A DNA stretch of 64,000 bases, taken from assembly GCF_009696675.1 (NCBI RefSeq), contig NZ_VULN01000006.1, positions 1-64,000 on the forward strand. The letters are read 5' to 3'. Of the stretch, positions 1 to 64,000 are shown piece after piece (the first letter of the stretch is position 1; each line of letters opens with the position of its first letter). This DNA comes from Acidaminococcus fermentans. GTDB lineage: Bacteria; Bacillota; Negativicutes; Acidaminococcales; Acidaminococcaceae. Both the position numbers and the translations under genes were made by a program. The notes below the pieces were generated by a model. The model was not told where the DNA came from. It worked only from the letters and a program-made list of their open reading frames with translations, and did not search any database.

Positions 1-24
1 TCTCTGTTCTTTTGTGTACTTCAC
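1..24 (-). CDS. Start of an unidentified protein, cut by the window edge
   Basis: A GTG codon on the minus strand at 22-24 has a strong ribosome binding site (GGAGG at 31-35, 6 nt away) and opens a frame reading (M)KYTKEQR to the window edge. Eight residues cannot identify a family. The same kind of N-terminus is common in helix-turn-helix OrfA proteins of IS3-type elements, which is only a suggestion. Bases 25-186 hold no other gene that I can support. Confidence 0.35.
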
Positions 25-186
25 GGCAAACCTCCTGTCCTGTGAGGGAGAATTTCTGTCCGATAATTAATTTCGTACTATCCGTACAGTATACACCGTA
101 TGTCCAAAAATTACCCCCTCCGTGTCCAATTTTAGTTTACCACTTCAGCCAGTCCCCCAAAAAATTCATCAGGGACCATACGTAAA

Positions 187-212
187 GGGGGTGTGAAAAA
201 ATTCACACCCCC
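187..212 (-). terminator. Hairpin after the LarA-like gene
   Basis: A perfect 11-bp stem (GGGGGTGTGAA) with a 4-nt A loop lies 5 bp beyond the stop of the 218-1486 gene. The identical 26-nt hairpin recurs at 47146-47171. The T-run on the minus strand is short, so termination is likely but not certain. Confidence 0.6.
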
Positions 213-217
213 CTTTT

Positions 218-1486
218 CTATTCTTCCAGCATCAATGTTCCGGACCCATCAAAATGCACCTTCTGATACGTTCCGGCCAGTTCTCCCTTATGAGGATCCA
301 GATTTTCCGCCAGCGCTCTGGTGGCCCAGATATGCCGCAGATCCCCGCTGCTGTTGATGATGCACAGTTTCAAATCTTCCGGAGCGATCCGTCCCGCTGC
401 CTTGATGCAGGCTTTGAACACCAGCTCATCCGTATCCATGGTAGGCGGGATCCGGGCCGTAAAGGGCTTCATGCCAGTCAAAGCATTCACCACCGTCATT
501 TTTTCATCCACGGCATCCCGCAGTCGCCGGCTGATGAAATCTCCCATGCCGATGCCGTTCCCGTTGCCTTCCGATTTGGCCGTGAGAGACAGGATTCCCA
601 GTTCCGTTACATCCGGACCCACATTGGGCCGGTTGTTGATGGGCCGGCCCACCACCGCCGGGTCCATCCCTGTACCGGAGATTTCCTTTCCCAGTTTCCG
701 GCAGATCAGCACATCCATATGTGCAAAAGGGATCCGGGGAACCATGGCTTTGGCCCGTTCCAAAATTTTCGGTTCTTCCTCCCTGATTTCTTCTTTTTTC
801 AGCACATACACATCTGCCAGCTGGTCATACCCGTTTTCAATGACGGCAATGCCGCCCACCACTTTGGCATGGTCCAGTGCCGTCAGGCCCACCCGGGCCA
901 TGTTGTCATTCAGGTAGTCCGTACCCAGGCTGTGGGTCATGGCGGCCCCCACATGCTTGGCCAGTCCGATGGCCAGCATCTTTACCAGCCCGCTCTGGTA
1001 CCGGCCATAAATGGAGGTATGGGTCTTCACCCGGTTCAACAGCAGGATACCATCCGCTTCCCAGGCATTTTTATCCAGGTACACCGGCAGGTCCAGTTCC
1101 GTCCGGGCGATTTCCACCACTTCCATACTGGAAACGATTGGGGCTCCCACACTTTCTTCCGTAATCCCCAGATTCCGCAGTACTTCCACCTGGCCTTCCG
1201 CCGTTGCACCCCCGTGGCTGCCCATGGCCGGCACGATAAAAGGCACGGCACCCATTTCCTTCAGATACCGGACGGCCGCCCGCATCAAAGGCACATAATC
1301 CGCAATTCCCCGGCTTCCCCCTGTGATGGCAATCCGCTGTCCCGGGAGAACTGGCAGATTTTTGGCCCGCAGCCGTGCCAACAGAGTTTCCTCCGGATTT
1401 TCCAACCGTGTCCGGTCAAAGATGGTCCGGATTTTCACCACCTCCGGGATTTCATATCCCTGCAGCATTTCTTCCAGTGAACTCAT
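218..1486 (-). CDS. LarA-like (DUF2088) 2-hydroxyacid racemase/epimerase family protein
   Basis: The 422-residue product resembles the nickel-pincer lactate racemase (LarA) superfamily. Recognisable stretches are PAMGSHGGAT near residue 90 and LLNRVKTHTSIYGRYQSG near residue 150, with conserved His and Lys of the kind that hold the pincer cofactor. Characterised relatives racemise lactate, malate or other 2-hydroxyacids, and one branch epimerises gluconate, so the substrate is open. ATG at 1486 is chosen because GGAGGAGGAATT lies just upstream; the frame stays open another 50 codons without a better start. It has no signal peptide. The LarB/LarC/LarE maturation genes the cofactor needs are not in this window. 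It appears monocistronic and ends at a hairpin. Confidence 0.75.
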   Translation of the reverse strand: MSSLEEMLQGYEIPEVVKIRTIFDRTRLENPEETLLARLRAKNLPVLPGQRIAITGGSRGIADYVPLMRAAVRYLKEMGAVPFIVPAMGSHGGATAEGQVEVLRNLGITEESVGAPIVSSMEVVEIARTELDLPVYLDKNAWEADGILLLNRVKTHTSIYGRYQSGLVKMLAIGLAKHVGAAMTHSLGTDYLNDNMARVGLTALDHAKVVGGIAVIENGYDQLADVYVLKKEEIREEEPKILERAKAMVPRIPFAHMDVLICRKLGKEISGTGMDPAVVGRPINNRPNVGPDVTELGILSLTAKSEGNGNGIGMGDFISRRLRDAVDEKMTVVNALTGMKPFTARIPPTMDTDELVFKACIKAAGRIAPEDLKLCIINSSGDLRHIWATRALAENLDPHKGELAGTYQKVHFDGSGTLMLEE

Positions 1487-1684
1487 GGCAATTCCTCCTC
1501 CCTGCCAAATTCCGATTCCACAGCAGGTCCAGTATATCATGGAAGAATTTTCCGAAATTACTGTCACAGGCAAAAATCCTGACAAATCGTGCAGAAGAAA
1601 ACGGTGAAAGCAGCCAGTCCCCTGATGTGACCCCAAAAAGTTAGACCTTAGTAACGAGATGGTTTTTACTGTCTCGTTACTTTT

Positions 1685-1893
1685 TTATGCTGCCTGCAAA
1701 GGAAGCCTGTATTGAACAGGACTTTTCCAGCCCAGTCACCGGTCATGCGCCGATATCCATAATCTTTATGCTGGCTGCGGATTTCCTGTATTTTGTCCTC
1801 TACTTCCTGGTCTGGATTCACGCGGTCAAACCGTTTCTGCCAGTACATATAGGTCGCTTTAGGCATTTGAGTATAGGAAAGAAGGTCTTTCAA
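1685..1893 (-). pseudogene. IS3-family transposase OrfB, internally deleted
   Basis: The 5' part reads KDLLSYTQMPKATYMYWQKR and continues to YGYRRMTG, the N-terminal helix-turn-helix region of IS3 OrfB (HTH_21). After that the frame is wrong. In a shifted minus-strand frame the last 16 codons read LGWKSPVQYRLPLQAA and end at a TAA at 1685-1687, which is the usual extreme C-terminus of OrfB. About 200 residues between the two ends, including the whole DDE integrase core, are missing. This is direct sequence evidence of an internal deletion. Confidence 0.85.
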
Positions 1894-2469
1894 TTTGAAT
1901 GATCTTCGGAGACTGGAGATGATTTTCGCAACTCTCTCATTTTTGCTTCGTCCTCTAAACGCAGTCTCCTCAGTTCTTTTAAAAAAGCATTCTCTATACG
2001 GAGTTTAAGATTTTCATCCTCTAACTCCTGGACATGTTCCACACTGATGTCGACCATCGGCTGCTGAACCTGGGGATCTGTTTTTTTTTGTTTTAGATTT
2101 TTTCAAAGTTCTCTTCCTGCCTTTTTTATGTGACCGTAACGCTTCCGGCCCCGCAATCTTGAATTCGTTGACCCATCTGGCAATCATGGATGGATTATTG
2201 ATTCCTACTTGAATTGCCAGTTCCTGATATGAGATTTCATTTGTTAAGTAAGACTCTACCACAGAAAGTTTTTCTTTGAAAGAGTATATTTTTTGAGAGC
2301 GGGATCTCTTCAGTCCATTATCTCCAAATGCCTTGTAAGCAGCAACCCACTTTAGCAGCTGGCTACTGCTTGTCGTCCCATATTTACGTGAAATAGAAAT
2401 ACACCCTTCGTCACTGTTCAAATATTCCAGTACTATTTTTTTCTTAAATTCATAGCTGTGTTTTGCCAT
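1890..2469 (-). pseudogene. IS3-family transposase OrfA, frameshifted
   Basis: The intact part (151 codons from 2469) carries two helix-turn-helix repeats typical of IS150-group OrfA, starting MAKHSYEFKKKIVLEYL. At an A9 run (T9 on the plus strand, 2081-2089) the frame turns to nonsense and stops at 2014. Reading one base shifted from that run restores a leucine-zipper-like tail (HVQELEDENLKLRIENAFLK) that ends at 1890-1892, where orfB begins. A single-base gain in the homopolymer is the simplest explanation; transcriptional slippage could in principle rescue it. Confidence 0.8.
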
Positions 2470-2476
2470 AAAAAAC

Positions 2477-2519
2477 TGCCCCCCAATTGTTAGATTTTTG
2501 GTCTAACAATTGGGGGGCA
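2477..2519. other. Palindrome forming one end of the IS element
   Basis: The terminal repeat is present as a near-perfect inverted pair (2477-2494 and 2502-2519) with a 7-nt loop, immediately upstream of orfA. As RNA it would be an 18-bp hairpin. Such structures at IS ends can block transcription entering from outside, which is inference here. Confidence 0.6.
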
Positions 2520-2648
2520 GCTCACAACAGCTCCTTTTTGAATATATGCCCCCTGGGCGGCCGGGACGGGCGGGCCTGCGGGTTTTACAAGTTCAGAAGT
2601 ATCTGCCCCCGGCAGATGGTGTCCAGCAGAGTTTACTGCCAGCAAAGG

Positions 2649-2689
2649 AACAACGCCCGGTCTGCCAAACAGGCATACCGGGCGTTGTT
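2649..2689. terminator. Hairpin after the C26 hydrolase gene
   Basis: Arms AACAACGCCCGGT and ACCGGGCGTTGTT pair perfectly over 13 bp. The hairpin lies 10 bp past the stop of the minus-strand gene. The downstream T-run is on the plus-strand side (CTATTTTTT), so direction is uncertain. Bases 2520-2648 between the IS and this hairpin hold only a GC-rich fragment resembling the dispersed repeats at 30.7 and 33.9 kb. Confidence 0.55.
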
Positions 2690-2699
2690 ACTCTATTTT

Positions 2700-3683
2700 T
2701 TACTTCGCAGAAGCTTTCACCAAGGCTTTAAAGAACCCCATGCAGATTTCCGTATCGCAGAACTTTTCCTTGTCCTTCTTTTTGATCAGCACTTCCGTCA
2801 GATCATTTTCCGGATGGAACTGAAGTCCCACACTGAAGGTGTTGGCGGGGTACTCGATTCCTTCAATCAGGGAAATCCCATTGTCCGTAGTTTCGGCAGT
2901 CTGGATCAGCGCCGTTCCAGCCAGACTTTCAATGTTCTGATGATGCCAGGAGGAGATGTTCTTCAGTTCATCTTTCCCTACAATGGCCCGGAGATGGGAC
3001 TGTACGGGAAGGATCCGTACATCGTGCCGGGTATAATCCCGATTGGGGGTTCCTGGAGGCATCCGATGAAGATTATCATAAGATTTCTTGTGGGCTTTAT
3101 AGTAATCCGGGATGTCCTGCATGAATTTGACCCCGGACACAATGCCCATCATTTGTTCACTGCGGCATACATTCAAAGTAGGGATATTGTTTTTCAGGCA
3201 GTAGGCCTGCAGGGTATAATCCGAAATGTCCCGGGTAGCATTGATCTCTTCCCCATGGTTCTTTTCCTTTTCCGGATGTTTGTAAAGAGAAGGGCTGATA
3301 TCCTCTCCCCCTGTTCCAAATACCCCATCGATGCCCTGCATCACGGTGGCAATATTGGTGTTCCCGAAGTTCTGGTCTTTGATTTTGTCCGCATATTTCT
3401 GTTTCAGCATTCCCGACGGTTCCAGACAGGTCTTGTCCACCGCACCGTTTTTATCATACTGAACATCCGAGCTTTTGATCTGCCCCAGTTCCACCGAAAT
3501 CCCTCCGGCCATTTCAATGATTTTCTTGATGGGAGCATAGTCGCTTTCCTGATCCGCACTTTCCCAGGAAATCCCGATGACGGGTTTGCCGCCTACCATG
3601 GCCTCCGCCCTGTATCCCAGGCCCAGTGCCATTCCCAAAGACAATGCTGTAACCGCCGCAATCCGACCAAACTTCTTGAACAT
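2700..3683 (-). CDS. Secreted peptidase C26 / gamma-glutamyl hydrolase-like glutamine amidotransferase-fold protein
   Basis: The protein starts with a signal peptide (MFKKFGRIAAVTALSLGMAL, predicted cleavage after AEA), so it should act in the periplasm. The rest is a PuuD-type class I amidotransferase fold (C26): GVFGTGGEDISPSLY near residue 125, nucleophile region LNVCRSEQ (Cys near 173) and GLQFHPE (His near 290, Glu near 292). Relatives hydrolyse gamma-glutamyl bonds such as gamma-glutamyl-GABA. The nucleophile elbow is odd: the usual G-x-C-x-G is N-V-C-R-S. Start is ambiguous: GTG at 3692 sits too close to AAAGGA, so ATG at 3683 is preferred. Neighbouring GGT genes suggest a shared gamma-glutamyl theme. 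Confidence 0.8.
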   Translation of the reverse strand: MFKKFGRIAAVTALSLGMALGLGYRAEAMVGGKPVIGISWESADQESDYAPIKKIIEMAGGISVELGQIKSSDVQYDKNGAVDKTCLEPSGMLKQKYADKIKDQNFGNTNIATVMQGIDGVFGTGGEDISPSLYKHPEKEKNHGEEINATRDISDYTLQAYCLKNNIPTLNVCRSEQMMGIVSGVKFMQDIPDYYKAHKKSYDNLHRMPPGTPNRDYTRHDVRILPVQSHLRAIVGKDELKNISSWHHQNIESLAGTALIQTAETTDNGISLIEGIEYPANTFSVGLQFHPENDLTEVLIKKKDKEKFCDTEICMGFFKALVKASAK

Positions 3684-3864
3684 CCACTTCACATCCTTTC
3701 GAAGATATATATTGTCAGTGTATTATGAATATTTTGTTCTGTCAATTGATTTACCCTATTTCAGCTCTGCTATTGATTCTTTTCATGATTCAGAAAATGA
3801 GAATGAAAAAATACGATACTTGTCTTTATGATTGTTTTCAGCTCTGTCTTTCCACTTACCCACC

Positions 3865-4704
3865 TTACTTTTTGACAGGTTCCCCTTTCCGGACCATTTC
3901 CTGGATTTGCTTCACAAAGGCAGCCGGCGTCGTGCCCATGTATTCCTTGAATACTTTGGTAAAATAACTCTGGTCGTAATACCCACAGGCCTGGGCCGCC
4001 TCTGCCAGCGAGCAAAAGGGATTTTCCAACAGCCGCCGCAGCACGCTCTGGAAACGGATGTTGTTCAGTGCGGTCTTGGGGGCCAGTCCCACATGTTCCA
4101 GCATAACCCGCTGGAGATAGCGGGCACTGTACCCCGTATCTTTTTCCAGTTGGGCAATCTGCAGAGAACCGTGCTTCTGCAGGGCATCTTTCATCAGATA
4201 CTGGACCAATCCGTCACTGGTGTCCCGCAGTTTCCGGTTTTTCCACTCTTCAATAAACCGTCTGATGATTGCCATTTGGTTTTCAAACCCTTCTGCCGTC
4301 GCAATTTCTTCCGGCACGGTCCCCACCCTGATAAAATCTTCCAACGGCGCTTCCATATCCGTCACCTCCCGGCTGGGAATTCCAAAAAGACGGGTAAACT
4401 GCCCGGGAAAGAACTGACAGCACAAGGTATGATGGACGCCGTAAAGAGGCACTTTTTTGCTTTTGTTCAGCAGCCCGCAGATCATAGCCTGGGGTTTCTC
4501 CTTTTCCAAAGAGAACATAATACCCAGCAGTCCGATTCCCGGTACACTGGTCAGCCCATCGGTTTCCTGTCCTGCTGTCAGTTCGTAAGCCACAGCCACC
4601 GGACCTCCAAGTTCCGGATCTGTCAATATGAATCGATTGTTCTTCTCTGCTTCCCAAAAAGGCTGTACCGATAAAATTTTCGCATATTTTTCCGTTTCTT
4701 CCAT
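3865..4704 (-). CDS. AraC-family transcriptional regulator
   Basis: The 279-residue protein has a ligand-sensing N-terminal part of about 170 residues and a C-terminal double helix-turn-helix of the AraC type (LEKDTGYSARYLQRVMLEHVG followed by LAEAAQACGYYDQSYFTKVF). ATG at 4704 follows AAGGGGAAG; a TTG 15 codons earlier lacks this. It is divergent from the sodium:solute symporter gene at 4911 with an AT-rich 206-bp spacer, so it probably controls the 4911-8027 transporter/GGT pair. The effector is unknown. Confidence 0.85.
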   Translation of the reverse strand: MEETEKYAKILSVQPFWEAEKNNRFILTDPELGGPVAVAYELTAGQETDGLTSVPGIGLLGIMFSLEKEKPQAMICGLLNKSKKVPLYGVHHTLCCQFFPGQFTRLFGIPSREVTDMEAPLEDFIRVGTVPEEIATAEGFENQMAIIRRFIEEWKNRKLRDTSDGLVQYLMKDALQKHGSLQIAQLEKDTGYSARYLQRVMLEHVGLAPKTALNNIRFQSVLRRLLENPFCSLAEAAQACGYYDQSYFTKVFKEYMGTTPAAFVKQIQEMVRKGEPVKK

Positions 4705-4910
4705 ATTGCTTCCCCTTGTTCCCTGCAGATCAGTTCCGATTTTTACCAAATCAGTTTCCGAAAATTCCTATATCAACATAGCATAAATATAATACGATAC
4801 TAACAAAAGAGCAAATAAAATATTGTATTTATCAGTAAAATGGCTTATTTTCTTACTTTTCTATTCTTATTTCTACCGTAAATTTCATGCAGAAAGAAAG
4901 GAGTCTCACC

Positions 4911-6272
4911 ATGCTGCTGGCTAGTTGGATCATCACATTTCTCCTTATCATCGGTTTTGGCATCTATGCCGGGACGCGGATCACAAAATCCGATCAGTGG
5001 AACGGCAGTGACCGTTCCATGGGGATTTTCTCTGTCGGTGCCATGCTAGGTGCCTGGCAGATCGGAGGCATGAGCATTGTGGGTGCCGCTCAAAATAGGT
5101 ACACCATGGGTATTGCTGGCTGCTGGTACTCCATTGCCGGCGGAGTCTATTTCCTTCTGATGGCCGCTCTGGCCAAACCCATGCGGAAATACATGAAGGC
5201 AAGCTCTCTGCCCGTGTTCCTGGAAAGCCGTTATGGTCCTTCTGTTTCAAAAGTCCAGGCCTATATCTGGATCGTCTTTGGGATTCTCTACGTCCCTATC
5301 CAGCTGAAGACCGTCGCCTCTGTAATCCAGATGGTCCTGCCCGGCATCAGCCTTGATCTGGCCATGTTTGTGGGCGTCACCATTGCAGCAGCCTATACAG
5401 GATTTGCCGGCATGAAAGGTTCTGACATAATCGGACGTATTGTCTGCATCGCCACCTATGTGCTCCTGATCGGTTTCGTCTATCAGAATCTGGATGCCAT
5501 GGGCGGCTACAGCGGTCTGCTGACCCGTCTTCCCTCTGGTTACAACAACCTGACGGCCATGCCTGTCCAGCAGATTGTTGCCTGGGCAGTGGGTGGGGCC
5601 CTGACCACCATCGTCAGCCAAGCGGCCCTGCAACCCATGTTTGCTGCACGAAGCGACCATGCAGCCACCTGGGGCTGCATCCTGGGGTATGTGATTGCCG
5701 CTCCCATCTGCATTCTTACCGCCATTATCGGCATGATGGCCAAAGCCAACACCAGTGCCTTGGGAGACGGGGCCAGTGCCTTTGCCTGGAGTATCGCTCA
5801 CTTGTCCCAGCCGTTGGTGGCAGGGATCATCTTCGCCGTCATTACCATGATTGTCGCTGCCACCATGGCCACCATGATGATGGCCACCGGCACGGTCATT
5901 TCCAATGTGTATTCCAAACAAATCAATCCCCAGGCATCCGATACGACAGTCCTGAAAGTATCCCGCTGGGGCACCATCGCCGTTGCCTACATCTCCCTGG
6001 CCGTAGGTTTCCTGATTCCCTCTGCTCAAATGGTCAATATGTTCCTGACCCTGAACTACCTGGTCTATGCGCCCTTCAGTTTTACTGTCATCGCTGGCCT
6101 GTTCTGGGATAAGGTTACAGCCAAGGCTTCTCTGCTGAGCATTTTTTCCGGTATTATCATTGCCCTGTTCTGGATTTTCGCCGGTCTGAACGGTAGGATC
6201 AATGTGGTGTATCCCACCATTGCTGTCAGTTATCTGGTTGGTTATGTGGCAACAAAAAGCAGTGCGCACTGA
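4911..6272 (+). CDS. Sodium:solute symporter (SSS family)
   Basis: A 453-residue integral membrane protein with about 12-13 hydrophobic segments and SSS-family features: N-terminal GFGIYAGTRI, then GAMLGAWQIGGMSIVGAAQN and WYSIAGGVYFLLMAAL. Transport should be sodium-coupled; the substrate is not evident. ATG at 4911 follows AAAGGAGTCTCACC; an ATG 8 codons earlier lacks a site. It lies 30 bp upstream of a GGT gene in the same direction, and a paralog at 9965-11338 is also paired with a GGT. I infer that it imports a gamma-glutamyl compound or an uptake-linked amino acid. Confidence 0.85.
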   Translation: MLLASWIITFLLIIGFGIYAGTRITKSDQWNGSDRSMGIFSVGAMLGAWQIGGMSIVGAAQNRYTMGIAGCWYSIAGGVYFLLMAALAKPMRKYMKASSLPVFLESRYGPSVSKVQAYIWIVFGILYVPIQLKTVASVIQMVLPGISLDLAMFVGVTIAAAYTGFAGMKGSDIIGRIVCIATYVLLIGFVYQNLDAMGGYSGLLTRLPSGYNNLTAMPVQQIVAWAVGGALTTIVSQAALQPMFAARSDHAATWGCILGYVIAAPICILTAIIGMMAKANTSALGDGASAFAWSIAHLSQPLVAGIIFAVITMIVAATMATMMMATGTVISNVYSKQINPQASDTTVLKVSRWGTIAVAYISLAVGFLIPSAQMVNMFLTLNYLVYAPFSFTVIAGLFWDKVTAKASLLSIFSGIIIALFWIFAGLNGRINVVYPTIAVSYLVGYVATKSSAH

Positions 6273-6302
6273 CTGTTCTGTTTTCTGAAGGAGGTCTTTC
6301 TT

Positions 6303-8027
6303 ATGCCCAATCATCCTTATCTTGGCTATCAGCTGAATGATATCTTCTATTATCGGCCCTATCCCTATGGGAACCAGGGCGCCGTTTCCTCCAACAGTCC
6401 CTATGCCACCGCCGCCGGACTGGAGATCCTGAAAAAAGGCGGCAATGTATTTGATGCAGCCTGTGCCGTTTCTCTGACCCTTGGGCTTGTCGGTCCCTAC
6501 CACTCCGGCATTGGCGGTGGCTGTTTCTACGTTTTCTACCATAAGGGCAGCAACCGGTTCTACTGCTGTGATGCTCGGGGAGTAGCCCCCATACATGCTT
6601 CTGAGGATATGTTCCTGGATGCCGACGGTAATGTGGATCTGAGCCTGACTGAATTCTCCGGCCGTTCCACCGCTGTCCCGGCTCTTTACCGGGCCCTGGA
6701 TGGGATCCTGCAAAAGTATGGGACCATGAGCTGGGAAGAAGTCTCCGCACCGGCTATCAATCTGGCTCGAAAAGGATTCTGTTGCGGTTTCCCCTATGCC
6801 CGGATCTCCGATACTCCGGAAGCGGAACACAACCGGGATGCCTATGAAGGGTTCAGTAAGTACTATCTCCACAATGGGAAGCCCCGGATCTATGGAGAAA
6901 AAATCACCAACCCGGATCTGGCCGACACCATGGAACAGGTTGCCCAAAAAGGCGTTGACTGGTTTTACACCGGGCCCATCGCTGATGAAATCATCCATTA
7001 TGTGCAGAAAAACAAAGGCGTTATGGTCAAAGATGACCTGGTCAACTGCCGTCCCAAGGCCCGTACGCCTGTACGGGGGACCTTCCGGGGATATGACATC
7101 ATCTCTATGGCACCTCCATCCTCCGGCGGCACCCACGTAATCCAGATGCTGAATATCCTGGAAAATTTTGATCTGAAAGCCATGGGATACCATTCAGCGG
7201 CTGCCACCCATGTAATTGCTGAGACCATGAAGATGATGTTTGCAGACCGCTCCGTGGCAATGGGCGATCCCGACTTTGTGAAGATCCAGCTGGACAAACT
7301 GCTTTCCAAAGAATATGCTGCCCAACTGGCCAAAAAGATCGATATGGACCAAGCCCAGGAATTCGCTCCCACTGAAGGCATTGAGGCAAAATCCTATCCG
7401 GGCTGTACCACCAGTTTTTCCATTATGGACCGGTACGGAAACGTATTTGCCCAGACCCAGACCATCCGCAACTGGTGGGGCTGCGGAGTAGTGATTCCCC
7501 ATCGGGGCTTTATCATGAACAATGCCATGGCTGATTTCAGTCCCAAGGCCGGGGTCCGGACCACCCAGGGCTTGGCCTATGGAGAAGCCAACTCCGTCCA
7601 GCCTGGAAAGACACCTCTGTCCAGCATGTGCCCCACCCTTGTATTCAAAGCAGGGAAGCCTGTACTGGCCGTAGGCTGCGCCGGCGGTCCCCGGATCATC
7701 ACCAGCGTGCTCCAAATGATTCTCAACACCCTGGAATATGGCAGGATGATGGAACCGGCTGTCCGCACTCCCTTCATGTGCTGTCTCACAAAGGAACAGG
7801 GGCTGGAACTGGAAGACGGTTTTTCTCCTGACACGGTTGCTCTTCTGGAAAAGAAAGGACACAAAGTCATTATGCCCCCCAATGTAGGCGTCATGTCCTG
7901 CATGCCCAACGGCATCATGTACAAAGACGGTCTGTTCTATCCAGCCGGGACCAACCGGGTAGACGGCGGCGGCGGTGTTCTGACAGAAGACGGCTCCATC
8001 GGAATTGACGGATTGTGTTTTAAATAA
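6303..8027 (+). CDS. Gamma-glutamyltransferase family protein, no signal peptide
   Basis: The 574-residue protein matches the Ntn-hydrolase GGT family: ALEILKKGG-type start (AAGLEILKKGGNVFDAACAV), HSGIGGGCF, and the autoprocessing site GCTTSFSIMD with candidate catalytic Thr369. The C-terminal half has GKTPLSSMCPTLVF and AGGPRIITSV, as in GGT small subunits. GGTs cleave gamma-glutamyl amides such as glutathione and transfer or hydrolyse the glutamyl group. Most known ones are exported; this one has no signal sequence and should be cytoplasmic. GAAGGAGGT precedes the ATG. It follows the symporter by 30 bp and ends at a strong bidirectional terminator. Confidence 0.85.
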   Translation: MPNHPYLGYQLNDIFYYRPYPYGNQGAVSSNSPYATAAGLEILKKGGNVFDAACAVSLTLGLVGPYHSGIGGGCFYVFYHKGSNRFYCCDARGVAPIHASEDMFLDADGNVDLSLTEFSGRSTAVPALYRALDGILQKYGTMSWEEVSAPAINLARKGFCCGFPYARISDTPEAEHNRDAYEGFSKYYLHNGKPRIYGEKITNPDLADTMEQVAQKGVDWFYTGPIADEIIHYVQKNKGVMVKDDLVNCRPKARTPVRGTFRGYDIISMAPPSSGGTHVIQMLNILENFDLKAMGYHSAAATHVIAETMKMMFADRSVAMGDPDFVKIQLDKLLSKEYAAQLAKKIDMDQAQEFAPTEGIEAKSYPGCTTSFSIMDRYGNVFAQTQTIRNWWGCGVVIPHRGFIMNNAMADFSPKAGVRTTQGLAYGEANSVQPGKTPLSSMCPTLVFKAGKPVLAVGCAGGPRIITSVLQMILNTLEYGRMMEPAVRTPFMCCLTKEQGLELEDGFSPDTVALLEKKGHKVIMPPNVGVMSCMPNGIMYKDGLFYPAGTNRVDGGGGVLTEDGSIGIDGLCFK

Positions 8028-8032
8028 AAAAG

Positions 8033-8069
8033 AAAAACAAGGGCACTTGAACCTCTGCCCTTGTTTTTT
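8033..8069. terminator. Bidirectional rho-independent terminator
   Basis: A-run, stem AACAAGGGCA / TGCCCTTGTT and a T-run follow directly after the GGT stop at 8027. The element reads as a terminator from both sides and separates two convergent transporter/GGT pairs. Confidence 0.85.
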
Positions 8070-8192
8070 TACGGATGAAAAGGCTCTCCATCTTGCATTA
8101 GTAGAAAATCCCTGCAGGGTATATGGGTTTAAAAATAACGACTGAAAGTAAATATACCGTCTGTTCCTCTTAATTATTATAATAAGACTTGG

Positions 8193-8226
8193 AAAGGGTG
8201 CTGCTTTGAAATATGCGGCACCCTTT
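8193..8226 (-). terminator. Terminator of the second transporter/GGT operon
   Basis: Stem AAAGGGTGC / GCACCCTTT lies 27 bp beyond the minus-strand GGT stop at 8253. Bases 8070-8192 show no gene. Confidence 0.65.
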
Positions 8227-8252
8227 TGAATCATCAGTGTTGTCTTCCGTCT

Positions 8253-9968
8253 CTACTCCTGGCTTACGCCCTCCAACACCACATGACCATCCGGCAGCAA
8301 AGCTCCTCCGCAGCCGTCCACCCGCTGGGTACCGGCTGCATAATATTCTCCATCCCGGCACATGACGCTGTTGAGCATGGTGCTCATGGCCTGATCACTG
8401 GGGACCTTCACAATGGTATGACCCCGTTTCCGCAGTAGGTCCAGGGTATCCTCCGAAACCCCCAGTTCCACTTCCAGGCCCTGTTTCCGGGTCTGACAGT
8501 GGATGTAAGGAAGGCCTACCAACCGCTCCGGTGTCAGGCCAAAATCCACTCCGTTGACAATTCCCTGGACAATCCCGGTGATGATTCTGGGGCCCCCTGC
8601 CGCTCCGATGGCCAGGAAAGGTTTTCCATCCCGGCACACCATGGTGGGAGCCATGCTGGAGAGTGGGGTCTTCCCGCCGGCAATGCTGTTGGCCATGCCA
8701 TAGCTGAGCCCCTGGCTGGTAATGGCACCTGCTTCCGCCGAAAAATCGCTCATGGCATTGTTCAGAACGAATCCCAAGCCATCCACCACAATGCCGCAGC
8801 CGAACCAGTCACGGACGGTCTGGGTCTGAGAAAAGGCATTTCCTTCTTTATCCATGACCACAAAATGGGAGGTATTCCCGGGATAGTCTTTGGCGGCGAT
8901 ATTCTCTGCTGCTGCAAATTCTCCGGCTTCTTCTGTCATAAAAGCTGCTCTTTCTTCCGCAAATTTTTTGCTCACCAGCCGGTCTGTATCCACTTGGACA
9001 AAGTCCGGGTCCCCCAGAGCCTGGCTCCGGTCAGCAAACCCCAGTTTCATGGCTTCTGCCAGTGCATGGATGGTAGCCGCTGTATTCTGCCCGGTTTTCC
9101 TTACATCTCTGGTTTCCAGGATATTCAGCATTTCCAGTACGGCACAGCCGCCGCTGGGCGGGCCGAAGGACACCACATCCGTCCCATGATAGGAGGTATG
9201 GAGCACCTGGCGGTATTTGGGCCGGTATTCCGTGAAATCTTCCAGGACAAAACAGCCGCCCCTTGCATTGATCAGATCCACCATCTGTTGGGCTGTGCTG
9301 CCAGTATAAAAAGCATCAGCCCCTTTTTCTGCTACCTGTTCCAACAGCTTTCCGATTTCCGGATTGGTCTGTTTTTCTCCAAACCGGTACTGGCTGCCGT
9401 CCGGCTTCAGATACAGTTTCCGGAAAGCGGCGGAAAGTCTCCGTTTCCGGCGGACAGAATCGTCCTCCATGGTCAGAGATTCCGTATATCCTGTACCAAA
9501 GCCTTCTTCCGCCAAACGGATGGCCGGTGCTGCCACATCCTTCCAGGTCAGGGTTCCGTATTTTTCCAGTACTTCTTCCAAAGTCCGCAGCAGTCCGGGA
9601 ACAGCCACCGATTGACCTCCCAGATCCTTCCATTCATCCTGGACTTCTCCATCTTTGATGAACAGATCCGGGCCGGCCGCCTTGGGAGCGATTCCCCGTC
9701 CGTCCAGGGCAACGAATTTATTTTCTTTGGCCACGTACAGCAGAGAAAAGCACCCGCCTCCCAATCCGGAATGATGGGGTTCCACTACGGAAAGGGCCAG
9801 TGATACGGCCACCGCCGCATCAAAGGCATTGCCGCCTTTTTTCAGGATTTCCAATCCCGCCCGGGTGGCATAGACGCTGTTGCTGCTGATGGCACCACAG
9901 GATCCATGAGCCACCGGACGGCTCCAGTAGGAAGGCCACATATAGATTTCTTTTTTTGTCTGAGTCAT
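8253..9968 (-). CDS. Gamma-glutamyltransferase family protein (second copy), no signal peptide
   Basis: A 571-residue paralog of the 6303-8027 product, sharing GLEILKKGGNAFDAAVAVSL, HHSGLGGGCF and AGGPRIITGIVQ. The processing site is GNTSHFVVMD, with Thr as expected nucleophile. No export signal is present. ATG at 9968 overlaps the TGA of the upstream symporter gene in an ATGA, so the two are probably translationally coupled. It could hydrolyse imported gamma-glutamyl compounds; the substrate preference is not predictable from sequence. Confidence 0.85.
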   Translation of the reverse strand: MTQTKKEIYMWPSYWSRPVAHGSCGAISSNSVYATRAGLEILKKGGNAFDAAVAVSLALSVVEPHHSGLGGGCFSLLYVAKENKFVALDGRGIAPKAAGPDLFIKDGEVQDEWKDLGGQSVAVPGLLRTLEEVLEKYGTLTWKDVAAPAIRLAEEGFGTGYTESLTMEDDSVRRKRRLSAAFRKLYLKPDGSQYRFGEKQTNPEIGKLLEQVAEKGADAFYTGSTAQQMVDLINARGGCFVLEDFTEYRPKYRQVLHTSYHGTDVVSFGPPSGGCAVLEMLNILETRDVRKTGQNTAATIHALAEAMKLGFADRSQALGDPDFVQVDTDRLVSKKFAEERAAFMTEEAGEFAAAENIAAKDYPGNTSHFVVMDKEGNAFSQTQTVRDWFGCGIVVDGLGFVLNNAMSDFSAEAGAITSQGLSYGMANSIAGGKTPLSSMAPTMVCRDGKPFLAIGAAGGPRIITGIVQGIVNGVDFGLTPERLVGLPYIHCQTRKQGLEVELGVSEDTLDLLRKRGHTIVKVPSDQAMSTMLNSVMCRDGEYYAAGTQRVDGCGGALLPDGHVVLEGVSQE

Positions 9969-11338
9969 GCTGCTTCCTTCTTTCCAGTCATCAGAGACAC
10001 GATGATCCCCACAGAATACGTTACGATTACCACAGGATACACCGCTTCCAGCATATCCGTCAGTTTCAGGAGCATCCAGGCAACCCCCACGATCATCCCG
10101 CAGAGCATGCTCCAGAAAGCCCCCTGAGGAGTAATCTTCTTCCACATGATCCCTGCCAGGATGGAAAAGCTTACCGGTGCCGCAGCCACATGCTGCAGAG
10201 TCAGGAACAGGTTGGTCAGCGCATTGCTGGGAATCAGGTTGGCCGGCAGCAGGGTCAGGTAAGCAAAGATAAAGGTGATCCACTTGGAAATCTTCAGCAC
10301 CTTGGCATCATCCGCCTGGGGATTGATTTCCGTCTTGTACACATTGGTGATGATGGTCCCAGTGGCCAACATCATGGTGGCCATGGTGGCCGCAATGATC
10401 ATAGTTGCGAAGGCAAAGACCACACCAGCGAACAACGGGCTGCTGAACGCTTTGATGGCATAGGCAAAAGCTGTGGTCCCATTCCCCAGATCAGCGCCGG
10501 AAGCCTTGGAGAACATACCGCAAATAGCCGTCAGAACGCAGATGGGCGCAGCAATCACATACCCCAGGATGGACCCGGTCCGGGCCGCTTCAGGAGATTT
10601 TGCCGACAGCAGAGGCTGGAGTACGGACTGCATCACCGCCGTACTGATGCACCCGCCTACGATCCAGGCAATAATCCGATGGGTGGGCATGTTGTGCCAG
10701 GAGGCATACTGGGCCGGCAGTTTGGCCAAGAGGCCGCTGTAGTTCCCGAATTTGGGCAGCGTGGTGAAGACAAATGCCATCAGCAGGATATAAGTCCCGA
10801 TGCAGACCACCCGGCCTACGGCAGAGGCACCCCGCATACCGGAAAAGCTGGTGTAGACCACCGCAATGGTTACCCCGATCAGCATGGCCCAGCTGACGCT
10901 CAGCCCCGGCAGTACGATCTGCACAATACTGGAAACCGTCTTCAGCTGGATAGGAATGTACAGGAACCCGTAAACGATCCAGGCGTAAGAATACAGCCGG
11001 GCCGTCTTCTGTCCAAATTTCAGCTGCAGATATTCCGGCACGGATTCACTGGGCAGGTTTTCCCGGATCAGTTTGGCGAAGAAGGCCAGGAAGATAAAAT
11101 AAAAACTGCCCGCAATGGAGTACCAGGCACCTGAAATGCCCAGGTTGTATCCATTTTGAGCAGCTCCCACTATTGCCATACCGCCAATCTGCCAGGCCGC
11201 AAAAACGCACCCCAAAGACCAGGCTCCCAGAGTACGGTCACCTCCGGACCACTGACTGGCCGCTTTGATGCTGGAACCAGCATACACACCGATGCCGATG
11301 ATCAGGCAAAAGGTAATGACCCAGATTGCCACCAACAT
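9965..11338 (-). CDS. Sodium:solute symporter (SSS family), second copy
   Basis: A 457-residue paralog of the 4911-6272 symporter with the same landmarks (GIGVYAGSSI, CVFAAWQIGGMAIVGAAQN, WYSIAGSFYFIFLAFF). ATG at 11338 follows AAGGGAGGG. It shares an ATGA overlap with the downstream GGT. The pair is a mirror image of the 4911-8027 pair, ending tail to tail with it. Regulation may come from the GntR protein encoded next to it; a 16-bp palindrome lies about 100 bp upstream. Confidence 0.85.
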   Translation of the reverse strand: MLVAIWVITFCLIIGIGVYAGSSIKAASQWSGGDRTLGAWSLGCVFAAWQIGGMAIVGAAQNGYNLGISGAWYSIAGSFYFIFLAFFAKLIRENLPSESVPEYLQLKFGQKTARLYSYAWIVYGFLYIPIQLKTVSSIVQIVLPGLSVSWAMLIGVTIAVVYTSFSGMRGASAVGRVVCIGTYILLMAFVFTTLPKFGNYSGLLAKLPAQYASWHNMPTHRIIAWIVGGCISTAVMQSVLQPLLSAKSPEAARTGSILGYVIAAPICVLTAICGMFSKASGADLGNGTTAFAYAIKAFSSPLFAGVVFAFATMIIAATMATMMLATGTIITNVYKTEINPQADDAKVLKISKWITFIFAYLTLLPANLIPSNALTNLFLTLQHVAAAPVSFSILAGIMWKKITPQGAFWSMLCGMIVGVAWMLLKLTDMLEAVYPVVIVTYSVGIIVSLMTGKKEAA

Positions 11339-11441
11339 AAAAATCCCTCCCTTAAAAAATATGATTGCAGCAGCCTGCACGAAGACAGACTGAAACATCC
11401 GGCTTTAGGAAATATGTTGATGGCTATCTTGTTTCCACTTC

Positions 11442-11457
11442 AAGAAATATATTTCTT
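11442..11457. promoter_or_regulatory. Perfect 16-bp palindrome upstream of the symporter gene
   Basis: AAGAAATATATTTCTT is a perfect palindrome between the symporter start (11338) and the end of the GntR gene (11572). It is a candidate operator, possibly for that GntR protein, though AT-rich palindromes can also occur by chance. Confidence 0.35.
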
Positions 11458-11571
11458 ATCCTCTGCAGCAGAATATATTCGGTATTTTTTTCTTTATTTT
11501 CTTTCAGTATATCTGATTTCCCTTTAATTTTCAATAGTTTTTGTCACATTAATTTATTCTAAAGTAATATA

Positions 11572-12240
11572 TTACTTCTTCCAATATTCCGGCAAAGTCC
11601 TGGCAAAAGAGTTCTTCAGATGGGTCTCCATAGCCTTATAGGCTTTCTTTTCATCTTTCTCTGCAATGGCCTCATAGACTTTTCGGTGCTCCGCATACAC
11701 TTTTCGGGCATCAATGGAATTGTTGTAGACGCTCTTCACTTCAAACCGGAGATAATGGTCCAATACCACATCCAGGAACCGGAAAAAGATTTCGTTGTGG
11801 GCAGACTGTATTACAGCCCGATGAAAGCTGTGGTCGATTCGGTACAGCCGTTGCCCATCTTCTGAAGGAAGGCCTTCCTGAAGAGAAGTCAGCAGGCTGT
11901 CCATTGCCTGCCGGTCTTCTTCATTGGCCCGCTGGGCTGCCAGCTGGGCGCAGATGGGTTCCATGGTCATCCGTGCTTCCAGGATATCATGGGCTTTTTC
12001 AAAGGATACCGGCTGGATCAGTACTCCTCTGCCCCGGCAGAACGTCACATACCCATCAGTCTGGAGTTCCAACAGAGCTTCCCGCAGAGGTGTTTTGCTG
12101 ATACCCAGTTCCCGGCACAAGCTTTCCTGAGAATAAATGGCGCCAATCCGGAAACGGTTGAATAAAATGGCATCCTTGATCCGGTCATAGGCAATATCCT
12201 TGTAAGAAAGTTTTCCTGCAGTCCCTTTTTTCTGTTCCAT
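11572..12240 (-). CDS. GntR-family transcriptional regulator (FCD domain)
   Basis: The 222-residue protein has an N-terminal winged helix (YDRIKDAILFNRFRIGAIYS, then LCRELGISKTPLREALLEL, near residues 15-65) and a C-terminal all-helical FCD effector domain with the metal-binding-type histidines (DHSFHRAVIQSAHN, EHRKVYEAI, ETHLKNSF). ATG at 12240 is preceded by AAAGGAAGGG. It sits between the dehydrogenase operon and the symporter/GGT operon, all on the minus strand, so it may control either or both. FCD regulators typically sense small carboxylic or amino acids. Confidence 0.88.
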   Translation of the reverse strand: MEQKKGTAGKLSYKDIAYDRIKDAILFNRFRIGAIYSQESLCRELGISKTPLREALLELQTDGYVTFCRGRGVLIQPVSFEKAHDILEARMTMEPICAQLAAQRANEEDRQAMDSLLTSLQEGLPSEDGQRLYRIDHSFHRAVIQSAHNEIFFRFLDVVLDHYLRFEVKSVYNNSIDARKVYAEHRKVYEAIAEKDEKKAYKAMETHLKNSFARTLPEYWKK

Positions 12241-12355
12241 AACGGGTCCCTTCCTTTCGTCACTGTCGATTTTATTATAACGGGTACCGACAGTCATGGA
12301 AAGAGACTCTGCCAGAACAGGAAACCGCCATTTGAAGAAATCACTGCCAACAAAG

Positions 12356-12387
12356 AAGTGTGCAGCCAACTTCCATGCTGCACACTT
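12356..12387 (-). terminator. Terminator of the gltS/dehydrogenase operon
   Basis: A perfect 11-bp stem (AAGTGTGCAGC / GCTGCACACTT) lies 14 bp past the stop codon at 12402. Confidence 0.75.
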
Positions 12388-12401
12388 TGTAAAGCATTTC
12401 T

Positions 12402-13544
12402 TCAGATCTTCGCCACGAACCGGTTGTAATGGAGAGCGGACAGATCCACTTCGGTCTTGTTTTCCGTAACCAGCTCTGCCAGCTGATTGCCCACTGCCGG
12501 GCCGATGCCAAAGCCATGGCCGGTAAATCCGCAGGCCAGCATCAGACCGGGGACTTCTTCCACGTTCCCCAGTACCGGAACCAGGTCCACACATTTGTCT
12601 TCTTCTCCGGCCCAGGTCCGGACGATTTTGGCTTTGGCCAGATCCGGAAAATATTTCATGATGCCCCGGCAGACACAGGGAGCGGTAATACTGCAGTTGC
12701 TCTTGGAGTTGGGGCGGTCTATGGGGTCTTCCGTAAACCCTTCCAACCCGCAGTCTCCACCGAATACAAAGGATCCATGATTGGTCTGATGTCCGTAAAA
12801 ATCCGCTTCGGCCGTCCCCAGCATCTGATTGAACATATGAGGCTCCGCTTCCGTGACCAGAGCTTCGATGATATTCACTTCAATGGGGACATCAATGCCT
12901 ACAGTGGCAGCCAGGGCCCGGCTTCCGTATCCAGCGGCCAGGAGCACTGTATCCCCTTCATAGACAGCTCCGCTTTCCGTAATCACCTGACGGATATGTC
13001 CCTTGATTTTCCTCAATTGAATTGCTTTATCTCCACTGTAATACCGGACCCCCAATCTTCTGGACGCCATATAAAAGGCCAGTGTGGTAGACAGGGGATT
13101 GGCATGTCCATCAGTAGGACACCAGCTGGCTCCAATGACTTCTTCGGAAAGATACGGATTGATGGCCCGTACTTCATCTCCGTCAATCATTTTTACATCC
13201 ACACCGCAGTCATAGGCGGAATCTGCCAGTTTTTTCAGGATCTGGAGATGTTTTTCCGTTTTCCCCAGCCGCAGGTTCCCATCCTGATGATATTCGCAGT
13301 CATATCCCAGTTCTTCAGAAATATGAGGCCAGATATTCTTCACTCCATACTGCATGAGAGGCAGTTCCCTGGCATCCCGTCCGGACTGGCGGACGCCCCC
13401 TCCGTTTCGGGAAGACGCACCGTTTCCCACATTTTTGTCCCCTTCCAGGACTATGACACTGCATCCTCGTTTAGCCAGATAGTAGGCCGTGGAATTTCCC
13501 ACAATGCCGGCTCCCACAATGATTACATCTGCCGTACTCATCAT
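12402..13544 (-). CDS. FAD-dependent amino-acid dehydrogenase subunit (DAO family, HcnC-like)
   Basis: A 380-residue DAO-fold flavoprotein. The N-terminal dinucleotide motif is DVIIVGAGIVGNSTAYYL and the C-terminal flavin-contact region is GFTGHGFGIGPAVGNQLA. Members oxidise secondary or D-amino acids at the C-N bond. Its start overlaps the stop of the upstream [2Fe-2S] protein (ATGA), and three more redox subunits precede it. The set resembles the HcnABC, opine oxidase and hydroxyproline dehydrogenase complexes. In an anaerobe electrons should leave through the partner Fe-S proteins rather than to oxygen (inference). Confidence 0.8.
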   Translation of the reverse strand: MMSTADVIIVGAGIVGNSTAYYLAKRGCSVIVLEGDKNVGNGASSRNGGGVRQSGRDARELPLMQYGVKNIWPHISEELGYDCEYHQDGNLRLGKTEKHLQILKKLADSAYDCGVDVKMIDGDEVRAINPYLSEEVIGASWCPTDGHANPLSTTLAFYMASRRLGVRYYSGDKAIQLRKIKGHIRQVITESGAVYEGDTVLLAAGYGSRALAATVGIDVPIEVNIIEALVTEAEPHMFNQMLGTAEADFYGHQTNHGSFVFGGDCGLEGFTEDPIDRPNSKSNCSITAPCVCRGIMKYFPDLAKAKIVRTWAGEEDKCVDLVPVLGNVEEVPGLMLACGFTGHGFGIGPAVGNQLAELVTENKTEVDLSALHYNRFVAKI

Positions 13545-13873
13545 TTTTCCGCCTCCCCTGTTTCCCGTGCAAAGACTTCCATTTCAAGAGGACGCATGGG
13601 AGCCCGGCTGGTGGCCGGTTCCAGCTCTGCCGGGCTGACTCCCAGTTCTCTGGCTATGATGCCTTTAACCAGCTTGGCGCAGGTCTGGCCCTGACACAGC
13701 CCCATGCCGCAGCGCAGGAACCGCCGCACTTCTGTAATGGTATACAGTCCTTCATGGACGGCCCGCCGGATTTCTCCCTTGGTGACTTCTTCACAGCGGC
13801 AGATAATCATGTCATCATCCGGCTGCGGAACAAATTCTCCAATATCTCTGGAACGATCAATGATTTTTCCCAT
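13541..13873 (-). CDS. BFD-like [2Fe-2S]-binding protein
   Basis: A 110-residue protein with the four-cysteine BFD-type pattern: MIICRCEEVTKGEI near residue 22 and RRFLRCGMGLCQGQTC near residue 55. In related dehydrogenases this domain is fused to the HcnB- or HcnC-like subunit; here it is a separate gene between them. It overlaps the DAO gene by 4 bp and follows the 527-residue flavoprotein gene by 40 bp, so it is very likely an electron-transfer subunit of the same complex. Confidence 0.85.
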   Translation of the reverse strand: MGKIIDRSRDIGEFVPQPDDDMIICRCEEVTKGEIRRAVHEGLYTITEVRRFLRCGMGLCQGQTCAKLVKGIIARELGVSPAELEPATSRAPMRPLEMEVFARETGEAEK

Positions 13874-13913
13874 ATCCTGTCAGTCCTTTCCTGTTCCGGT
13901 TGATCTCCGTCCG

Positions 13914-15497
13914 TTACGCCTTTTTGAAGAACCGTGCCTTCATGGCATATTCCAGAGGGACTTTCATGGTCAGAAGACTGGTCTTGTCATAGGCAGGGCT
14001 GCTCTTTACGGCAACCACTTCCGCCGTGCAGACTGTTTCCCCGTTTCTGCCCAAAGCCATCCCTTTATCCCCGCTCTTGGGCAAAGGCAGGAATTCATAG
14101 GGAAGAGTGATTTCCGCAGTTCCCTCGGACTTGTCTTCCTTCAGCAGAAAAATGGCCTGACCAGGACAGCTGGCCACACAAAGACCGCATCCCGTACAGC
14201 GTTTTTCTGCACTGAGACAGGGAAGAGCCGTAATGTTGTCTCCTACCTTGATACAGTGGTTGGGACATACATCCTGACAGGGATTGCAGGGAATATTCTG
14301 GGTACATTCGATTACCGGATGGATCTCCTCTTTTTCCGTTACCCCAGGGAAGCGGGTGATTTCCTCGTCAGTCACATACCCTTTCTTCAATAAAGTAGTG
14401 GAAATGGGGATGCCTTCTTCCGTTTCGGTAATGGTCTTGCCCCGGTTCCTGGGAGCGAACATTCCCTGCCGCAGTCCATCCAGGGCTTTGTCCAGCCCTT
14501 CCAGACTTTCCGTCTCTTCCTTTTCCGTAGTGTACCCCAAGTATTCCGCCGCCAATTCTCCGGCCATCCGGCCTTCGATCATGGCCGAACTGGCTTCTTC
14601 GATACCGGATACATCTCCTGCCACAAACAGACCGGGAATGGAAGTCCGTCCATATTCATCACAGATGGGAACCTGGCCGCCCCGTTTTGGATTGTCTTCC
14701 ATCTCACAGCCCGCCATTTTCAACAGCTGGGACATGGGAGACAGCCCAACGGCCACACAGATGGTATCTACATCGAAATGTTTCTCCGTTCCGGGAATGA
14801 ACTGGAAATGGCTGTCCACTTCCGCAATGGTCACCCCTGTCACATGTTCCTTGCCTTCCGCCTTCAGGATGGTGTGACTGGTATAGAAGGGAACCCCAGT
14901 CCGGGCCACCTTGGCTGCATGGACACCGTAGCCGCCGATTTTAGGTGCCGCATCCACCAGAGCCACCACTTCGCAGCCTGCCTGGAGCAGCTGGAAGCTG
15001 ACCACCAGTCCCACATTGCCGGACCCCAGCATCAGGATTCTATTTCCCGGACGTACTCCATACAGATTCATCATGGTCTGGGCTGCACCGGCCCCCATGA
15101 CTCCCGGAAGGGTCCAGCCATCAAAAGGAACCATGTTTTCCGAAGCTCCAGTGGCAATGATTACCGTGTCCCCTTTAATATGATGGATGGCATCATCCAT
15201 CCGATAGACCACTTCTTTGTCCCGGTACAGACCGATTACCGTGGCATTGAGTTTTACCTGGACACCCAGGGCATCTGCTTCTTTCAGCAGTTCTTCCCCG
15301 ATCCGGAAGCCCCGGATCTTGGCTTTGTGTTCCTTGGACCCAAAAAATTTATGGATCTGTTTGAAAAGCTGTCCCCCAGGCCGTGCATTTTCATCCAGAA
15401 CAACCACATCCAAGCCCTTTTTGGCTGCTTCGATGGCAGCGGACAGACCAGAAGGACCAGCGCCTACAATCACCAGATCATATCGTGTCATTTGCAT
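13914..15497 (-). CDS. FAD/NAD-type oxidoreductase fused to a 2[4Fe-4S] ferredoxin domain (HcnB-like)
   Basis: A 527-residue protein. Residues 1-330 form a pyridine nucleotide-disulfide oxidoreductase-type module (YDLVIVGAGPSGLSAA, a second GSGNVGLV motif, and GLFVAGDVSG). The C-terminal part contains two Fe-S clusters: NIPCNPCQDVCPNHC and RCTGCGLCVASCP. The start at 15497 (MQMTRYD) has GGGAGAG at good spacing; an ATG at 15512 lacks a site. Together with the ferredoxin, BFD and DAO genes it forms a heteromeric amino-acid dehydrogenase. The 4Fe-4S extension is absent from aerobic HcnB and fits ferredoxin-linked anaerobic metabolism. Confidence 0.82.
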   Translation of the reverse strand: MQMTRYDLVIVGAGPSGLSAAIEAAKKGLDVVVLDENARPGGQLFKQIHKFFGSKEHKAKIRGFRIGEELLKEADALGVQVKLNATVIGLYRDKEVVYRMDDAIHHIKGDTVIIATGASENMVPFDGWTLPGVMGAGAAQTMMNLYGVRPGNRILMLGSGNVGLVVSFQLLQAGCEVVALVDAAPKIGGYGVHAAKVARTGVPFYTSHTILKAEGKEHVTGVTIAEVDSHFQFIPGTEKHFDVDTICVAVGLSPMSQLLKMAGCEMEDNPKRGGQVPICDEYGRTSIPGLFVAGDVSGIEEASSAMIEGRMAGELAAEYLGYTTEKEETESLEGLDKALDGLRQGMFAPRNRGKTITETEEGIPISTTLLKKGYVTDEEITRFPGVTEKEEIHPVIECTQNIPCNPCQDVCPNHCIKVGDNITALPCLSAEKRCTGCGLCVASCPGQAIFLLKEDKSEGTAEITLPYEFLPLPKSGDKGMALGRNGETVCTAEVVAVKSSPAYDKTSLLTMKVPLEYAMKARFFKKA

Positions 15498-15548
15498 CTT
15501 CATCTCTCCCATCTGCTGAATCCGAATTTTCCTGTAACCCCTGCAGCC

Positions 15549-15914
15549 TCATTTCTGCTGATCGAAAGGCAGCGGACTGACTCCATACTGGGTCTTCACG
15601 TCCATTCCCGCCTTCAGCGGCGTCATGCAGGTACGGATATTGGGTTTGCCGTCCACAATCATGACACAGTCCGTACAGCGGCCAATGGCACAGAAGATGC
15701 CCCGGGGCTTGTGCTTTTTCTGGGTATACCGGTGGATCTGGACCCCGGCAGCCTTCAGGGCAGCCGCAATGGGCTCGCCCTCATACCCTTTCAGAGTCTT
15801 TCCGTCAAAAGTGAATTCCACGATTTTCTTTCCGATGTTCTGTTCTCCCAGGATCGGATGTTCCAGGATACGGGATGCTTCTCCAAGTTCATTCTCTTTT
15901 TCTGCTGTACACAT
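15549..15914 (-). CDS. [2Fe-2S] ferredoxin-like subunit (HcnA-like)
   Basis: A 121-residue protein whose cysteine motif PRGIFCAIGRCTDCVMIVDG plus a later IRTC binds a plant-type [2Fe-2S] cluster. The same small subunit occurs in HcnABC-type and hydroxyproline dehydrogenase complexes. AGAGGGGGAAA precedes the ATG. It lies 48 bp after gltS and 51 bp before the large flavoprotein gene in one operon. Confidence 0.85.
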   Translation of the reverse strand: MCTAEKENELGEASRILEHPILGEQNIGKKIVEFTFDGKTLKGYEGEPIAAALKAAGVQIHRYTQKKHKPRGIFCAIGRCTDCVMIVDGKPNIRTCMTPLKAGMDVKTQYGVSPLPFDQQK

Positions 15915-15962
15915 ACGTTTTTTCCCCCTCTATGCAGTTCTGGATCAAATCAGGACAAGCTT

Positions 15963-17387
15963 TCAGTTCTTGGCCATGGCCGCCACAGCAACCCCTTCCG
16001 GAGCCTTGGCTTTTTCAGGTGCATATTCTGCAAAAGGATGCCAGGTACCCAGGACTTTGGGGACAAAAGCCAGAACCAGTGCCAGAGCCGTGGTAGCAAT
16101 GGTACAGTTGATGTATCCGTATTTCATCACCCAGTAGGGCATCATGGCGGTCAATACTCCGCCGCCGATGGCCCAGTCACTGAAGGGACTGGAGAGTGCC
16201 AGGATTTCCAGTGCATTGGATTTCAGTTCCGGATCACAGGTCTTCAGCAGCAGCATGCCTGTGGCAAACACCCCGGTGGCTTCTCCATAGTGGAGCATAT
16301 TGTATTCAAACCAGTCTTCTCCGTAGAAGTGCCGCACATACCAGATATGGCCGAAGAACATCACTGCCATCATCACACCCTGCTGGATGATCAGCGGCAC
16401 GGCAAATTTTACAACCACTGGAATATTCACAGACGCCACAGCTCCGGTAACCAGCAGCTCCAGGCAAATGCCCTGAATCCGGCTCATGATGCCCCGGTCC
16501 AGGCAATCCTTCCAGGGCGTGTGGTTCATGACTTTCCGCATCAGCAGACCAGCAAACAGGGCCGTAACATACCAGGTAATGGAAATATGCAGATAGGTGT
16601 CAATCAGTTTTTTCCCGATCCATCCCAGATAAACAGCCACACAAAGAATGGCAAAATGGAAAGCCAAAGGATCGATGACCCCATTTTCAATGGTGGCCCG
16701 CCCCACTGCCGGCCGTTCCTCTTCCGGATAGACTTCAGTGGCCTCCGCTTTCAGAGATGCTTTATCGTGGAAATAATGGGTCCAGCCTTTCCGTACGGCA
16801 ATATTGATCAGGATCATGCCACTGAGGATGCCCCAGATCAGTCCAACTGTAGCAGAAGTAATGGAAAGAGAGGCACCGTCCGCCCATCCCAGTTCTTCAA
16901 ACACCTGGGCCATGCCCCCAGCCGTACCATGACCGCCCAGCCAGCCTTCTTCCACAATGACACTGAACAGCGGATCCACATGGGACAGCGGAATCAGGAT
17001 CAGGGCACTGAGAAGCATGGGGATAGCATATTGGGCCAGAGAAACCATCCATCCGAAGGAAATGGTACTGGCCACTTTTTTCACAGTTCCCTTACCGCTG
17101 CGGACACTGTTGAACATCAGCATGGGAGCAAACACAAAAGTGATGAGCCGTCCGGCAAATCCGGCCCAGGAAGACGTGATTTCCTTGGGAATGACACCCA
17201 GGAAAAAAGGCCCCAATGCCAACCCGATCAGCCCGGCCACCAAAGAGGCCGGTACATGATATTTGCGCAGAAGGCCCACTTTCAGGCGGACCATGGTACC
17301 CACAATCAGCAGAATGCCCAGCAAAGAAACACTGAGCACCAGGGAATCCAGTGTTCCCCCGTTCAACGCCGCAATCTTCGGAATCAT
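15963..17387 (-). CDS. gltS: GltS-type sodium:glutamate symporter
   Basis: A 474-residue membrane protein of the ESS (GltS) family with about 10-12 hydrophobic segments and the characteristic GGHGTAGGMAQVFEELG stretch near residue 155. GltS carries glutamate with sodium. This protein is longer than E. coli GltS (401 residues), mainly through a charged loop near residue 230, so a related amino acid or opine is possible. ATG at 17387 follows GGGAGGGG. It leads the operon that encodes the amino-acid dehydrogenase, which suggests it imports that enzyme's substrate. Confidence 0.8.
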   Translation of the reverse strand: MIPKIAALNGGTLDSLVLSVSLLGILLIVGTMVRLKVGLLRKYHVPASLVAGLIGLALGPFFLGVIPKEITSSWAGFAGRLITFVFAPMLMFNSVRSGKGTVKKVASTISFGWMVSLAQYAIPMLLSALILIPLSHVDPLFSVIVEEGWLGGHGTAGGMAQVFEELGWADGASLSITSATVGLIWGILSGMILINIAVRKGWTHYFHDKASLKAEATEVYPEEERPAVGRATIENGVIDPLAFHFAILCVAVYLGWIGKKLIDTYLHISITWYVTALFAGLLMRKVMNHTPWKDCLDRGIMSRIQGICLELLVTGAVASVNIPVVVKFAVPLIIQQGVMMAVMFFGHIWYVRHFYGEDWFEYNMLHYGEATGVFATGMLLLKTCDPELKSNALEILALSSPFSDWAIGGGVLTAMMPYWVMKYGYINCTIATTALALVLAFVPKVLGTWHPFAEYAPEKAKAPEGVAVAAMAKN

Positions 17388-17495
17388 ACATACCCCTCCC
17401 CTTTTGAACCATTCAGACCACACTTTGCTTCCATCCTGCGCTGTCTGTTTCCGCGCCTTCCAGTTTTTCTTTATTACGGTAGAGAACTGGTTGGA

Positions 17496-17505
17496 TTGTG
17501 TACAA
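17496..17505. promoter_or_regulatory. Candidate operator upstream of gltS
   Basis: TTGTGTACAA (TTGT-N2-ACAA) lies about 110 bp upstream of gltS. FCD-type GntR regulators often bind short TNGT/ACNA half-sites, and such a regulator is encoded at the other end of the operon. The match is short. The rest of 17388-17677 is AT-rich with no gene. Confidence 0.25.
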
Positions 17506-17677
17506 GTTTAGCACTGTATAAGGAAAAGTTCAATATATTTTCGAACTGTTTTTATTATAATAAATTTATTGTTCGTGTTTTAACAGTTTTAGCACAAATT
17601 ATCCTGGATTTTACGAAATTATTTTCTTTCTTTGTATAAATACATGAAATTTTCTTTTTTCTAAATGCTTGTAAAAT

Positions 17678-17718
17678 GAAAACAAGAGTGTGGGTATTCT
17701 CCTCACACTCTTGTTTTC
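17678..17718 (-). terminator. Terminator of the KDG operon
   Basis: A perfect 15-bp stem (GAAAACAAGAGTGTG and its complement) with an 11-nt loop lies about 50 bp past the aldolase stop. Confidence 0.85.
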
Positions 17719-17766
17719 ATATTTAATTTACCAAAACAGAACTATATTTGGACCTGCATTTCTTAA

Positions 17767-18657
17767 TCAAAAAGGCATTTTTTTCAGCCATACCCTCACT
17801 TTTTCACACTGATCAACCGTTACTTTTGGCATGGGAACCGTACACCAATTGTTTGTCAGAATTCCCTTCTGGACCATGGCTTCTTTTAAAATGGGAATGA
17901 ATGGATCCCCGATTTCATAAAGTTCCATTGCCTGGTCCACAATTTTCTGATACTTGATGATTTCATCAAATTTCTTTTCATTTAACGCCTGAGCCAATCC
18001 ATGGAACAGTTCCGGACAAACGTTGGACAGACCCCCAATACACCCGTTTCCGCCGCTGATCACATTATGCGCCATAAATTCCTCAAAGCCGGAAAGAACG
18101 ACAAAATCTGGGAATTCCGGCCGCAGCAAATCGATTAATTTCCGTGTATGGCCCATTTCTGTCACAGTATCTTTATACCCCACGATGTTGGCATGTTTTC
18201 TCGCCAGCCGCAGCGTCACTTCCGGAGAGACATCATAGCCCGTACGTGCCGGGAAATTATAAATATAAATGTTCCCATTGATCTGGCTGGCCAGATTTCC
18301 ATAATAGGTTTCCAGAGTCTCCTGGGAAAATTTGAAATAATACGGGCTGACAATCATCACTGCATGGGCGCCTTTTGCCAGGGCATAATTGGACAGTTCG
18401 ACCGTTTCATCGGCCACCATCCCGCCTGTACCGATCAAGACTTTCGTCTCATCCGCATATTGGCAGGCAACATCGATCAGCTGCTTTTTTTGTTCTTTCG
18501 TCATGCTGAAGAACTCGCCCGTACTCCCCATGACCACAAGGCCATCAATACCCTTTCCGATCAGGTATTCATAAATTTTCTGGTTTGCGGTTACATCAAT
18601 ATTTCCCTTTGCATCAAAAGCGGTTACCACCGGCGTTAAAATTTCTGCTTTCTTCAT
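17767..18657 (-). CDS. DapA/NanA-family aldolase, probably 2-keto-3-deoxy sugar acid aldolase
   Basis: A 296-residue TIM-barrel protein of the dihydrodipicolinate synthase family: GLVVMGSTGEFFSMT near residue 40, IYIYNFPARTGYDVS near residue 130 (Tyr of the catalytic set) and VGYKDTV near residue 160 (Schiff-base Lys). The neighbours (KdgT permease, UxaA-type dehydratase) point to cleavage of 2-keto-3-deoxygluconate or a relative to pyruvate plus an aldehyde. A keto-deoxyglucarate dehydratase role, linked to gudD at 28 kb, is the main alternative. ATG at 18657 is chosen because an earlier ATG has no usable site. Confidence 0.8.
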   Translation of the reverse strand: MKKAEILTPVVTAFDAKGNIDVTANQKIYEYLIGKGIDGLVVMGSTGEFFSMTKEQKKQLIDVACQYADETKVLIGTGGMVADETVELSNYALAKGAHAVMIVSPYYFKFSQETLETYYGNLASQINGNIYIYNFPARTGYDVSPEVTLRLARKHANIVGYKDTVTEMGHTRKLIDLLRPEFPDFVVLSGFEEFMAHNVISGGNGCIGGLSNVCPELFHGLAQALNEKKFDEIIKYQKIVDQAMELYEIGDPFIPILKEAMVQKGILTNNWCTVPMPKVTVDQCEKVRVWLKKMPF

Positions 18658-18711
18658 CCCAATCACTTGTCCCTTCTTTTGAATTGCTGCCACGAAATGA
18701 TTCCTTGGCAA

Positions 18712-19881
18712 TCACACGAAATTGCAGACTCTGGCGATAGCCATTTCCGTATACCCAAGAGATTCCGCTTTAGTATACTTTCCATCTGCCACTTCCTGGA
18801 TTTCTTTCAGAATTTCGTCTCCCATCTCCTCCAGCGTTTTGGTTCCATAAATCAATGGGCTGGCATCAATATCGATATTGTCTTCCATGTTCCTGTAGGT
18901 AATCTTATTGGCGGTAATTTTGATCACAGGCGCCAGGGGATTTCCGGTAGGCGTTCCCCGTCCCGTAGAAAAGACAACGATTTGTGCACCGCCGGCAACC
19001 ATGGCCGCCACGGAAGAAGGATCATTCCCGGGGGTATCCATAATCACTAGGCCCTTTTTGCTCTCTACCTGTTTAGCGTAATCATAGACTTCGGTAAATT
19101 GGCGGTGTCCGGATTTATGGATGCAGCCCAGGGATTTTTCTTCAAGAGTGGTGATTCCCCCCGCTTTATTCCCAGGAGAAGGATTCCCTTCCCGGACTTC
19201 TTCCCCCACAAGCTGCAGGGCTTTTTCATACCGATGGACGATCTCAAAAATTCTCTCTTTGACTTCAGGAGTCTTCGCTCTCCGGGCCAGAATATGTTCG
19301 CCCCCGATCAACTCCGTGGTCTCTGATAAGATGGACGTGCCTCCCAAATCTACGATCCGGTCACTGGCTTCCCCAATCAGGACATTGGATGCCAGACCGC
19401 TGGTGGGATCGGAGCCTCCGCATTCTGTCCCTAAAATCAGTTCAGACAGGGGGAATTCCTCTTTCTGCAGCAAGGAAGCTTCCTGGACAAACTCTTTCGC
19501 AGCACGGGTTGCTCTCTCTACGGTTTTAATGGTTCCTCCGTTTTCCTGGATGATAAAAGTCGCCAGGGGCTTATTGGTTCTTTGCTTAATGGCATCGACT
19601 ACCAGATCCATCTGGCAGTTTTCACAGCCCAGAGAAATCACAACAGTGGCATAAACATTGGGATTGGCCGCATACCCCGCCATAACATCCATGGTCAGCT
19701 GCTGATCGCTGGGTACCTGAGAACAGCCCAGCTGATTGTTGAACGTTACGGCTCCCTTCACATTTTGTGCCACCAGGCGTGCTGTATCAGAGGCACAGAC
19801 ACTGGCCGGCAAAATCAAAACATAGTTTCGGATTCCAACCCGTCCATCAGGTCTTTTATATCCATGAAATGTTTGCATCAT
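18712..19881 (-). CDS. UxaA/GarD-family sugar-acid dehydratase, large subunit
   Basis: A 389-residue protein matching the C-terminal catalytic part of altronate/galactarate dehydratases: GYKRPDGRVGIRNYVLILPA at the start, VISLGCENCQ, LGTECGGSDPTSGLASN and FSTGRGTPTGNPLAPVIKIT. These iron-dependent enzymes turn hexonates or hexarates into 2-keto-3-deoxy acids. In E. coli the SAF domain is fused; here it is the separate gene at 19895. GGAGGAAAGCA precedes ATG 19881. Which acid is used (altronate, galactarate or another) cannot be told. Confidence 0.85.
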   Translation of the reverse strand: MMQTFHGYKRPDGRVGIRNYVLILPASVCASDTARLVAQNVKGAVTFNNQLGCSQVPSDQQLTMDVMAGYAANPNVYATVVISLGCENCQMDLVVDAIKQRTNKPLATFIIQENGGTIKTVERATRAAKEFVQEASLLQKEEFPLSELILGTECGGSDPTSGLASNVLIGEASDRIVDLGGTSILSETTELIGGEHILARRAKTPEVKERIFEIVHRYEKALQLVGEEVREGNPSPGNKAGGITTLEEKSLGCIHKSGHRQFTEVYDYAKQVESKKGLVIMDTPGNDPSSVAAMVAGGAQIVVFSTGRGTPTGNPLAPVIKITANKITYRNMEDNIDIDASPLIYGTKTLEEMGDEILKEIQEVADGKYTKAESLGYTEMAIARVCNFV

Positions 19882-19894
19882 TGCTTTCCTCCTT

Positions 19895-20188
19895 TTAAAC
19901 TTCCGCTTCCAGATTTTCCCTATGGCTGCCCACATTGTGGACATGTACATAGTCCCCTTGATGGATATCGCAGGATGCAATGCCAATATGCTCACCATAT
20001 TTCACAACCGGCTGGGCCTGTGGAATATCGCGGATGGCAAATTTATGATAAATCGGGATATCCTGCGTAACCGCCAATGATGCTTCTTTTCCATTTTGGA
20101 ACCGGATATTGGCCTTTGAGCCTTTTTTTAACGGTTCGATCGCCACAGCCACGTTGTCCTTCGCATCAATAACAACTGCGTTTACCAT
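19895..20188 (-). CDS. SAF-domain small subunit of UxaA-type dehydratase
   Basis: A 97-residue SAF-domain protein (VNAVVIDAKDNVAVAIEPLK, KYGEHIGIASCDIHQGDYVH) equivalent to the N-terminal domain of UxaA/GarD. It sits 13 bp upstream of the large-subunit gene, so the two almost certainly form one enzyme. Confidence 0.87.
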   Translation of the reverse strand: MVNAVVIDAKDNVAVAIEPLKKGSKANIRFQNGKEASLAVTQDIPIYHKFAIRDIPQAQPVVKYGEHIGIASCDIHQGDYVHVHNVGSHRENLEAEV

Positions 20189-20203
20189 ACTTTTCCTCTC
20201 CTC

Positions 20204-21187
20204 TTAAATAACATTTTCTTTACCGAAGTCCTGCCCGGCCAGTGGATATTTGGGGCATCCGTACTTTTTGGCCCACCAGGACGTAATAAAAGGTACCATA
20301 ATGGCAGTCACCACTGCAGCCGCAGCTACTTGAGCCGTCGCAACAGATTCATAGGGAGCCCAGGCCGGATCAATCAGCGCAACAGCTGCAGGGACGGCCA
20401 CAGCATTGCCGGCCGTGGTAGAAACGCCCCATGCCGCATATCCTGGTCTGTGCCCAACGAACCGTTCACAGGCCACAATAAAGATTCCTCCTACTAAGCA
20501 GCAAATCAACCCAAGTAAAATCCCACCAAATCCTCCTTTGACCAGATTTGTTAATTTTATCCCTGCACCCAAGCAAAAACCAACAAAGGGAATCAAAATC
20601 GTCCCTGCCGGAGCCACAAACTTTGGAATCTCCTTATCTAAATTTCCCAGGATCATCCCCATCAGCAAGGGGCCTACAGCAGCCACTAAAGCCACAAGAG
20701 GGATATTGGCCAGCCCGGAAGCCCCCATGGCAACCAACGTCAGGAACGGTCCATCGTTAATGGAAAGCAATGCCATGCTGGCACAATCCGTTTCATCTCC
20801 ATATTCCGTCATTAAAGCCAGATAAACGGATCCATTGGAATTCGTGACGGCACTGATCACCGCCAGGGTCGTCAATCCCAAAAATCCCGCCTTGCCACAA
20901 AGCATGCCAATTGCAATGCCGATCGCAGCTCCGATAATAAATTTAGCAATCAACAGCAGTCCTCCGCGCTTCAAGACTTTTGGCATATCACTTAATTGAA
21001 GCGTAGTACCCAGGCAAAAGAGCTGGATACCAATAGCAGTTGCTGTCCCTGCGCTGGTAAAGGTAGCTGTTGTAAAAGACCCAATTTTCACAATTTCCGG
21101 TACAAACGTATTGATCAGAGAACCAAGGACCATTGGAACGACCATCATTCCCGCAGGTACTTTCCTAACATTCTGCAAAATTTTCAT
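20204..21187 (-). CDS. kdgT: 2-keto-3-deoxygluconate permease (KdgT family)
   Basis: A 327-residue membrane protein with about 10 hydrophobic segments, matching KdgT from its first residues (MKILQNVRKVPAGMMVVPM) through AVTNSNGSVYLALM and STTAGNAVAVPAAVALIDP. KdgT imports 2-keto-3-deoxygluconate, and here it leads an operon with the dehydratase and aldolase. GGGAGAG precedes the ATG. It is divergent from an IclR regulator (214-bp spacer), the usual arrangement for KdgR-like control. Confidence 0.88.
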   Translation of the reverse strand: MKILQNVRKVPAGMMVVPMVLGSLINTFVPEIVKIGSFTTATFTSAGTATAIGIQLFCLGTTLQLSDMPKVLKRGGLLLIAKFIIGAAIGIAIGMLCGKAGFLGLTTLAVISAVTNSNGSVYLALMTEYGDETDCASMALLSINDGPFLTLVAMGASGLANIPLVALVAAVGPLLMGMILGNLDKEIPKFVAPAGTILIPFVGFCLGAGIKLTNLVKGGFGGILLGLICCLVGGIFIVACERFVGHRPGYAAWGVSTTAGNAVAVPAAVALIDPAWAPYESVATAQVAAAAVVTAIMVPFITSWWAKKYGCPKYPLAGQDFGKENVI

Positions 21188-21230
21188 AACTTGTACTCTC
21201 CCTATTTGTTTATTCGTATTCTCGTCTTAA

Positions 21231-21244
21231 TTTGTATATACAAA
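21231..21244. promoter_or_regulatory. Perfect palindrome between kdgT and its IclR regulator
   Basis: TTTGTATATACAAA is a perfect 14-bp palindrome 44 bp upstream of kdgT. It is a candidate operator for the divergent IclR protein. Confidence 0.45.
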
Positions 21245-21362
21245 CTTTATGGCGTCATCATACCATTCGCATTTTCAAACGTCAACTTGATTTACGAATT
21301 TTTTCTTTTTCTTCTTCACAAAAAGAGGAGAAAAGCAGACAAAACATGGTATAATAAATTTG

Positions 21363-21378
21363 CGTACGAATATACGAA
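21363..21378. promoter_or_regulatory. Paired TACGAA motifs before the IclR gene
   Basis: TACGAA occurs twice (21365-21370 and 21373-21378), just after a TATAAT hexamer at 21350-21355. Related TTCGTA and TTACGAA copies occur near 21214 and 21292. The position suggests autoregulation; the protein that binds is unproven. Confidence 0.35.
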
Positions 21379-21401
21379 CTCTTTCTCGAAAAGGAGGCAA
21401 C

Positions 21402-22205
21402 ATGATGGTTGAATCAAGCCAATTCCAGATTCATCGACCTACCGCGCGAGTACTGGATATCTTGGAACTGCTGGCGGCCAATTCGGAAGGCTTCACCCTC
21501 TCTGAAATTGCCGAAAACATTCATGCAGCCAAAGGCACTCTGTTTCCTGTTGTCCGGACTCTCTGCCAGAGGAAATTCATCTTACAGGATTCTGCCAGTG
21601 GAAAATACCGTATTGGAATCAGTGCCTTCTGTGTAGGAGAATCCTATACGAATGACCGAACCATTATGCAGTTTATTCGTGAAGAAATGAGTTCTGTGGT
21701 AGAACAAGTGGACGAAATTTGTCAGTTGGGGATTCTCGACAAGGGAGAAGTCCTGTATATCGCAAAGATTGACAATAAAGAAGCCATCCGCTTAATGTCC
21801 CATGTGGGAAAACGGCTGCCAGCCTACTGCACGGCTTTGGGAAAAGCCCTTCTGAGCGATCATTCCATTGAAGAAGTCAAGAAACTTTATCCTTATGGAT
21901 TAAAGGCATTAACGGAACATACCATTACTTCTTTTGTACGTTTGGAAAAAGAGCTGCACGAAATCCGAAATACACAAATCGCTACGGAAAATGAAGAATC
22001 CTCAAATTACTTAACTTGTTTTGCCACTCCCCTGCGCGTAAACAAACAAATTGTAGCGGCTTTAAGTGTAAGTGCGCCTTCATTTCGCATGAACAGCAAA
22101 AAAGCCGATACCATAAAGAACATCCTGTTATTTGAAAAGCAAAAAATCGAAACCTATCTTACGGCAGAACACTTTGACGGAAATGACTTCCTTTTTACTG
22201 AATGA
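21402..22205 (+). CDS. IclR-family regulator of the KDG operon (KdgR-like)
   Basis: A 267-residue protein with an N-terminal winged helix (ARVLDILELLAANSEGFTLS, then AKGTLFPVVRTLCQR) and a C-terminal IclR effector domain (RLMSHVGKRLPAYCTALGKA, CFATPLRVNKQIVAALSVSA). AAAGGAGG precedes two adjacent ATGs at 21402 and 21405. Divergent from kdgT, so it probably represses sugar-acid catabolism and responds to a keto-deoxy acid. It is followed by a shared terminator with tctA. Confidence 0.9.
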   Translation: MMVESSQFQIHRPTARVLDILELLAANSEGFTLSEIAENIHAAKGTLFPVVRTLCQRKFILQDSASGKYRIGISAFCVGESYTNDRTIMQFIREEMSSVVEQVDEICQLGILDKGEVLYIAKIDNKEAIRLMSHVGKRLPAYCTALGKALLSDHSIEEVKKLYPYGLKALTEHTITSFVRLEKELHEIRNTQIATENEESSNYLTCFATPLRVNKQIVAALSVSAPSFRMNSKKADTIKNILLFEKQKIETYLTAEHFDGNDFLFTE

Positions 22206-22271
22206 TTGATAAGGATTGTCTTACGTCCATAAATCGGAACACAAAACAGCGTTGTTCTCTTCTTCAAGACA

Positions 22272-22326
22272 AAAAAAGCTGTGGAAACCGCCGACCATCC
22301 AAGGTCAGCCGTTTTCACAGCTTTTT
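22272..22326. terminator. Bidirectional terminator between IclR and tctA genes
   Basis: A long hairpin with A- and T-runs (AAAAAGCTGTG ... CACAGCTTTTT, with paired GACC/GGTC inside) separates two convergent genes. Confidence 0.85.
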
Positions 22327-22345
22327 ATTTTGTTGCAATAGAATT

Positions 22346-23830
22346 TTATGCTTTGCAGAATCTCCGTCTTACCTGTTTGATCACTGCCCACAGGATGACC
22401 CCGATGGAAATGGTCAGGAACACGGCGGCAATGGGGGATTCAAAGAACCGCAGGAAGTTGCCGTCAGTGTACTGCATGCCCCGGATCAGGTTCTGTTCCA
22501 CTTCTTTCCCCAGCACCAGGCCCAAGATCATGGGAGCCTGGGGATATTTGTACTTGCTCATGAAGTAGCCGATGACCCCGAACACCAGGGAAGTCCAAAC
22601 ATCGAACATATTGTGGTTGGTGCCGTAGGTCCCCACCACGCACAGGACGAAGATAATGGGGAACAGGATGTATTTGGGAACGTCCAGGACCCGGACAAAG
22701 GCCCGGATGCCCCCGTATTCCACCACCAGCATCACTACTGTAGCCACCATGAGACCAGCAAACAACCCATAGACCAGTTCACCGCTCTGCTGGAACAGCA
22801 GAGGACCGGGGATGATGCCATGGAGCATCAGGCCGCCCAGGATAATAGCGGTTACCGTATCCCCGGGGATTCCCAGGGTCAGCAAAGGAATCAGAGCCCC
22901 GCCGATGGAGGCGTTGTTGGAGGTTTCGGAAGCCACAATGCCATCCATGCAGCCGGTACCGAATTTTTCCGGATGCTTGCTCTGCTGTTTGGCCACACTG
23001 TAAGCCACGATATTGGACGTAGCGCCGCCGATTCCCGGCAGGATGCCGATGCCGATGCCGATCAGGGCGGACCGGATGAAGTTCACGAACTGGTCCTTGA
23101 ATTCCTGGAGGGTAAACCCAAAGCCTTTGATTTTGTATTCCAGGATCTGGCCTTCTTTGGCTTTCACCCCTTCTGCGGCTGCTTTCAGGATTTCAGCCGT
23201 GGCAAAAAGCCCGATCATCACTGGCAGCTGGGAAAATCCGTTTTCCAGTTCCGGGATTCCGAAAGTGAACCGGGCGGAACCGGTGATGTCGGAAATCCCG
23301 AACAGGGAAATCACGATGCCGAAGACCCCGGCCATCACCGCTTTGAACGGGTTGTCAGAAATCATGGCAGCAATCATGGTCAGCGCGAAGAGACAGATGG
23401 AAAAGGTTTCAATGGGGCCGAACTTCAAAGCAGCTTTCGCCAGAGGCGGAGCAATGAAGAACAGAGCCACCATGGAAAGAATGGTTCCCAGGAAGGAGTA
23501 GAAAATGCCGATGCCCAGGGCCCGGCCCCCTTCGCCCCGTTCCGCCATGGGCGCCCCGTCAAAGGTGGTGGCCACGGAAGAGGGTGTGCCGGGGATTTTC
23601 AGCAGGATGGCGGAAATCAGACCGCCGGAAGTGCCTCCCACATACAGGGCAATCAGCATGGAAATCCCGTTAAGGGGCGACATCCCAAAGGTAATGGGCA
23701 GACACAAGGCCACCGCCATGGTGGAAGTGAGCCCGGGAATGGACCCAAAGATGATCCCCACGACAACCCCTACCAGGATGATCAGCAGGGTTGTGGGATT
23801 CAGTACGGATAAAATGCCTTCAGCAACCAT
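22346..23830 (-). CDS. tctA: Tripartite tricarboxylate transporter large permease (TctA family)
   Basis: A 494-residue membrane protein with the TctA signature near residue 20: VGVVVGIIFGSIPGLTSTMA, then TFGMSPLNGISMLIALYVGG and GGLISAILLKIPGTPSSVAT. The family takes up citrate, tartrate or other carboxylates together with TctB and a periplasmic TctC. AAGGAGG precedes the ATG. It is last in a tctC-tctB-tctA operon. The cargo is unknown. Confidence 0.92.
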   Translation of the reverse strand: MVAEGILSVLNPTTLLIILVGVVVGIIFGSIPGLTSTMAVALCLPITFGMSPLNGISMLIALYVGGTSGGLISAILLKIPGTPSSVATTFDGAPMAERGEGGRALGIGIFYSFLGTILSMVALFFIAPPLAKAALKFGPIETFSICLFALTMIAAMISDNPFKAVMAGVFGIVISLFGISDITGSARFTFGIPELENGFSQLPVMIGLFATAEILKAAAEGVKAKEGQILEYKIKGFGFTLQEFKDQFVNFIRSALIGIGIGILPGIGGATSNIVAYSVAKQQSKHPEKFGTGCMDGIVASETSNNASIGGALIPLLTLGIPGDTVTAIILGGLMLHGIIPGPLLFQQSGELVYGLFAGLMVATVVMLVVEYGGIRAFVRVLDVPKYILFPIIFVLCVVGTYGTNHNMFDVWTSLVFGVIGYFMSKYKYPQAPMILGLVLGKEVEQNLIRGMQYTDGNFLRFFESPIAAVFLTISIGVILWAVIKQVRRRFCKA

Positions 23831-23840
23831 AACAGCCTCC

Positions 23841-24311
23841 TTAGAACAGGATCCCGGCAGGCAGGATCAGGGAAAAGACTTCTTCGAAGATTTCATTGAT
23901 CAGCAGGGGCACTACGATGGCCAGGATTCCGATCATCATATAGTGTTTCCGGTTCCGGCTTTCCAGGGGAATGAAGATCAGCATCTGAGCTGCCATATAC
24001 AAAATGGAAGAAATCACGAATCCCAGGGTATCCAGCAGGACGATATAGAGGAAAAGAGCAAGAAAGGTAAGTCCCAGACATTTCAGATCGGCAGTGATGC
24101 CTTTCTGGTGATCATCCGGCGTGAATTTTTCCCACAGCAGCAGACAGAGACTGATGAAGATCCAGATCTTTGTGCAGACCTTCGGCATGAAATCCCCTCC
24201 GATGCCGATGGAGGATCCTGGGGAGATACTCTGGGCCGCTGCCGCCAGGGCGATGCCCACCACCAGCAGGACCAGATCGATGGTGTATTCCGCAATCTTT
24301 TTTGTACCCAT
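23841..24311 (-). CDS. tctB: Tripartite tricarboxylate transporter small permease (TctB family)
   Basis: A 156-residue protein with four hydrophobic segments, as usual for TctB, placed 10 bp before tctA. An AAAGGAAAG site precedes ATG 24311. It partners TctA in the membrane. Confidence 0.88.
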   Translation of the reverse strand: MGTKKIAEYTIDLVLLVVGIALAAAAQSISPGSSIGIGGDFMPKVCTKIWIFISLCLLLWEKFTPDDHQKGITADLKCLGLTFLALFLYIVLLDTLGFVISSILYMAAQMLIFIPLESRNRKHYMMIGILAIVVPLLINEIFEEVFSLILPAGILF

Positions 24312-24334
24312 ATTCTTTCCTTTCGTAAATGGAG

Positions 24335-24372
24335 AAGCTGGTGCCGATTCCCTGCAGAACCGGCGCCAGCTT
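24335..24372 (-). promoter_or_regulatory. Intercistronic hairpin between tctC and tctB
   Basis: A 12-bp stem (AAGCTGGTGCCG with CGGCGCCAGCTT, one wobble) lies in the 92-bp gap. There is no T-run, so it more likely protects the 3' end of tctC mRNA, giving more binding protein than permease. That role is inferred. Confidence 0.5.
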
Positions 24373-24403
24373 TGTTTCCCTTCACCCAGGGTTCCTGTCT
24401 CCG

Positions 24404-25402
24404 TCAGTTGCTCTTGGCAACTTCCGTGAACTGGACACTCTGGAGAACCTTTTCATAGGCATTGAACTTGGCCAGTCCGTCGCTTCCCGGCAGGAAGGTG
24501 GGTTTCTGGAAGTACATGTTGTAGATTTTACTCTGGTAATCCTTGTCGTTTTCGATGATGTCCTTGGCCGCCGCATTGAAGGAATCGATCAGAGCCTGGT
24601 CGGTGCCTTTGGGGAAGGCCACGAAGTAGTAGAAGGGCACGTAGGCATCAAAGCCCTGGTGTTTGATGGTCTTCACATTGATGTTCTTGTCCGGAACCAC
24701 CAGATCATTTTCCCCATCCATAGCCAGCGGAACCATTTCCCCTTTAGCAATGTAGTCCTTGACCCCGCCGTAGGGAGAGAAGATAACGTCCACATGACCG
24801 CCCAGCAGCGCGGTCAGCCGGGAAGCCGCAGCTCCTGCATCCACCATTTTCAGTTTGAAGCCCTGTTTCACCAGCTGGGAAGCGATGACGTAGGAAGTGG
24901 CACCAGTCTGTACGGCGATTTTCAGTTCATCCGGATGCTGTTCCGTATAGGCTTTCAAGTCTGCCAGGGAATTGACTCCCAGTTTCTTGTTCACCACGAT
25001 TACGTTCCCCGGGTTCAGCCCTACGATGGAAGCAAAGGAGAAATCATCAAACCCGAAATCAGAAGCCTTGCTGGCCTTGTTCACTACAAAGCCCGTATGG
25101 TTGAACAGCAGGATACTGCCATCCTTCTTGCCGTCCTTGACTTTCCGGGATCCGGTGGCGCCCCCGTTGCCTTTGATATTGGAAACCACAATGTTGGTTC
25201 CCAGTTTCTTGCTCAGCTTCTGGGACAGCAGCCGGGCATTGAAGTCCGTATCCCCGCCTGCACCGTAAGGAACCACCACTTCCACGTTCTTGGGCCACTT
25301 GGCCTTGGTCCCGGCACTCCCCTTGTCCTTGGATCCGCCGCAGCCGGTGACGGCCACCAGAAGAGCTGCTGCCAGCCCTGCACACAACATTTTTTTCAGC
25401 AT
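24404..25402 (-). CDS. tctC: Tripartite tricarboxylate transporter solute-binding lipoprotein (TctC family)
   Basis: A 332-residue binding protein. The N-terminus is a lipoprotein signal (AALLVAVTGCGGSKDKG, lipobox VTGC), so it is tethered on the periplasmic side. Typical TctC stretches follow: VEVVVPYGAGGDTDFNARLL and VSNIKGNGGATGSRKV. GAGGAGGGAAG precedes the ATG. It is first in the operon and divergent from a LysR gene (195-bp spacer). Confidence 0.9.
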   Translation of the reverse strand: MLKKMLCAGLAAALLVAVTGCGGSKDKGSAGTKAKWPKNVEVVVPYGAGGDTDFNARLLSQKLSKKLGTNIVVSNIKGNGGATGSRKVKDGKKDGSILLFNHTGFVVNKASKASDFGFDDFSFASIVGLNPGNVIVVNKKLGVNSLADLKAYTEQHPDELKIAVQTGATSYVIASQLVKQGFKLKMVDAGAAASRLTALLGGHVDVIFSPYGGVKDYIAKGEMVPLAMDGENDLVVPDKNINVKTIKHQGFDAYVPFYYFVAFPKGTDQALIDSFNAAAKDIIENDKDYQSKIYNMYFQKPTFLPGSDGLAKFNAYEKVLQSVQFTEVAKSN

Positions 25403-25558
25403 GATCTTCCCTCCTCAAAGTTCTATGAAAATTGATTGATGCAAGAATAACCAGTAAAAAAGCAACTGTCTGAATTTTCCGTAACACCTTGTTACGTTTA
25501 TTATATTGCCCTATAATGTAGATGTACACTTAATATATCGACAGAGAATCCTTAAATT

Positions 25559-25568
25559 TTTTTCTAAG
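25559..25568. promoter_or_regulatory. TTTTTCTAAG motif upstream of the LysR gene
   Basis: This 10-mer lies 30 bp upstream of the LysR start. The same 10-mer occurs twice upstream of the second LysR gene (29487 and 29509). Suggestive of a shared operator, not proof. Confidence 0.35.
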
Positions 25569-25597
25569 TCTTACCAGCGGGGAGGTCCTTTCCACTT

Positions 25598-26533
25598 ATG
25601 GATACCAGACTAATCGAACACATCCTGAAAATTGCAGAAGAAAAGAGCATCACCAAGGCGGCGGAAAAGCTGTTCCTGACCCAGTCGGCCCTGAACCAGC
25701 AGCTGCTCCACCTGGAACATGAGCTGGGGACGCCTCTTTTCAAGCGCAGCAAGGTAAACTGGGGCCCTACCCGGGCCGGGGAAATCTACCTGGAAGGGGC
25801 CCGGGAAATGCTCCGGGTGAAGCAGAACACCTACAGCCAGATCAGCGACCTGACCCACGGATACACGGGAACCATCCGGGTGGGGATGACTCCCGTCCGG
25901 GGGCCGGACATGTTCATCCATGTGTACCCGGCTTTCCACAAGGAATATCCCAACCTGGTGGTGGTCCCCTATGAACTGAACGTGTTCCAGATGCAGAAGC
26001 TGGTCACTGCCGGGGATCTGGATCTGGGGTTCATGACTCTGTTCGGGAGCCAGCGGGACGACAATGAATATGAAGACCTGTATGAAGAGGATATCCTCAT
26101 TGCAGTACCGGAAGACTGGAAGCTGGAAGGAGAATTGCCGGCGGCAGAGGGACAGCGTCCCCGTCTGCCTCTCCTGGCCCTGAAGGACCGTCCCATAATC
26201 CTGCTGCGGAAGCAGACCACCATGCGTCCGGTGCTGGACCGACTGTTCCGGGCCCGGCAGATGGTGCCCCGGATCCTGTTTGACACCGCCAATCCGGCCA
26301 CCATCCTGGAAATGGTCCGAGCGGGAATCTGCTGCGGTATTGTGGCGGAATCCACCACCCGGGGCTTTGAACAGGGGATCCGGTATTATGCCTTTGAAAA
26401 TCCCCTCCACTGGAACGTGGCGGTCAGTTATCCCAAAGGAGCTTTTTTGAATCAGGCAGAAAAGCTGTTCATCCAACAGGCCCGGGAATACTGGATAAAG
26501 AAAGCCAAGGCTAAAGTGCAGAGTAAAGAGTAA
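25598..26533 (+). CDS. LysR-family regulator, probably of tctCBA
   Basis: A 311-residue LysR protein: N-terminal HTH (MDTRLIEHILKIAEEKSITK, AAEKLFLTQSALNQQLLHLE) and a substrate-binding-type effector domain. Divergent from tctC, so it likely activates that transporter. It shares the MDT-R-I- start and overall form with the LysR at 29539. The last codons (KVQSKE) lie inside a 7-bp tandem repeat, suggesting the C-terminus was altered by repeat insertion. Confidence 0.9.
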   Translation: MDTRLIEHILKIAEEKSITKAAEKLFLTQSALNQQLLHLEHELGTPLFKRSKVNWGPTRAGEIYLEGAREMLRVKQNTYSQISDLTHGYTGTIRVGMTPVRGPDMFIHVYPAFHKEYPNLVVVPYELNVFQMQKLVTAGDLDLGFMTLFGSQRDDNEYEDLYEEDILIAVPEDWKLEGELPAAEGQRPRLPLLALKDRPIILLRKQTTMRPVLDRLFRARQMVPRILFDTANPATILEMVRAGICCGIVAESTTRGFEQGIRYYAFENPLHWNVAVSYPKGAFLNQAEKLFIQQAREYWIKKAKAKVQSKE

Positions 26534-26562
26534 AGAGTGCAGAGAAAAGATAAGAGTGAAGT
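26514..26562. repeat. Degenerate 7-bp tandem repeat
   Basis: Seven consecutive 7-mers of the form GAGTAAA / GAGTGCA / GAGAAAA overlap the 3' end of the LysR gene, including its stop at 26531-26533. Confidence 0.7.
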
Positions 26563-26573
26563 GCAGGACGTAA

Positions 26574-26623
26574 AACAGACCCAAAGGGCCGCTCCCGCGC
26601 AGGGGCGGCCCTTTGGGTCTGTT
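26574..26623. terminator. Long hairpin between convergent LysR and CitMHS genes
   Basis: A near-perfect stem of about 19 bp (AACAGACCCAAAGGGCCGC and complement) lies between convergent genes. The T-runs are short. Confidence 0.7.
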
Positions 26624-26669
26624 GGTTTCCAAGGATGTATGGTTTTGATACATTGTTGGCGATGGAAGA

Positions 26670-27977
26670 TCACCGGAAGATGCCCAGGGCATAGCCGGCC
26701 ACCAGCCACAGGATGTTCATGATCCACAAAGGAGCGAAGGAGAACTTCACATAATCCTGGAGCTCGGTCTGGTCCGCCAGGTCGCAGGCCAGGTAAATCT
26801 GAGGCTGGGCCACCGGGGAAACCATGGCCCCCATGTTCATCAGAAGGGTCATGACCACGATTTCCTTGGGCACGCCGTAGTTGGCGCTGACCCCGGCCAC
26901 AATGGGCACCAGGGCATACTGCCAGATATCGTTGGTGAAGATCAGCATCAGCGGAGCACTGAAGATGGCGATGATCAGGTACACCCAGGGTCCCAGGACG
27001 CTGGGGATGATGCCCACCAGGAACTGGACCATGGCGTCCATCATGCCGCTCTTGGACAGGACCCCTACCACCACGCCGGACAGGAACACGGCGCAGGCGG
27101 TGGAATACATTTCTTTGGAGTACTTCTTCAGCAGCTGGTTCTGGAGGCTCAGATCCGGATAGTTCACGGTAAGGGCGATGACCAGGCCCAGGGCGAAGAT
27201 CACATAGCCGGGAGCAGGCACCACACTCAGGCCCACAATCAGCAGCACGGTGAGCAGCAGGTTGAACCAGAACAGTTTGGGCCGCCGGAGTTCGGACTGG
27301 TCTTTCTTTTCCAGGTCTTCCATGATGACGCTTTCATCCACCTGGCCGGCGCCTTTCTTCATCTGGAACCGGGCCAGCAGCACAGCCAGCCCAAGGCACA
27401 TGGCAATGTAGATCAGCATCAGGGGCAGCATGTGGACGAAAATGTAGTTCTGAGGAGCGGGAATCCCGTCCAGCAGGGTGGCTGCCCGGAGGGTACGGCC
27501 GTTCCAGGGCGTAATGAACAGGGCGCACATGGTGGCGGAGCACAGGAGCAGCAGACATTTGGGATCGATCTTCAGCTTCTTGTACAGAGGCAGCATCATG
27601 GGCACGGTCACCAGATAGGTGGAGGTTACGCTGCCGTCGATTTCCGTAATCAGAGAAACGAACACGGTAATGATCATCACAATGGTGACGCTGAGCTTGG
27701 TCCGCTTCAGCAGGAATTCCACCATGGTGTCGAACAGTCCCACTTCATTCATCAGAGAGAAATAAGGCAGGTAGAAGAAAATGATGAACATCAGGTCCCG
27801 GGTCTTGCCCAGGCCGAATTTCACGTAATCGCAGACTTCCTTTACGTTGGCCCCCAGCAGGAAGGCCCCGATAATGGGGATGATGGTGAAGGCAAACAGA
27901 GTACTGACTTTCTTTTTCAGCAGCAGTGTGGTGATGAGGATCATCATCGCAAAGCCGACAAAGGCCGCAAAGCTCAT
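26670..27977 (-). CDS. CitMHS-family carboxylate permease
   Basis: A 435-residue membrane protein with about 11-12 hydrophobic segments, resembling citrate-metal:H+ symporters (SLITEIDGSVTSTYLVTVPM, FITPWNGRTLRAATLLDG, NDIWQYALVPIVAGV). It is 21 bp downstream of gudD in the same operon. That context suggests it brings in glucarate or another hexarate rather than citrate; this is inference. AAAAGGGGG precedes the ATG. Confidence 0.82.
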   Translation of the reverse strand: MSFAAFVGFAMMILITTLLLKKKVSTLFAFTIIPIIGAFLLGANVKEVCDYVKFGLGKTRDLMFIIFFYLPYFSLMNEVGLFDTMVEFLLKRTKLSVTIVMIITVFVSLITEIDGSVTSTYLVTVPMMLPLYKKLKIDPKCLLLLCSATMCALFITPWNGRTLRAATLLDGIPAPQNYIFVHMLPLMLIYIAMCLGLAVLLARFQMKKGAGQVDESVIMEDLEKKDQSELRRPKLFWFNLLLTVLLIVGLSVVPAPGYVIFALGLVIALTVNYPDLSLQNQLLKKYSKEMYSTACAVFLSGVVVGVLSKSGMMDAMVQFLVGIIPSVLGPWVYLIIAIFSAPLMLIFTNDIWQYALVPIVAGVSANYGVPKEIVVMTLLMNMGAMVSPVAQPQIYLACDLADQTELQDYVKFSFAPLWIMNILWLVAGYALGIFR

Positions 27978-27998
27978 GGATAGGTTCCCCCTTTTCTC

Positions 27999-29339
27999 TT
28001 ACCGCACCAGACAGGGTTTCTTGCAGTCGTATTTCCAGTTGGGGATCAGGTACTGCATGGCCATGGCGTCGTCCCGGTCGTGGGAAGGCATCTGGTTGTA
28101 CAGCTTGTTGGCTTCCATGACCCGGTCCATGTCCAGGGTGACCCCCAGCCCCGGTTTCCTGGATACTTCCAGGAACCCGTCTTTGATCTGGGGAGTATCC
28201 TTCAGCAGGTTCTGCCCATCCTGCCAGATCCAATGGGTATCCAGAGGAGCCGGATTCCCCGGTGCCGCAGCCCCCACTTGAGCGAAGGTGGCCAGGGTGA
28301 TGTCAAAGTGGTTGTTGGAGTGGCTGCCCCAGGTAAGGCCCCATTCCTTCAGCAGAGCTGCCATCCGCAGGCTCCCTTCCATACCCCAGAAGTGAGGATC
28401 CGCCAGGACGATGTCCACGGCCTTCAGGGCGGCTGCATGGTAGAACTGGCGCCAGTTGGTGGCGATCATGTTGGTGGCTACCCGGAGAGAAACGGCGTTC
28501 TTGAATTCCGCCATCACTTCCCGGCTGGAGAAGCCCGCTTCCGGGCCGGTGGGATCTTCGATGTAGCTCAGGACCCCTTCCATGGGTTTGCACAGCCGGA
28601 TGGCCTCATCCAGGCTCCAGGCCCCGTTGGGGTCGATGTTGATCCGGGCATTGGGGAATGCTTTCTTCAGAGCCCGGCAGGTGTCCATTTCATAAGACCC
28701 TTCCATGACCCCGCCTTTCAGCTTGAAGTTCCGGAAGCCGTATTTTTCGTGGAGGATCTGGGCTTCTTCCACCACCTGTTCGTGGGTAAGGATTTCGCCT
28801 CGGCGGTACCGGAACCAGGGATCCTTGCTGTCAGATTCGTCCAGGTAGGGCAGGTCCGTTTTGTTCTTGTCAGATACATAGAACAGATACCCCAGCATTT
28901 CCACCTTGTCCCGCTGCTTGCCTTCCGCCAGCAGTTCGCACATGGGAACACCCAAGTACTGGCCCAGCAGGTCCAGGAGAGCACATTCCAGGGCCCATTC
29001 TGCCCGGACCACGAATTTCAGTTTGGAAATGTCCAGGGTCTGGATCCCTTCCCCGTCATCTCCTTCGGCTTTTTTGCCTCCTCTGTGGATGGTGCCCAGG
29101 ATGGAACGGTATTTGCCGATTTCCTGCCCCACCACCAGGGGAATATAGCTGTCCAGACATTCTTTCGTATATTCGCCCCCGTGGATTTCCCCGATGCCTT
29201 CATGGCCGGCATTGTCGTGGAGAATCACCAGGTTCCGGGTGAAAAGCGGTGCGTGGGCCCCGCTCAGAGTCATTTCCATGCTGTCATACCCGGCTACGGG
29301 GATGACCTTCATATCTGTTACAATCGGTGTAGTTGCCAT
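27999..29339 (-). CDS. gudD: Glucarate dehydratase
   Basis: At 446 residues it has the same length as E. coli GudD. It starts ATTPIVTDMKVIPVAGYDSM, as in GudD, and keeps the enolase-superfamily catalytic set: KLKGG near residue 205, INIDPNGAW near 235, YIEDP near 260, ATNM near 288 and GSHSNNH near 337. The enzyme removes water from D-glucarate (or idarate) to give 5-keto-4-deoxyglucarate. GGAGGAAAAACA precedes ATG 29339. A CitMHS permease follows and a LysR gene is divergent. Confidence 0.93.
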   Translation of the reverse strand: MATTPIVTDMKVIPVAGYDSMEMTLSGAHAPLFTRNLVILHDNAGHEGIGEIHGGEYTKECLDSYIPLVVGQEIGKYRSILGTIHRGGKKAEGDDGEGIQTLDISKLKFVVRAEWALECALLDLLGQYLGVPMCELLAEGKQRDKVEMLGYLFYVSDKNKTDLPYLDESDSKDPWFRYRRGEILTHEQVVEEAQILHEKYGFRNFKLKGGVMEGSYEMDTCRALKKAFPNARINIDPNGAWSLDEAIRLCKPMEGVLSYIEDPTGPEAGFSSREVMAEFKNAVSLRVATNMIATNWRQFYHAAALKAVDIVLADPHFWGMEGSLRMAALLKEWGLTWGSHSNNHFDITLATFAQVGAAAPGNPAPLDTHWIWQDGQNLLKDTPQIKDGFLEVSRKPGLGVTLDMDRVMEANKLYNQMPSHDRDDAMAMQYLIPNWKYDCKKPCLVR

Positions 29340-29486
29340 TGTTTTTCCTCCTTGCAATCCTTATCGCGCGCTTTTGAATGTTTCAAATTGTCTGTAATCA
29401 ATATAGCCAATTTGCTTTTCCCTGGCCAATATGTAATAATGATTCCTGCAATCAGTTTTGCTAATATTATCTGATTATTTGAATAG

Positions 29487-29518
29487 TTTTTCTAAGAGGC
29501 ACTCTTACTTTTTCTAAG
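29487..29518. promoter_or_regulatory. Two TTTTTCTAAG repeats, 22 bp apart
   Basis: The 10-mer TTTTTCTAAG occurs at 29487-29496 and 29509-29518. The spacing of 22 bp is about two turns of the helix, so both would face the same side. They lie between gudD and the divergent LysR gene. A single copy precedes the other LysR gene at 25559. Confidence 0.45.
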
Positions 29519-29538
29519 TCTGCAAGGAGGCTTGTTTT

Positions 29539-30459
29539 ATGGATACCCGTCATCTCCAGTACATCCTGACCATCGCCCAGAAGCAGAACATGACCAAGGC
29601 GGCGGAAGAGCTGTACATTTCCCAATCCTCCCTGAGCCAGTACCTGGCCAAACTGGAACAGGAAATCGGTGTGCCGCTTTTTGAAAGGACTCGGAACCGG
29701 ATGCTCCTGACTCCCGCAGGAGAATTGTATGTGGAAGCGGCCCAGCGGGTCCTTTCCATTGAAAAGCATCTGTACGAAAACATCCGCTCCATGAACAACA
29801 AAAGCCACATCACCCTGGGTCTCACTTCCCAGCTGTGCCTGAAAATGCTCACGGCGGTGGTCCCCAGTTTCAAGGCGGAATTCCCGGAAGCCACTGTGGA
29901 AATCACCGAAGGGAACGTGATCGATCTGAGCCGTATGCTCCAGGAAGAAGCCATTGACTGTGCGGTGATGGCCATCCATGACACTTCTCCCTTTTCCCCG
30001 GACCAGGTGGATATCCTGGGGGTGGAGGAAATCCTGCTGGCAGTACCCAAAAACCATCCCTACTGCAAAAAAAATCCAGGGGATACGTTCCCCTGGAAAG
30101 ATCTGGAGGAAGAACTGGGCGAAGACAATTTCCTGATCTGCAAAAAAGGCTCCACCCTGAGGGAAGTGACGGACCTGATTTTCGAAGCCATCCGCCTGGA
30201 CCCCAGCACCATGTGCGAAACCAACAGCATCGTCACTACCCGGGCCATGGTGGCCATGGGCATCGGCATCACCTTTATCGGAAAATCCTGCATGGAATAT
30301 GAAAACAAGATCCATTATTACCGGCTGGATCCCCCGGTGACAAGAAAATTCGCCCTGGTCCGCCGGAAGAACTGGGTAATGCACACCCCGGAAAAAAAGC
30401 TGTGTGAAGAGATCCGGAAATATTTCAAAAGGAAAAGTGTGAAGGCGCTGATGAAGTGA
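29539..30459 (+). CDS. LysR-family regulator, probably of gudD
   Basis: A 306-residue LysR protein with an N-terminal HTH (MDTRHLQYILTIAQKQNMTK, AAEELYISQSSLSQYLAKLE). It is divergent from gudD and likely controls glucarate use. AAGGAGG precedes the ATG. It ends just before a terminator-like hairpin. Confidence 0.9.
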   Translation: MDTRHLQYILTIAQKQNMTKAAEELYISQSSLSQYLAKLEQEIGVPLFERTRNRMLLTPAGELYVEAAQRVLSIEKHLYENIRSMNNKSHITLGLTSQLCLKMLTAVVPSFKAEFPEATVEITEGNVIDLSRMLQEEAIDCAVMAIHDTSPFSPDQVDILGVEEILLAVPKNHPYCKKNPGDTFPWKDLEEELGEDNFLICKKGSTLREVTDLIFEAIRLDPSTMCETNSIVTTRAMVAMGIGITFIGKSCMEYENKIHYYRLDPPVTRKFALVRRKNWVMHTPEKKLCEEIRKYFKRKSVKALMK

Positions 30460-30491
30460 AAAGGGGCTGTTGCATGGGCAGCAGCCCCTTT
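30460..30491 (+). terminator. Hairpin after the LysR gene
   Basis: Stem GGGGCTG-TTGC / GCAG-CAGCCCC starts at the stop codon of the LysR gene. The same hairpin type recurs at 59007 and 60352. Bases 30508-30727 hold no gene; 30650-30710 is GC-rich repeat-like sequence. Confidence 0.65.
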
Positions 30492-30727
30492 CTGTCAACG
30501 GTCAGCGGCAGGGGATTCTATGGGATTACACGAAAACAACAAATGTTTTAGGCTAATTTTGCACGAAAACGATAAATCTTTTTATGATTTTCTCCGTATT
30601 TTTAAGCGACTTTGAATAAATAGATTGCTGCAGGGGCTGTACAACAGGCCGTCTGCGGGCGGCCGGGCCTGCCGCCCCTACGGACCCGGTACAATCGTAT
30701 TGTCCATTGCAGTAGTGCCCTGCCGGG

Positions 30728-30886
30728 AGGCCGGGACGGGCTTGCCTGCAGCAAGCCCCTACGCCGTTGGGGTCAAGGGTCCGGGCGAAATCACAATAAC
30801 GGCATTGCCGAAGCCCCCGTTTCTCCGACCATTGGTAACCATAGTCCGACAGCAACGAGGTAGGGGCGTGCCGCAGGCCGTTGACC
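30728..30886. repeat. Dispersed intergenic repeat A, copy 1
   Basis: About 150 bp nearly identical to 33911-34062, with shared stretches such as AAGCCCCTACGCCGTTGGGG and GTCCGGGCGAAATCACAATA, and a GGGGCGTGCCGCAGGC end. No start site or gene is evident in it. Confidence 0.8.
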
Positions 30887-30900
30887 GTTAACAGCTGACC
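30880..30900. repeat. Short 7-bp tandem repeat
   Basis: Three 7-mers (GTTGACC, GTTAACA, GCTGACC) end 4 bp before the phosphatase stop codon. Confidence 0.5.
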
Positions 30901-30904
30901 GCCT

Positions 30905-31765
30905 TCATTTCCCCATATGTTCCAGGATCACCTGGCTCTGCTGCTTTTCGGCGGCTTTTTTCCAGGTTTCCCGGTTCTTCTTGGTGGGTGCCGGTTCGGA
31001 TTCCCCGAAAATGGCCCGTACCCAATGGCCGTCGGTGGGGTTGGGCATGAGGATGAATTTTTTCCCGAACAGGTCCTTGTCCTTTTCCATCAGGGCATTC
31101 CGCTGATCCACGTCCTTTACATAGTACACCCGCTGGAAATCATTCAGGCTGTCCCCCAGATACACGGCAATATTGTGGGTCTGGGCGATTTTTTTCTGTT
31201 CCTTTTCCTTGTTGGAGGTATCGATGAGCACGGTAAGATGGTCCTTGTCTGCATAGGGGAAGGACAGGTCCTGGAGGTTCTTCAGGGCATAGCCGTAGGT
31301 GCCTTCTCCCTGATCCCGGCTGGTGACGTAGAACACTTCCACTCCTTTGGATTTACAGTAGTTGAGAAAGTCCAGGGCTCCGGGAGCCGCCGTCAGTTTG
31401 TCCTGTTTGATATGCTCATCCCACAGGGGATCGTCAAAGGCGTCGTGTTTGGTGGCAATCAGGGAGCCCCAGTAATCGGGATGGAGGATCAGGGTATCGT
31501 CCACATCGGTGACCACACACAGGGGTTTGTCCCCGGGCTTCCGGGCAGCCAGGGCCTGGTCCACCCGTTCCTGAGCAATGTTGAAAGCCTGGTGGTACAG
31601 GGCCCGGTATTCGGCAGCAGTCTGTTTCCAGGCCACAGCCACAGTTAAAATATTCCCTTTTTTCTCCCCGTTCCCGTATTTGTAAACAGGTTCCGCAGCC
31701 AGGCTCCGGGCCATGCAGGTCCCCAGCAGTCCGGCAGTCAGGATGGCAGTCATCAGTTTTTTCAT
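30905..31765 (-). CDS. Secreted HAD-superfamily acid phosphatase / 5'-nucleotidase (class B/C-like, e(P4)-like)
   Basis: A 286-residue protein with an N-terminal signal sequence and the HAD motif VVTDVDDTLI (Asp87, Asp89), then FYVTSRDQGEGTYGYALKNL and YLGDSLNDF. e(P4)-like members remove phosphate from nucleotides outside the cytoplasm. The signal contains LLGTC, which is not a clean lipobox, so a soluble periplasmic form cleaved after AAA is as likely as a lipoprotein. GGAGGGAAC precedes the ATG. It appears monocistronic. Confidence 0.85.
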   Translation of the reverse strand: MKKLMTAILTAGLLGTCMARSLAAEPVYKYGNGEKKGNILTVAVAWKQTAAEYRALYHQAFNIAQERVDQALAARKPGDKPLCVVTDVDDTLILHPDYWGSLIATKHDAFDDPLWDEHIKQDKLTAAPGALDFLNYCKSKGVEVFYVTSRDQGEGTYGYALKNLQDLSFPYADKDHLTVLIDTSNKEKEQKKIAQTHNIAVYLGDSLNDFQRVYYVKDVDQRNALMEKDKDLFGKKFILMPNPTDGHWVRAIFGESEPAPTKKNRETWKKAAEKQQSQVILEHMGK

Positions 31766-31883
31766 GGCAGTTCCCTCCGTGTATATTTATGCTTTGATTT
31801 GCATATTATATAGCTTTTAATAAAATTCTGCCATGGGTATTTAAAACAATATTGGTTGTACGAAGGTTGTATTTTGGGTTGAT

Positions 31884-31938
31884 ATACCCCGTAGGGGATG
31901 ACCCAGGGTTGCAACCCAATCCCGCCCGGTCGTCCCGG
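31884..31938. repeat. Dispersed intergenic repeat B, copy 1
   Basis: About 55 bp (ACCCCGTAGGGGATGACCCA start, then CAATCCCGCCCGGTC) closely matching 33839-33893. The rest of 31766-32052 shows no gene. Confidence 0.7.
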
Positions 31939-32052
31939 ACCTGCTGTACCGATTGTTGGGGCATTGGCGGGCGGCTCTGGCGGCATTTTGCTTTGCAAAA
32001 GTCCTGAACCGGCCCCTACGGAGTCGATTTTATCATTTCATATGATTATAAG

Positions 32053-32107
32053 CTTTATGGAACTCTTGATTTTATATTTTTTGTTAGTCTATACTTTACG
32101 GTTTTTT
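32053..32107. repeat. Direct repeat on the left of the ATPase gene
   Basis: CTTTATG ... TTAGTCTATACTTTACGGTT aligns over about 55 bp with 33528-33580 on the other side of the ATPase gene, with some substitutions. Confidence 0.7.
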
Positions 32108-32159
32108 ATATATATGATAAAGTGTTAAATATAGAATTTTATTGAAAGGGTGTGAATCC

Positions 32160-33356
32160 ATGATTCTTCGCACACACTACTTGGAACAGGCCATTCCTTT
32201 TGTGGACCAGGACCTGATCAAAATTTTCACCGGGATCCGCCGCTCCGGGAAAACCGTTTTGATGAAACAGATGAGAGACTGGCTGCTGGACCATGGACGC
32301 CATCCGGAACAAGTCCTGCTGTTCAACATGGAATCTCTGCAAACCCGCCGCAAGGCGCAGGAAGGCCGTTTGTACGATGATATCCTGTCCTATGCCAAGG
32401 CCCATCCCCAAAAGCTCTATCTTTTCTTTGATGAAATCCAGGATATTCCAGACTGGCAGATTTTCATCAACTCCCTGCGTGTGGATATTGACTGCGATCT
32501 GTATATAACCGGTTCCAATGCCACCCTTCTTTCCAATGAACTGGCCACCTGCCTATCCGGCCGTTATATCCAAATTCCGGTCTATCCTTTTTCCCTGAAA
32601 GAAGCCCGGGAGTTCCAGAAGCAGCAGGGAACCTTCCAATCCGATGAAAAACTTTTCCAGGACTATCTCCGGTTTGGGGGCTTCCCACAACGTTTCTATC
32701 TGCCGGACGCCGCCTCCGCAGAAACGTATCTGCGGGATCTGTTCGAAGCGGTGGTCCTCCGGGACGTGCTTTCCCGCCACAAGACCCGGGACACCGTTTC
32801 TCTCCAAAGGGTCCTGGCCTTTGTCCTGGACAACATCGGCAATCCCTGTTCTGCCCGCAAAATCAGCGGGGCCCTTACATCTGCCGGCCTGAAGACATCG
32901 GTTCCCACGGTCCTGAACCAACTCCAGTGGTTCCAGGATGCCTTTATCATTGAACAGGCTTCCCGCTACGATATTATAGGCAAAGAACTGCTGACCACAA
33001 CGGAAAAATACTACGCCGCTGATCTGGGCCTGCGCAATGCCATCAAATCCAGCGAAAAACTGGATATCAGCAAGCTGTATGAAAACCTGATCTATCTGGA
33101 AATGCGCACCCGGGGCTATCAGGTCCGGGTAGGGAAACTCAAGGACCAGGAAATCGATTTTATCTGCCAGAAGGGACGGGAAAAGTTGTATATCCAGGTG
33201 GCCTATCTGCTGACTCCCAAAGACATGGACCGGGAATTCGGCAATCTGAAAGCCATCCAGGACAATTATCCCAAATACGTCATCAGCAGCGATCTGGCAG
33301 ACATGAGCCAGGATGGTATCATCCACAAGAATATCCTGGAATTTTTGTTGGAATAA
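32160..33356 (+). CDS. DUF4143-type AAA ATPase
   Basis: A 398-residue protein with an AAA_14 domain (Walker A GIRRSGKTVLMK near residue 22, Walker B LYLFFDEIQDIPDW near residue 85) and a C-terminal DUF4143 domain with a nuclease-like LKDQEIDFICQKG stretch. These ATPases are widespread and of unclear role, often in gene islands. ATG at 32160 follows GAAAGGGTGTG; an upstream TTG is poorer. The gene sits alone between direct repeats of about 55 bp, suggesting it came in as a unit. Confidence 0.85.
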   Translation: MILRTHYLEQAIPFVDQDLIKIFTGIRRSGKTVLMKQMRDWLLDHGRHPEQVLLFNMESLQTRRKAQEGRLYDDILSYAKAHPQKLYLFFDEIQDIPDWQIFINSLRVDIDCDLYITGSNATLLSNELATCLSGRYIQIPVYPFSLKEAREFQKQQGTFQSDEKLFQDYLRFGGFPQRFYLPDAASAETYLRDLFEAVVLRDVLSRHKTRDTVSLQRVLAFVLDNIGNPCSARKISGALTSAGLKTSVPTVLNQLQWFQDAFIIEQASRYDIIGKELLTTTEKYYAADLGLRNAIKSSEKLDISKLYENLIYLEMRTRGYQVRVGKLKDQEIDFICQKGREKLYIQVAYLLTPKDMDREFGNLKAIQDNYPKYVISSDLADMSQDGIIHKNILEFLLE

Positions 33357-33400
33357 GGGGCTGCCGCCTCCTATGACTGCCCCAATTGCCGTCTCCCTCC

Positions 33401-33520
33401 TCACTGCCATCCCACAAAAGTCCCAAATAGGATGGATACGCACAGGACTATAGCCACCAGGCTGTAACAGGGCAGGATGAACCGGTACCACCGCTGCAGG
33501 GAAATGGCCGAAAAGTGTTC
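33401..33520 (-). pseudogene. Remnant of a membrane permease C-terminus
   Basis: The minus-strand frame ending at a TGA at 33401 encodes 39 residues with no start: SLQRWYRFILPCYSLVAIVL followed by a further hydrophobic stretch and FVGWQ. It looks like the last transmembrane segment of an ion-coupled permease. Upstream the frame is closed by a stop. The family cannot be fixed. Confidence 0.45.
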
Positions 33521-33527
33521 TTCTATA

Positions 33528-33580
33528 CTTTATGAAAATCTTATTTCTAGGTTTTTATTAGTCTACACTTTACGGTTTTT
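33528..33580. repeat. Direct repeat on the right of the ATPase gene
   Basis: The right-hand partner of 32053-32107, sharing TTAGTCTACACTTTACGGTT and the CTTTATG start. Confidence 0.7.
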
Positions 33581-33619
33581 GGTTTACTCTCTTCGAGGAA
33601 ACAGATTTGATGGGGCTAA

Positions 33620-33675
33620 AATAAATTTCGTACTAAAAATATTTGATTTTTGATATTTTTAGTACGAAATTTATT
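33620..33675. repeat. Perfect 23-bp AT-rich inverted repeat
   Basis: The arms 33620-33642 and 33653-33675 are perfectly complementary, with core TTTCGTACTAAAAATAT and a 10-nt loop. Without a T-run and being AT-rich it does not look like a standard terminator. The 12-mer AATTTCGTACTA recurs near 67-79 of the window. Confidence 0.75.
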
Positions 33676-33718
33676 GATTAGCTTGTCTATTTCCCTTGAA
33701 AAATATTTTTCATAAACA

Positions 33719-33748
33719 GAATCCCCGGTGTGGCCACACCGGGGATTC
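33719..33748. repeat. Perfect 30-bp palindrome
   Basis: GAATCCCCGGTGTGG is followed directly by its reverse complement. No coding sequence is near; it could act as a terminator or a recombination site. Confidence 0.7.
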
Positions 33749-33838
33749 CTGTGCTTCAAGAGCACTGTCAACATTTTGCCTGCTGCCAGTATATCATCTG
33801 ACCTGGAGAATTACAAGACAAGGGAAATCAGCCGCCTG

Positions 33839-34062
33839 TACCCCGTAAGGGATGACCCAGGGCTGCATCGCAATCCCGCCCGGTCATCCCGCATACAGGA
33901 CAACCGATGGAATGGAGGCCGGGATGGGCTCGCCACGGCAAGCCCCTACGCCGTTGGGGTCAAAGGTCCGGGCGAAATCACAATAACAGCATTGTCGAAG
34001 ACCCCGTTTCTCCGACCGTTGAAACCATGGTCCGACAGCAACGAGGCAGGGGCGTGCCGCAG
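33839..34062. repeat. Dispersed repeats B and A, copy 2, joined
   Basis: Repeat B (33839-33893, like 31884) is followed directly by repeat A (33911-34062, like 30728). No gene is visible. Confidence 0.8.
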
Positions 34063-34090
34063 GCCCGCCCTTCCCGGCCGGCTGCAAAAA

Positions 34091-34145
34091 AACGCAGCCC
34101 GAAAGCTGCGTTCTCAATAAAAGGAACCCGCTGCCCGGGTTCCTT
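34091..34145. terminator. Two adjacent hairpins downstream of serA
   Basis: AACGCAGC/GCTGCGTT (34091-34112) and AAGGAACCCG/CGGGTTCCTT (34121-34145) are perfect stems. They lie beyond the probable serA terminator. Confidence 0.5.
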
Positions 34146-34152
34146 CCTTCCG

Positions 34153-34180
34153 CTAGTGACTAGTGACCAGAGACCAGTGA
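34153..34180. repeat. Degenerate 7-bp tandem repeat
   Basis: Four 7-mers: CTAGTGA, CTAGTGA, CCAGAGA, CCAGTGA. Confidence 0.75.
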
Positions 34181-34181
34181 C

Positions 34182-34208
34182 AGAACGGCTGCCTGCGGCA
34201 GCCGTTCT
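34182..34208 (-). terminator. Hairpin after serA
   Basis: A perfect 12-bp stem (AGAACGGCTGCC) with a 3-nt loop just past the serA stop. Confidence 0.65.
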
Positions 34209-34210
34209 CT

Positions 34211-35800
34211 TTACAGGGTCACAAAATCCGCGCTCTGGATCCCGTCCAGGCCGGCGATCATCTGGAGGGTGACTTTTTCCACCGGGCTGTCCACGGTCAT
34301 GATCATCATGGCGTTGCCGGTTTTGGGCTTCCGGGCCACCTGCATGTTGGCAATGTTCACGTGGGCTGCCCCCAGGAGAGTCCCCATTTGGCCGATCATC
34401 CCGGGCTTGTCGTCGTTCTTGGCCAGGATCATGTAGTGTTCCGGCACCAGATCATAGTGGTAGCCCTGGACTTCCGTAATGTGGGGCGTTTCGTCCGGTG
34501 CCACCATGCCGGCGGCGGTAAATACCTTGTTCCCGCTGGAAATCTTCACGGATACCCGATTCAGCCGGTCTTCCCCGTTCATCTTCCCTTCCACCACGGC
34601 CACCCCACGGGTTTCCGCAGCCAGTTCCGCATTGACCATGTTCACCCGTTCCTTCAGGATGGGATCGAACAGCCCCTTCAGGATGCTCCGGGTGATCAGG
34701 GTGGTTTCCAGGTTGGCGGCAGGGCCTTCATAAACCACTTCCACCTTATCCACCGGATCCTTTTCCAGCTGGTAGTACAGTTTGCCCAGGCATTCACCCA
34801 GCTGCAGGTATCCCAACATCCCTTCCAGTTCCTGAGGATGGAGGGCCGGCAGGTTCACCGCGTTGGGCACCATCTGGCCATTGAGCACGTTCACCACTTC
34901 CTGGGCAATGGAGATGCCCACCTTGTCCTGGGCTTCCACGGTGTCCGCTCCCAGGTGAGGCGTCAGCACGCACTGGTCCAGGCCGATCAGGGGAGAAATG
35001 GGTTTGGGTTCGTCCACCAGCACGTCCAGACCGATGCTGGCCACCTGGCCTTCCTGGATGGCTTCCGCCACTGCCTGTTCATTGTACAGGCCGCCCCGGG
35101 CGCAGTTCACCAGACGGACGCCCTTCTTGCATTTCTTCAGTTCTTCCTTGCCGATCATGTTGATGGTTTCTTCCGTTTTGGGAGTATGGATGGTGATGAT
35201 ATCGGCCTTGGCCAGCAGATCATCCAGGGTTTCGCATTTTTCCACACCCAGCCGTTTGAACCGGGCATCCGGGATGTAAGGATCGTAGGCGATGACCTTC
35301 ATTTCAAAAGCCTGCATCCGTTTGGTCACCAGGGTGCCGATCCGGCCCAGGCCGATGATCCCCAGGGTCTTGTGGTACAGTTCCACGCCCTTCAGGTTCT
35401 TCCGGTCCCATACCCGGCTTTCGATCATCTTCTGGGCCCGTACGGTGTTCCGGCAGGAAGCCAACATCAGGCCGATGGTGTGTTCCGCTGCAGAAATCAC
35501 ATTGGCTTCCGGGGTGTTCACCACAATGATCCCCCGTTTGGTGGCGCCTTCGATGTCGATGTTGTCCACCCCGTTGCCGGCACGGCCCACCACTTTCAGG
35601 TTCTTGGCGGCTTTGTAGAATTCTTCGTTGACTTTGGTGACGCTGCGGACGATGATGGCGTCATAATCTCCCACGATTTTCAGCAGCTCTTCCCTGGGAA
35701 TGTCGAATTTTACATCCACTTCCAGGTCCGGCTGGGCCTTCAGCATTTCCACGCCCTTGTCCGAAATCCGTTCCACCACGATGACTTTTTTCTTGTCCAT
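34211..35800 (-). CDS. serA: D-3-phosphoglycerate dehydrogenase
   Basis: A 529-residue protein of the long SerA type: substrate-binding domain, NAD-binding Rossmann domain (TLGIIGLGRIGTLVTKRM near residue 140), catalytic VNCARGG, DVLVDEP and TPHLGAD regions (Arg, Glu, His), an intervening domain, and a C-terminal ACT domain (YMILAKNDDKPGMIGQMGTL) for serine feedback. It starts serine synthesis. ATG 35800 has AAGGAGAGA upstream. Expression is read through a serine-type T-box leader from a promoter inside rmuC. Confidence 0.95.
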   Translation of the reverse strand: MDKKKVIVVERISDKGVEMLKAQPDLEVDVKFDIPREELLKIVGDYDAIIVRSVTKVNEEFYKAAKNLKVVGRAGNGVDNIDIEGATKRGIIVVNTPEANVISAAEHTIGLMLASCRNTVRAQKMIESRVWDRKNLKGVELYHKTLGIIGLGRIGTLVTKRMQAFEMKVIAYDPYIPDARFKRLGVEKCETLDDLLAKADIITIHTPKTEETINMIGKEELKKCKKGVRLVNCARGGLYNEQAVAEAIQEGQVASIGLDVLVDEPKPISPLIGLDQCVLTPHLGADTVEAQDKVGISIAQEVVNVLNGQMVPNAVNLPALHPQELEGMLGYLQLGECLGKLYYQLEKDPVDKVEVVYEGPAANLETTLITRSILKGLFDPILKERVNMVNAELAAETRGVAVVEGKMNGEDRLNRVSVKISSGNKVFTAAGMVAPDETPHITEVQGYHYDLVPEHYMILAKNDDKPGMIGQMGTLLGAAHVNIANMQVARKPKTGNAMMIMTVDSPVEKVTLQMIAGLDGIQSADFVTL

Positions 35801-35847
35801 GATTGTCTCTCCTTCGCCCCTCACGGGTACCTTGTATAAAATAAAAA

Positions 35848-36112
35848 CTCCCGTGCCTGACCCCCTAAACGGGTATGTCAAGGACGGGAGAACCTCTCAC
35901 GTGGTGCCACCTTATTTCGCTGCACTGCAGCCTCATTTCCAGGATAACGGCTTGGCCGGATGGGTTGCTGCCCCCATCGTCTCAGGAGTGGATTCCACAG
36001 GGTCTTCCGCTGCTTCCCACACCCAGCAGCTCTCTGGAAGAAAAGGCCTTGTGTACTTGGTTCCTTCATGGACAGTTTATTCAGTATATCTATTTAGGTA
36101 CATCAAGCACTT
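35848..36112 (-). promoter_or_regulatory. T-box riboswitch with serine (UCC) specifier, controlling serA
   Basis: The minus-strand leader holds the T-box core AAGGTGGCACCACG (35900-35913). Stem I has AGTA, an AGAGAG bulge and an apical GGGTGTG. The specifier-loop 3' strand reads GAA-TCC-A, placing TCC (Ser) at 35990-35992. A terminator hairpin follows (CTCCCGT ... ACGGGAG, then a T-run, 35848-35890). Uncharged tRNA-Ser should favour read-through into serA. The fold is my manual reading; the specifier fits the downstream gene. Confidence 0.85.
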
Positions 36113-36119
36113 GCTTACG

Positions 36120-36148
36120 ATTTTACTCATTCTCTACTGTATTGTCAA
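36120..36148 (-). promoter_or_regulatory. Sigma-70 promoter of serA
   Basis: Minus-strand TTGACA (36143-36148), a 17-bp spacer and TAAAAT (36120-36125). The promoter lies inside the 3' end of the rmuC gene. Confidence 0.75.
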
Positions 36149-37106
36149 GTGCTTTCGTAAATTTTTCTGCCCGGTCCAGGTGCTTTTTCAGAATCCGCGT
36201 ACGGTCCCCCACGGACTCCATGGCGGACTGGGCTTCGGCCAGTTTCTTTTCCGCCCGTTCCACGGCCGTTTCGAAGGCACCCAGGTCGGTGTTGATCTGG
36301 GCCACCAGCCGCCACACCTGGCTGGTCTGTTTCTGGACCACCAGGGTACGGAAGCCCATCTGGAGGCTGTTCACCACAGCGGCCAGGGTGGTGGGCCCCA
36401 CCAGGGTCACCCGGTATTTCCGCTGGAGTTCGCTGATGAGGCCCGGCCGGGACACTGCTTCTGCAAAAAGCCCTTCCAGAGGCAGGTACAGCAGGCCGAA
36501 ATCCGTGGAATAGGGAGGGGCGATGTATTTGTCCCGGATGTCCCTGGCCTCGCTTTTCAGCCGGATTTCCAGCTGTTTCAGGGCCAGGGTTTCGGCGTCG
36601 GCGTCTCCGTCTTCCCGGGCCTGGACCAGCCGCTGGTAGTCTTCCAGAGGGAATTTGGCGTCAATGGGCAGCCATACAGGGGCATCCCCGGTGCGGCCGG
36701 GCAGCCGGATGGCAAATTCCACCCGTTCCTGGCTCCGGGGACGGATGGCCACGTTGGTGCCGTACTGTTCCGGAGCCAGCATGTCTCCCAGCAGGTTTCC
36801 CAGCTGCATTTCCCCCCAGATCCCCCGGTTCTTCACATTGGTCAGGACCTTCTTCAGATCCCCCACGCCCTGGGCCAGGGACTGCATGGACCCCAGGCCC
36901 CGGTTCACCATGGCCAGCCGGTCGCTGACCACGCTCATGGACAGGGTCACCTTCTGGTCCAGGCTGTCCCGGAGCCGGTCCGCCTCTTCCCGGGCCTGCT
37001 GGGCCCGGACTTCTTCCTGGGCCCCCAGGGATTTCTGGAGCTGGACCAGCAGCACGATCAAAACAAGGAGGGCGCACAGCACCGCCCCCAGCAAAATGGT
37101 TTCCAT
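36123..37106 (-). CDS. rmuC: DNA recombination protein RmuC
   Basis: A 327-residue protein: an N-terminal membrane anchor (ILLGAVLCALLVLIVLLVQL), a coiled coil, and the RmuC nuclease-like domain (NRGIWGEMQLGNLLGDMLAP, LPIDAKFPLEDYQRL, VTLVGPTTLAAVVNSLQMGF). RmuC limits rearrangement at inverted repeats in E. coli. It is shorter than E. coli RmuC, mostly in the coiled coil. Its 3' end contains the serA promoter. Confidence 0.9.
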   Translation of the reverse strand: METILLGAVLCALLVLIVLLVQLQKSLGAQEEVRAQQAREEADRLRDSLDQKVTLSMSVVSDRLAMVNRGLGSMQSLAQGVGDLKKVLTNVKNRGIWGEMQLGNLLGDMLAPEQYGTNVAIRPRSQERVEFAIRLPGRTGDAPVWLPIDAKFPLEDYQRLVQAREDGDADAETLALKQLEIRLKSEARDIRDKYIAPPYSTDFGLLYLPLEGLFAEAVSRPGLISELQRKYRVTLVGPTTLAAVVNSLQMGFRTLVVQKQTSQVWRLVAQINTDLGAFETAVERAEKKLAEAQSAMESVGDRTRILKKHLDRAEKFTKALDNTVENE

Positions 37107-37256
37107 GACAGTTTCCGCCTTTCGTAAAATTCTTCTTCCATTATAGCAAAAAAGAAGAGTGGCGAACAGGTGTTTTTGCCTTTACCCCCTCCCTTTTCTG
37201 CGTTATAATTAAATTAATCACATAACTAATTATTTTAAGTAAAGAGGGGAGCAATC

Positions 37257-37865
37257 ATGCACAGACGGAATTCGGAAGAAACCATGCAGCGGCTGATGGA
37301 TGCCGGGGCGGAACTGTTCGACAAAAAGGGATACCACAATGTTTCCATCAAGGAGATCGGCCGGCTGGCCGGATGCAACAGTGCCCTGATTTCCTATCAT
37401 TTCGGCAGCAAACAGGCCCTGTACCAGTCCATTATCGACAGCCAGCTGGAAGTGCTCCACCGGTTGGAAGAATCCATCGAAAAAGAGGAAAAACCGCCTC
37501 TCCAGCAGCTGAAGAAATACCTCCACGCCATTTTGCAAAGCCAGTTGGATCCCCACCAGCACATGATCATCCTGTACCAGGAACTGCTCACCCCCTCCGG
37601 GCTCCTGAACGACGATTCCTGGCAGCGGCTCACCCGGCTGGGAGACTACATCCAGAGCCTGCTGGTAAAAGCGGTGGAGGCTGGCGAGCTCCGGACACCC
37701 CAGCAGGACCACGGCTATGAATATGTCACCTTCATCCTGACGGCCATTACGGAAATGCTGTTCCTGATCAAAGACCGGCCCCTGTCCCTGAACCCGGAAG
37801 GGCATCCGGCGGAACAGCTGCTGGATAAGCTGATCGGGTTCGTGCTGGAACCGTTGAAGCCGTAA
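37257..37865 (+). CDS. TetR-family regulator
   Basis: A 202-residue protein with an N-terminal TetR HTH (MQRLMDAGAELFDKKGYHNV, IKEIGRLAGCNSALISYHFG) and a C-terminal domain of the CecR-like type. GAGGGGAGC precedes the ATG. It is convergent with the adhesin gene; no target is adjacent in its own direction. The AT-rich spacer 37199-37245 may hold its own operator. Confidence 0.88.
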   Translation: MHRRNSEETMQRLMDAGAELFDKKGYHNVSIKEIGRLAGCNSALISYHFGSKQALYQSIIDSQLEVLHRLEESIEKEEKPPLQQLKKYLHAILQSQLDPHQHMIILYQELLTPSGLLNDDSWQRLTRLGDYIQSLLVKAVEAGELRTPQQDHGYEYVTFILTAITEMLFLIKDRPLSLNPEGHPAEQLLDKLIGFVLEPLKP

Positions 37866-37867
37866 AA

Positions 37868-37912
37868 AAGAGGCTGTGAAAAAATGCATCGTGCATTTCT
37901 TCACAGCCTCTT
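37868..37912. terminator. Bidirectional terminator between TetR and adhesin genes
   Basis: A perfect 13-bp stem (AAGAGGCTGTGAA / TTCACAGCCTCTT) with an A-run before it. Confidence 0.8.
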
Positions 37913-37940
37913 AGTCGGAAGTCAGGAGTCGGAAGCCTAC
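37913..37940. repeat. Degenerate 7-bp tandem repeat
   Basis: Four 7-mers: AGTCGGA, AGTCAGG, AGTCGGA, AGCCTAC, ending 6 bp from the adhesin stop codon. Confidence 0.7.
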
Positions 37941-37946
37941 TGCCTG

Positions 37947-40900
37947 TTACTGCTTCGCGCTCAGTTGTTCCACCAGGGCCGTCAGCTTGTTCAGCCGGTC
38001 GTTCATGGCGTCCAGCTGGGCGTGGACCTTCTGGTTGTCCTGACGCAGGGTTTCGTTGTCGCTGCGCAGCTGCTGGACCGTCCGCATAAGGACGATCCGG
38101 CTCTGGAACCGGTCTCTCCGTTTGGGATCCAGGGAGAAGGTCACCCCGGCATTCACCATGTTCTCTCCGCCCCCGAAGCTGCCGCCCACATTGAAGCGGA
38201 CGCTTTCCGTAGGCTGATAGAAGGCCCCGATGGCCGCCGCGTTGGCGCTCCGGTAATGGCCGAAGCCGGCGGCGAAGTTCAGTTTGTCTTCCGGATCGAA
38301 TTCCAGCGGATGGAGGGCCGCCAGAGCAGAGGCGCCGGCCCCCACCCGGTCCACCCGGCTGTCCAGACGGGTAATGGCATTGTTCACTCCATTGACCACA
38401 CCCCCCAGCTGGCTTACGTTCACCGCATCGGTGGGTTTGGTGCCGGGAGCCACATCGTGGATCTGCTGGCCTCCCATGCTTACATTGCTGCTGATTTCCA
38501 CATTGTGGGTCCCCTCCCCATTGGCGGCAATCTTGATACCGCTGTTGGTGATGGTCGTACCGGCTTTGCCTTCACTGTTGTTGATGGTCAGGCCATCATT
38601 GTTCAAGGTGCTGTTGCCGGTGGTGACGCTGGTAAGGCCGGTCAGTTCCTTGGACAGTTTGATGTCCAGGCCGGTGCCGTCGGCGTTCTTCACCACACCG
38701 ATGTTCTTGTCGGTGAGTTTGGCCGTATCTGCCCCGCCGGACAGTTTCATGGATTTGCCCAGTTTTCGGGAGATTGTTTCTCCGTCATCCCCGGTAAAGT
38801 CCCGGGTACCCAGGCTGTCCACAGCCCCCTGGGCCGCTTCACCGGCCAGTTTCTTCACATCGCCGATGTTGGCGGCGTTGGTGTTGTCGCTGTCATCGCC
38901 CTTGACGATGCCGCTGTTCACGTTGGTGATGTTCTTGCCGCCGGCATCAATGCCACTGTTGTTGATGGTCACGCCACCAGCAGAAATGGAGCCTTCAGAG
39001 CCCAAATCCACATTGTTGTTCAGCTTGATGTTGATGGACTTGCCATCTTCGGACACGGAAGTGGTGATGTTGCTGCTCCCTTTGACGGAAACCGTCTGGC
39101 CCAAATCCGCTTTAACCGATTTCCCATCATCTGCCGTCAGCCCGAAGCCGCCTCCGGAAGTGACTGTGGTAACGCTGCTCATGGCCTGTTTCAGCTGTTC
39201 TTCCGTAGCTGCCCGGCCTTTGGTGGCAAAATCAGCAGATGTAATGGTGGTATTGGTCAGCCCGGTGATGCTTTCGATGCCGGTAAGATTTTTGGCCAGT
39301 TTCAGCTGCAGGCCGTCGGAAGAAGCCACCACACCGATATTCTTCCCATCGGACAGACTGTTTACATCTGCACCGCCATAAATCTTCAGGGTGCCGTTCA
39401 GGGTCCGGCTCACATTGTCATCAGTATCCCCGGCGAAGATCAGCCCATCCTCCAGGGTAGCCACCTCATGAGCCTTGTTGCCCTGGTCGGTATAGGTAAG
39501 CCGAGTCTGGTCCTGCTGGGCCAGGTTCTTGGCAACGGTATGGACGGATACCGTAGCTTGGGTTCCAGCCGTCCCCGTCAGATCCAGATAGCCTGCGCCG
39601 TCAGCCTGGCGGAGAGCAGCGGCCTTTTTGCCATTGTCGCTCAGGGTGATCCCGGTATCGCCGGTAATATTTACTTCTTTGGCAGACTTGCCTTTAAACT
39701 GCATGCTGCCGTCCGTGCCTTCGATGGTTTTACCATCCCCATGGACACCCACGTCCAGATGATCCTGGAGTTCTACGGAAACGTAATCATTTCCATCATG
39801 GTCTTTCTTCACCTTGGTCAGGATATTGGCCTTGCTCCGATCCCAGAAATCCCCGGAGCCATCGTTTTTCTCGTTGGTTACAGGGGCATCCCCAAAAATC
39901 CGGATGGCACTGCCCAGATTCTGTTCAATGGTGGCATCCACGGCTTCCCCTCTGCCACCGGCCGTAATGGCAAATGTCCCATTGCCCAGGACTTTGGTAA
40001 TGGAATCATTGACCTTTTTCAGCTGGTCTTCCGTAGCCGCCCGGCCGGAAACATAATCCTTCCCATCCCAGTCTGTGTTCTCAAGCCCGGCAACAAAGTT
40101 TCCTGTTTCTGTAACCTTGCCGTCACTGACGACACTCTGATTCCCCATAACAACCGTGCCGGCCGTCACCGTATTAAGGCCGGTGATATCCTTGGCCAGC
40201 TGCAGGGAGAGGGTGGTATTGCCATCTTTATCCTGGCTGGCAACGACGCCGATGTTGTTGTTCTTCGTGGGGTCCGTGGTATTGTCCACCAGCTTGTCCT
40301 TCGCGACGCCGCCCTTGATGGTCACCTTCTTGTCCAGGGTGGTATTGAGGGCTTCCCCATTGTCCCCGGCCAGCTGCAGCCCGTCTTCCAGGGTAGCCAC
40401 GGTGTGGTCATTTCCATTACCGCCCTTATAGGTAATCCGGGACATGGCCGTCTTCATGGCTTCTTTGTCCTGATTTCCCCGATAGGTGACACCGATGGAT
40501 ACCGGGCTCATCCCATTATCCTTGTTGGTCCCATTGAGGATCAGCTTCCCTGCTTCCCCTGTTCCCGTTCCGGTGGATGCTTTCCCCAACGTCAGGGTAT
40601 GGGCATTGAGGTCACGATCCAGCTGGACCGTCAGCGTATTGGCATTCTTATCCGCCTTGACCTGCACATTGGCGCCGCCGTCGTAGTCACGGCCATCCGC
40701 GCCGGTTCCCTGGATGGTCAGGGTGTCGCCCAGATTTCTATGGACAGTGGTGGTAGCGTCATTGCCCTTGAAGTTCAGGCCCTTGTCCGTCAGTTCTGTT
40801 TTCACACCATTGCTGACGGTCTGCAAATCGCCGATAGTGGCCCCATTTTGCAGCATAGGGCTGCCTGCCGTAATGGTGGAGATATCCACCGGCTTATTCT

Positions 40901-43900
40901 GTGCCGTATCATAGAGTCCGCTCTTCACATTGGTGATCTGCTTGCCGCCATTGGACAGGCCGTCGGCGGTCAGTTTCACCTTGTCGGCTTCGCTTCCCTG
41001 GTTCGGCGTCACCACAATGCCCTTGCCATCCACTACGGCAGTGGCTCCGCTGGTGCCGTCCTTGAAGGTGGCACTGGTCATATCGGTCAGCGTCCTGCTC
41101 AGACCAATGGTGATGGCTTTGCCAGTGGTATCCGCTGTGGTGGTCAAATTGTCGTCTGCCGCCTTCAGCTGGATGGAACCGCCCAGATCCTGCTTCACCA
41201 CATTGCCTGCATTGTCGCTGAGGCCGAAGCCACCGCCGGTTTCCTTCCCGTCCACAATGGACTTGGCCACCTGCTGGAGCTGGTCTTCCGTAGCCGCCCG
41301 ACCGCTGACGATGCCATCTTTCGACCATTTGGTGTTGGTCAGGCCCGTAATGTAATCCCCAGCAGCATCATTGGGGCTGGTGCCATTGTTGGCGATGGTC
41401 TGAGAACCAATCTTGATACCACTGCCTGTAGTCCCTGTAGTGGGTGCAAAGCTGATGGTGCCCATATTGGTGAGGTCCTTATTCAGCTTGACTGCCAGGC
41501 CGTCGCCAGCATCGTTCTTCACCACGCCGATGTTGTTATCAGTCAGATTGCCGGCAGCACCGCCGGTGATATTTAGGGTGCTGTTGAGGGTTGTGCTGAC
41601 GACTTTGGATGTATCATTTTTGGCATCATCACCGGCAAATTTCAGGCCATCTTCCAGGGTAGCAATGGTATGATAGGTGCCTTTGGCGGTATCCACATCA
41701 TATTTCAGCCGAGGTGAGCTGTCTGCAGAATTCAGGAAACCGGCACCGCCATAATCCTGATAAAGAGCAGAATACCGGCCGCCATTGTTCCCCATATGGA
41801 GGGACCCGTCACTGCCATCCATTTCAATATAAGCTCCGCCGGTACCGGTCACTCTGACCGTACCGTTGACCGTACTGGACCCGGCCGTCAGGCTGTGAGC
41901 CGTCAGGTCATTGTCCAACTTCACTGTGATGGTGCCATTATCCATGGTAGTGGTGATATTGTCCGTATTGTATGTATGGCCGTTCTGAGCAGCACCACCC
42001 TTGATACTGACTTTGCCGCCCAGCTGAGCCTTGTAGGCAGCACTTCCGCCCTCCTTCTCTGCCTCATTGGCTTCAAAATTCAAGCCCTGCTGCAGAGCCG
42101 CATTGCTGGCAATACCAGAAATCACCACATCCGTAGGAGTGCTTCCCGCTGCGTTATTTTTCACCTTCAGCGTTACCTTGCCGTCGCTGCCTACCGTGTA
42201 TTCACCACTGTCGGCAGCCACCAGATGGCTGTCCTGATTCAGCACATTGGTCATATCAATGCCCGGAATGGCATCACCGCCATTTTTCGTCAGATTCAGG
42301 GTCTTACCATCGGTGCTGACACTGCCGCCGGTTACATAGTAATCGTGGAGCCCGGTGAGTTGCCCAGTGGTCTTGTCATTCTTCCTGACTAAAGTCCCTG
42401 TGCCTTCCCCATTATTGCCATAAGAAACGGAGCCACTTTCTACATAAATATCCGAAGCACTGGCTTCCCCTTTGATGGTTTTCGCTACTTCATTCAGCTG
42501 ATCTTCCGTAGCTGCCCGGCCGGACATAAAATGGTCCGTCACCCATGCTGTATTTTTGAGTCCTGTAATACTGGTAATGTTTGACGTGGCACTGCCGTTG
42601 GCACCGCCGCCGGGCTGGCTGCCGATGTAAATACCATCGGTTCCATCCGTACTTCCCACACGGACCGTGGTGAAGTTTACATTGGGTTGGGTAGCAATGG
42701 TAATGGTTTTGCTGCTGTCAGTCGGTGTAAGAGCAATATTATCTCCCGCTGTAAAAGTAAGGGTCTTATTGGCAGGAGTAACCGCCAGGATCTGGTCTCC
42801 CACTTTGGCATTCCAGCCAGTATTCACTGTATCAGACACACTCTTCAGCTGATCTTCGGTGGCCGCACGACCACTCACAGCTGTACCATCCCAAGTTTTG
42901 TTGGTCAGGCCGGTCAGATATGTATCCGAGCCAGACTTGCCAAGGGTGGCCCCGCCAATGGTGGCCGTTCCCGTATTCCCATTCAGGGTAACTCGGTCCC
43001 CTACCGTCACGGTTCCAGCCGTGCCATCCAGGGCGATTTTCTTGTCGGCATCGCTGCCCAGGGTCACGGTGTCATTCAGGGAGACCTTGTAGTCCACCGT
43101 TCCGTCTGTGGTATTAGGAGTTCTTTCGACTTTCGTATTTGCCCCATCTCCGCTGACGGTTACGGTCTTGGCGGCGATATTCTTCACATCGCCGATATTG
43201 GCGGCATTGGTTTCTATTCCATAAACAGGGCTACCGGAGTCATCATCCCCGGACTTGCCACTGGCTACATCGGAAATCTGCTTACTGCCGCCGCTGATGC
43301 CGCTGAGGGTGACACTGGGACCATTGTTGATGGTCAGGCCGTTGCTGCCCAGAGTAGAAGAACCAGTGGTCATATTGCCACTATTTCCATCCACCGTAAT
43401 GGTTTTATCTCCTGTTCCCACAGTCACCTTGTCCGCCGTAAGCTGGGTGTCCATCTTCACGGTGATGATGCCGTTATCGTCGATTTCCGTGGTCAGGTTG
43501 TCCGTCTTGTAGGTGTGCCCATCCTGAGCATCGTTGGCGCGGACGGCCACCGTATCGCCCAGGTTCTTTTTGACCGTCTTATAGGTGCCATCTACCTTGT
43601 TGCTGGCCGAGAAATTCAGGCCTTGGGCGATGGCTTCCGTATTGGTGGTAATCTGGGTCTTGTTGCTGTCCACCACATCGGACACGCTCTTCAACTGATC
43701 TTCCGTAGCCGCACGGCCGGTGACAGGCTGGGTCTGCCCTACGGTCCAGGTGGTATTGTCCAATCCGGTAAGATAGTCACCGCTTTGGGCAGGATTATTC
43801 CCGTCGGTCTGGGTGCCCAATTTAGCGCCCCCAGCGGTCACTGTATCCAGCCCGGTGATATCCCTGGCCAGTTTCAGGGACAGGGTGGAACCATTGGCGG

Positions 43901-46577
43901 TAACGCCGATATTATTGCCCGTTGCCAGGTCAGTTGCACCGCCCTTTACGTCAAGCGTCTTGTCCAGTGCAACGCTGCCCGTTCCCGTATCTCCAGCCAG
44001 TTTCAGACCATCCCCGAGAGTAGCCACCGTATGGGCCGCGCCATCCCCATCGGTGTAGCTGAGGCGGCCCGTGCCAGTGGTACCGGAAAGTTCCGGTGTA
44101 TCAACATAACCGGCAGTGATGGTGGTGGCCTTGTTGGTACTGCTGCTGTCCGCTCCTACGATCTTGAGGGAGCCGGCCTGGCCTCCGTCAGCGGAAGTCC
44201 TTTCCGTACCGGCAGTGACGGAATCAAACACTGGATTCTTGTCCAGAGAAATGGAAAGCCGGTTGTTGGCCGTATCCGTCAGCACCTTGATGTTCTGGGT
44301 GGAGTATTCCGTATCTTCCTTCCGGCCGCTGCCCTGGATCTGGAGAGTCCCCCCCTGGTCTACATGGACAGAAGTGTCAGTATCATTGCCCTGGAAGTTC
44401 ATGCCCTTGGTTTCCACAGCCTTCAGCTGGGCCACGTTCACCGCATCGGAATCCGCAGACCCGGCAGCCAAATTGGTGATCTGGCGGCTGATGGTCTTAC
44501 CTTCTGCAACTGTCCCCCCCAGGGAAACACCCCCGGAAGTGGACACCCAAGTGGCTGCCTTAGCTGCATTGGCAGGATCCGTCATATCCGGAGCCAAATA
44601 GCCGGTAGATCCTTTTTCCCGATTGGCAACAGAGTGTGCGCCTAAAGCTACGCCACCATCTGCCGTGGCATTGGCACTGGTACCAAAAGCGGAAGATTCG
44701 ACAGCATTTGCCCCAGCCGAATAGCCGTAAGCAGCAGAACCGGTTTCCACCGCTTCTGCACCATAACCCACGGCCACAGCGGCTCCATGTTCGGTGGACT
44801 CTGCATCATCATTTTTCGTACCGGCCTGGGCTCCAAGGCCCATGGCAACCGAAAAATTTCCGCTGGCGTTGGTACTGTTGCCCACAGCCACCGACTGGGT
44901 ACCAGCAGCCTCATTGCCATAGCCGATGGCCAAGGAATTGATACCTGAAGCAGCGCTGTTCACACCCATGGACAAAGACAAATCGCCGGATGCTGTAGTT
45001 CCCACGCCAAAGGCCATGGAAGCCGAGCCACTGGCTCCATCATTGTAGTAATTGGCCAAGCTGTTTTCTGCAACCGGCGTTATCGAATTGCCATCATCAT
45101 CTTTATAGGCCGTCTTGATGCTCAGGAAGTGGCGGCCCGCCTGTTCCAGCTGGTCTTCTGTTGCCGCCCGGCCGGTCACATAATTTCCCGGCGTCCAGGT
45201 ACGGTTGGAAAGGCCCGTCACAAAGTTCCCCGATGCACTTGCCCGGACAGATTCCAGCTTGAGGGTGGCCCCATCGTCATTGAGACTGCCCGGCTTCATA
45301 TAATCATAGGTAAAGGACTGATTGCCGATCTGGATTGCTCCCACCTTGGCAAGGCCTTGGGTCCCGTCTAGGGAAATAAAATTCCCCGTGTCCGTGCTGA
45401 GGCCGGCGGAAATGGTGCCAGCCGTGCCGTCCAGCACCACCTGCTTGGCACCGGTGGTGTCGGTGCTGTCCTTCAACGTGACCTTGGGCTTCAGGCTGAT
45501 GGTGGTGGTCTGTACGCCGTCCTGGTCCGTGGTTTCTTCCGCATGGACGTTGGTTTCATCACCCTTGACCTTGATCTGGTTTTTAGCCGTTGCCACCGCT
45601 TCCGCTTTGGCCTTGGTCAACTGTTCCATGACCACCACGTCATGGTCATCGATGCCGTCGGCTACGTTGACCAGGCGGTTGTAGGCGTCAGAATCATAGG
45701 TGTTTTCCGTAACGATATGATTCTGATACTGTACCGTATAATATACATCACCTTTTTTATGGCCAAAGGATACAATACGACCTTCTGTATCGGCTGCACG
45801 AGAAGAATCAATGACAGAAGCCGTGGCTTCATAGCCGATGGCCACCCCATTGGCCACAGTCACCGTGGCCTGGTTGCCGGCCGCCACAGCGCTGGCAGCC
45901 CCTGCACTGGTGCTGCCGCCAGCGATGCCTACGGAATAGTTTCCCTGGATAGTGGAAGAATAGCCGCCTATGGCTACGGAGCCTACCCCATAAATAGGAA
46001 ATGGATTGGAGGCGTCGGCCGCATATTCATTTCTGTTGGCATCCAGAAGAGGATCCCCGTTTTTATCTACAGCCACTTTACCTGTAATATTGCCGGTACC
46101 CCCAATAACCACAGAATCTGCGCCAAAGGCTTTGTTGCCGCTGCCCCCACTGACCGTGGCAAATTGGCCCCCTGCCTGATTCTGAGTACCGCCGGTAACG
46201 CTGGAATGTTTCCCGGTGGCTTTATTCTGCATGCCACCGCTAATGCTGGAGGATTCGCCTACAGCTTCATTATCACCACCGCCGCTAACGCTGGAATTTT
46301 TCCCTTCGGCCTTGTTTTTTTCACCACCGCTGACTGTGGCATTTTCTCCTGTTGCCTGGTTGGTTGAAGCACCCCCAGTGACTTTCCCTGTTGCCGCAAA
46401 CGCTTCTGAACAGGGGCTCCCCATAAAGAGCACCGCTCCCAGGCCCAGCACGGCTACCGTCTTTCCTGCCGTGGACAGACAGGTGCTTTTTTCCTTTCCA
46501 GCCCGTTTAGCCAGCTCAGACACCACCACATAGCAGTGCCGGACCCGGCTCCAGATGACTTTGTAGATTTTGTTCAT
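37947..46577 (-). CDS. Giant trimeric autotransporter adhesin (YadA family) with a C-terminal coiled-coil extension
   Basis: A 2,876-residue surface adhesin. The N-terminus is an extended signal peptide region (NKIYKVIWSRVRHCYVVVSE, ESPR) ending near SEAFA. Two YadA-type head regions with 14-residue repeats follow: near 70-180 (xNxAxGxxSSVSGG) and near 515-650 (AxGxxSxAxG). A long stalk contains seven GRAATE(D/E)QL motifs. The YadA anchor lies near 2735-2815 (LNFAAGFGHYRSANAAAIGA ... GVTFSLD). After the barrel come about 60 more residues of heptad coiled coil ending EQLSAKQ, where YadA proteins normally stop. Start 46577 has GGGAGG at 8 nt. A consensus promoter lies about 110 bp upstream. Confidence 0.93.
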   Translation of the reverse strand: MNKIYKVIWSRVRHCYVVVSELAKRAGKEKSTCLSTAGKTVAVLGLGAVLFMGSPCSEAFAATGKVTGGASTNQATGENATVSGGEKNKAEGKNSSVSGGGDNEAVGESSSISGGMQNKATGKHSSVTGGTQNQAGGQFATVSGGSGNKAFGADSVVIGGTGNITGKVAVDKNGDPLLDANRNEYAADASNPFPIYGVGSVAIGGYSSTIQGNYSVGIAGGSTSAGAASAVAAGNQATVTVANGVAIGYEATASVIDSSRAADTEGRIVSFGHKKGDVYYTVQYQNHIVTENTYDSDAYNRLVNVADGIDDHDVVVMEQLTKAKAEAVATAKNQIKVKGDETNVHAEETTDQDGVQTTTISLKPKVTLKDSTDTTGAKQVVLDGTAGTISAGLSTDTGNFISLDGTQGLAKVGAIQIGNQSFTYDYMKPGSLNDDGATLKLESVRASASGNFVTGLSNRTWTPGNYVTGRAATEDQLEQAGRHFLSIKTAYKDDDGNSITPVAENSLANYYNDGASGSASMAFGVGTTASGDLSLSMGVNSAASGINSLAIGYGNEAAGTQSVAVGNSTNASGNFSVAMGLGAQAGTKNDDAESTEHGAAVAVGYGAEAVETGSAAYGYSAGANAVESSAFGTSANATADGGVALGAHSVANREKGSTGYLAPDMTDPANAAKAATWVSTSGGVSLGGTVAEGKTISRQITNLAAGSADSDAVNVAQLKAVETKGMNFQGNDTDTSVHVDQGGTLQIQGSGRKEDTEYSTQNIKVLTDTANNRLSISLDKNPVFDSVTAGTERTSADGGQAGSLKIVGADSSSTNKATTITAGYVDTPELSGTTGTGRLSYTDGDGAAHTVATLGDGLKLAGDTGTGSVALDKTLDVKGGATDLATGNNIGVTANGSTLSLKLARDITGLDTVTAGGAKLGTQTDGNNPAQSGDYLTGLDNTTWTVGQTQPVTGRAATEDQLKSVSDVVDSNKTQITTNTEAIAQGLNFSASNKVDGTYKTVKKNLGDTVAVRANDAQDGHTYKTDNLTTEIDDNGIITVKMDTQLTADKVTVGTGDKTITVDGNSGNMTTGSSTLGSNGLTINNGPSVTLSGISGGSKQISDVASGKSGDDDSGSPVYGIETNAANIGDVKNIAAKTVTVSGDGANTKVERTPNTTDGTVDYKVSLNDTVTLGSDADKKIALDGTAGTVTVGDRVTLNGNTGTATIGGATLGKSGSDTYLTGLTNKTWDGTAVSGRAATEDQLKSVSDTVNTGWNAKVGDQILAVTPANKTLTFTAGDNIALTPTDSSKTITIATQPNVNFTTVRVGSTDGTDGIYIGSQPGGGANGSATSNITSITGLKNTAWVTDHFMSGRAATEDQLNEVAKTIKGEASASDIYVESGSVSYGNNGEGTGTLVRKNDKTTGQLTGLHDYYVTGGSVSTDGKTLNLTKNGGDAIPGIDMTNVLNQDSHLVAADSGEYTVGSDGKVTLKVKNNAAGSTPTDVVISGIASNAALQQGLNFEANEAEKEGGSAAYKAQLGGKVSIKGGAAQNGHTYNTDNITTTMDNGTITVKLDNDLTAHSLTAGSSTVNGTVRVTGTGGAYIEMDGSDGSLHMGNNGGRYSALYQDYGGAGFLNSADSSPRLKYDVDTAKGTYHTIATLEDGLKFAGDDAKNDTSKVVSTTLNSTLNITGGAAGNLTDNNIGVVKNDAGDGLAVKLNKDLTNMGTISFAPTTGTTGSGIKIGSQTIANNGTSPNDAAGDYITGLTNTKWSKDGIVSGRAATEDQLQQVAKSIVDGKETGGGFGLSDNAGNVVKQDLGGSIQLKAADDNLTTTADTTGKAITIGLSRTLTDMTSATFKDGTSGATAVVDGKGIVVTPNQGSEADKVKLTADGLSNGGKQITNVKSGLYDTAQNKPVDISTITAGSPMLQNGATIGDLQTVSNGVKTELTDKGLNFKGNDATTTVHRNLGDTLTIQGTGADGRDYDGGANVQVKADKNANTLTVQLDRDLNAHTLTLGKASTGTGTGEAGKLILNGTNKDNGMSPVSIGVTYRGNQDKEAMKTAMSRITYKGGNGNDHTVATLEDGLQLAGDNGEALNTTLDKKVTIKGGVAKDKLVDNTTDPTKNNNIGVVASQDKDGNTTLSLQLAKDITGLNTVTAGTVVMGNQSVVSDGKVTETGNFVAGLENTDWDGKDYVSGRAATEDQLKKVNDSITKVLGNGTFAITAGGRGEAVDATIEQNLGSAIRIFGDAPVTNEKNDGSGDFWDRSKANILTKVKKDHDGNDYVSVELQDHLDVGVHGDGKTIEGTDGSMQFKGKSAKEVNITGDTGITLSDNGKKAAALRQADGAGYLDLTGTAGTQATVSVHTVAKNLAQQDQTRLTYTDQGNKAHEVATLEDGLIFAGDTDDNVSRTLNGTLKIYGGADVNSLSDGKNIGVVASSDGLQLKLAKNLTGIESITGLTNTTITSADFATKGRAATEEQLKQAMSSVTTVTSGGGFGLTADDGKSVKADLGQTVSVKGSSNITTSVSEDGKSINIKLNNNVDLGSEGSISAGGVTINNSGIDAGGKNITNVNSGIVKGDDSDNTNAANIGDVKKLAGEAAQGAVDSLGTRDFTGDDGETISRKLGKSMKLSGGADTAKLTDKNIGVVKNADGTGLDIKLSKELTGLTSVTTGNSTLNNDGLTINNSEGKAGTTITNSGIKIAANGEGTHNVEISSNVSMGGQQIHDVAPGTKPTDAVNVSQLGGVVNGVNNAITRLDSRVDRVGAGASALAALHPLEFDPEDKLNFAAGFGHYRSANAAAIGAFYQPTESVRFNVGGSFGGGENMVNAGVTFSLDPKRRDRFQSRIVLMRTVQQLRSDNETLRQDNQKVHAQLDAMNDRLNKLTALVEQLSAKQ

Positions 46578-46686
46578 GACCATATCCTCCCTGAAAGATT
46601 CCTCTTTCTGCCGTAAAAAGTCTACTCTTTTGCTGTACTTTTAAATTATAGAAAACATAACATCGTTCTATACATATTATATTTCC

Positions 46687-46715
46687 ATTATATGTGGCTG
46701 TAAGATACTTGTCAA
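46687..46715 (-). promoter_or_regulatory. Consensus sigma-70 promoter of the adhesin gene
   Basis: Minus-strand TTGACA (46710-46715), exactly 17 bp, then TATAAT (46687-46692). Both hexamers match the consensus perfectly. The leader would be about 100 nt. Confidence 0.8.
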
Positions 46716-46825
46716 TATTGGTTATTTATTCGGTTTTTCTTTGTATTTGGTGTCATTTTACATGAGGCTGGAGGGGGGACAGGGGGGATAAGTGGCTAAG
46801 TGGTTAGGTGGTTAGGTGCCTTGGG

Positions 46826-46846
46826 GTTCATCGTTGGTCGTTGTGG
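46826..46846. repeat. Short 7-bp tandem repeat
   Basis: GTTCATC, GTTGGTC, GTTGTGG. Just before it, 46791-46818 has an 8-bp period (AAGTGGCT, AAGTGGTT, AGGTGGTT). Confidence 0.55.
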
Positions 46847-46847
46847 A

Positions 46848-47076
46848 GACCGGCTCCGCCGGCTTGAAAGGGAAACGCAGCCATGGGCTGCTAACCCACC
46901 ACCAGCCTGGCGGCTGGTCCCCCGCCCTTGCAAAGGGACGGATAAATGGCACGCAGGCTTCGCCCTGGTGCCAGAAGCGGGGGCATGGCCCCAGCGTATA
47001 TCCGCCCTTTTCAAGGGCGGGGGACCGTTGCGCTTGCGCAAGGGTGGTGGGTTAGCAGCGTCAGCTGCGTTTCCCT
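46848..47076. repeat. Hairpin-module repeat, two copies in inverted orientation
   Basis: The forward copy (46871-46945) is GCAGCC-loop-GGCTGC, TAACCCACCACC, a short stem AGCC-TGGC-GGCT, GGTCCCCCGCCCTT and a G-rich arm. The inverted copy (46998-47076) carries the stem TTGCGC-AA-GCGCAA instead. An extra hairpin CCGGC/GCCGG precedes it. No gene in 46716-47145. Confidence 0.8.
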
Positions 47077-47145
47077 TCAACAGCATCTGCCTCCGTCAGA
47101 TGGGTTCCTTTCCCCTAGGATGCCAAACCCTGAAACAATTAAAAA

Positions 47146-47171
47146 GGGGGTGTGAAAAAATTCACACCCCC
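47146..47171. terminator. Hairpin identical to that at 187-212
   Basis: GGGGGTGTGAA, AAAA loop and complement: the same 26 nt as after the LarA-like gene. Confidence 0.55.
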
Positions 47172-47186
47172 GATTACTGTTCTCTT

Positions 47187-47207
47187 GTCACTTGTCACTG
47201 GTCGAGT
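47187..47207. repeat. Short 7-bp tandem repeat
   Basis: GTCACTT, GTCACTG, GTCGAGT. Confidence 0.6.
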
Positions 47208-47210
47208 GAC

Positions 47211-47256
47211 AAAAATCCGACTGCTCCAGTTTTTTCTGGCGGCAGCCGGATTTTTT
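47211..47256 (-). terminator. Terminator of the RelB-like gene
   Basis: Stem AAATCCG-A-CTGC / GCAG-C-CGGATTT, with an inner CCAG/CTGG, directly past the stop codon; a T-run follows on the minus strand. Confidence 0.7.
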
Positions 47257-47529
47257 TCAAATATTGAAATCCTGTTTGATTTCCTCAAACATGTCTTCCG
47301 GTCTCTTGGTGGCCGTTCCCTGGGCCGGAGTGGGATCCACCGGTACCTGGTGGATGGCTGCCCGACGGCAGTCGGCGGACACTTCAAAGGGAATCCGGTT
47401 TTCCCGGACCGTTCTTCTGGCAAAAATGGTGAAAGCGGTGGTCATGTTCATGCCCACGTTGCTGCAAAATTCCTCAAACTCTTTTTTCAGATCCGCATCC
47501 ATACGGATATTTACATTAACGGATGCCAT
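47257..47529 (-). CDS. RelB/DinJ-family antitoxin, no toxin next to it
   Basis: A 90-residue protein with the ribbon-helix-helix N-terminus of RelB/DinJ antitoxins (SVNVNIRMDADLKKEFEEFC, MTTAFTIFARRTVRENRIPF). Such proteins bind their own promoter and neutralise a RelE/YafQ-type RNase. No toxin gene lies on either side: a terminator follows at once, and repeats lie upstream. It may be a leftover or may act on a toxin elsewhere. Confidence 0.82.
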   Translation of the reverse strand: MASVNVNIRMDADLKKEFEEFCSNVGMNMTTAFTIFARRTVRENRIPFEVSADCRRAAIHQVPVDPTPAQGTATKRPEDMFEEIKQDFNI

Positions 47530-47623
47530 AGTCCATCAACCCCTCTGTACTTGATGTTTTGCATTATACAGCCGTTGCAATGGAATGTCAACAAGGAAGT
47601 GTTGCCGGATGCAGCACTTCCTG

Positions 47624-47665
47624 TCACTAGCCGGCAGTCACTAGTCTCCAGCCGAAGGAAGGAGG
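47624..47665. repeat. Degenerate 7-bp tandem repeat
   Basis: Six 7-mers: TCACTAG, CCGGCAG, TCACTAG, TCTCCAG, CCGAAGG, AAGGAGG. Between here and 47836 lies a degenerate unit (47674-47740) beginning CGAGATGGGTCAGATGCGCG; no gene is visible. Confidence 0.75.
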
Positions 47666-47836
47666 AGACAGGCCCGCGAGATGGGTCAGATGCGCGAAAA
47701 AGATGTCAGAACCGGTCTTTACGGGCCTCTCAGACATCAGATGGCAGCTTTGAACGATTGGGAAGCAGTAACGCCATGCTTATCCTGTGATCCATTATTG
47801 TCTGACAGCCCTGCAAAATATCGGCTATCGCCGATG

Positions 47837-47883
47837 CCCCCACCACCATGCTTCGCATGGTCCCCCGCCCCTCCCAGGGCGGA
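47837..47883. repeat. Partial hairpin-module repeat
   Basis: CCCACCACC, stem ATGC-TTC-GCAT, then GGTCCCCCGCCC and a partner arm. The GCAGCC hairpin is missing. Confidence 0.6.
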
Positions 47884-47916
47884 CTTTTTGTTGGTGCAAT
47901 CCACCCCCGATTCCCG

Positions 47917-48063
47917 CCAGGCGCACGAGATGGGTCCAGATGCGCGAAAGCGGGGAGTTTCGAATGCGGCATAGTACTACCTTCGACTCCCGCCCTGGGC
48001 GTCAGAGTGGGTCAGATGCGCGAAAGGAGGGATTTGGTTCGTGGCACAAGCCCCCGTCTCCCA
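47917..48063. repeat. Two hairpin units in tandem before the 128-bp element
   Basis: Each unit has a GC-rich start, AGATGGGTCCAGATGCGCGA or AGTGGGTCAGATGCGCGA, then an imperfect hairpin. The pair recurs at 50087-50235 before the second 128-bp element. Confidence 0.7.
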
Positions 48064-48191
48064 CCAGGCGCGGAAGATGTACCCAGATACGCGAAAGCGG
48101 GAATTTTGGAGCTGGGCATAGTACTAAGTGGTACATGCCCAGCTCCAAAACTCCCGCTGACAAAGTAGATGGGTGCATATTCCGCGCCTGG
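48064..48191. repeat. 128-bp nested hairpin element, copy 1
   Basis: Outer stem CCAGGCGCGGAA (48064-48075) pairs with TTCCGCGCCTGG (48180-48191). A 24-bp inner stem (48096-48119 with 48135-48158, one mismatch) closes a short loop. It ends 15 bp before the stop codon of the 48207-49814 gene. Copies 2 and 3 have a different inner-stem sequence that still pairs. Confidence 0.85.
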
Positions 48192-48206
48192 GTTATGCGT
48201 TAGCCC

Positions 48207-49814
48207 CTAGTACGCCGCCACCGTCCCATCCGTCCTCCCCTCCGTGGCCCCCACCAGGGTGCCGTCTTCCCGGCGCCAGATGATCTGGCCCCGGCCGAAG
48301 GTGGAGCGGTCCTGTTTCACGACGATTTCGTGGCCCCGGGCCCGGAGGCCTTCTATAATGGCCGGATCCACCTGAGCTTCCACTTCCACTTTTTTCCCTT
48401 CGATCCACTGCCACCGGGGTGCATCCAGGGCGGCCTGGGGATTCATATGGAAATCCAGGGAGTTCAGAATTACCTGGAGATGGCCCTGGGGCTGCATGAA
48501 GCCTCCCATGACCCCGAAGGGCCCCACGGCCTTTCCGTCTTTGGTAAGAAAGCCGGGGATGATGGTGTGGTAGGGTTTCTTCCCAGGGGCCAGGCAGTTG
48601 TCCATGGCCGGATCCAGACTGAAATTGTTTCCCCGGTCGTTGAGGGCGATGCCGGTGCCGGGGATCACCATGCCGGAGCCGAAGCCCCGGAAGTTGCTCT
48701 GGATGAAGGATACCATGTTCCCTTCTCCATCAGCAGTGCACAGGTACACGGTGCCTCCGCTGAAGGGTTTCCCCCACCGGGGTTCCAGGGCCCGGTCCCC
48801 GATCAGGCTCCGGCGCTGATCCGCATAGTCCTGGCTCAGCAGGTCTTCCACCCGGGCGTGCATGAACCGGGGGTCCGCCACATAGTGCCGGGCATCGGAA
48901 AAGGCCAGTTTCATGGCTTCGATCTGTTTGTGGTAGCTGTCCAAGGTTTCCCGTTCCTCCAGATGGAAGCCCTTCATGATGTTCAGGGCCATCAGGGCGG
49001 TGATCCCGTGGCCGTTGGGAGGAATCTCCCACACATCATAGCCCCGGTAGTCGGTGCGGATGGGATCCACCCACTGGGCCCGGTAGCCGGCCAGGTCTTC
49101 TTTCCGGAGATAGCCTCCGGTGGCCCGGCTGAACTGGTCGATTTTGTCTGCCAGTTCACCCCGGTAGAAGGCTTCGCCGCCGGTTTGGGCCAGCCGTTCC
49201 AGGGTCCGGGCATGATCCGGGAAGGCAACGGTTTCCCCTACTTCCGGAGCGGATCCTGTGGGCAGGAAGGTGGAGAAAAAGCCGGCAAAAGCCGGGTCGT
49301 CCCTAAAGGGAGCGAAGGTGGTTTCGGCGGCTTTCCACAGTTTTCCCGCAATGGGGGAAACCGGGAACCCGTCCCGGGCGTATTCAATAGCCGGTTCAAA
49401 GAGTTTGGCAAAAGGCAGCCGGCCGAACCGCCGGTGGAGTTCTGCCCAGGCAGACACAGCCCCGGGGACGGTGACCGGGATCCAGCCCCGCTGGGGCATT
49501 TCCGTATACCCGGCGGCCAGGACCTTGTCCCGGGTCAGGAGCGCCGGGGCCGGGCCGCTGCCGTTGAGGCCGTAGAGACGGTCTTTGATCCACACCAGAG
49601 CAAAGGCGTCGCTGCCCAGGCCGTTGCAGTCAGGTTCCACCACCGTAAGGCAGATGGCAGTGGCCAGGGCCGCATCCACCGCGTTGCCCCCCTGGAGCAG
49701 CATCCGCAGCCCCGCCTGGGCCGCCAGAGGCTGGCCGGTACAGACCATCCCCCGCCGGGCCAGGATCACCCGGCGGCGGGAAGGATAAGGATAGGAAGAA
49801 AGATTGTAATCCAT
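48207..49814 (-). CDS. Gamma-glutamyltransferase family protein (YwrD-like), no signal peptide
   Basis: A 535-residue GGT-family protein of a different branch: AAQAGLRMLLQGGNAVDAAL near residue 35, GLGSDAFALV, and the processing site SGGTVYLCTADGEGNMVSF with the catalytic Thr. GKKPYHTIIPG and GPFGVMGGFMQPQGHLQVIL follow. It resembles YwrD-type proteins more than the two GGTs at 6-10 kb. No signal peptide. AAGGAGG precedes the ATG. It lies alone between repeat-filled spacers, after the DUF4143 gene. Confidence 0.87.
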   Translation of the reverse strand: MDYNLSSYPYPSRRRVILARRGMVCTGQPLAAQAGLRMLLQGGNAVDAALATAICLTVVEPDCNGLGSDAFALVWIKDRLYGLNGSGPAPALLTRDKVLAAGYTEMPQRGWIPVTVPGAVSAWAELHRRFGRLPFAKLFEPAIEYARDGFPVSPIAGKLWKAAETTFAPFRDDPAFAGFFSTFLPTGSAPEVGETVAFPDHARTLERLAQTGGEAFYRGELADKIDQFSRATGGYLRKEDLAGYRAQWVDPIRTDYRGYDVWEIPPNGHGITALMALNIMKGFHLEERETLDSYHKQIEAMKLAFSDARHYVADPRFMHARVEDLLSQDYADQRRSLIGDRALEPRWGKPFSGGTVYLCTADGEGNMVSFIQSNFRGFGSGMVIPGTGIALNDRGNNFSLDPAMDNCLAPGKKPYHTIIPGFLTKDGKAVGPFGVMGGFMQPQGHLQVILNSLDFHMNPQAALDAPRWQWIEGKKVEVEAQVDPAIIEGLRARGHEIVVKQDRSTFGRGQIIWRREDGTLVGATEGRTDGTVAAY

Positions 49815-49886
49815 GAGAATACCTCCTTGTAAAGAAGACTGTGTACACCAGTCCGTAGGGGCCGCACGCCAGGCGGCCCGCTGTGG

Positions 49887-49907
49887 GTTCGTCGTTTGTC
49901 GTTTGTC
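49887..49907. repeat. Short 7-bp tandem repeat
   Basis: GTTCGTC, GTTTGTC, GTTTGTC. Confidence 0.65.
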
Positions 49908-49917
49908 ATTAAGGAAG

Positions 49918-50070
49918 AAAACCGCACCGCGGTTTTCTAAAAAGAGAAACGCAGCCTATGGCTGCTAACCCACCACCAGCCTGGCGGCTGGTCCCCAGCT
50001 ACGGCATAAGCGACCTCGCTATCCGCTGAAGCGGATGCTCCCTGCTTACGCCCTTGAAAAGGGCGGATAT
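49918..50070. repeat. Hairpin-module repeat with a short insertion
   Basis: A small hairpin AACCGC-ACC-GCGGTT (49920-49935) is followed by GCAGCC-TAT-GGCTGC, CCACCACC, stem AGCC-TGGC-GGCT, then GGTCCCC. About 50 bp containing ATCCGC-TGAA-GCGGAT interrupts the module before GCCCTTGAAAAGGGCGGATA. Confidence 0.75.
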
Positions 50071-50086
50071 AAAAAGAGAGAGAGGG

Positions 50087-50235
50087 CCAGGCGCACGAGA
50101 TGGGTCCAGATGCGCGAAAGCGGGGATTTTCGAGGGCGGCACAGTACTCGCCTCCGATTCCCGCCCTGGGCGTCAGAGTGGGTCAGATGCGCGAAAGCGC
50201 GGGATTTGGTTCGTGGCATAACCTTCGGTTTCCCG
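50087..50235. repeat. Two hairpin units in tandem before the 128-bp element
   Basis: Same order and sequence type as 47917-48063, beginning CCAGGCGCACGAGATGGGTC. Confidence 0.7.
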
Positions 50236-50363
50236 CCAGGCGCGGAAGATGTGCCCAGATACGCGAAAGCAGCGGATTTTGGCTGAGGCATAGTACAAGG
50301 ACGTACATGCCCCAGTCAAAATCCGCTGCTGACAAAGTAGATGGGTGCATCTTCCGCGCCTGG
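50236..50363. repeat. 128-bp nested hairpin element, copy 2
   Basis: Outer stem CCAGGCGCGGAA / TTCCGCGCCTGG at 50236-50247 and 50352-50363. The inner stem starts AGCAGCGGATTTTGG and pairs across a loop at about 50290-50310. It ends 7 bp before the stop codon of the ATPase gene. Confidence 0.85.
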
Positions 50364-50370
50364 TTATGCG

Positions 50371-51684
50371 TTAGCCCAGCAAAAATCCCATATACATCGG
50401 CATCTCCACCACCTGCCCTTTCCGGGACACGTTGTCGGTGGTCAGCTGGATGGCCTGTTCCACCTGGTATTTTTCCGGCTGCTGGAGGAGGGTCTTGAGG
50501 CTTTTGGTGTTGCCGGTGGAGGGAGTGGCCTTCACCAGGGTGCTCTTGCCCTGGCAGCGGATGACGAAATCCACTTCCAGGCCGGAGTTCTTGTGGTAGT
50601 AGTAGAGTTTCCGGCCACCCTTGCTGAGGAGATCGGCAGCCAGGCTTTCGTAGACGGCGCCCTGGCAGCCGGAAAGATCTCCCTGGAGGAGCTTCAGCCG
50701 GTCATCCCCGGTGAGCATGGCGGCATAGAGGCCCACGTCCTTCATATAGACCTTGAAAATGGAATCGATGGCATGGCGTTCCAGGGGCAGCCCCGGTTCC
50801 GTCAGGTTGTAGCACCGGCTGACGATGCCCGCCTCTTCCAGCCAGGAGAGAGCCCCTTCGAACTGGGAAGCCTTGGAGCCTTTTTTCAGCTGGGCATACT
50901 GGTATTTCTTGTTTTCCTTGTTCAGCTGGAGGGGCACCGCGTCCAGTACGGTCTTCAGCTTGGCCCGGGCCCGTTTGTTCACGTCCACGAACAGGTTCTC
51001 CTCATAATCCCGGAGGATGGCCTGCTGCTGTTCCAGCACCGCATTCATGTCATGGGTCTGGACATAGGTTTCCACTACGGCAGGGTAGCCGCCTACCAGG
51101 GCATACTGGCGGAGCAGTTCGTTGAGCCGCAGGTGAAGGGCTTCCGGCACGGGGGTTTCCTTGTCCAGGCTCTGGTGGAGCATGTCCAGCACCGGAGTGG
51201 TGATCCCGTTGGCCCAGAGGAATTCCTCAAAGTCCAGGGGCACCATGTTCACCACGGTTTCGCAGCCCACTGCAATGGGAGCGGGCTCTTTCCCGTAGCC
51301 TTTCACCCCCAGCAGGGACCCGGCAGCGATCACGTCATACCGGCCGTCCATTTTAAAGGCCTTCAGGGCGGTACGGGCTTCGGGACATTCCTGGATCTCG
51401 TCCAGCACCAGGACGGTTTTATAGGGTTCAAACACCGCTTCGGGACCGGCCAGGGCGGTGATCAGCATCACCAGGTAGTTCACATCCATGGAGTCCCGGA
51501 AAATAGCCGCATAGTCGGGCTTTTCCTGGAAGTTCAGATACACCACATGGTCGTATTCCTTTTTGGCAAAATCCAGGATGGAAGTGGTTTTCCCACAGTG
51601 GCGGCAGCCCTTGACCACCAGGGGATTGTGCTGCGGAACCTGTTTCCAGGTCTGCAGGAATTTTTCGATCTTGCGCTGAAGCAT
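50371..51684 (-). CDS. DUF4143-type AAA ATPase (second)
   Basis: A 437-residue protein with Walker A GCRHCGKTTSILDF near residue 26, Walker B TVLVLDEIQECPEA near residue 90, and a DUF4143 C-terminus ending in a nuclease-like SGLEVDFVIRCQGKSTL. Same family as 32160-33356, but too different to be a recent duplicate. AAAGAGGAAT precedes the ATG. No partner gene indicates a role. Confidence 0.85.
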   Translation of the reverse strand: MLQRKIEKFLQTWKQVPQHNPLVVKGCRHCGKTTSILDFAKKEYDHVVYLNFQEKPDYAAIFRDSMDVNYLVMLITALAGPEAVFEPYKTVLVLDEIQECPEARTALKAFKMDGRYDVIAAGSLLGVKGYGKEPAPIAVGCETVVNMVPLDFEEFLWANGITTPVLDMLHQSLDKETPVPEALHLRLNELLRQYALVGGYPAVVETYVQTHDMNAVLEQQQAILRDYEENLFVDVNKRARAKLKTVLDAVPLQLNKENKKYQYAQLKKGSKASQFEGALSWLEEAGIVSRCYNLTEPGLPLERHAIDSIFKVYMKDVGLYAAMLTGDDRLKLLQGDLSGCQGAVYESLAADLLSKGGRKLYYYHKNSGLEVDFVIRCQGKSTLVKATPSTGNTKSLKTLLQQPEKYQVEQAIQLTTDNVSRKGQVVEMPMYMGFLLG

Positions 51685-51790
51685 AAGGATTCCTCTTTCT
51701 TTCCCTCAAATACAGAATGGCAATAGAAGCTCCTTACACTTTACAGGAAACGGGTCCATTTTTCAAGGAACTTTTCGGATTTTTTCCGTT

Positions 51791-53059
51791 TTATTTTCCA
51801 GCAGCCTTCCGGAAGACTTTTTCCACCAGTTTCAGGGTCACCTGGCAGGATTTTTCCAGGGAAGGCAGGGGCAGGAATTCGTACCGGGAGTGGAAATTCA
51901 GGGCCCCGGTGAAATAATTGGGGGTAAAAATCCCCCGGGTGGACAAATAGGAGCCGTCGGTGCCCCCCCGCATGGCAATGGTTTTGGGAGTAATGGCCAG
52001 TTCGTCCAGGGCTTCGTAGAGAAAGTCCACTGCCTGCCGGTTGTCCGGAGTCATGGCATCGGCAATGTTCCCGTAGATGTCTTCCAGGGTGCAGCGGACC
52101 TGGGCCCGGGGTTCCTGGTGCTTCAGCCGTTCCACATTGGCCAGGATGGTCTGTTTCCGGGCCTCGTAACGGGCTTTGTCATGATCCCGGATGGCCAGCT
52201 GGACCGTGGCGTGGGTGGCGTTGGACTGGATGCTCTTGATCCAGATGTAGCCTTCCTTCCCTTCGGTGCATTCCGGAGTTTCCTTCCGGTCGAAGAAGTT
52301 GGCGAAATCCACCGCCAGCAGGGTAGGGTTCACCAGGTTCCCCTTGGCATTCATGGGATGGGCGCTGACCCCCTGGATGTCCACCTGGGCGGAACCGGCA
52401 TTGAAGGTTTCGTACACCACTTCTCCCAGGGCGCAGCAGTCGATGGTGTAGGCAAAATCCACCGGGAACCGGCTGATCTCCAGGGCTTTGGACCCTTTCA
52501 GCCCCACTTCCTCGTCCGGAACGAAGGCCACGTAAATGGCCCCGTGGTGGATTTCCGGATGGTCCGTAAAATACTGGAGCATGGTCATCACATTGGCCAC
52601 CGCGGCCTTGTTGTCCGCCCCCAGGACGCTGGTGCCGTCGGTGAACACAATGTCCTGTCCCACATAATCCGCCAGCTCCGGGTGTTCGGCGGCCTTCATG
52701 AGGATGCCTTTTTCAGCGTTGAGGACCAGGTCTCCCCCCGGGTAATTCCGGACCACCTGGGGATGGACCTCCGGACTCAGGTTCACATCCACCGTATCCA
52801 GATGGCAGCAGAAGCCGATTTTGGGCACAGAACCGGTGAAACCTTCCGGCAGGTTGGCCGGCAGGTATCCGGTAAGGACGCACCGGTCGCTGAGATGCAG
52901 GTCCTCCAGATCCATGATTTCCAGTTCCGCTTCCAGCTGCCGGGCCATATGCCACTGGTCCTGGGTGCTGGGGACGGAGGAAATTCCGGCCCGGCTCTGG
53001 GAAGGGATGTTCACATACCGGAGAAAACGGTCAAGCAGTTGTTGGGTCAGTTGAGACAT
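51791..53059 (-). CDS. pepT: Peptidase T (tripeptide aminopeptidase)
   Basis: A 422-residue M20 metallopeptidase with PepT zinc-site regions: GFCCHLDTVD near residue 82 (His), LGADNKAAVAN near 145 (Asp), FVPDEEVGLKGS near 180 (Glu pair), TIDCCALGEVVYE near 200 (Asp) and NFHSRYEFLP near 390 (His). It removes the N-terminal residue from tripeptides in the cytoplasm. ATG 53059 has AAGGAGGAA at 6 nt; a TTG two codons earlier is poorer. Bases 51685-51790 show nothing clear. Confidence 0.93.
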   Translation of the reverse strand: MSQLTQQLLDRFLRYVNIPSQSRAGISSVPSTQDQWHMARQLEAELEIMDLEDLHLSDRCVLTGYLPANLPEGFTGSVPKIGFCCHLDTVDVNLSPEVHPQVVRNYPGGDLVLNAEKGILMKAAEHPELADYVGQDIVFTDGTSVLGADNKAAVANVMTMLQYFTDHPEIHHGAIYVAFVPDEEVGLKGSKALEISRFPVDFAYTIDCCALGEVVYETFNAGSAQVDIQGVSAHPMNAKGNLVNPTLLAVDFANFFDRKETPECTEGKEGYIWIKSIQSNATHATVQLAIRDHDKARYEARKQTILANVERLKHQEPRAQVRCTLEDIYGNIADAMTPDNRQAVDFLYEALDELAITPKTIAMRGGTDGSYLSTRGIFTPNYFTGALNFHSRYEFLPLPSLEKSCQVTLKLVEKVFRKAAGK

Positions 53060-53101
53060 GGGCAATTCCTCCTTGGGTGTTTTGGGGATATTATAGCATA
53101 G

Positions 53102-53127
53102 GATGCGGCTGCCAGGGCAGCCGCATC
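53102..53127. terminator. Perfect hairpin before pepT
   Basis: A 12-bp stem (GATGCGGCTGCC and complement) with a 2-nt loop. It would end transcripts coming from tex. Confidence 0.6.
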
Positions 53128-53167
53128 AGTCTCTGGTCTCTAGTCACTGGTCTCTGGCCAAAGGAGG
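53126..53167. repeat. Degenerate 7-bp tandem repeat
   Basis: Six 7-mers: TCAGTCT, CTGGTCT, CTAGTCA, CTGGTCT, CTGGCCA, AAGGAGG. Confidence 0.75.
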
Positions 53168-53266
53168 AAAACCGTACCGCGGTTTTCTGAAAAAAAGACG
53201 CAGCCGGAGGCTGCTAACCCACCACCATCCTTGCGGATGGTCCCCCGCCCTTGAAAAGGGCGGATA
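53168..53266. repeat. Hairpin-module repeat
   Basis: Hairpin AACCG-TACC-CGGTT (53169-53186), then GCAGCC-GGA-GGCTGC, CCACCACC, stem ATCC-TTGC-GGAT, GGTCCCCCGCCCTTGAAAAG and GGCGGAT. Confidence 0.8.
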
Positions 53267-53280
53267 AAAAAAGGGGGAGG

Positions 53281-53408
53281 CCAGGCGCGGAAGATGTGCC
53301 CAGATACGCGAAAGCAGCGGATTTTGGCTGAGGCATAGTACAAGGACGTACATGCCCCAGTCAAAATCCGCTGCTGACAAAGTAGATGGGTGCATATTCC
53401 GCCCCTGG
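53281..53408. repeat. 128-bp nested hairpin element, copy 3
   Basis: Nearly identical to copy 2 with the same length; one outer-stem base differs (GCCCCTGG). It ends 1 bp before the stop codon of tex. Confidence 0.85.
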
Positions 53409-53409
53409 G

Positions 53410-55581
53410 TTATGCGTCAGCCGTTACCAAGGCCAGCCCTATCCTCCCCCTCTCCTCCTCCACGCTGATCACCTTCACCTGGACCGTTTCTCCTACACTG
53501 ACCACATCCAGAGGGTGTTTGATCTTTTTCTGGCTCAGGTGGGAAATGTGGATCAGGCCGGCGGTTTTTATGCCGATGTCCACGAAGGCGCCAAAGTCGG
53601 TGACGTTCCGGATGGTGCCCCGGAGGATGGTGCCCACTTTGATGTCGGAAAGCTTCACGATGTTCTGCCGGGTAAGAGGTGCGGGCAGGTCCGCCCGGGG
53701 ATCCCGGCCGGGAGCCACCAGGGCATCCAGGATGTCATGGACCGTGGGTTCCCCGGCTTCCAGTTCCCGGGCCAGCCGGGCTTCATCCACCTGTTTCCGC
53801 CGGGTGGCCAGCCGGGCCAGTTTTTCCCTGTCCTTCAGGTCTTCCAGGCCGAAGCCCAGTTTTTCCAGGATTTTCTTGGCCAGATCATAGGATTCCGGAT
53901 GGACCGGGGTATCGTCCAGAGGAGATTTCCCGTTGTGGATCCGAAGGAACCCGGCACACTGGGTAAAGGCTGCAGGCCCCAGCCGGGGCACCTTCAGCAG
54001 CTGCCGCCGTCCGGTGAACCGGCCGTTGGCGTTCCGCCAGGCCACTATGTTCCCGGCGGTGGCGGCGGTGATCCCGGCCACATGGCGGAGCAGGGCGGGG
54101 GACGCAGTGTTCAGGTCCACTCCCACATGGTTCACCACCCGTTCCACCACCCCGTCCAGGGTACCGGTGAGCGCCTTCTGGTCCACATCATGCTGGTACT
54201 GGCCCACCCCTATGGCCTGGGGATCGATCTTCACCAGTTCCGCCAGAGGGTCCTGGACCCGCCGGGCCAGGGATACGGCGCCCCGGATGGTCACATCGTA
54301 TTCCGGCAGCTCTTCCTGGGCCAGTTTGGAAGCGGAATAGACAGAAGCTCCCGCTTCATTGGTAATGAGATAATGGACGTCCAGATGGTGGGCCTGGATC
54401 AGGCTGGCGGCAAACTGTTCTGTTTCATAGGAGGCGGTGCCGTTGCCAATGGACAGGAGGGTCACATGGTGCTTCCGGATCATGGAAAGGAGCAGGGCTT
54501 CCGCTTCCTTCTTCCGGGCTTCGTTCTGGGTCACCTGGATCACCCCATGGTCCACCACCTGGCCGGTGGGATCCACCACCGCCACTTTGCAGCCGGTCCG
54601 ATAGCCCGGATCCAGGCCCATGACCGTATGGCCTCCCAGAGGTGCCTGGAGCAGCAGCTGGCCCAGGTTGGCCCCAAAGATCCTGATGGCCTGGGCTTCC
54701 GCCTGTTCCGTAAGCCGGTTCCGGATTTCCCGTTCCAAAGCCGGGAACAGCAGCCGCTTCCAGCTGTCTGCCAGGGCTTCCTTCAGCTGGTCCCGGTAGA
54801 TGCAGGGACGGCGGAGGACCCGCCATTCCATTTTCCGCAGGGCGTTCTGTTCCTCCCACACCAGATGGACCTTCAGGCAGCCTTTCTTTTCTCCCCGGTT
54901 GATGGCCAGCACCCGGTGGGAGGGCAGGGTCCGGACCGGTTCCTGATAGTCCTTGTACATGAGAAAGGTCTGGGCTCCCTCAGCATCTTCCACCAGTTCC
55001 GTCCGGATCATCCCATGGTTCCACAGCTGGTCCCGGAGGGTCTGCCGGAGGGTGGGGTCTTCCGCCGCCATTTCCGCCACAATGTCCCGGGCTCCGGCCA
55101 GGGCGTCTTCCGGGGTTTCCACCCCTTTATCCGGGTCCACATAGGCCCGGGCGGCGGAAAGGGTATCTCCTTTCTGGTCCCGCTGGAGAAGGAAGGCAGT
55201 GGCCAAGGGTTCCAAGCCTTTTTCCCGAGCCTGTTGGGCACGGGTACGCCGCTTTTGCTTGTAAGGCAGGTAATAATCTTCCAGTTCCGTCAGTTTCTGG
55301 GCCTTTTCAATGGCGGTACGCAGTTCCGGGGTCAGTTTCCCCTGTTCGTCGATTTTGGTCAGGATCTCCTCCTGGCGCTTCACCAGGTTCCGGAGTGTCC
55401 CCAACCGTTCTTCGATGGTCCGGATCTGTTCGTCCAAAAGGGATCCGGTTGCCTCCTTCCGGTACCGGGCAATAAAGGGAACGGTGTTCCCTCCGTCCAG
55501 CAGTTCCACGGTTTTTTCCACCTGCCAGGGCTGGACGGACAGTTCCCGGGCAATGAGAGGGGCGATGTCAGTTGGTTTCAT
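53410..55581 (-). CDS. tex: Tex-family RNA-binding transcription accessory protein
   Basis: A 723-residue protein with the full Tex architecture: N-terminal helical domain, YqgF-like domain (VMGLDPGYRTGCKVAVVDPT near residue 325), helix-hairpin-helix region (NTASPALLRHVAGITAATAG near residue 495), and a C-terminal S1 domain (GTILRGTIRNVTDFGAFVDI). Tex affects transcription and is near-universal. ATG 55581 has GAAAGGAC. The last residues (TADA) abut the 128-bp hairpin. Confidence 0.95.
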   Translation of the reverse strand: MKPTDIAPLIARELSVQPWQVEKTVELLDGGNTVPFIARYRKEATGSLLDEQIRTIEERLGTLRNLVKRQEEILTKIDEQGKLTPELRTAIEKAQKLTELEDYYLPYKQKRRTRAQQAREKGLEPLATAFLLQRDQKGDTLSAARAYVDPDKGVETPEDALAGARDIVAEMAAEDPTLRQTLRDQLWNHGMIRTELVEDAEGAQTFLMYKDYQEPVRTLPSHRVLAINRGEKKGCLKVHLVWEEQNALRKMEWRVLRRPCIYRDQLKEALADSWKRLLFPALEREIRNRLTEQAEAQAIRIFGANLGQLLLQAPLGGHTVMGLDPGYRTGCKVAVVDPTGQVVDHGVIQVTQNEARKKEAEALLLSMIRKHHVTLLSIGNGTASYETEQFAASLIQAHHLDVHYLITNEAGASVYSASKLAQEELPEYDVTIRGAVSLARRVQDPLAELVKIDPQAIGVGQYQHDVDQKALTGTLDGVVERVVNHVGVDLNTASPALLRHVAGITAATAGNIVAWRNANGRFTGRRQLLKVPRLGPAAFTQCAGFLRIHNGKSPLDDTPVHPESYDLAKKILEKLGFGLEDLKDREKLARLATRRKQVDEARLARELEAGEPTVHDILDALVAPGRDPRADLPAPLTRQNIVKLSDIKVGTILRGTIRNVTDFGAFVDIGIKTAGLIHISHLSQKKIKHPLDVVSVGETVQVKVISVEEERGRIGLALVTADA

Positions 55582-55602
55582 TTTGTTTGTCCTTTCACAG
55601 AA

Positions 55603-55630
55603 AGGGAGCTGCTGCACAAGCAGCAGCTCC
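55603..55630. terminator. Hairpin upstream of tex
   Basis: Stem GGGAGCTGCTG / CAGCAGCTCC directly upstream of the tex ribosome binding site. Confidence 0.5.
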
Positions 55631-55631
55631 C

Positions 55632-55645
55632 GTCAATGGTCAATA
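55632..55645. repeat. Short 7-bp tandem repeat
   Basis: GTCAATG, GTCAATA, followed by GCCGAAGG. Confidence 0.5.
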
Positions 55646-55657
55646 GCCGAAGGAAGA

Positions 55658-55764
55658 AACCCGCGGCAGCGGGTTTCCGGGAAAGAAAACGCAGCCAAAG
55701 GCTGCTAACCCACCACCATTGCGCAAGCGCAACGGTCCCCCGCCCTTGAAAAGGGCGGATATAC
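55658..55764. repeat. Hairpin-module repeat, forward copy
   Basis: Hairpin AACCCGC-GGCA-GCGGGTT, GCAGCC-AAA-GGCTGC, CCACCACC, stem TTGCGC-AA-GCGCAA, GGTCCCCCGCCCTTGAAAAG. A second GGGCGGATATACGC stretch follows at 55826. Confidence 0.8.
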
Positions 55765-55889
55765 GCTCTGGCTGGCGCTGACCGTAGGTATCATGGTGGC
55801 AACCAGTGTGTGGGCTTGAAAAGGGCGGATATACGCTTGGGCTGGCGCCCATTGTTTTTTCAGTACAAGGGCATGAGCCCACGTACTTA

Positions 55890-55963
55890 TTATCCGCCCT
55901 TTTCAAGGGCGGGGGACCAGCCGTCAGGCTGGTGGTGGGTTAGCAGCGCCAGCTGCGTTTCCC
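55890..55963. repeat. Hairpin-module repeat, inverted copy
   Basis: The module is read from the other strand, with stem AGCC-TGAC-GGCT and GCAGC-TGGC-GCTGC. With the forward copy at 55658 it makes a large inverted repeat, as at 46.9 kb. Confidence 0.8.
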
Positions 55964-55970
55964 TTCAAAA

Positions 55971-55988
55971 AAATTTGCCTGCAAATTT
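55971..55988. repeat. 18-bp near-palindrome, also at 60515
   Basis: AAATTTGCCTGCAAATTT; the identical 18-mer occurs at 60515-60532. Confidence 0.65.
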
Positions 55989-55997
55989 CTCATTCAG

Positions 55998-56018
55998 CTG
56001 GAGACCAGTCACCGAAGG
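55998..56018. repeat. Short 7-bp tandem repeat
   Basis: CTGGAGA, CCAGTCA, CCGAAGG. Confidence 0.55.
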
Positions 56019-56037
56019 AAGCCGGCTCCGCAGGTCC

Positions 56038-56706
56038 TTAAATATGTTTTATCCAGATCGGATATGTACTGAGAATGACCACTACCAGCAAGGTAGCATA
56101 ATCCCCCAGATGCAGCTTCATGGGACGGCGGTTTTTATAGGTGTTGGGACCGAACCCTTTCAGTTCCATGGACAGGGCCAGGGTGTCGGATTTGGCTACC
56201 GCCCGCATGACCAGGGGTTTTACCACCGCCAGATAGGCGTAAAGCCGTTTGAAGGCGTTCCCCCGGTTGGAATAGCCCCGGCAGGACTGGGCGTCCAGGG
56301 TAATGGCGGAATCGGACAGGAAGTCCGGCACGAACCGGAGAGCCGTAGTGAGCATAAAGGCGTATTCATAGGGCATATGGAATTTTTCCACCAGAGCCTG
56401 GGCAATGTCCTGGATCCGGGTGGAGGCCAGAAGGCACAGAAAGGCGGTGGTCATGACGAACATCCGCAGCCCCCCGGTGAGGGCCACATACAAGGGAGAA
56501 CCGAACAGCAGCTGGAGCAGCACCATCATGCCGGTGAACACGGTAAGGGTGCCGATGGCCGCCATGGTCATCCGGTCCCGTTTGATATACAGCAGGATCA
56601 CCAGTTCCAGCACCAGCAGGGTGGCCACCGCCGGCACCGGCAGCAGGAACACCCAGGCGGTGACCGCCAGCACCAGGATCAGTTTGGTAAAGGCTGTGAT
56701 CTTCAT
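56038..56706 (-). CDS. ecfT: ECF transporter transmembrane subunit (EcfT)
   Basis: A 222-residue membrane protein with about five hydrophobic segments and the cytoplasmic coupling motifs of EcfT (DAQSCRGYSNRGNAFKRLYA near residue 145 and LSMELKGFGPNTY). It joins the two ATPases to the S component. ATG 56706 overlaps the stop of the upstream ATPase gene (ATGA). It is last in a four-gene operon. Confidence 0.88.
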   Translation of the reverse strand: MKITAFTKLILVLAVTAWVFLLPVPAVATLLVLELVILLYIKRDRMTMAAIGTLTVFTGMMVLLQLLFGSPLYVALTGGLRMFVMTTAFLCLLASTRIQDIAQALVEKFHMPYEYAFMLTTALRFVPDFLSDSAITLDAQSCRGYSNRGNAFKRLYAYLAVVKPLVMRAVAKSDTLALSMELKGFGPNTYKNRRPMKLHLGDYATLLVVVILSTYPIWIKHI

Positions 56707-57512
56707 GCTTTGGCACCTTCTTTCGGCTGGATCTTGCTGCACAGATCTTCCGGACTGTCCGCCTGGACCCCGAACAGGGCTCCCAGCCGGGACAGCACCG
56801 GCTGCTTCAGACCCCATTCCTCAATGGGCCGCTTTCCGTCGAACAGATTGCCGGTCTTCCCGTCATACACCAGCTGGCCGTCGTGGAGCACCAGGGCATG
56901 GGTGGTGAATTTCCGGGCGATTTCCATATCATGGGTGATCAGGATCAGGGTCATGTGTTTTTCTTTCTGGAGTTTGGCCAGGTAGTCCATCATATGCTGT
57001 TTTTCCTGTTCGTCCTGACCGTTGGTGATTTCGTCCAAGATCAAAGTCCGGGGCTGGAGAGCCAGCGCCACTGCCACCCCCAGCCGCCGTTTCTGGCCGA
57101 AGGAAAGCCCCCGGGGATACTGGTCCAGGCAGGGGGTCAGCCCCATGGCTTCCACCGCATCCCGGACCTGCCGGTCCAGGGCCTCTTTGGGCATTTTCCG
57201 GTTCTGGAGGCCGTAGGCCACTTCATCATATACCGTATCCCCCAGCAGCTGGAGGTCTGGATTCTGGAACACATACCCCACCTTGTCCGCCAGGTCCGCC
57301 GGTTCGTAGCCGGCAATATCCACTCCGTCCACCAGCACCTGGCCGCTCCGGGGATGGTTCAGGGCCATGAACAGCCGGCTGAGGGTGGTCTTGCCGCTGC
57401 CGTTGTGGCCCAGGAGAGCCACCGCTTCCCCGTCTTCCACCTGGCAGCTGATGTCCTGGAGCACAGGGATGCCTCTCCGGTAGGCAAAGTTCACTGCTTT
57501 TGCTTCAATCAT
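56703..57512 (-). CDS. ecfA: ECF transporter ATP-binding protein
   Basis: A 269-residue ABC ATPase: Walker A GHNGSGKTT near residue 35, signature LSFGQKRRLGVAVALALQ near 135, Walker B TLILDEITNGQD. LSFGQ replaces the usual LSGGQ, as in many EcfA proteins. It overlaps both neighbours by 4 bp. Confidence 0.9.
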   Translation of the reverse strand: MIEAKAVNFAYRRGIPVLQDISCQVEDGEAVALLGHNGSGKTTLSRLFMALNHPRSGQVLVDGVDIAGYEPADLADKVGYVFQNPDLQLLGDTVYDEVAYGLQNRKMPKEALDRQVRDAVEAMGLTPCLDQYPRGLSFGQKRRLGVAVALALQPRTLILDEITNGQDEQEKQHMMDYLAKLQKEKHMTLILITHDMEIARKFTTHALVLHDGQLVYDGKTGNLFDGKRPIEEWGLKQPVLSRLGALFGVQADSPEDLCSKIQPKEGAKA

Positions 57513-58372
57513 TCCTTGGCGCCTCCCTGAAATTTCTGGAGCAGTTCCTTTTCTGCTTCTTCTTCCGTTCTCCAGTCTCCCAGCTTCACCTGGTACTTTT
57601 CTTCCAGGCCCAGTTTCACCTGCCACAGTTCCGGCAGGTTCTCCCGCAGGTCCTCCTGGGCGAAGGCGTTCCGGGCGGCTTCGGCAAAGGGTCCCTGGAC
57701 CCGGGCCTCTCCCTGGCTGATGAGCACCAGGTCCGTCATATAGGGCAGCAGGTAGTTCAGGTCATGTTCCACCACCACTACGGTCATCTGATGCTGCCGG
57801 TAAATCTTGTACAGCAGGGCATACAGGGACCGGGCCCCGTCAGGATCCAGGGCGGACACCGGTTCATCCAGGATCAGCACTTCCGGACGGCAGGCCAGCA
57901 CGGATGCCAGGAGCAGCCGCTGCCGCTGGCCTCCGGACAGTTCGTCCAGCTGGTAGTTTTCCCGGCCGGGAAGCCCTACATCCTCCAGGGCCTGGCTCAC
58001 CCGGGCATCCACCTCTTCCGGGGAGAACCCGTGGTTCAGCAGGCCGAAGGCGATTTCTTCCCCGGCAGTCAGGGACACCATCTGGCTTTCGTAGTCGTCC
58101 ATCATGATCCCCACCCGCATGGCGATTTCGGAGATCTTCCGGCCCTTCAGGTCTTCTCCCAGCACTTCCACCCTGCCGTGGTACCGGCCCCCGTAATAAT
58201 GGGGGACGATGCCGGTCATGGCCTTGCACAGGGTGGTCTTGCCGGCGCCGCTGGGCCCGGCAATGGCGGTGAAGCTGCCTTTCTGGATGTCCAGGTTGAT
58301 GTCTTTCAGCACCAGGTCACTGTTCAGATAGGCAAAATAAAAATCAGAAATCCGGATGGCTGTTTCACACAT
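57509..58372 (-). CDS. ecfA: ECF transporter ATP-binding protein (second)
   Basis: A 287-residue ABC ATPase: Walker A GPSGAGKTT near residue 39, signature LSGGQRQR near 147, Walker B VLILDEPVSALDP. A C-terminal helical tail of about 50 residues is charged. GGAGGGG precedes ATG 58372, which overlaps the end of the S-component gene by 8 bp. Confidence 0.9.
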   Translation of the reverse strand: MCETAIRISDFYFAYLNSDLVLKDINLDIQKGSFTAIAGPSGAGKTTLCKAMTGIVPHYYGGRYHGRVEVLGEDLKGRKISEIAMRVGIMMDDYESQMVSLTAGEEIAFGLLNHGFSPEEVDARVSQALEDVGLPGRENYQLDELSGGQRQRLLLASVLACRPEVLILDEPVSALDPDGARSLYALLYKIYRQHQMTVVVVEHDLNYLLPYMTDLVLISQGEARVQGPFAEAARNAFAQEDLRENLPELWQVKLGLEEKYQVKLGDWRTEEEAEKELLQKFQGGAKE

Positions 58373-58934
58373 GGTGTTTCCCCTCCGTAGCAAAGAAAAT
58401 CTTCCGTACCGGGCCGTAGAGCACCTGGGTGACCACACCGTTCAGGACCCCTACGGTGAGCACCACCGGCAGCATGGCATGAGTCCACACGGCAAGGGGC
58501 AGCCCCAGCACCAGTTTCAAGATGTAGGTGAACACACTGCCGCTGACGGAAGTGGCCAGGAACCCTACAATAAAAGGCTTCACCTTCAGCTGTTCCAGGT
58601 GGGCCAGGGCGAAGGCCTTCACCAGGATACAGGCGGTAAGGGCCCCGCACAGTTCACTGGCAATGTTCCCCAGCGGGAAGGCGGATTTGGACGAAGGGAT
58701 CAGGGTGAGCCCGGCCACAAAGCCGATGCCCAAAGCCCGGGTGGGCCCTGGCTTCGTCAGACAGATGGTAATGGAATACATGGCGATGGTCCAGTTGGGG
58801 GTGACCCCGCCCACGTTGGGGCTGATGGTATGGAGGATGACCCCAATGGCCAGCAGCAGGGCCGTCATGGCCACCCAGCGATGGGTATCACGGGCTGCTT
58901 CCACCGTAATCAGTTCCGGAATCGGTTTTTCCAT
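58365..58934 (-). CDS. ECF transporter S component, TrpP-like
   Basis: A 189-residue membrane protein leading the operon. TALLLAIGVILHTISPNVGG near residue 25 resembles tryptophan-type (TrpP) substrate subunits, and KPFIVGFLATSVSGSVFTYI follows. Tryptophan or another amino acid is the best guess, but S components for vitamins cannot be excluded. A dedicated S gene with its own EcfAAT is a group I arrangement. No T-box or TRAP site was recognised upstream. Confidence 0.65.
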   Translation of the reverse strand: MEKPIPELITVEAARDTHRWVAMTALLLAIGVILHTISPNVGGVTPNWTIAMYSITICLTKPGPTRALGIGFVAGLTLIPSSKSAFPLGNIASELCGALTACILVKAFALAHLEQLKVKPFIVGFLATSVSGSVFTYILKLVLGLPLAVWTHAMLPVVLTVGVLNGVVTQVLYGPVRKIFFATEGKHHV

Positions 58935-59006
58935 GCTGCGATGCTCCTTTGCTACAATACAGTATAGAATATAGTTTATGGGGACTGGGGGAGGATGTCA
59001 AGGAAA

Positions 59007-59036
59007 AAGGGGCTGTTGCCTAAGCAACAACCCCTT
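59007..59036. terminator. Hairpin overlapping the TetR pseudogene end
   Basis: Stem AAGGGG-TGTTGC / GCAACA-CCCCTT with matching bulges, same type as 30460 and 60352. Confidence 0.6.
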
Positions 59037-59044
59037 CAACGGTC

Positions 59045-59397
59045 TCACAGCTCTTCAAACAGCTGCTGCCCGATTTCCAGCATTTTCTCTTTTTGGGTTT
59101 CCAGTTCCACCAGGAGTAGTTCGATCTTTTCTCCGGCACCCCGAAAATCTCCAGGGCCTGGGTCAGGATCAGCCGTTTCAGCTGCTCCGAAAGAGCCGCC
59201 AGGATTTCGTCCTTGGTTTTGTACCAGCGGCGGATCTCCAGCCCTCCCACTCCAGATTCCTCACTGATCCGGCTGAGAGTCATCCGCTGGTAGCCTACAT
59301 CCAGCAGCAGTCTGGCTGCACTTTTCAGGACCCGTTCCCGGCCGGTCAGGTCCTGTGGAGTAACGTCTGCCAACGGTTGTTTTCGATTTCTGCCCAT
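59045..59397 (-). pseudogene. TetR-family regulator, internally deleted and frameshifted
   Basis: The 5' part is a normal TetR HTH (RVLKSAARLLLDVGYQRMTL, VGGLEIRRWYKTKDEILAAL). About residue 80 it jumps to LTQALEIFG, which aligns with LTHSLRIFG near the end of the intact TetR at 61543. After a G4 run the current frame ends in nonsense at 59020. A one-base gain there restores GAGEKIELLLVELETQKEKM to a stop at 59045, which aligns with the paralog's C-terminus. So the middle ligand-binding part, about 110 residues, is gone and a G was lost. Confidence 0.7.
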
Positions 59398-59604
59398 AAA
59401 TCCTGTGACTCCATTCTTCCTGCAATATTTTGCGGTATGATTTTAGTGTATCACGGGGCAAAAACTTCATCAATCAATAGCGAAAAAATTCATTGTTTTC
59501 ATTTTTCTGCCACAAGTATCCCTCGAAAATCCTGTAACTTCCTGCACTTGAGCCATGACTAAACAGTCTGTTTCCGACTATACAGTCATACATTTGTTGC
59601 ACAA

Positions 59605-59638
59605 AAAAAGGACTGCCGCTCAAGCAGCAGTCCTTTTT
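59605..59638 (-). terminator. Terminator of hsp20
   Basis: Stem AAAAAGGACTGC / GCAGTCCTTTTT with long T-runs on both strands. Confidence 0.85.
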
Positions 59639-59679
59639 CTCTATGGAGCTCCGACTTTCCACGGAGTCTCCCGCCCTCG

Positions 59680-60123
59680 TTATCCTTCGATGGCGATATA
59701 TTTCTTGTTGTCCACCTTCTGGGGTTCCTTTTTGGGGATGCTCAGTTCCAGGATACCGTTTTCGTACTTGGCCTTCACATCAGCCTCGGTGACCCCTTCG
59801 CCTACATAGAAGCTCCGGGCGCACTGGCCAAAGGTCCGTTCACGGCGGATATACTGGCCTTTCTTGTCTTTTTCATCCTTGTCCACACCCTTGCTGGCAC
59901 TGATGGTCAGATATCCGTTTTCCAGCTGTGCATGGATTTCATCCTTCTTGAACCCCGGCAGGTCAATGTCCAGTTCATAGTGGTCGCCCACATCCCGCAC
60001 ATCGGTCTTCATCATATTTCTGGAGTGTTTCCCGTACAGAGGATTTCTGGCCGTAAACACATCATCAAAGTCATTCATGAGATCATCGAACACATTGTCA
60101 TTGAAAACGCTAGGCAGTAACAT
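59680..60123 (-). CDS. hsp20: Hsp20 / alpha-crystallin small heat-shock protein
   Basis: A 147-residue chaperone with the alpha-crystallin domain (YELDIDLPGFKKDEIHAQLE, GQYIRRERTFGQCARSFYVG, AKYENGILELSIPKKE, containing the L-x-I-type tail). It holds unfolding proteins during stress. ATG 60123 has GGAGG at 8 nt; an ATG five codons earlier has none. The promoter carries a CIRCE element, so HrcA should repress it. The leader is about 140 nt and contains GGGCCCCT-GA-GGGGCC, which may matter for heat response. Confidence 0.92.
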   Translation of the reverse strand: MLLPSVFNDNVFDDLMNDFDDVFTARNPLYGKHSRNMMKTDVRDVGDHYELDIDLPGFKKDEIHAQLENGYLTISASKGVDKDEKDKKGQYIRRERTFGQCARSFYVGEGVTEADVKAKYENGILELSIPKKEPQKVDNKKYIAIEG

Positions 60124-60270
60124 AAGCCATTCCTCCATTCAATCTTGGCCTTGAAGGTCAGCTTTTGGAACTACCGAAAGGCTGGATTCCTGCGGCCCCT
60201 CAGGGGCCCGTCCTACGTTCCAGGTTCTCTTGGGAACCCTTCTCTGTGGTCTTTCCTTCGTTCTGGTATT

Positions 60271-60299
60271 ATAATAGCACAGGTTGTTAGCACTGTCAA
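60271..60299 (-). promoter_or_regulatory. Sigma-70 promoter of hsp20
   Basis: Minus-strand TTGACA (60294-60299), 17 bp, TATTAT (60271-60276). Confidence 0.75.
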
Positions 60300-60313
60300 G
60301 CGTTGAGTGCTAA
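60287..60313. promoter_or_regulatory. CIRCE operator (HrcA site)
   Basis: TTAGCACTG-N9-GAGTGCTAA. It differs from the CIRCE consensus by one base in the left arm (G for C) and overlaps the -35 box of hsp20. Confidence 0.88.
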
Positions 60314-60340
60314 AAAGTCAAAGTTTTTTTGACTTTTTAG
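60310..60340. terminator. Perfect 13-bp AT-rich hairpin beside CIRCE
   Basis: CTAAAAAGTCAAA pairs with TTTGACTTTTTAG. It could terminate transcripts coming from the C39 gene toward hsp20. Confidence 0.55.
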
Positions 60341-60351
60341 AGGAGAGGAAT

Positions 60352-60377
60352 GGGGCTGTTGCATGGGCAACAGTCCC
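60352..60377. terminator. GGGGCTGTTGC-type hairpin
   Basis: Stem GGGGCTGTTGC / GCAACAGTCCC with one wobble pair, related to the hairpins at 30460 and 59007. Confidence 0.5.
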
Positions 60378-60379
60378 TT

Positions 60380-60414
60380 AGTCGGAAGTCGGGAGTCTGA
60401 AGTCGGAAGCCTCG
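60380..60414. repeat. Degenerate 7-bp tandem repeat
   Basis: AGTCGGA, AGTCGGG, AGTCTGA, AGTCGGA, AGCCTCG; related in sequence to the repeat at 37913. Confidence 0.75.
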
Positions 60415-60514
60415 GGACAGGATCCGTCTGGCTGGACGGATCCTTTTGATTCTGTAGAACCAGAATCGCAATCAATCTGAGATGGCATTTCGTCCAAAGG
60501 TTCTACATATTCAA

Positions 60515-60532
60515 AAATTTGCCTGCAAATTT
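60515..60532. repeat. 18-bp near-palindrome, also at 55971
   Basis: AAATTTGCCTGCAAATTT, identical to 55971-55988. Between 60415 and 60514 nothing else was recognised. Confidence 0.65.
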
Positions 60533-60540
60533 AACCTTCG

Positions 60541-60568
60541 GCTCCAGACTTCAGACTTCAGACTTGAG
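60541..60568. repeat. Degenerate 7-bp tandem repeat
   Basis: GCTCCAG, ACTTCAG, ACTTCAG, ACTTGAG. Confidence 0.7.
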
Positions 60569-60591
60569 CCGCTATGCGGCTCTACAGCTAA

Positions 60592-60624
60592 GGGGGTGTT
60601 GCACGGAACGTGCGACACCCCCTC
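60592..60624. terminator. Hairpin after the C39-like gene
   Basis: Stem AGGGGGTGT-TGCAC / GTGC-GACACCCCCT, 8 bp past the stop; related to the GGGGGTGT hairpins at 187 and 47146. Confidence 0.65.
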
Positions 60625-60631
60625 TAAAAAA

Positions 60632-61450
60632 TCACAGCTTCACCCGGGCCGGAGAGGCGATCAGGAACAGATTGTGGTTCCCTCCCTCTTTTTCCGGGAA
60701 CTGGCCGTACATGTCGAAGGTGGAGAAGAACCGGGCGGCCGGGTAGATGCCGTAGCCGTCCTGGTTATGGTCCGTGGTGTCGTAGGGATCCGCCACGATC
60801 AGCACATCGTCCTGGGTGTCGGCGGTGCCCATGTCATCATAGCCGATGATTACCTGCCAGTGGCCGCCCCAGTCGATCCATCCTGCCAGGATAGGCTTTC
60901 CGGCCTTCAGGGTGGCCTTGATGTCTTCCGGTCCGAAGGTCTTCCCGGCCTTTGCATAGTCTTCCGTGGTCACCAAGTCGAACCCTCCCACCTTCTGGAA
61001 CATGTCCTTCATCTGTTCCAGGGTGGTGCCCGGATATCCGTCCGGGAAGCCAGGGACATTCACGTCCTTCAGGGGATGGCGCAGATCCGCCAGCTTCTGT
61101 TCCGTCCAGTCCTTCTGCCGGTCATACCACCGGAGCACCATCAGGGCTGCCGCCGGTCCGCAGGACCATTCACTGGACTGCTGGATGGTCTTGAAAGCCG
61201 GCAGCAGCACCAGGGACCCTTTGGAATGCATATGGTAGAAGTCCGGGTGAGTGTAATAAATGGTCTTTTTGTGATCCAGCTTCCGCTCTATGGAAGCAGC
61301 CCCCTGGTCCTGGGTGATTTTCGCCGGTTCCTGGAATTTCATGTCATCACTGAAGTTCCGGTTGGCCGCCAGCACCGGCAGGGAGAAGCCGGCGGCCAGC
61401 AGGCCGGCCAGCACAGCAGAAGTCAGTTTTGGGAAAAGTTTCATATCCAT
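60632..61450 (-). CDS. Secreted C39-like (papain-fold) peptidase family protein
   Basis: A 272-residue protein with a signal peptide (MDMKLFPKLTSAVLAGLLAA, predicted cut after LAA). The rest is a Peptidase_C39_2-type domain: SSEWSCGPAAALMVLRWY (candidate Cys97), GGHWQVIIGYDD (His197) and IVADPYD (Asp221). All three active-site residues are present. Bacteriocin-processing C39 domains are cytoplasmic and fused to ABC exporters; this one is exported and stands alone, so it should act on periplasmic or surface peptides. AAAGGA precedes the ATG, with a second ATG two codons later. Confidence 0.78.
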   Translation of the reverse strand: MDMKLFPKLTSAVLAGLLAAGFSLPVLAANRNFSDDMKFQEPAKITQDQGAASIERKLDHKKTIYYTHPDFYHMHSKGSLVLLPAFKTIQQSSEWSCGPAAALMVLRWYDRQKDWTEQKLADLRHPLKDVNVPGFPDGYPGTTLEQMKDMFQKVGGFDLVTTEDYAKAGKTFGPEDIKATLKAGKPILAGWIDWGGHWQVIIGYDDMGTADTQDDVLIVADPYDTTDHNQDGYGIYPAARFFSTFDMYGQFPEKEGGNHNLFLIASPARVKL

Positions 61451-61542
61451 CCGTTCCTTTCACGGCCCGGCCCTTTTTCCGGAAAGGGCCCTCGGGCATC
61501 CGTATTTCTTCTCCCTATTATAAAAGATTTCCGCCGGAATGC

Positions 61543-62241
61543 CTATAAGCTCCCCAGGATTTTCCCGCTGATTTCCTCCAGCAGGGGCCGCTGCTCCTCC
61601 AGCCGGTCCAGCATTTTCTGGATGGTCCCGGAAGAAATCCCGAAGATCCGTAGGGAATGGGTCAGGAAGGTCCGGCGGATCCGGTCCCAGTGGTAGGGCT
61701 TCCGGAACCCGTGGGCCATCACATAGCCTCCCAGTCCGGAACACACCAGCAGCATCTTTTCGTAGCTGAACTGACTGGACATCCGGACGGAAAACAGTCT
61801 GGTCACATACCGGTAATGGCGGGCCACCACTCGTTCGAGCAGATGGGGGATACAGTAGGCAGTCTTCCAGAAACTCCACAGCATGGTGTTGGTGTCCAGT
61901 ACCTCCATTTCCATCCCCAGCAGCATCACATACCGGTACAGGGCCATTTCCTCCCGGGTCCAGGATTCGGGGAAAGCCTCATCTGGCAGGAAGGTGTGGC
62001 AGATATAATCCCGGGTCCGTTCCATCAGCTGGGCAGCCAGGTCATCCAACAGTTCTTCCTTGGTCCGGTACCAGAGACTGATCTGCCGCTGGGGAATCCC
62101 CAGGGATTCCGCCAGTTTGGGCAGGGTGGTCCGCACATATCCCAGTTCCAGGAACATCTCCTTGGCCCGGTGGCGGATCTTCCGGTGCAGGGCCTCATCC
62201 TTTTCTTCCAGCAGTTTTTCTTCCTTTTTCCGTCTTCCCAT
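61543..62241 (-). CDS. TetR-family regulator
   Basis: A 232-residue protein with an N-terminal HTH (KIRHRAKEMFLELGYVRTTL, PKLAESLGIPQRQISLWYRT) and a large helical effector domain. ATG 62241 has AAAGGAGG at good spacing; ATG 62277 lacks one. It is the intact relative of the pseudogene at 59045-59397. The SLH porin gene lies upstream in the same direction behind a strong terminator, so no target is obvious. Confidence 0.85.
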   Translation of the reverse strand: MGRRKKEEKLLEEKDEALHRKIRHRAKEMFLELGYVRTTLPKLAESLGIPQRQISLWYRTKEELLDDLAAQLMERTRDYICHTFLPDEAFPESWTREEMALYRYVMLLGMEMEVLDTNTMLWSFWKTAYCIPHLLERVVARHYRYVTRLFSVRMSSQFSYEKMLLVCSGLGGYVMAHGFRKPYHWDRIRRTFLTHSLRIFGISSGTIQKMLDRLEEQRPLLEEISGKILGSL

Positions 62242-62307
62242 CAGAACATCCTCCTTTGCCGCAGCTTCTGTTTCCATTATACCAAATCCCTTCCGGCTAA
62301 AAAAACA

Positions 62308-62336
62308 AGAGGACTGCCGCCAGTATGCAGTCCTCT
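62308..62336 (-). terminator. Terminator of the SLH porin gene
   Basis: A perfect 10-bp stem (AGAGGACTGC) followed on the minus strand by TGTTTTTTT. Confidence 0.85.
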
Positions 62337-62351
62337 CGTGTTGGTTGCTGA

Positions 62352-63620
62352 TTAGAAGGTTACGACCATCTGAGACCACAGGGTCCGTGCATGTTCGTCG
62401 CTGTCCTTGCCTTTCAGGTCGAAGTATTCCACCTGGGCCACCATGTTCTTGGCCAAGGTTACGTTGCCGCCGAAGTGCCAGCCCTTGAACCCTTCTTCCG
62501 GGAACACATCATACCGGCCGTTCATGGTATGAGCAATGGTAGTGGTGGCCGCCTGATCATAGTATTTGGTGAACAGGCCCCAGCTGCCGGGTTTGGAAGC
62601 GGTGGCGCCGCCGTATTGCAGCCAGGCAACGACCCCGTCGTCATCTTTACCCATGTCATCCAGGTGATCATTGTCCCCGTTCAGGTACATGGCCCCGAAG
62701 TTGAACTTGCCTGCGGTGTAGTCGGCACCGACCGTCCAGATGGAGTCATCATCTTTGCCCATGCCCATGGCGGTTACATCGTCTGCCCGGACGTAGTTGG
62801 CTGCCATGTTCAGGTTGCCCCAACGGCCGCCTACTTCCGCCCTCCAGTATTTGTCGGCCACGGAATCGTTGTTGGAATCGCTCCAGCTGTATTCGCTCTT
62901 GTTGGCCATTTTGCCCCAGACCCCGGTGATGTAGGCCTGGCCAATCTTCACATCGGCTTTGATGGCATCCACACGGCTATCGTAGATGTTCCCGTCAGCG
63001 ATGAAGTCCTGGAACCGGCCGCCGGTCAGGTTTACCACCCCGATGTTCCCGGTCAGGTAAGCTCTCTGGAATTCCGTGTCATCGTCACCGGATTCGTTCT
63101 GGCCGATGAAGTGCTGGTTGTTTTCCAGCATGGATACGTAATGCCAGTTGTCGTTGACTTCGCCGGTGAGGAACAGACGGGTACGGAGCCGGGCGTCGTC
63201 GTTGTCACGGCCGGCTTTGGCAGCCTGCCATTTGTTTACGGCACCGCCGGAGCTGTGATCATAGCTCAGCCGGACGTTCCCGGTGATCTTCACATTGTCG
63301 GCGTTCTTTTCCAGTTTGGCCACCCGGACACCCAGGTTGTCCAGTTCATCAGCGAATTCGCTGACCAGCTTGTCATCGGCACCGATGGCTCCTTTGGCCA
63401 GAGCTTTGGCTACAATCTGTGCCATTTCATACCGGGTCATGGTTTTGTCACCTTTGAAGGTGCCATCAGGATATCCGTCCACCACACCGGCAGCAGCCAG
63501 TTTTGCTACAGCTCCATAAGCCCAGTGGCCTGCAGGCAGATCAGAGAACGGGTTGGCGGCAAATGCCGTGGCGCTGATGCCCATAGCCATAGCCAGAGCA
63601 CACACTAAGTTTTTTTTCAT
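62352..63620 (-). CDS. SLH-domain outer-membrane porin (OmpM-like)
   Basis: A 422-residue outer-membrane protein. Signal peptide MKKNLVCALAMAMGISATAF, then one SLH domain (NPFSDLPAGHWAYGAVAKLA, GYPDGTFKGDKTMTRYEMAQ, residues 23-80), a short coiled coil (ELDNLGVRVAKLEKNADNV), and a beta-barrel of about 300 residues ending in aromatic SQMVVTF. In Negativicutes this design ties the outer membrane to the cell wall through SLH while the barrel makes a pore. GGAGGATTTTTATC precedes ATG 63620. It is the best marker of the host lineage. Confidence 0.92.
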   Translation of the reverse strand: MKKNLVCALAMAMGISATAFAANPFSDLPAGHWAYGAVAKLAAAGVVDGYPDGTFKGDKTMTRYEMAQIVAKALAKGAIGADDKLVSEFADELDNLGVRVAKLEKNADNVKITGNVRLSYDHSSGGAVNKWQAAKAGRDNDDARLRTRLFLTGEVNDNWHYVSMLENNQHFIGQNESGDDDTEFQRAYLTGNIGVVNLTGGRFQDFIADGNIYDSRVDAIKADVKIGQAYITGVWGKMANKSEYSWSDSNNDSVADKYWRAEVGGRWGNLNMAANYVRADDVTAMGMGKDDDSIWTVGADYTAGKFNFGAMYLNGDNDHLDDMGKDDDGVVAWLQYGGATASKPGSWGLFTKYYDQAATTTIAHTMNGRYDVFPEEGFKGWHFGGNVTLAKNMVAQVEYFDLKGKDSDEHARTLWSQMVVTF

Positions 63621-63892
63621 GATAAAAATCCTCCTTCTGGTAATTTCCTGTCCGGAAGGGGTTCGCCTGCTTCCCGGGTTCTGTGCGAGTGGCCTTGTTT
63701 CCTCTACAGGTGCCGGCAATCCTGCGCTTCTCTTCGTTCCAGGATCTGTGGTAGTTTTCCACGTCTTCACTATACCAGAGGAAACTTTCTCCCGTCCCGG
63801 AAAACGCCTTGTGTTCCCAAAGCCTTCTTTTTTACAAGTGTATATTTCACGAACTTTTCATTTTTATCACAATATCGATGGAAAAGAGACGC

Positions 63893-63921
63893 TTGCAGTT
63901 TTGGAGAAAAGAGGGTATGAT
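63893..63921 (+). promoter_or_regulatory. Sigma-70 promoter of the last gene
   Basis: TTGCAG (63893-63898), 17 bp, TATGAT (63916-63921). The rest of 63621-63892 shows no gene. Confidence 0.65.
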
Positions 63922-63954
63922 GTAATTAATCTTATTACAGGAAGGATGATTCCC

Positions 63955-64000
63955 ATGGCAAATCATGAAGAACTGGTTGCTGAAGTAAAGAATCTGGCCG
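63955..64000 (+). CDS. Start of an unidentified protein, cut by the window edge
   Basis: ATG at 63955 follows GAAGGATG at suitable spacing and a plausible promoter. The first 15 residues are MANHEELVAEVKNLA. They do not identify a family. Confidence 0.65.
   Translation, partial: MANHEELVAEVKNLA

Follow-up and report, generated by a model that had tools for sequence, protein, structure and literature searches.

We propose, with moderate confidence, that an element found at gene ends in Acidaminococcus fermentans, here called E, is a non-coding palindromic interspersed repeat similar to REP, ERIC and RPE, which belongs to a hairpin family of Bacillota, spreads over evolutionary time and acts locally as a gene-end hairpin. 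E is highly structured with covarying pairs, asymmetric between its two strands, positioned at stop codons, present in many Bacillota genomes and subject to turnover between species. The window analysed is a 64,000-nucleotide stretch of contig NZ_VULN01000006.1. E consists of a 128-bp nested hairpin followed by a 14-nt tail, GTTATGCGTTAGCC. The window contains three complete copies together with four left halves. In the whole genome there are about 13 complete copies, and a blast search with E yielded 21 matches grouped in few clusters. The three 128-bp hairpins, at 48064-48191, 50236-50363 and 53281-53408, correspond to the 163-nt direct-repeat family D2. The copies and fragments in the window are as follows.

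47679-47699, plus strand: small left-core fragment of E (GATGGGTCAGATGCGCGAAA)
47917-47979, plus strand: left half of an older E, cut at the hairpin apex (..GGCATAGTACTA, ending there), left core at 47937, right core absent
47994-48049, plus strand: second left half, cut at the apex and adjoining complete copy 1, left core at 48013
48064-48205, plus strand: E copy 1, complete, with the hairpin at 48064-48191 and the right end GTTATGCGTTAGCC at 48192-48205
50087-50148, plus strand: left half of an older E, cut at the apex, left core at 50107
50165-50221, plus strand: second left half, cut at the apex and adjoining complete copy 2, left core at 50184
50236-50376, plus strand: E copy 2, complete
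53281-53422, plus strand: E copy 3, complete

Spacers 1 and 2 each contain two left halves (47917-48049 and 50087-50221), located between the complete hairpin and a module of an unrelated repeat, family A; the first-pass annotation had not distinguished these halves.

Read along the plus strand, E starts with the outer stem CCAGGCGCGGAAGATGTGCC and the motif CAGATACGCGAAAG, followed by the inner stem, an apex of GTAC-loop-GTAC, the motif CTGACAAAGTAGATGG, the returning outer stem and the tail. The inner stem is constant in length and varies in sequence. All three hairpins in the window fold far better than shuffled sequences on both strands, with z about -12 to -16, and also do so as DNA. Alignment of 11 copies of E revealed that 96.8% of the cells are paired and that 28 of the 51 pairs show two-sided changes. 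None of 500 shuffles reached this level, and sliding the partner by one column decreased the pairing to about 40%. The first-pass annotation had proposed covariance testing, and the covariation of E is indeed strong, beyond both the slid and the shuffled controls. In the class-wide alignment 23 of 26 pairs covary, at a depth where hairpin alignments can blur the variable inner stem. The mismatch sites of the class-wide copies are conserved as G.A, at columns 7.117 in 35 of 42 copies and at columns 17.107 and 18.106 in 36-37 of 42, with a related pair at columns 25.98/26.97. In addition, loop columns 22 and 102 of alignment A4 are unpaired yet covary (G.A in 20 copies, T.C in 15 and A.A in 6), which suggests a non-canonical pair under selection.

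The position of E is tightly linked to the ends of genes. Of the 12 complete copies of this genome outside inner tandem positions, 10 have their right end between -13 and +16 nt relative to an opposite-strand stop codon (binomial P about 5e-9, assuming a chance rate of 0.1 that is an estimate from intergenic length), and most copies of three related species abut stop codons likewise. For several genes E itself supplies the stop codon, as GGCTAA, GGCTGA or GCATAA, and both tex and a threonine-aldolase-like gene have gained a C-terminal -ADA from it. In the window, a single nucleotide separates the right end of copy 1 from the stop codon of the gene at 48207-49814 (minus strand), GGCTAA of copy 2 provides the TAA stop of the gene at 50371-51684 (minus strand), and GCATAA of copy 3 provides the stop of tex (53410-55617, minus strand) and contributes ADA as C-terminal residues. 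In other families, the relatives L170, L176 and L178 are likewise adjacent to stops, which fall in or beside the conserved outer arm TGATAAG. Among phylum- and class-level loci, a convergent gene end was found at the right boundary in 17 cases versus the left boundary in 6, a hand count in which short spurious frames are possible. Such tight targeting of stop codons goes beyond ordinary insertion plus selection and counts against the reading of E as a mobile repeat.

The structure signal, namely the G.U excess and the conserved tandem G.A mismatches, is confined to one strand. The paired columns contain 33 G.T versus 11 A.C in the Acidaminococcus alignment A2 and 52 versus 16 in a strand-neutral arm alignment (19 copies versus 1), and the class-wide alignment A4 contains 94 G.U versus 13 A.C cells (37 copies versus 0). 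At protein genes, the structured strand is antisense to the abutting gene. In stable-RNA operons it is sense in all six copies observed, which are located as follows.

L179 and L180, sense: relatives of E before 23S, with one L179 copy inside 23S
L179:1355-1445, L179:978-1066 and L180:949-1037, sense: positions of the relatives in the 23S rRNA gene and the 16S-23S spacer
L215, sense: relative upstream of 16S
L209, sense: relative between tRNA genes
L214, sense: relative before a tRNA gene

Since the bias resides on the antisense strand at protein genes and on the sense strand in rRNA and tRNA operons, transcription-linked strand-biased mutation is no easy explanation, and selection at the level of RNA or of single-stranded DNA can account for it. 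Survivor bias could also underlie the antisense orientation, if copies with the better-folding strand in sense were cut or stalled more strongly. One earlier suggestion was a family of structured RNAs in 3' UTRs. It holds in that E is structured, covarying and located at gene ends, but its reading as a 3'-UTR RNA belonging to the upstream gene is doubtful, as the G.U tolerance and the conserved G.A sites lie on the strand antisense to that gene.

Tentatively, E might instead be a structured RNA class transcribed antisense to the adjacent gene, that is, a multi-copy sRNA or antisense RNA with a 3' end overlapping the stop codon. The G.U wobble and the tandem G.A motifs would then be retained because selection acts on RNA. 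The 94 versus 13 cells and the G.A sites on one strand only are consistent with this, as are the compensatory changes at fixed loci and the finding that the structured strand is the transcribed one in rRNA and tRNA operons. However, hairpins of single-stranded DNA also tolerate G.T better than A.C, and E varies in place between species, forms arrays and breaks at the apex, an unusual behavior for sRNA genes. With similar reserve, E may be seen as the representative in Acidaminococcus of a yet undescribed class of structured RNAs across Bacillota, characterized by tandem G.A loops and a GUAC apex, with RNA-level selection on one strand and stop-codon-directed insertion.

The phyletic distribution of E was assessed with two models. 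With model R1, 7 of the 9 genomes of the genus, 21 of the 59 of the family and 40 of the 300 of the class contained E-like hairpins; as R1 was built from few sequences and may catch generic long hairpins, these counts are upper bounds. Model R2 was built on 42 class-wide copies, so that many class-level copies are included by construction, and it found the core of E in 52 of the 398 Bacillota genomes sampled, often in several copies each, with scores up to 79 bits outside the A. fermentans genome. The possibility that the rRNA-spacer matches in L179 and L180 are false positives of R1 was ruled out, as R2 scores them at 57-59 bits and the core is present. Comparison with Rfam 15, another check proposed at the outset, gave no match to any described family, E remaining below the curated gathering score of every one. 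The Rfam matches in the loci of E are rRNA, tRNA and riboswitches elsewhere in those loci, together with long-hairpin microRNA models at E-values of at least 0.03, far below gathering, which share the shape only. Searches of viral contigs, phages and plasmid collections with E returned no match, and no E-like motif was found in the text passages considered of two structured-RNA surveys (PMC8632094, PMC6429828). In one class-level family (L181, L182, L190 and L191) a longer palindrome of MITE-like appearance, its ends resembling CTAGTGTCCCACCTCGTTC / GAACGAGGCGGGACACTAG, surrounds the core of E. Another relative, at L099:1501-1641, is located in the variable arm of a putative FMN riboswitch recognized by eye.

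Comparison of orthologous loci revealed that E comes and goes between species. At the 3' end of guaA it is present in the A. fermentans genome and in G001, G004, G007 and G008, with copies that differ from each other, and absent in G002, G003 and G005; an ordinary terminator-like hairpin is visible there in G002 and G005. At ggt it is shared with G004 and absent at the 93% identical gene of G001, while at tex it is shared with G001 and absent in G004 and G008. In another genus, the prmA-rsmE and ligA sites are occupied in some genomes, the former being empty in three and the latter in G036, and no palindrome was seen at the empty sites. None of these empty/filled comparisons (guaA, ggt, tex, prmA-rsmE and ligA) gave a clean target duplication, the sequences being too diverged to show one. 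Nor did a transposase, an autonomous version of E or a strain-level insertion come to light in the loci studied, which weighs against the mobile-repeat reading. The outer stem of E acts as an inverted repeat. Insertion of E together with pepT as a cassette at tex was considered and dropped, as relatives show inversion or loss of pepT and not its insertion. The loop of a terminator hairpin, hinted at as a target by the A/T-flanked outer stems and by L099, was likewise rejected, since a pre-existing palindrome is lacking at the empty sites of prmA-rsmE and ligA.

Two-sided changes were found at fixed loci, in ligA between G037 and G038 and in prmA between G035 and G038. The ligA stem, for example, changes from GGGGTC/GACCCC in G038 to GGGGGC/GCCCCC in G037 with the pairing kept. 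Such compensatory changes at occupied orthologues suggest a function of E in place rather than pure selfishness. Arrays of E grow at the gene-proximal end, and the older units end at the hairpin apex, as left halves in the window and as a right half in L056. The loss of one half at the apex is what would be expected if the DNA palindrome were cut there. In G001 a left and a right half of E enclose a gene identified by eye as DHFR/RibD-like, the only gene seen in such a position, and the same gene in G008 is accompanied by a right half only. The two loci are given below.

L112, about 11740-10510, minus strand: DHFR/RibD-like gene locus
L115, about 9450-8390, minus strand: DHFR/RibD-like gene locus

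The position of E is also that of a terminator, A and T runs border the outer stem in other genera, and G002 and G005, which lack E at guaA, have an ordinary terminator-like hairpin instead. On this view E would be a hairpin for bidirectional termination or 3'-end processing, and its copies would stem from divergence in place and gene conversion, without mobility. We consider this unlikely, since the conserved internal loops and apex are unneeded for termination, and copies are found in the tight operon prmA-rsmE, in a riboswitch-like leader (L099) and inside 23S rRNA. A T run after a GC hairpin in the direction of the gene occurs in several other genera and is not regular in Acidaminococcus.

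REP units are 20-40 nt long; E, at about 128 bp, is longer and contains two conserved internal-loop motifs and a core that is conserved phylum-wide. Similar to REP, E is a multi-copy extragenic palindrome; a large share of REPs lie within 15-20 nt of a gene 3' end and down-regulate translation (PMC12306157), and E is likewise palindromic and intergenic. In E. coli, 260 of 496 REPs are proposed to act in translation, because REPs less than 16 nt from a stop codon lower translation, and those within 15 nt of stops stall ribosomes (PMC12306157). E also resembles ERIC/IRU, the MITE-like NEMIS and RUP. ERIC is a 127-bp long imperfect hairpin at gene 3' ends with orientation-dependent effects on mRNA (PMC2229807, PMC10969869), destabilizing the upstream mRNA (PMC2229807). 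In contrast to ERIC and MITEs, E has a different sequence, a nested hairpin with conserved G.A motifs and a Bacillota host. The Rickettsia RPE, palindromes of 105-146 bp forming a long stem-loop, are like E in length and shape, but reside in frame inside genes whereas E abuts stop codons. As with the intervening sequences of 23S rRNA, one relative of E is inside a 23S rRNA gene and others are in rRNA spacers, all sense, although most copies of E are at protein genes. It is possible that the relatives in the 23S gene and spacer represent the origin of rRNA intervening sequences.

The attC sites of integrons share with E a hairpin after the stop codon with the opposite strand folded, a variable terminal stem and conserved unpaired features. 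E might accordingly be a recombination site of single-stranded DNA, folded on the strand opposite the gene and moved by some recombinase or HUH enzyme. The position and the folded strand are those of attC, which folds on its bottom strand (PMC6393395). The conserved unpaired motifs and variable terminal stem of E and the DHFR-like gene between two halves in G001 are further points in favor. We nevertheless regard this reading as rather improbable. No integron integrase over the TIGR02249 cut-off was found in any of the 59 family genomes, and weak matches also occur in each of the 14 control genomes. E lacks a RYYYAAC / GTTRRRY pair at the hairpin base, and the right end GTTATGCGTTAGCC has no complementary left partner. 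Moreover, E is sense in rRNA operons, there is no cassette array, and the gene order around the window is ancestral and not cassette-like. An integron or cassette array was rejected on the integrase result (0/59 genomes) and the ancestral synteny.

The three spacers mix at least four repeat types, namely E, family A, a short GC hairpin and degenerate 7-mers. Family A (D4/D5) is a GC-rich module of about 75 bp with three small hairpins, GCAGCC..GGCTGCTAACCCACCACC..GGTCCCCCGCCCTTGAAAAGGGCGGATA. It gave 85 blast matches in the genome, mostly as inverted pairs 100-350 bp apart, and is sparse among the related loci examined, with one good match, in G004. The features other than E are listed below.

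46873-47078: family A inverted pair, MITE/BIME-like and unrelated to E, in the adhesin/RelB spacer
49917-49938: GC hairpin (AAAACCGCACCGCGGTTTTC / AAAACCGTACCGCGGTTTTC) between the A module and the 7-bp repeats
49941-50071, plus strand: family A module, interrupted
53128-53159: degenerate 7-bp repeats of the GTCTCTG/GTCACTA or GTCACTG type
53168-53188: GC hairpin (AAAACCGCACCGCGGTTTTC / AAAACCGTACCGCGGTTTTC) between the A module and the 7-bp repeats
53181-53266, plus strand: family A module, single
55660-55966: family A inverted pair, in the tex/ecf spacer

The 7-mers are less clear at 47623-47656 and 49886-49908. The inverted pairs at 46873-47078 and 55660-55966 flank the region. A third long nested palindrome, of the GACGTCAGAACCGG..CCGTGTCTGACGTC type, was seen in spacers at 47704-47806 of the window and at L052:9024-9180; it ends in a T run in L052 and looks like another repeat family. 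A 2878-aa open frame of the window (37947-46583, minus strand) contains repeats typical of trimeric autotransporter adhesins.

The first-pass annotation had described a fixed order of modules after the stops at 48207, 50371 and 53410, a GC hairpin in two of the three spacers, and inverted later modules in the tex/ecf and adhesin/RelB spacers. All of these are present. It had further taken the arrangement as more organised than chance and, as one option, as a non-autonomous mobile element. As E and family A differ in their genome-wide distributions (21 versus 85 matches), the fixed order is a local stacking of independent families. A single composite element is thereby not supported, while E alone is organised far beyond chance and has features of a non-autonomous mobile repeat. 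A processing and termination platform, another option of the annotation, is possible. That the whole arrangement is a chance stacking of unrelated repeats with no selected structure is very improbable: family A, the GC hairpins and the 7-bp repeats are independent of E, but the covariation and stop-codon abutment of E are far beyond controls, which refutes chance for E and leaves it plausible for the order of the other modules.

The REP (PMC12306157) and ERIC (PMC2229807) analogues favor a palindromic repeat with an mRNA-side hairpin acting at the stop codon. For such a repeat we infer mobility, an effect on mRNA and cutting at the apex. New sites would gain copies of E over evolutionary time, and at protein genes E would settle against stop codons with the structured strand antisense. 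The complementary hairpin would then form at the stop codon, within the mRNA 3' end, and by analogy most likely affect RNase III processing, the release of ribosomes or decay by 3' exonucleases. The sense structured strand of the rRNA and tRNA operons is probably removed by processing. Annotating the long gene-end hairpins of these genomes simply as terminators should be avoided. E, whose core is conserved in many Bacillota and which is strictly tied to stop codons and absent from Rfam, makes it testable how small palindromic repeats choose gene ends, which strand matters, and whether such repeats control translation termination and mRNA decay outside enterobacteria.
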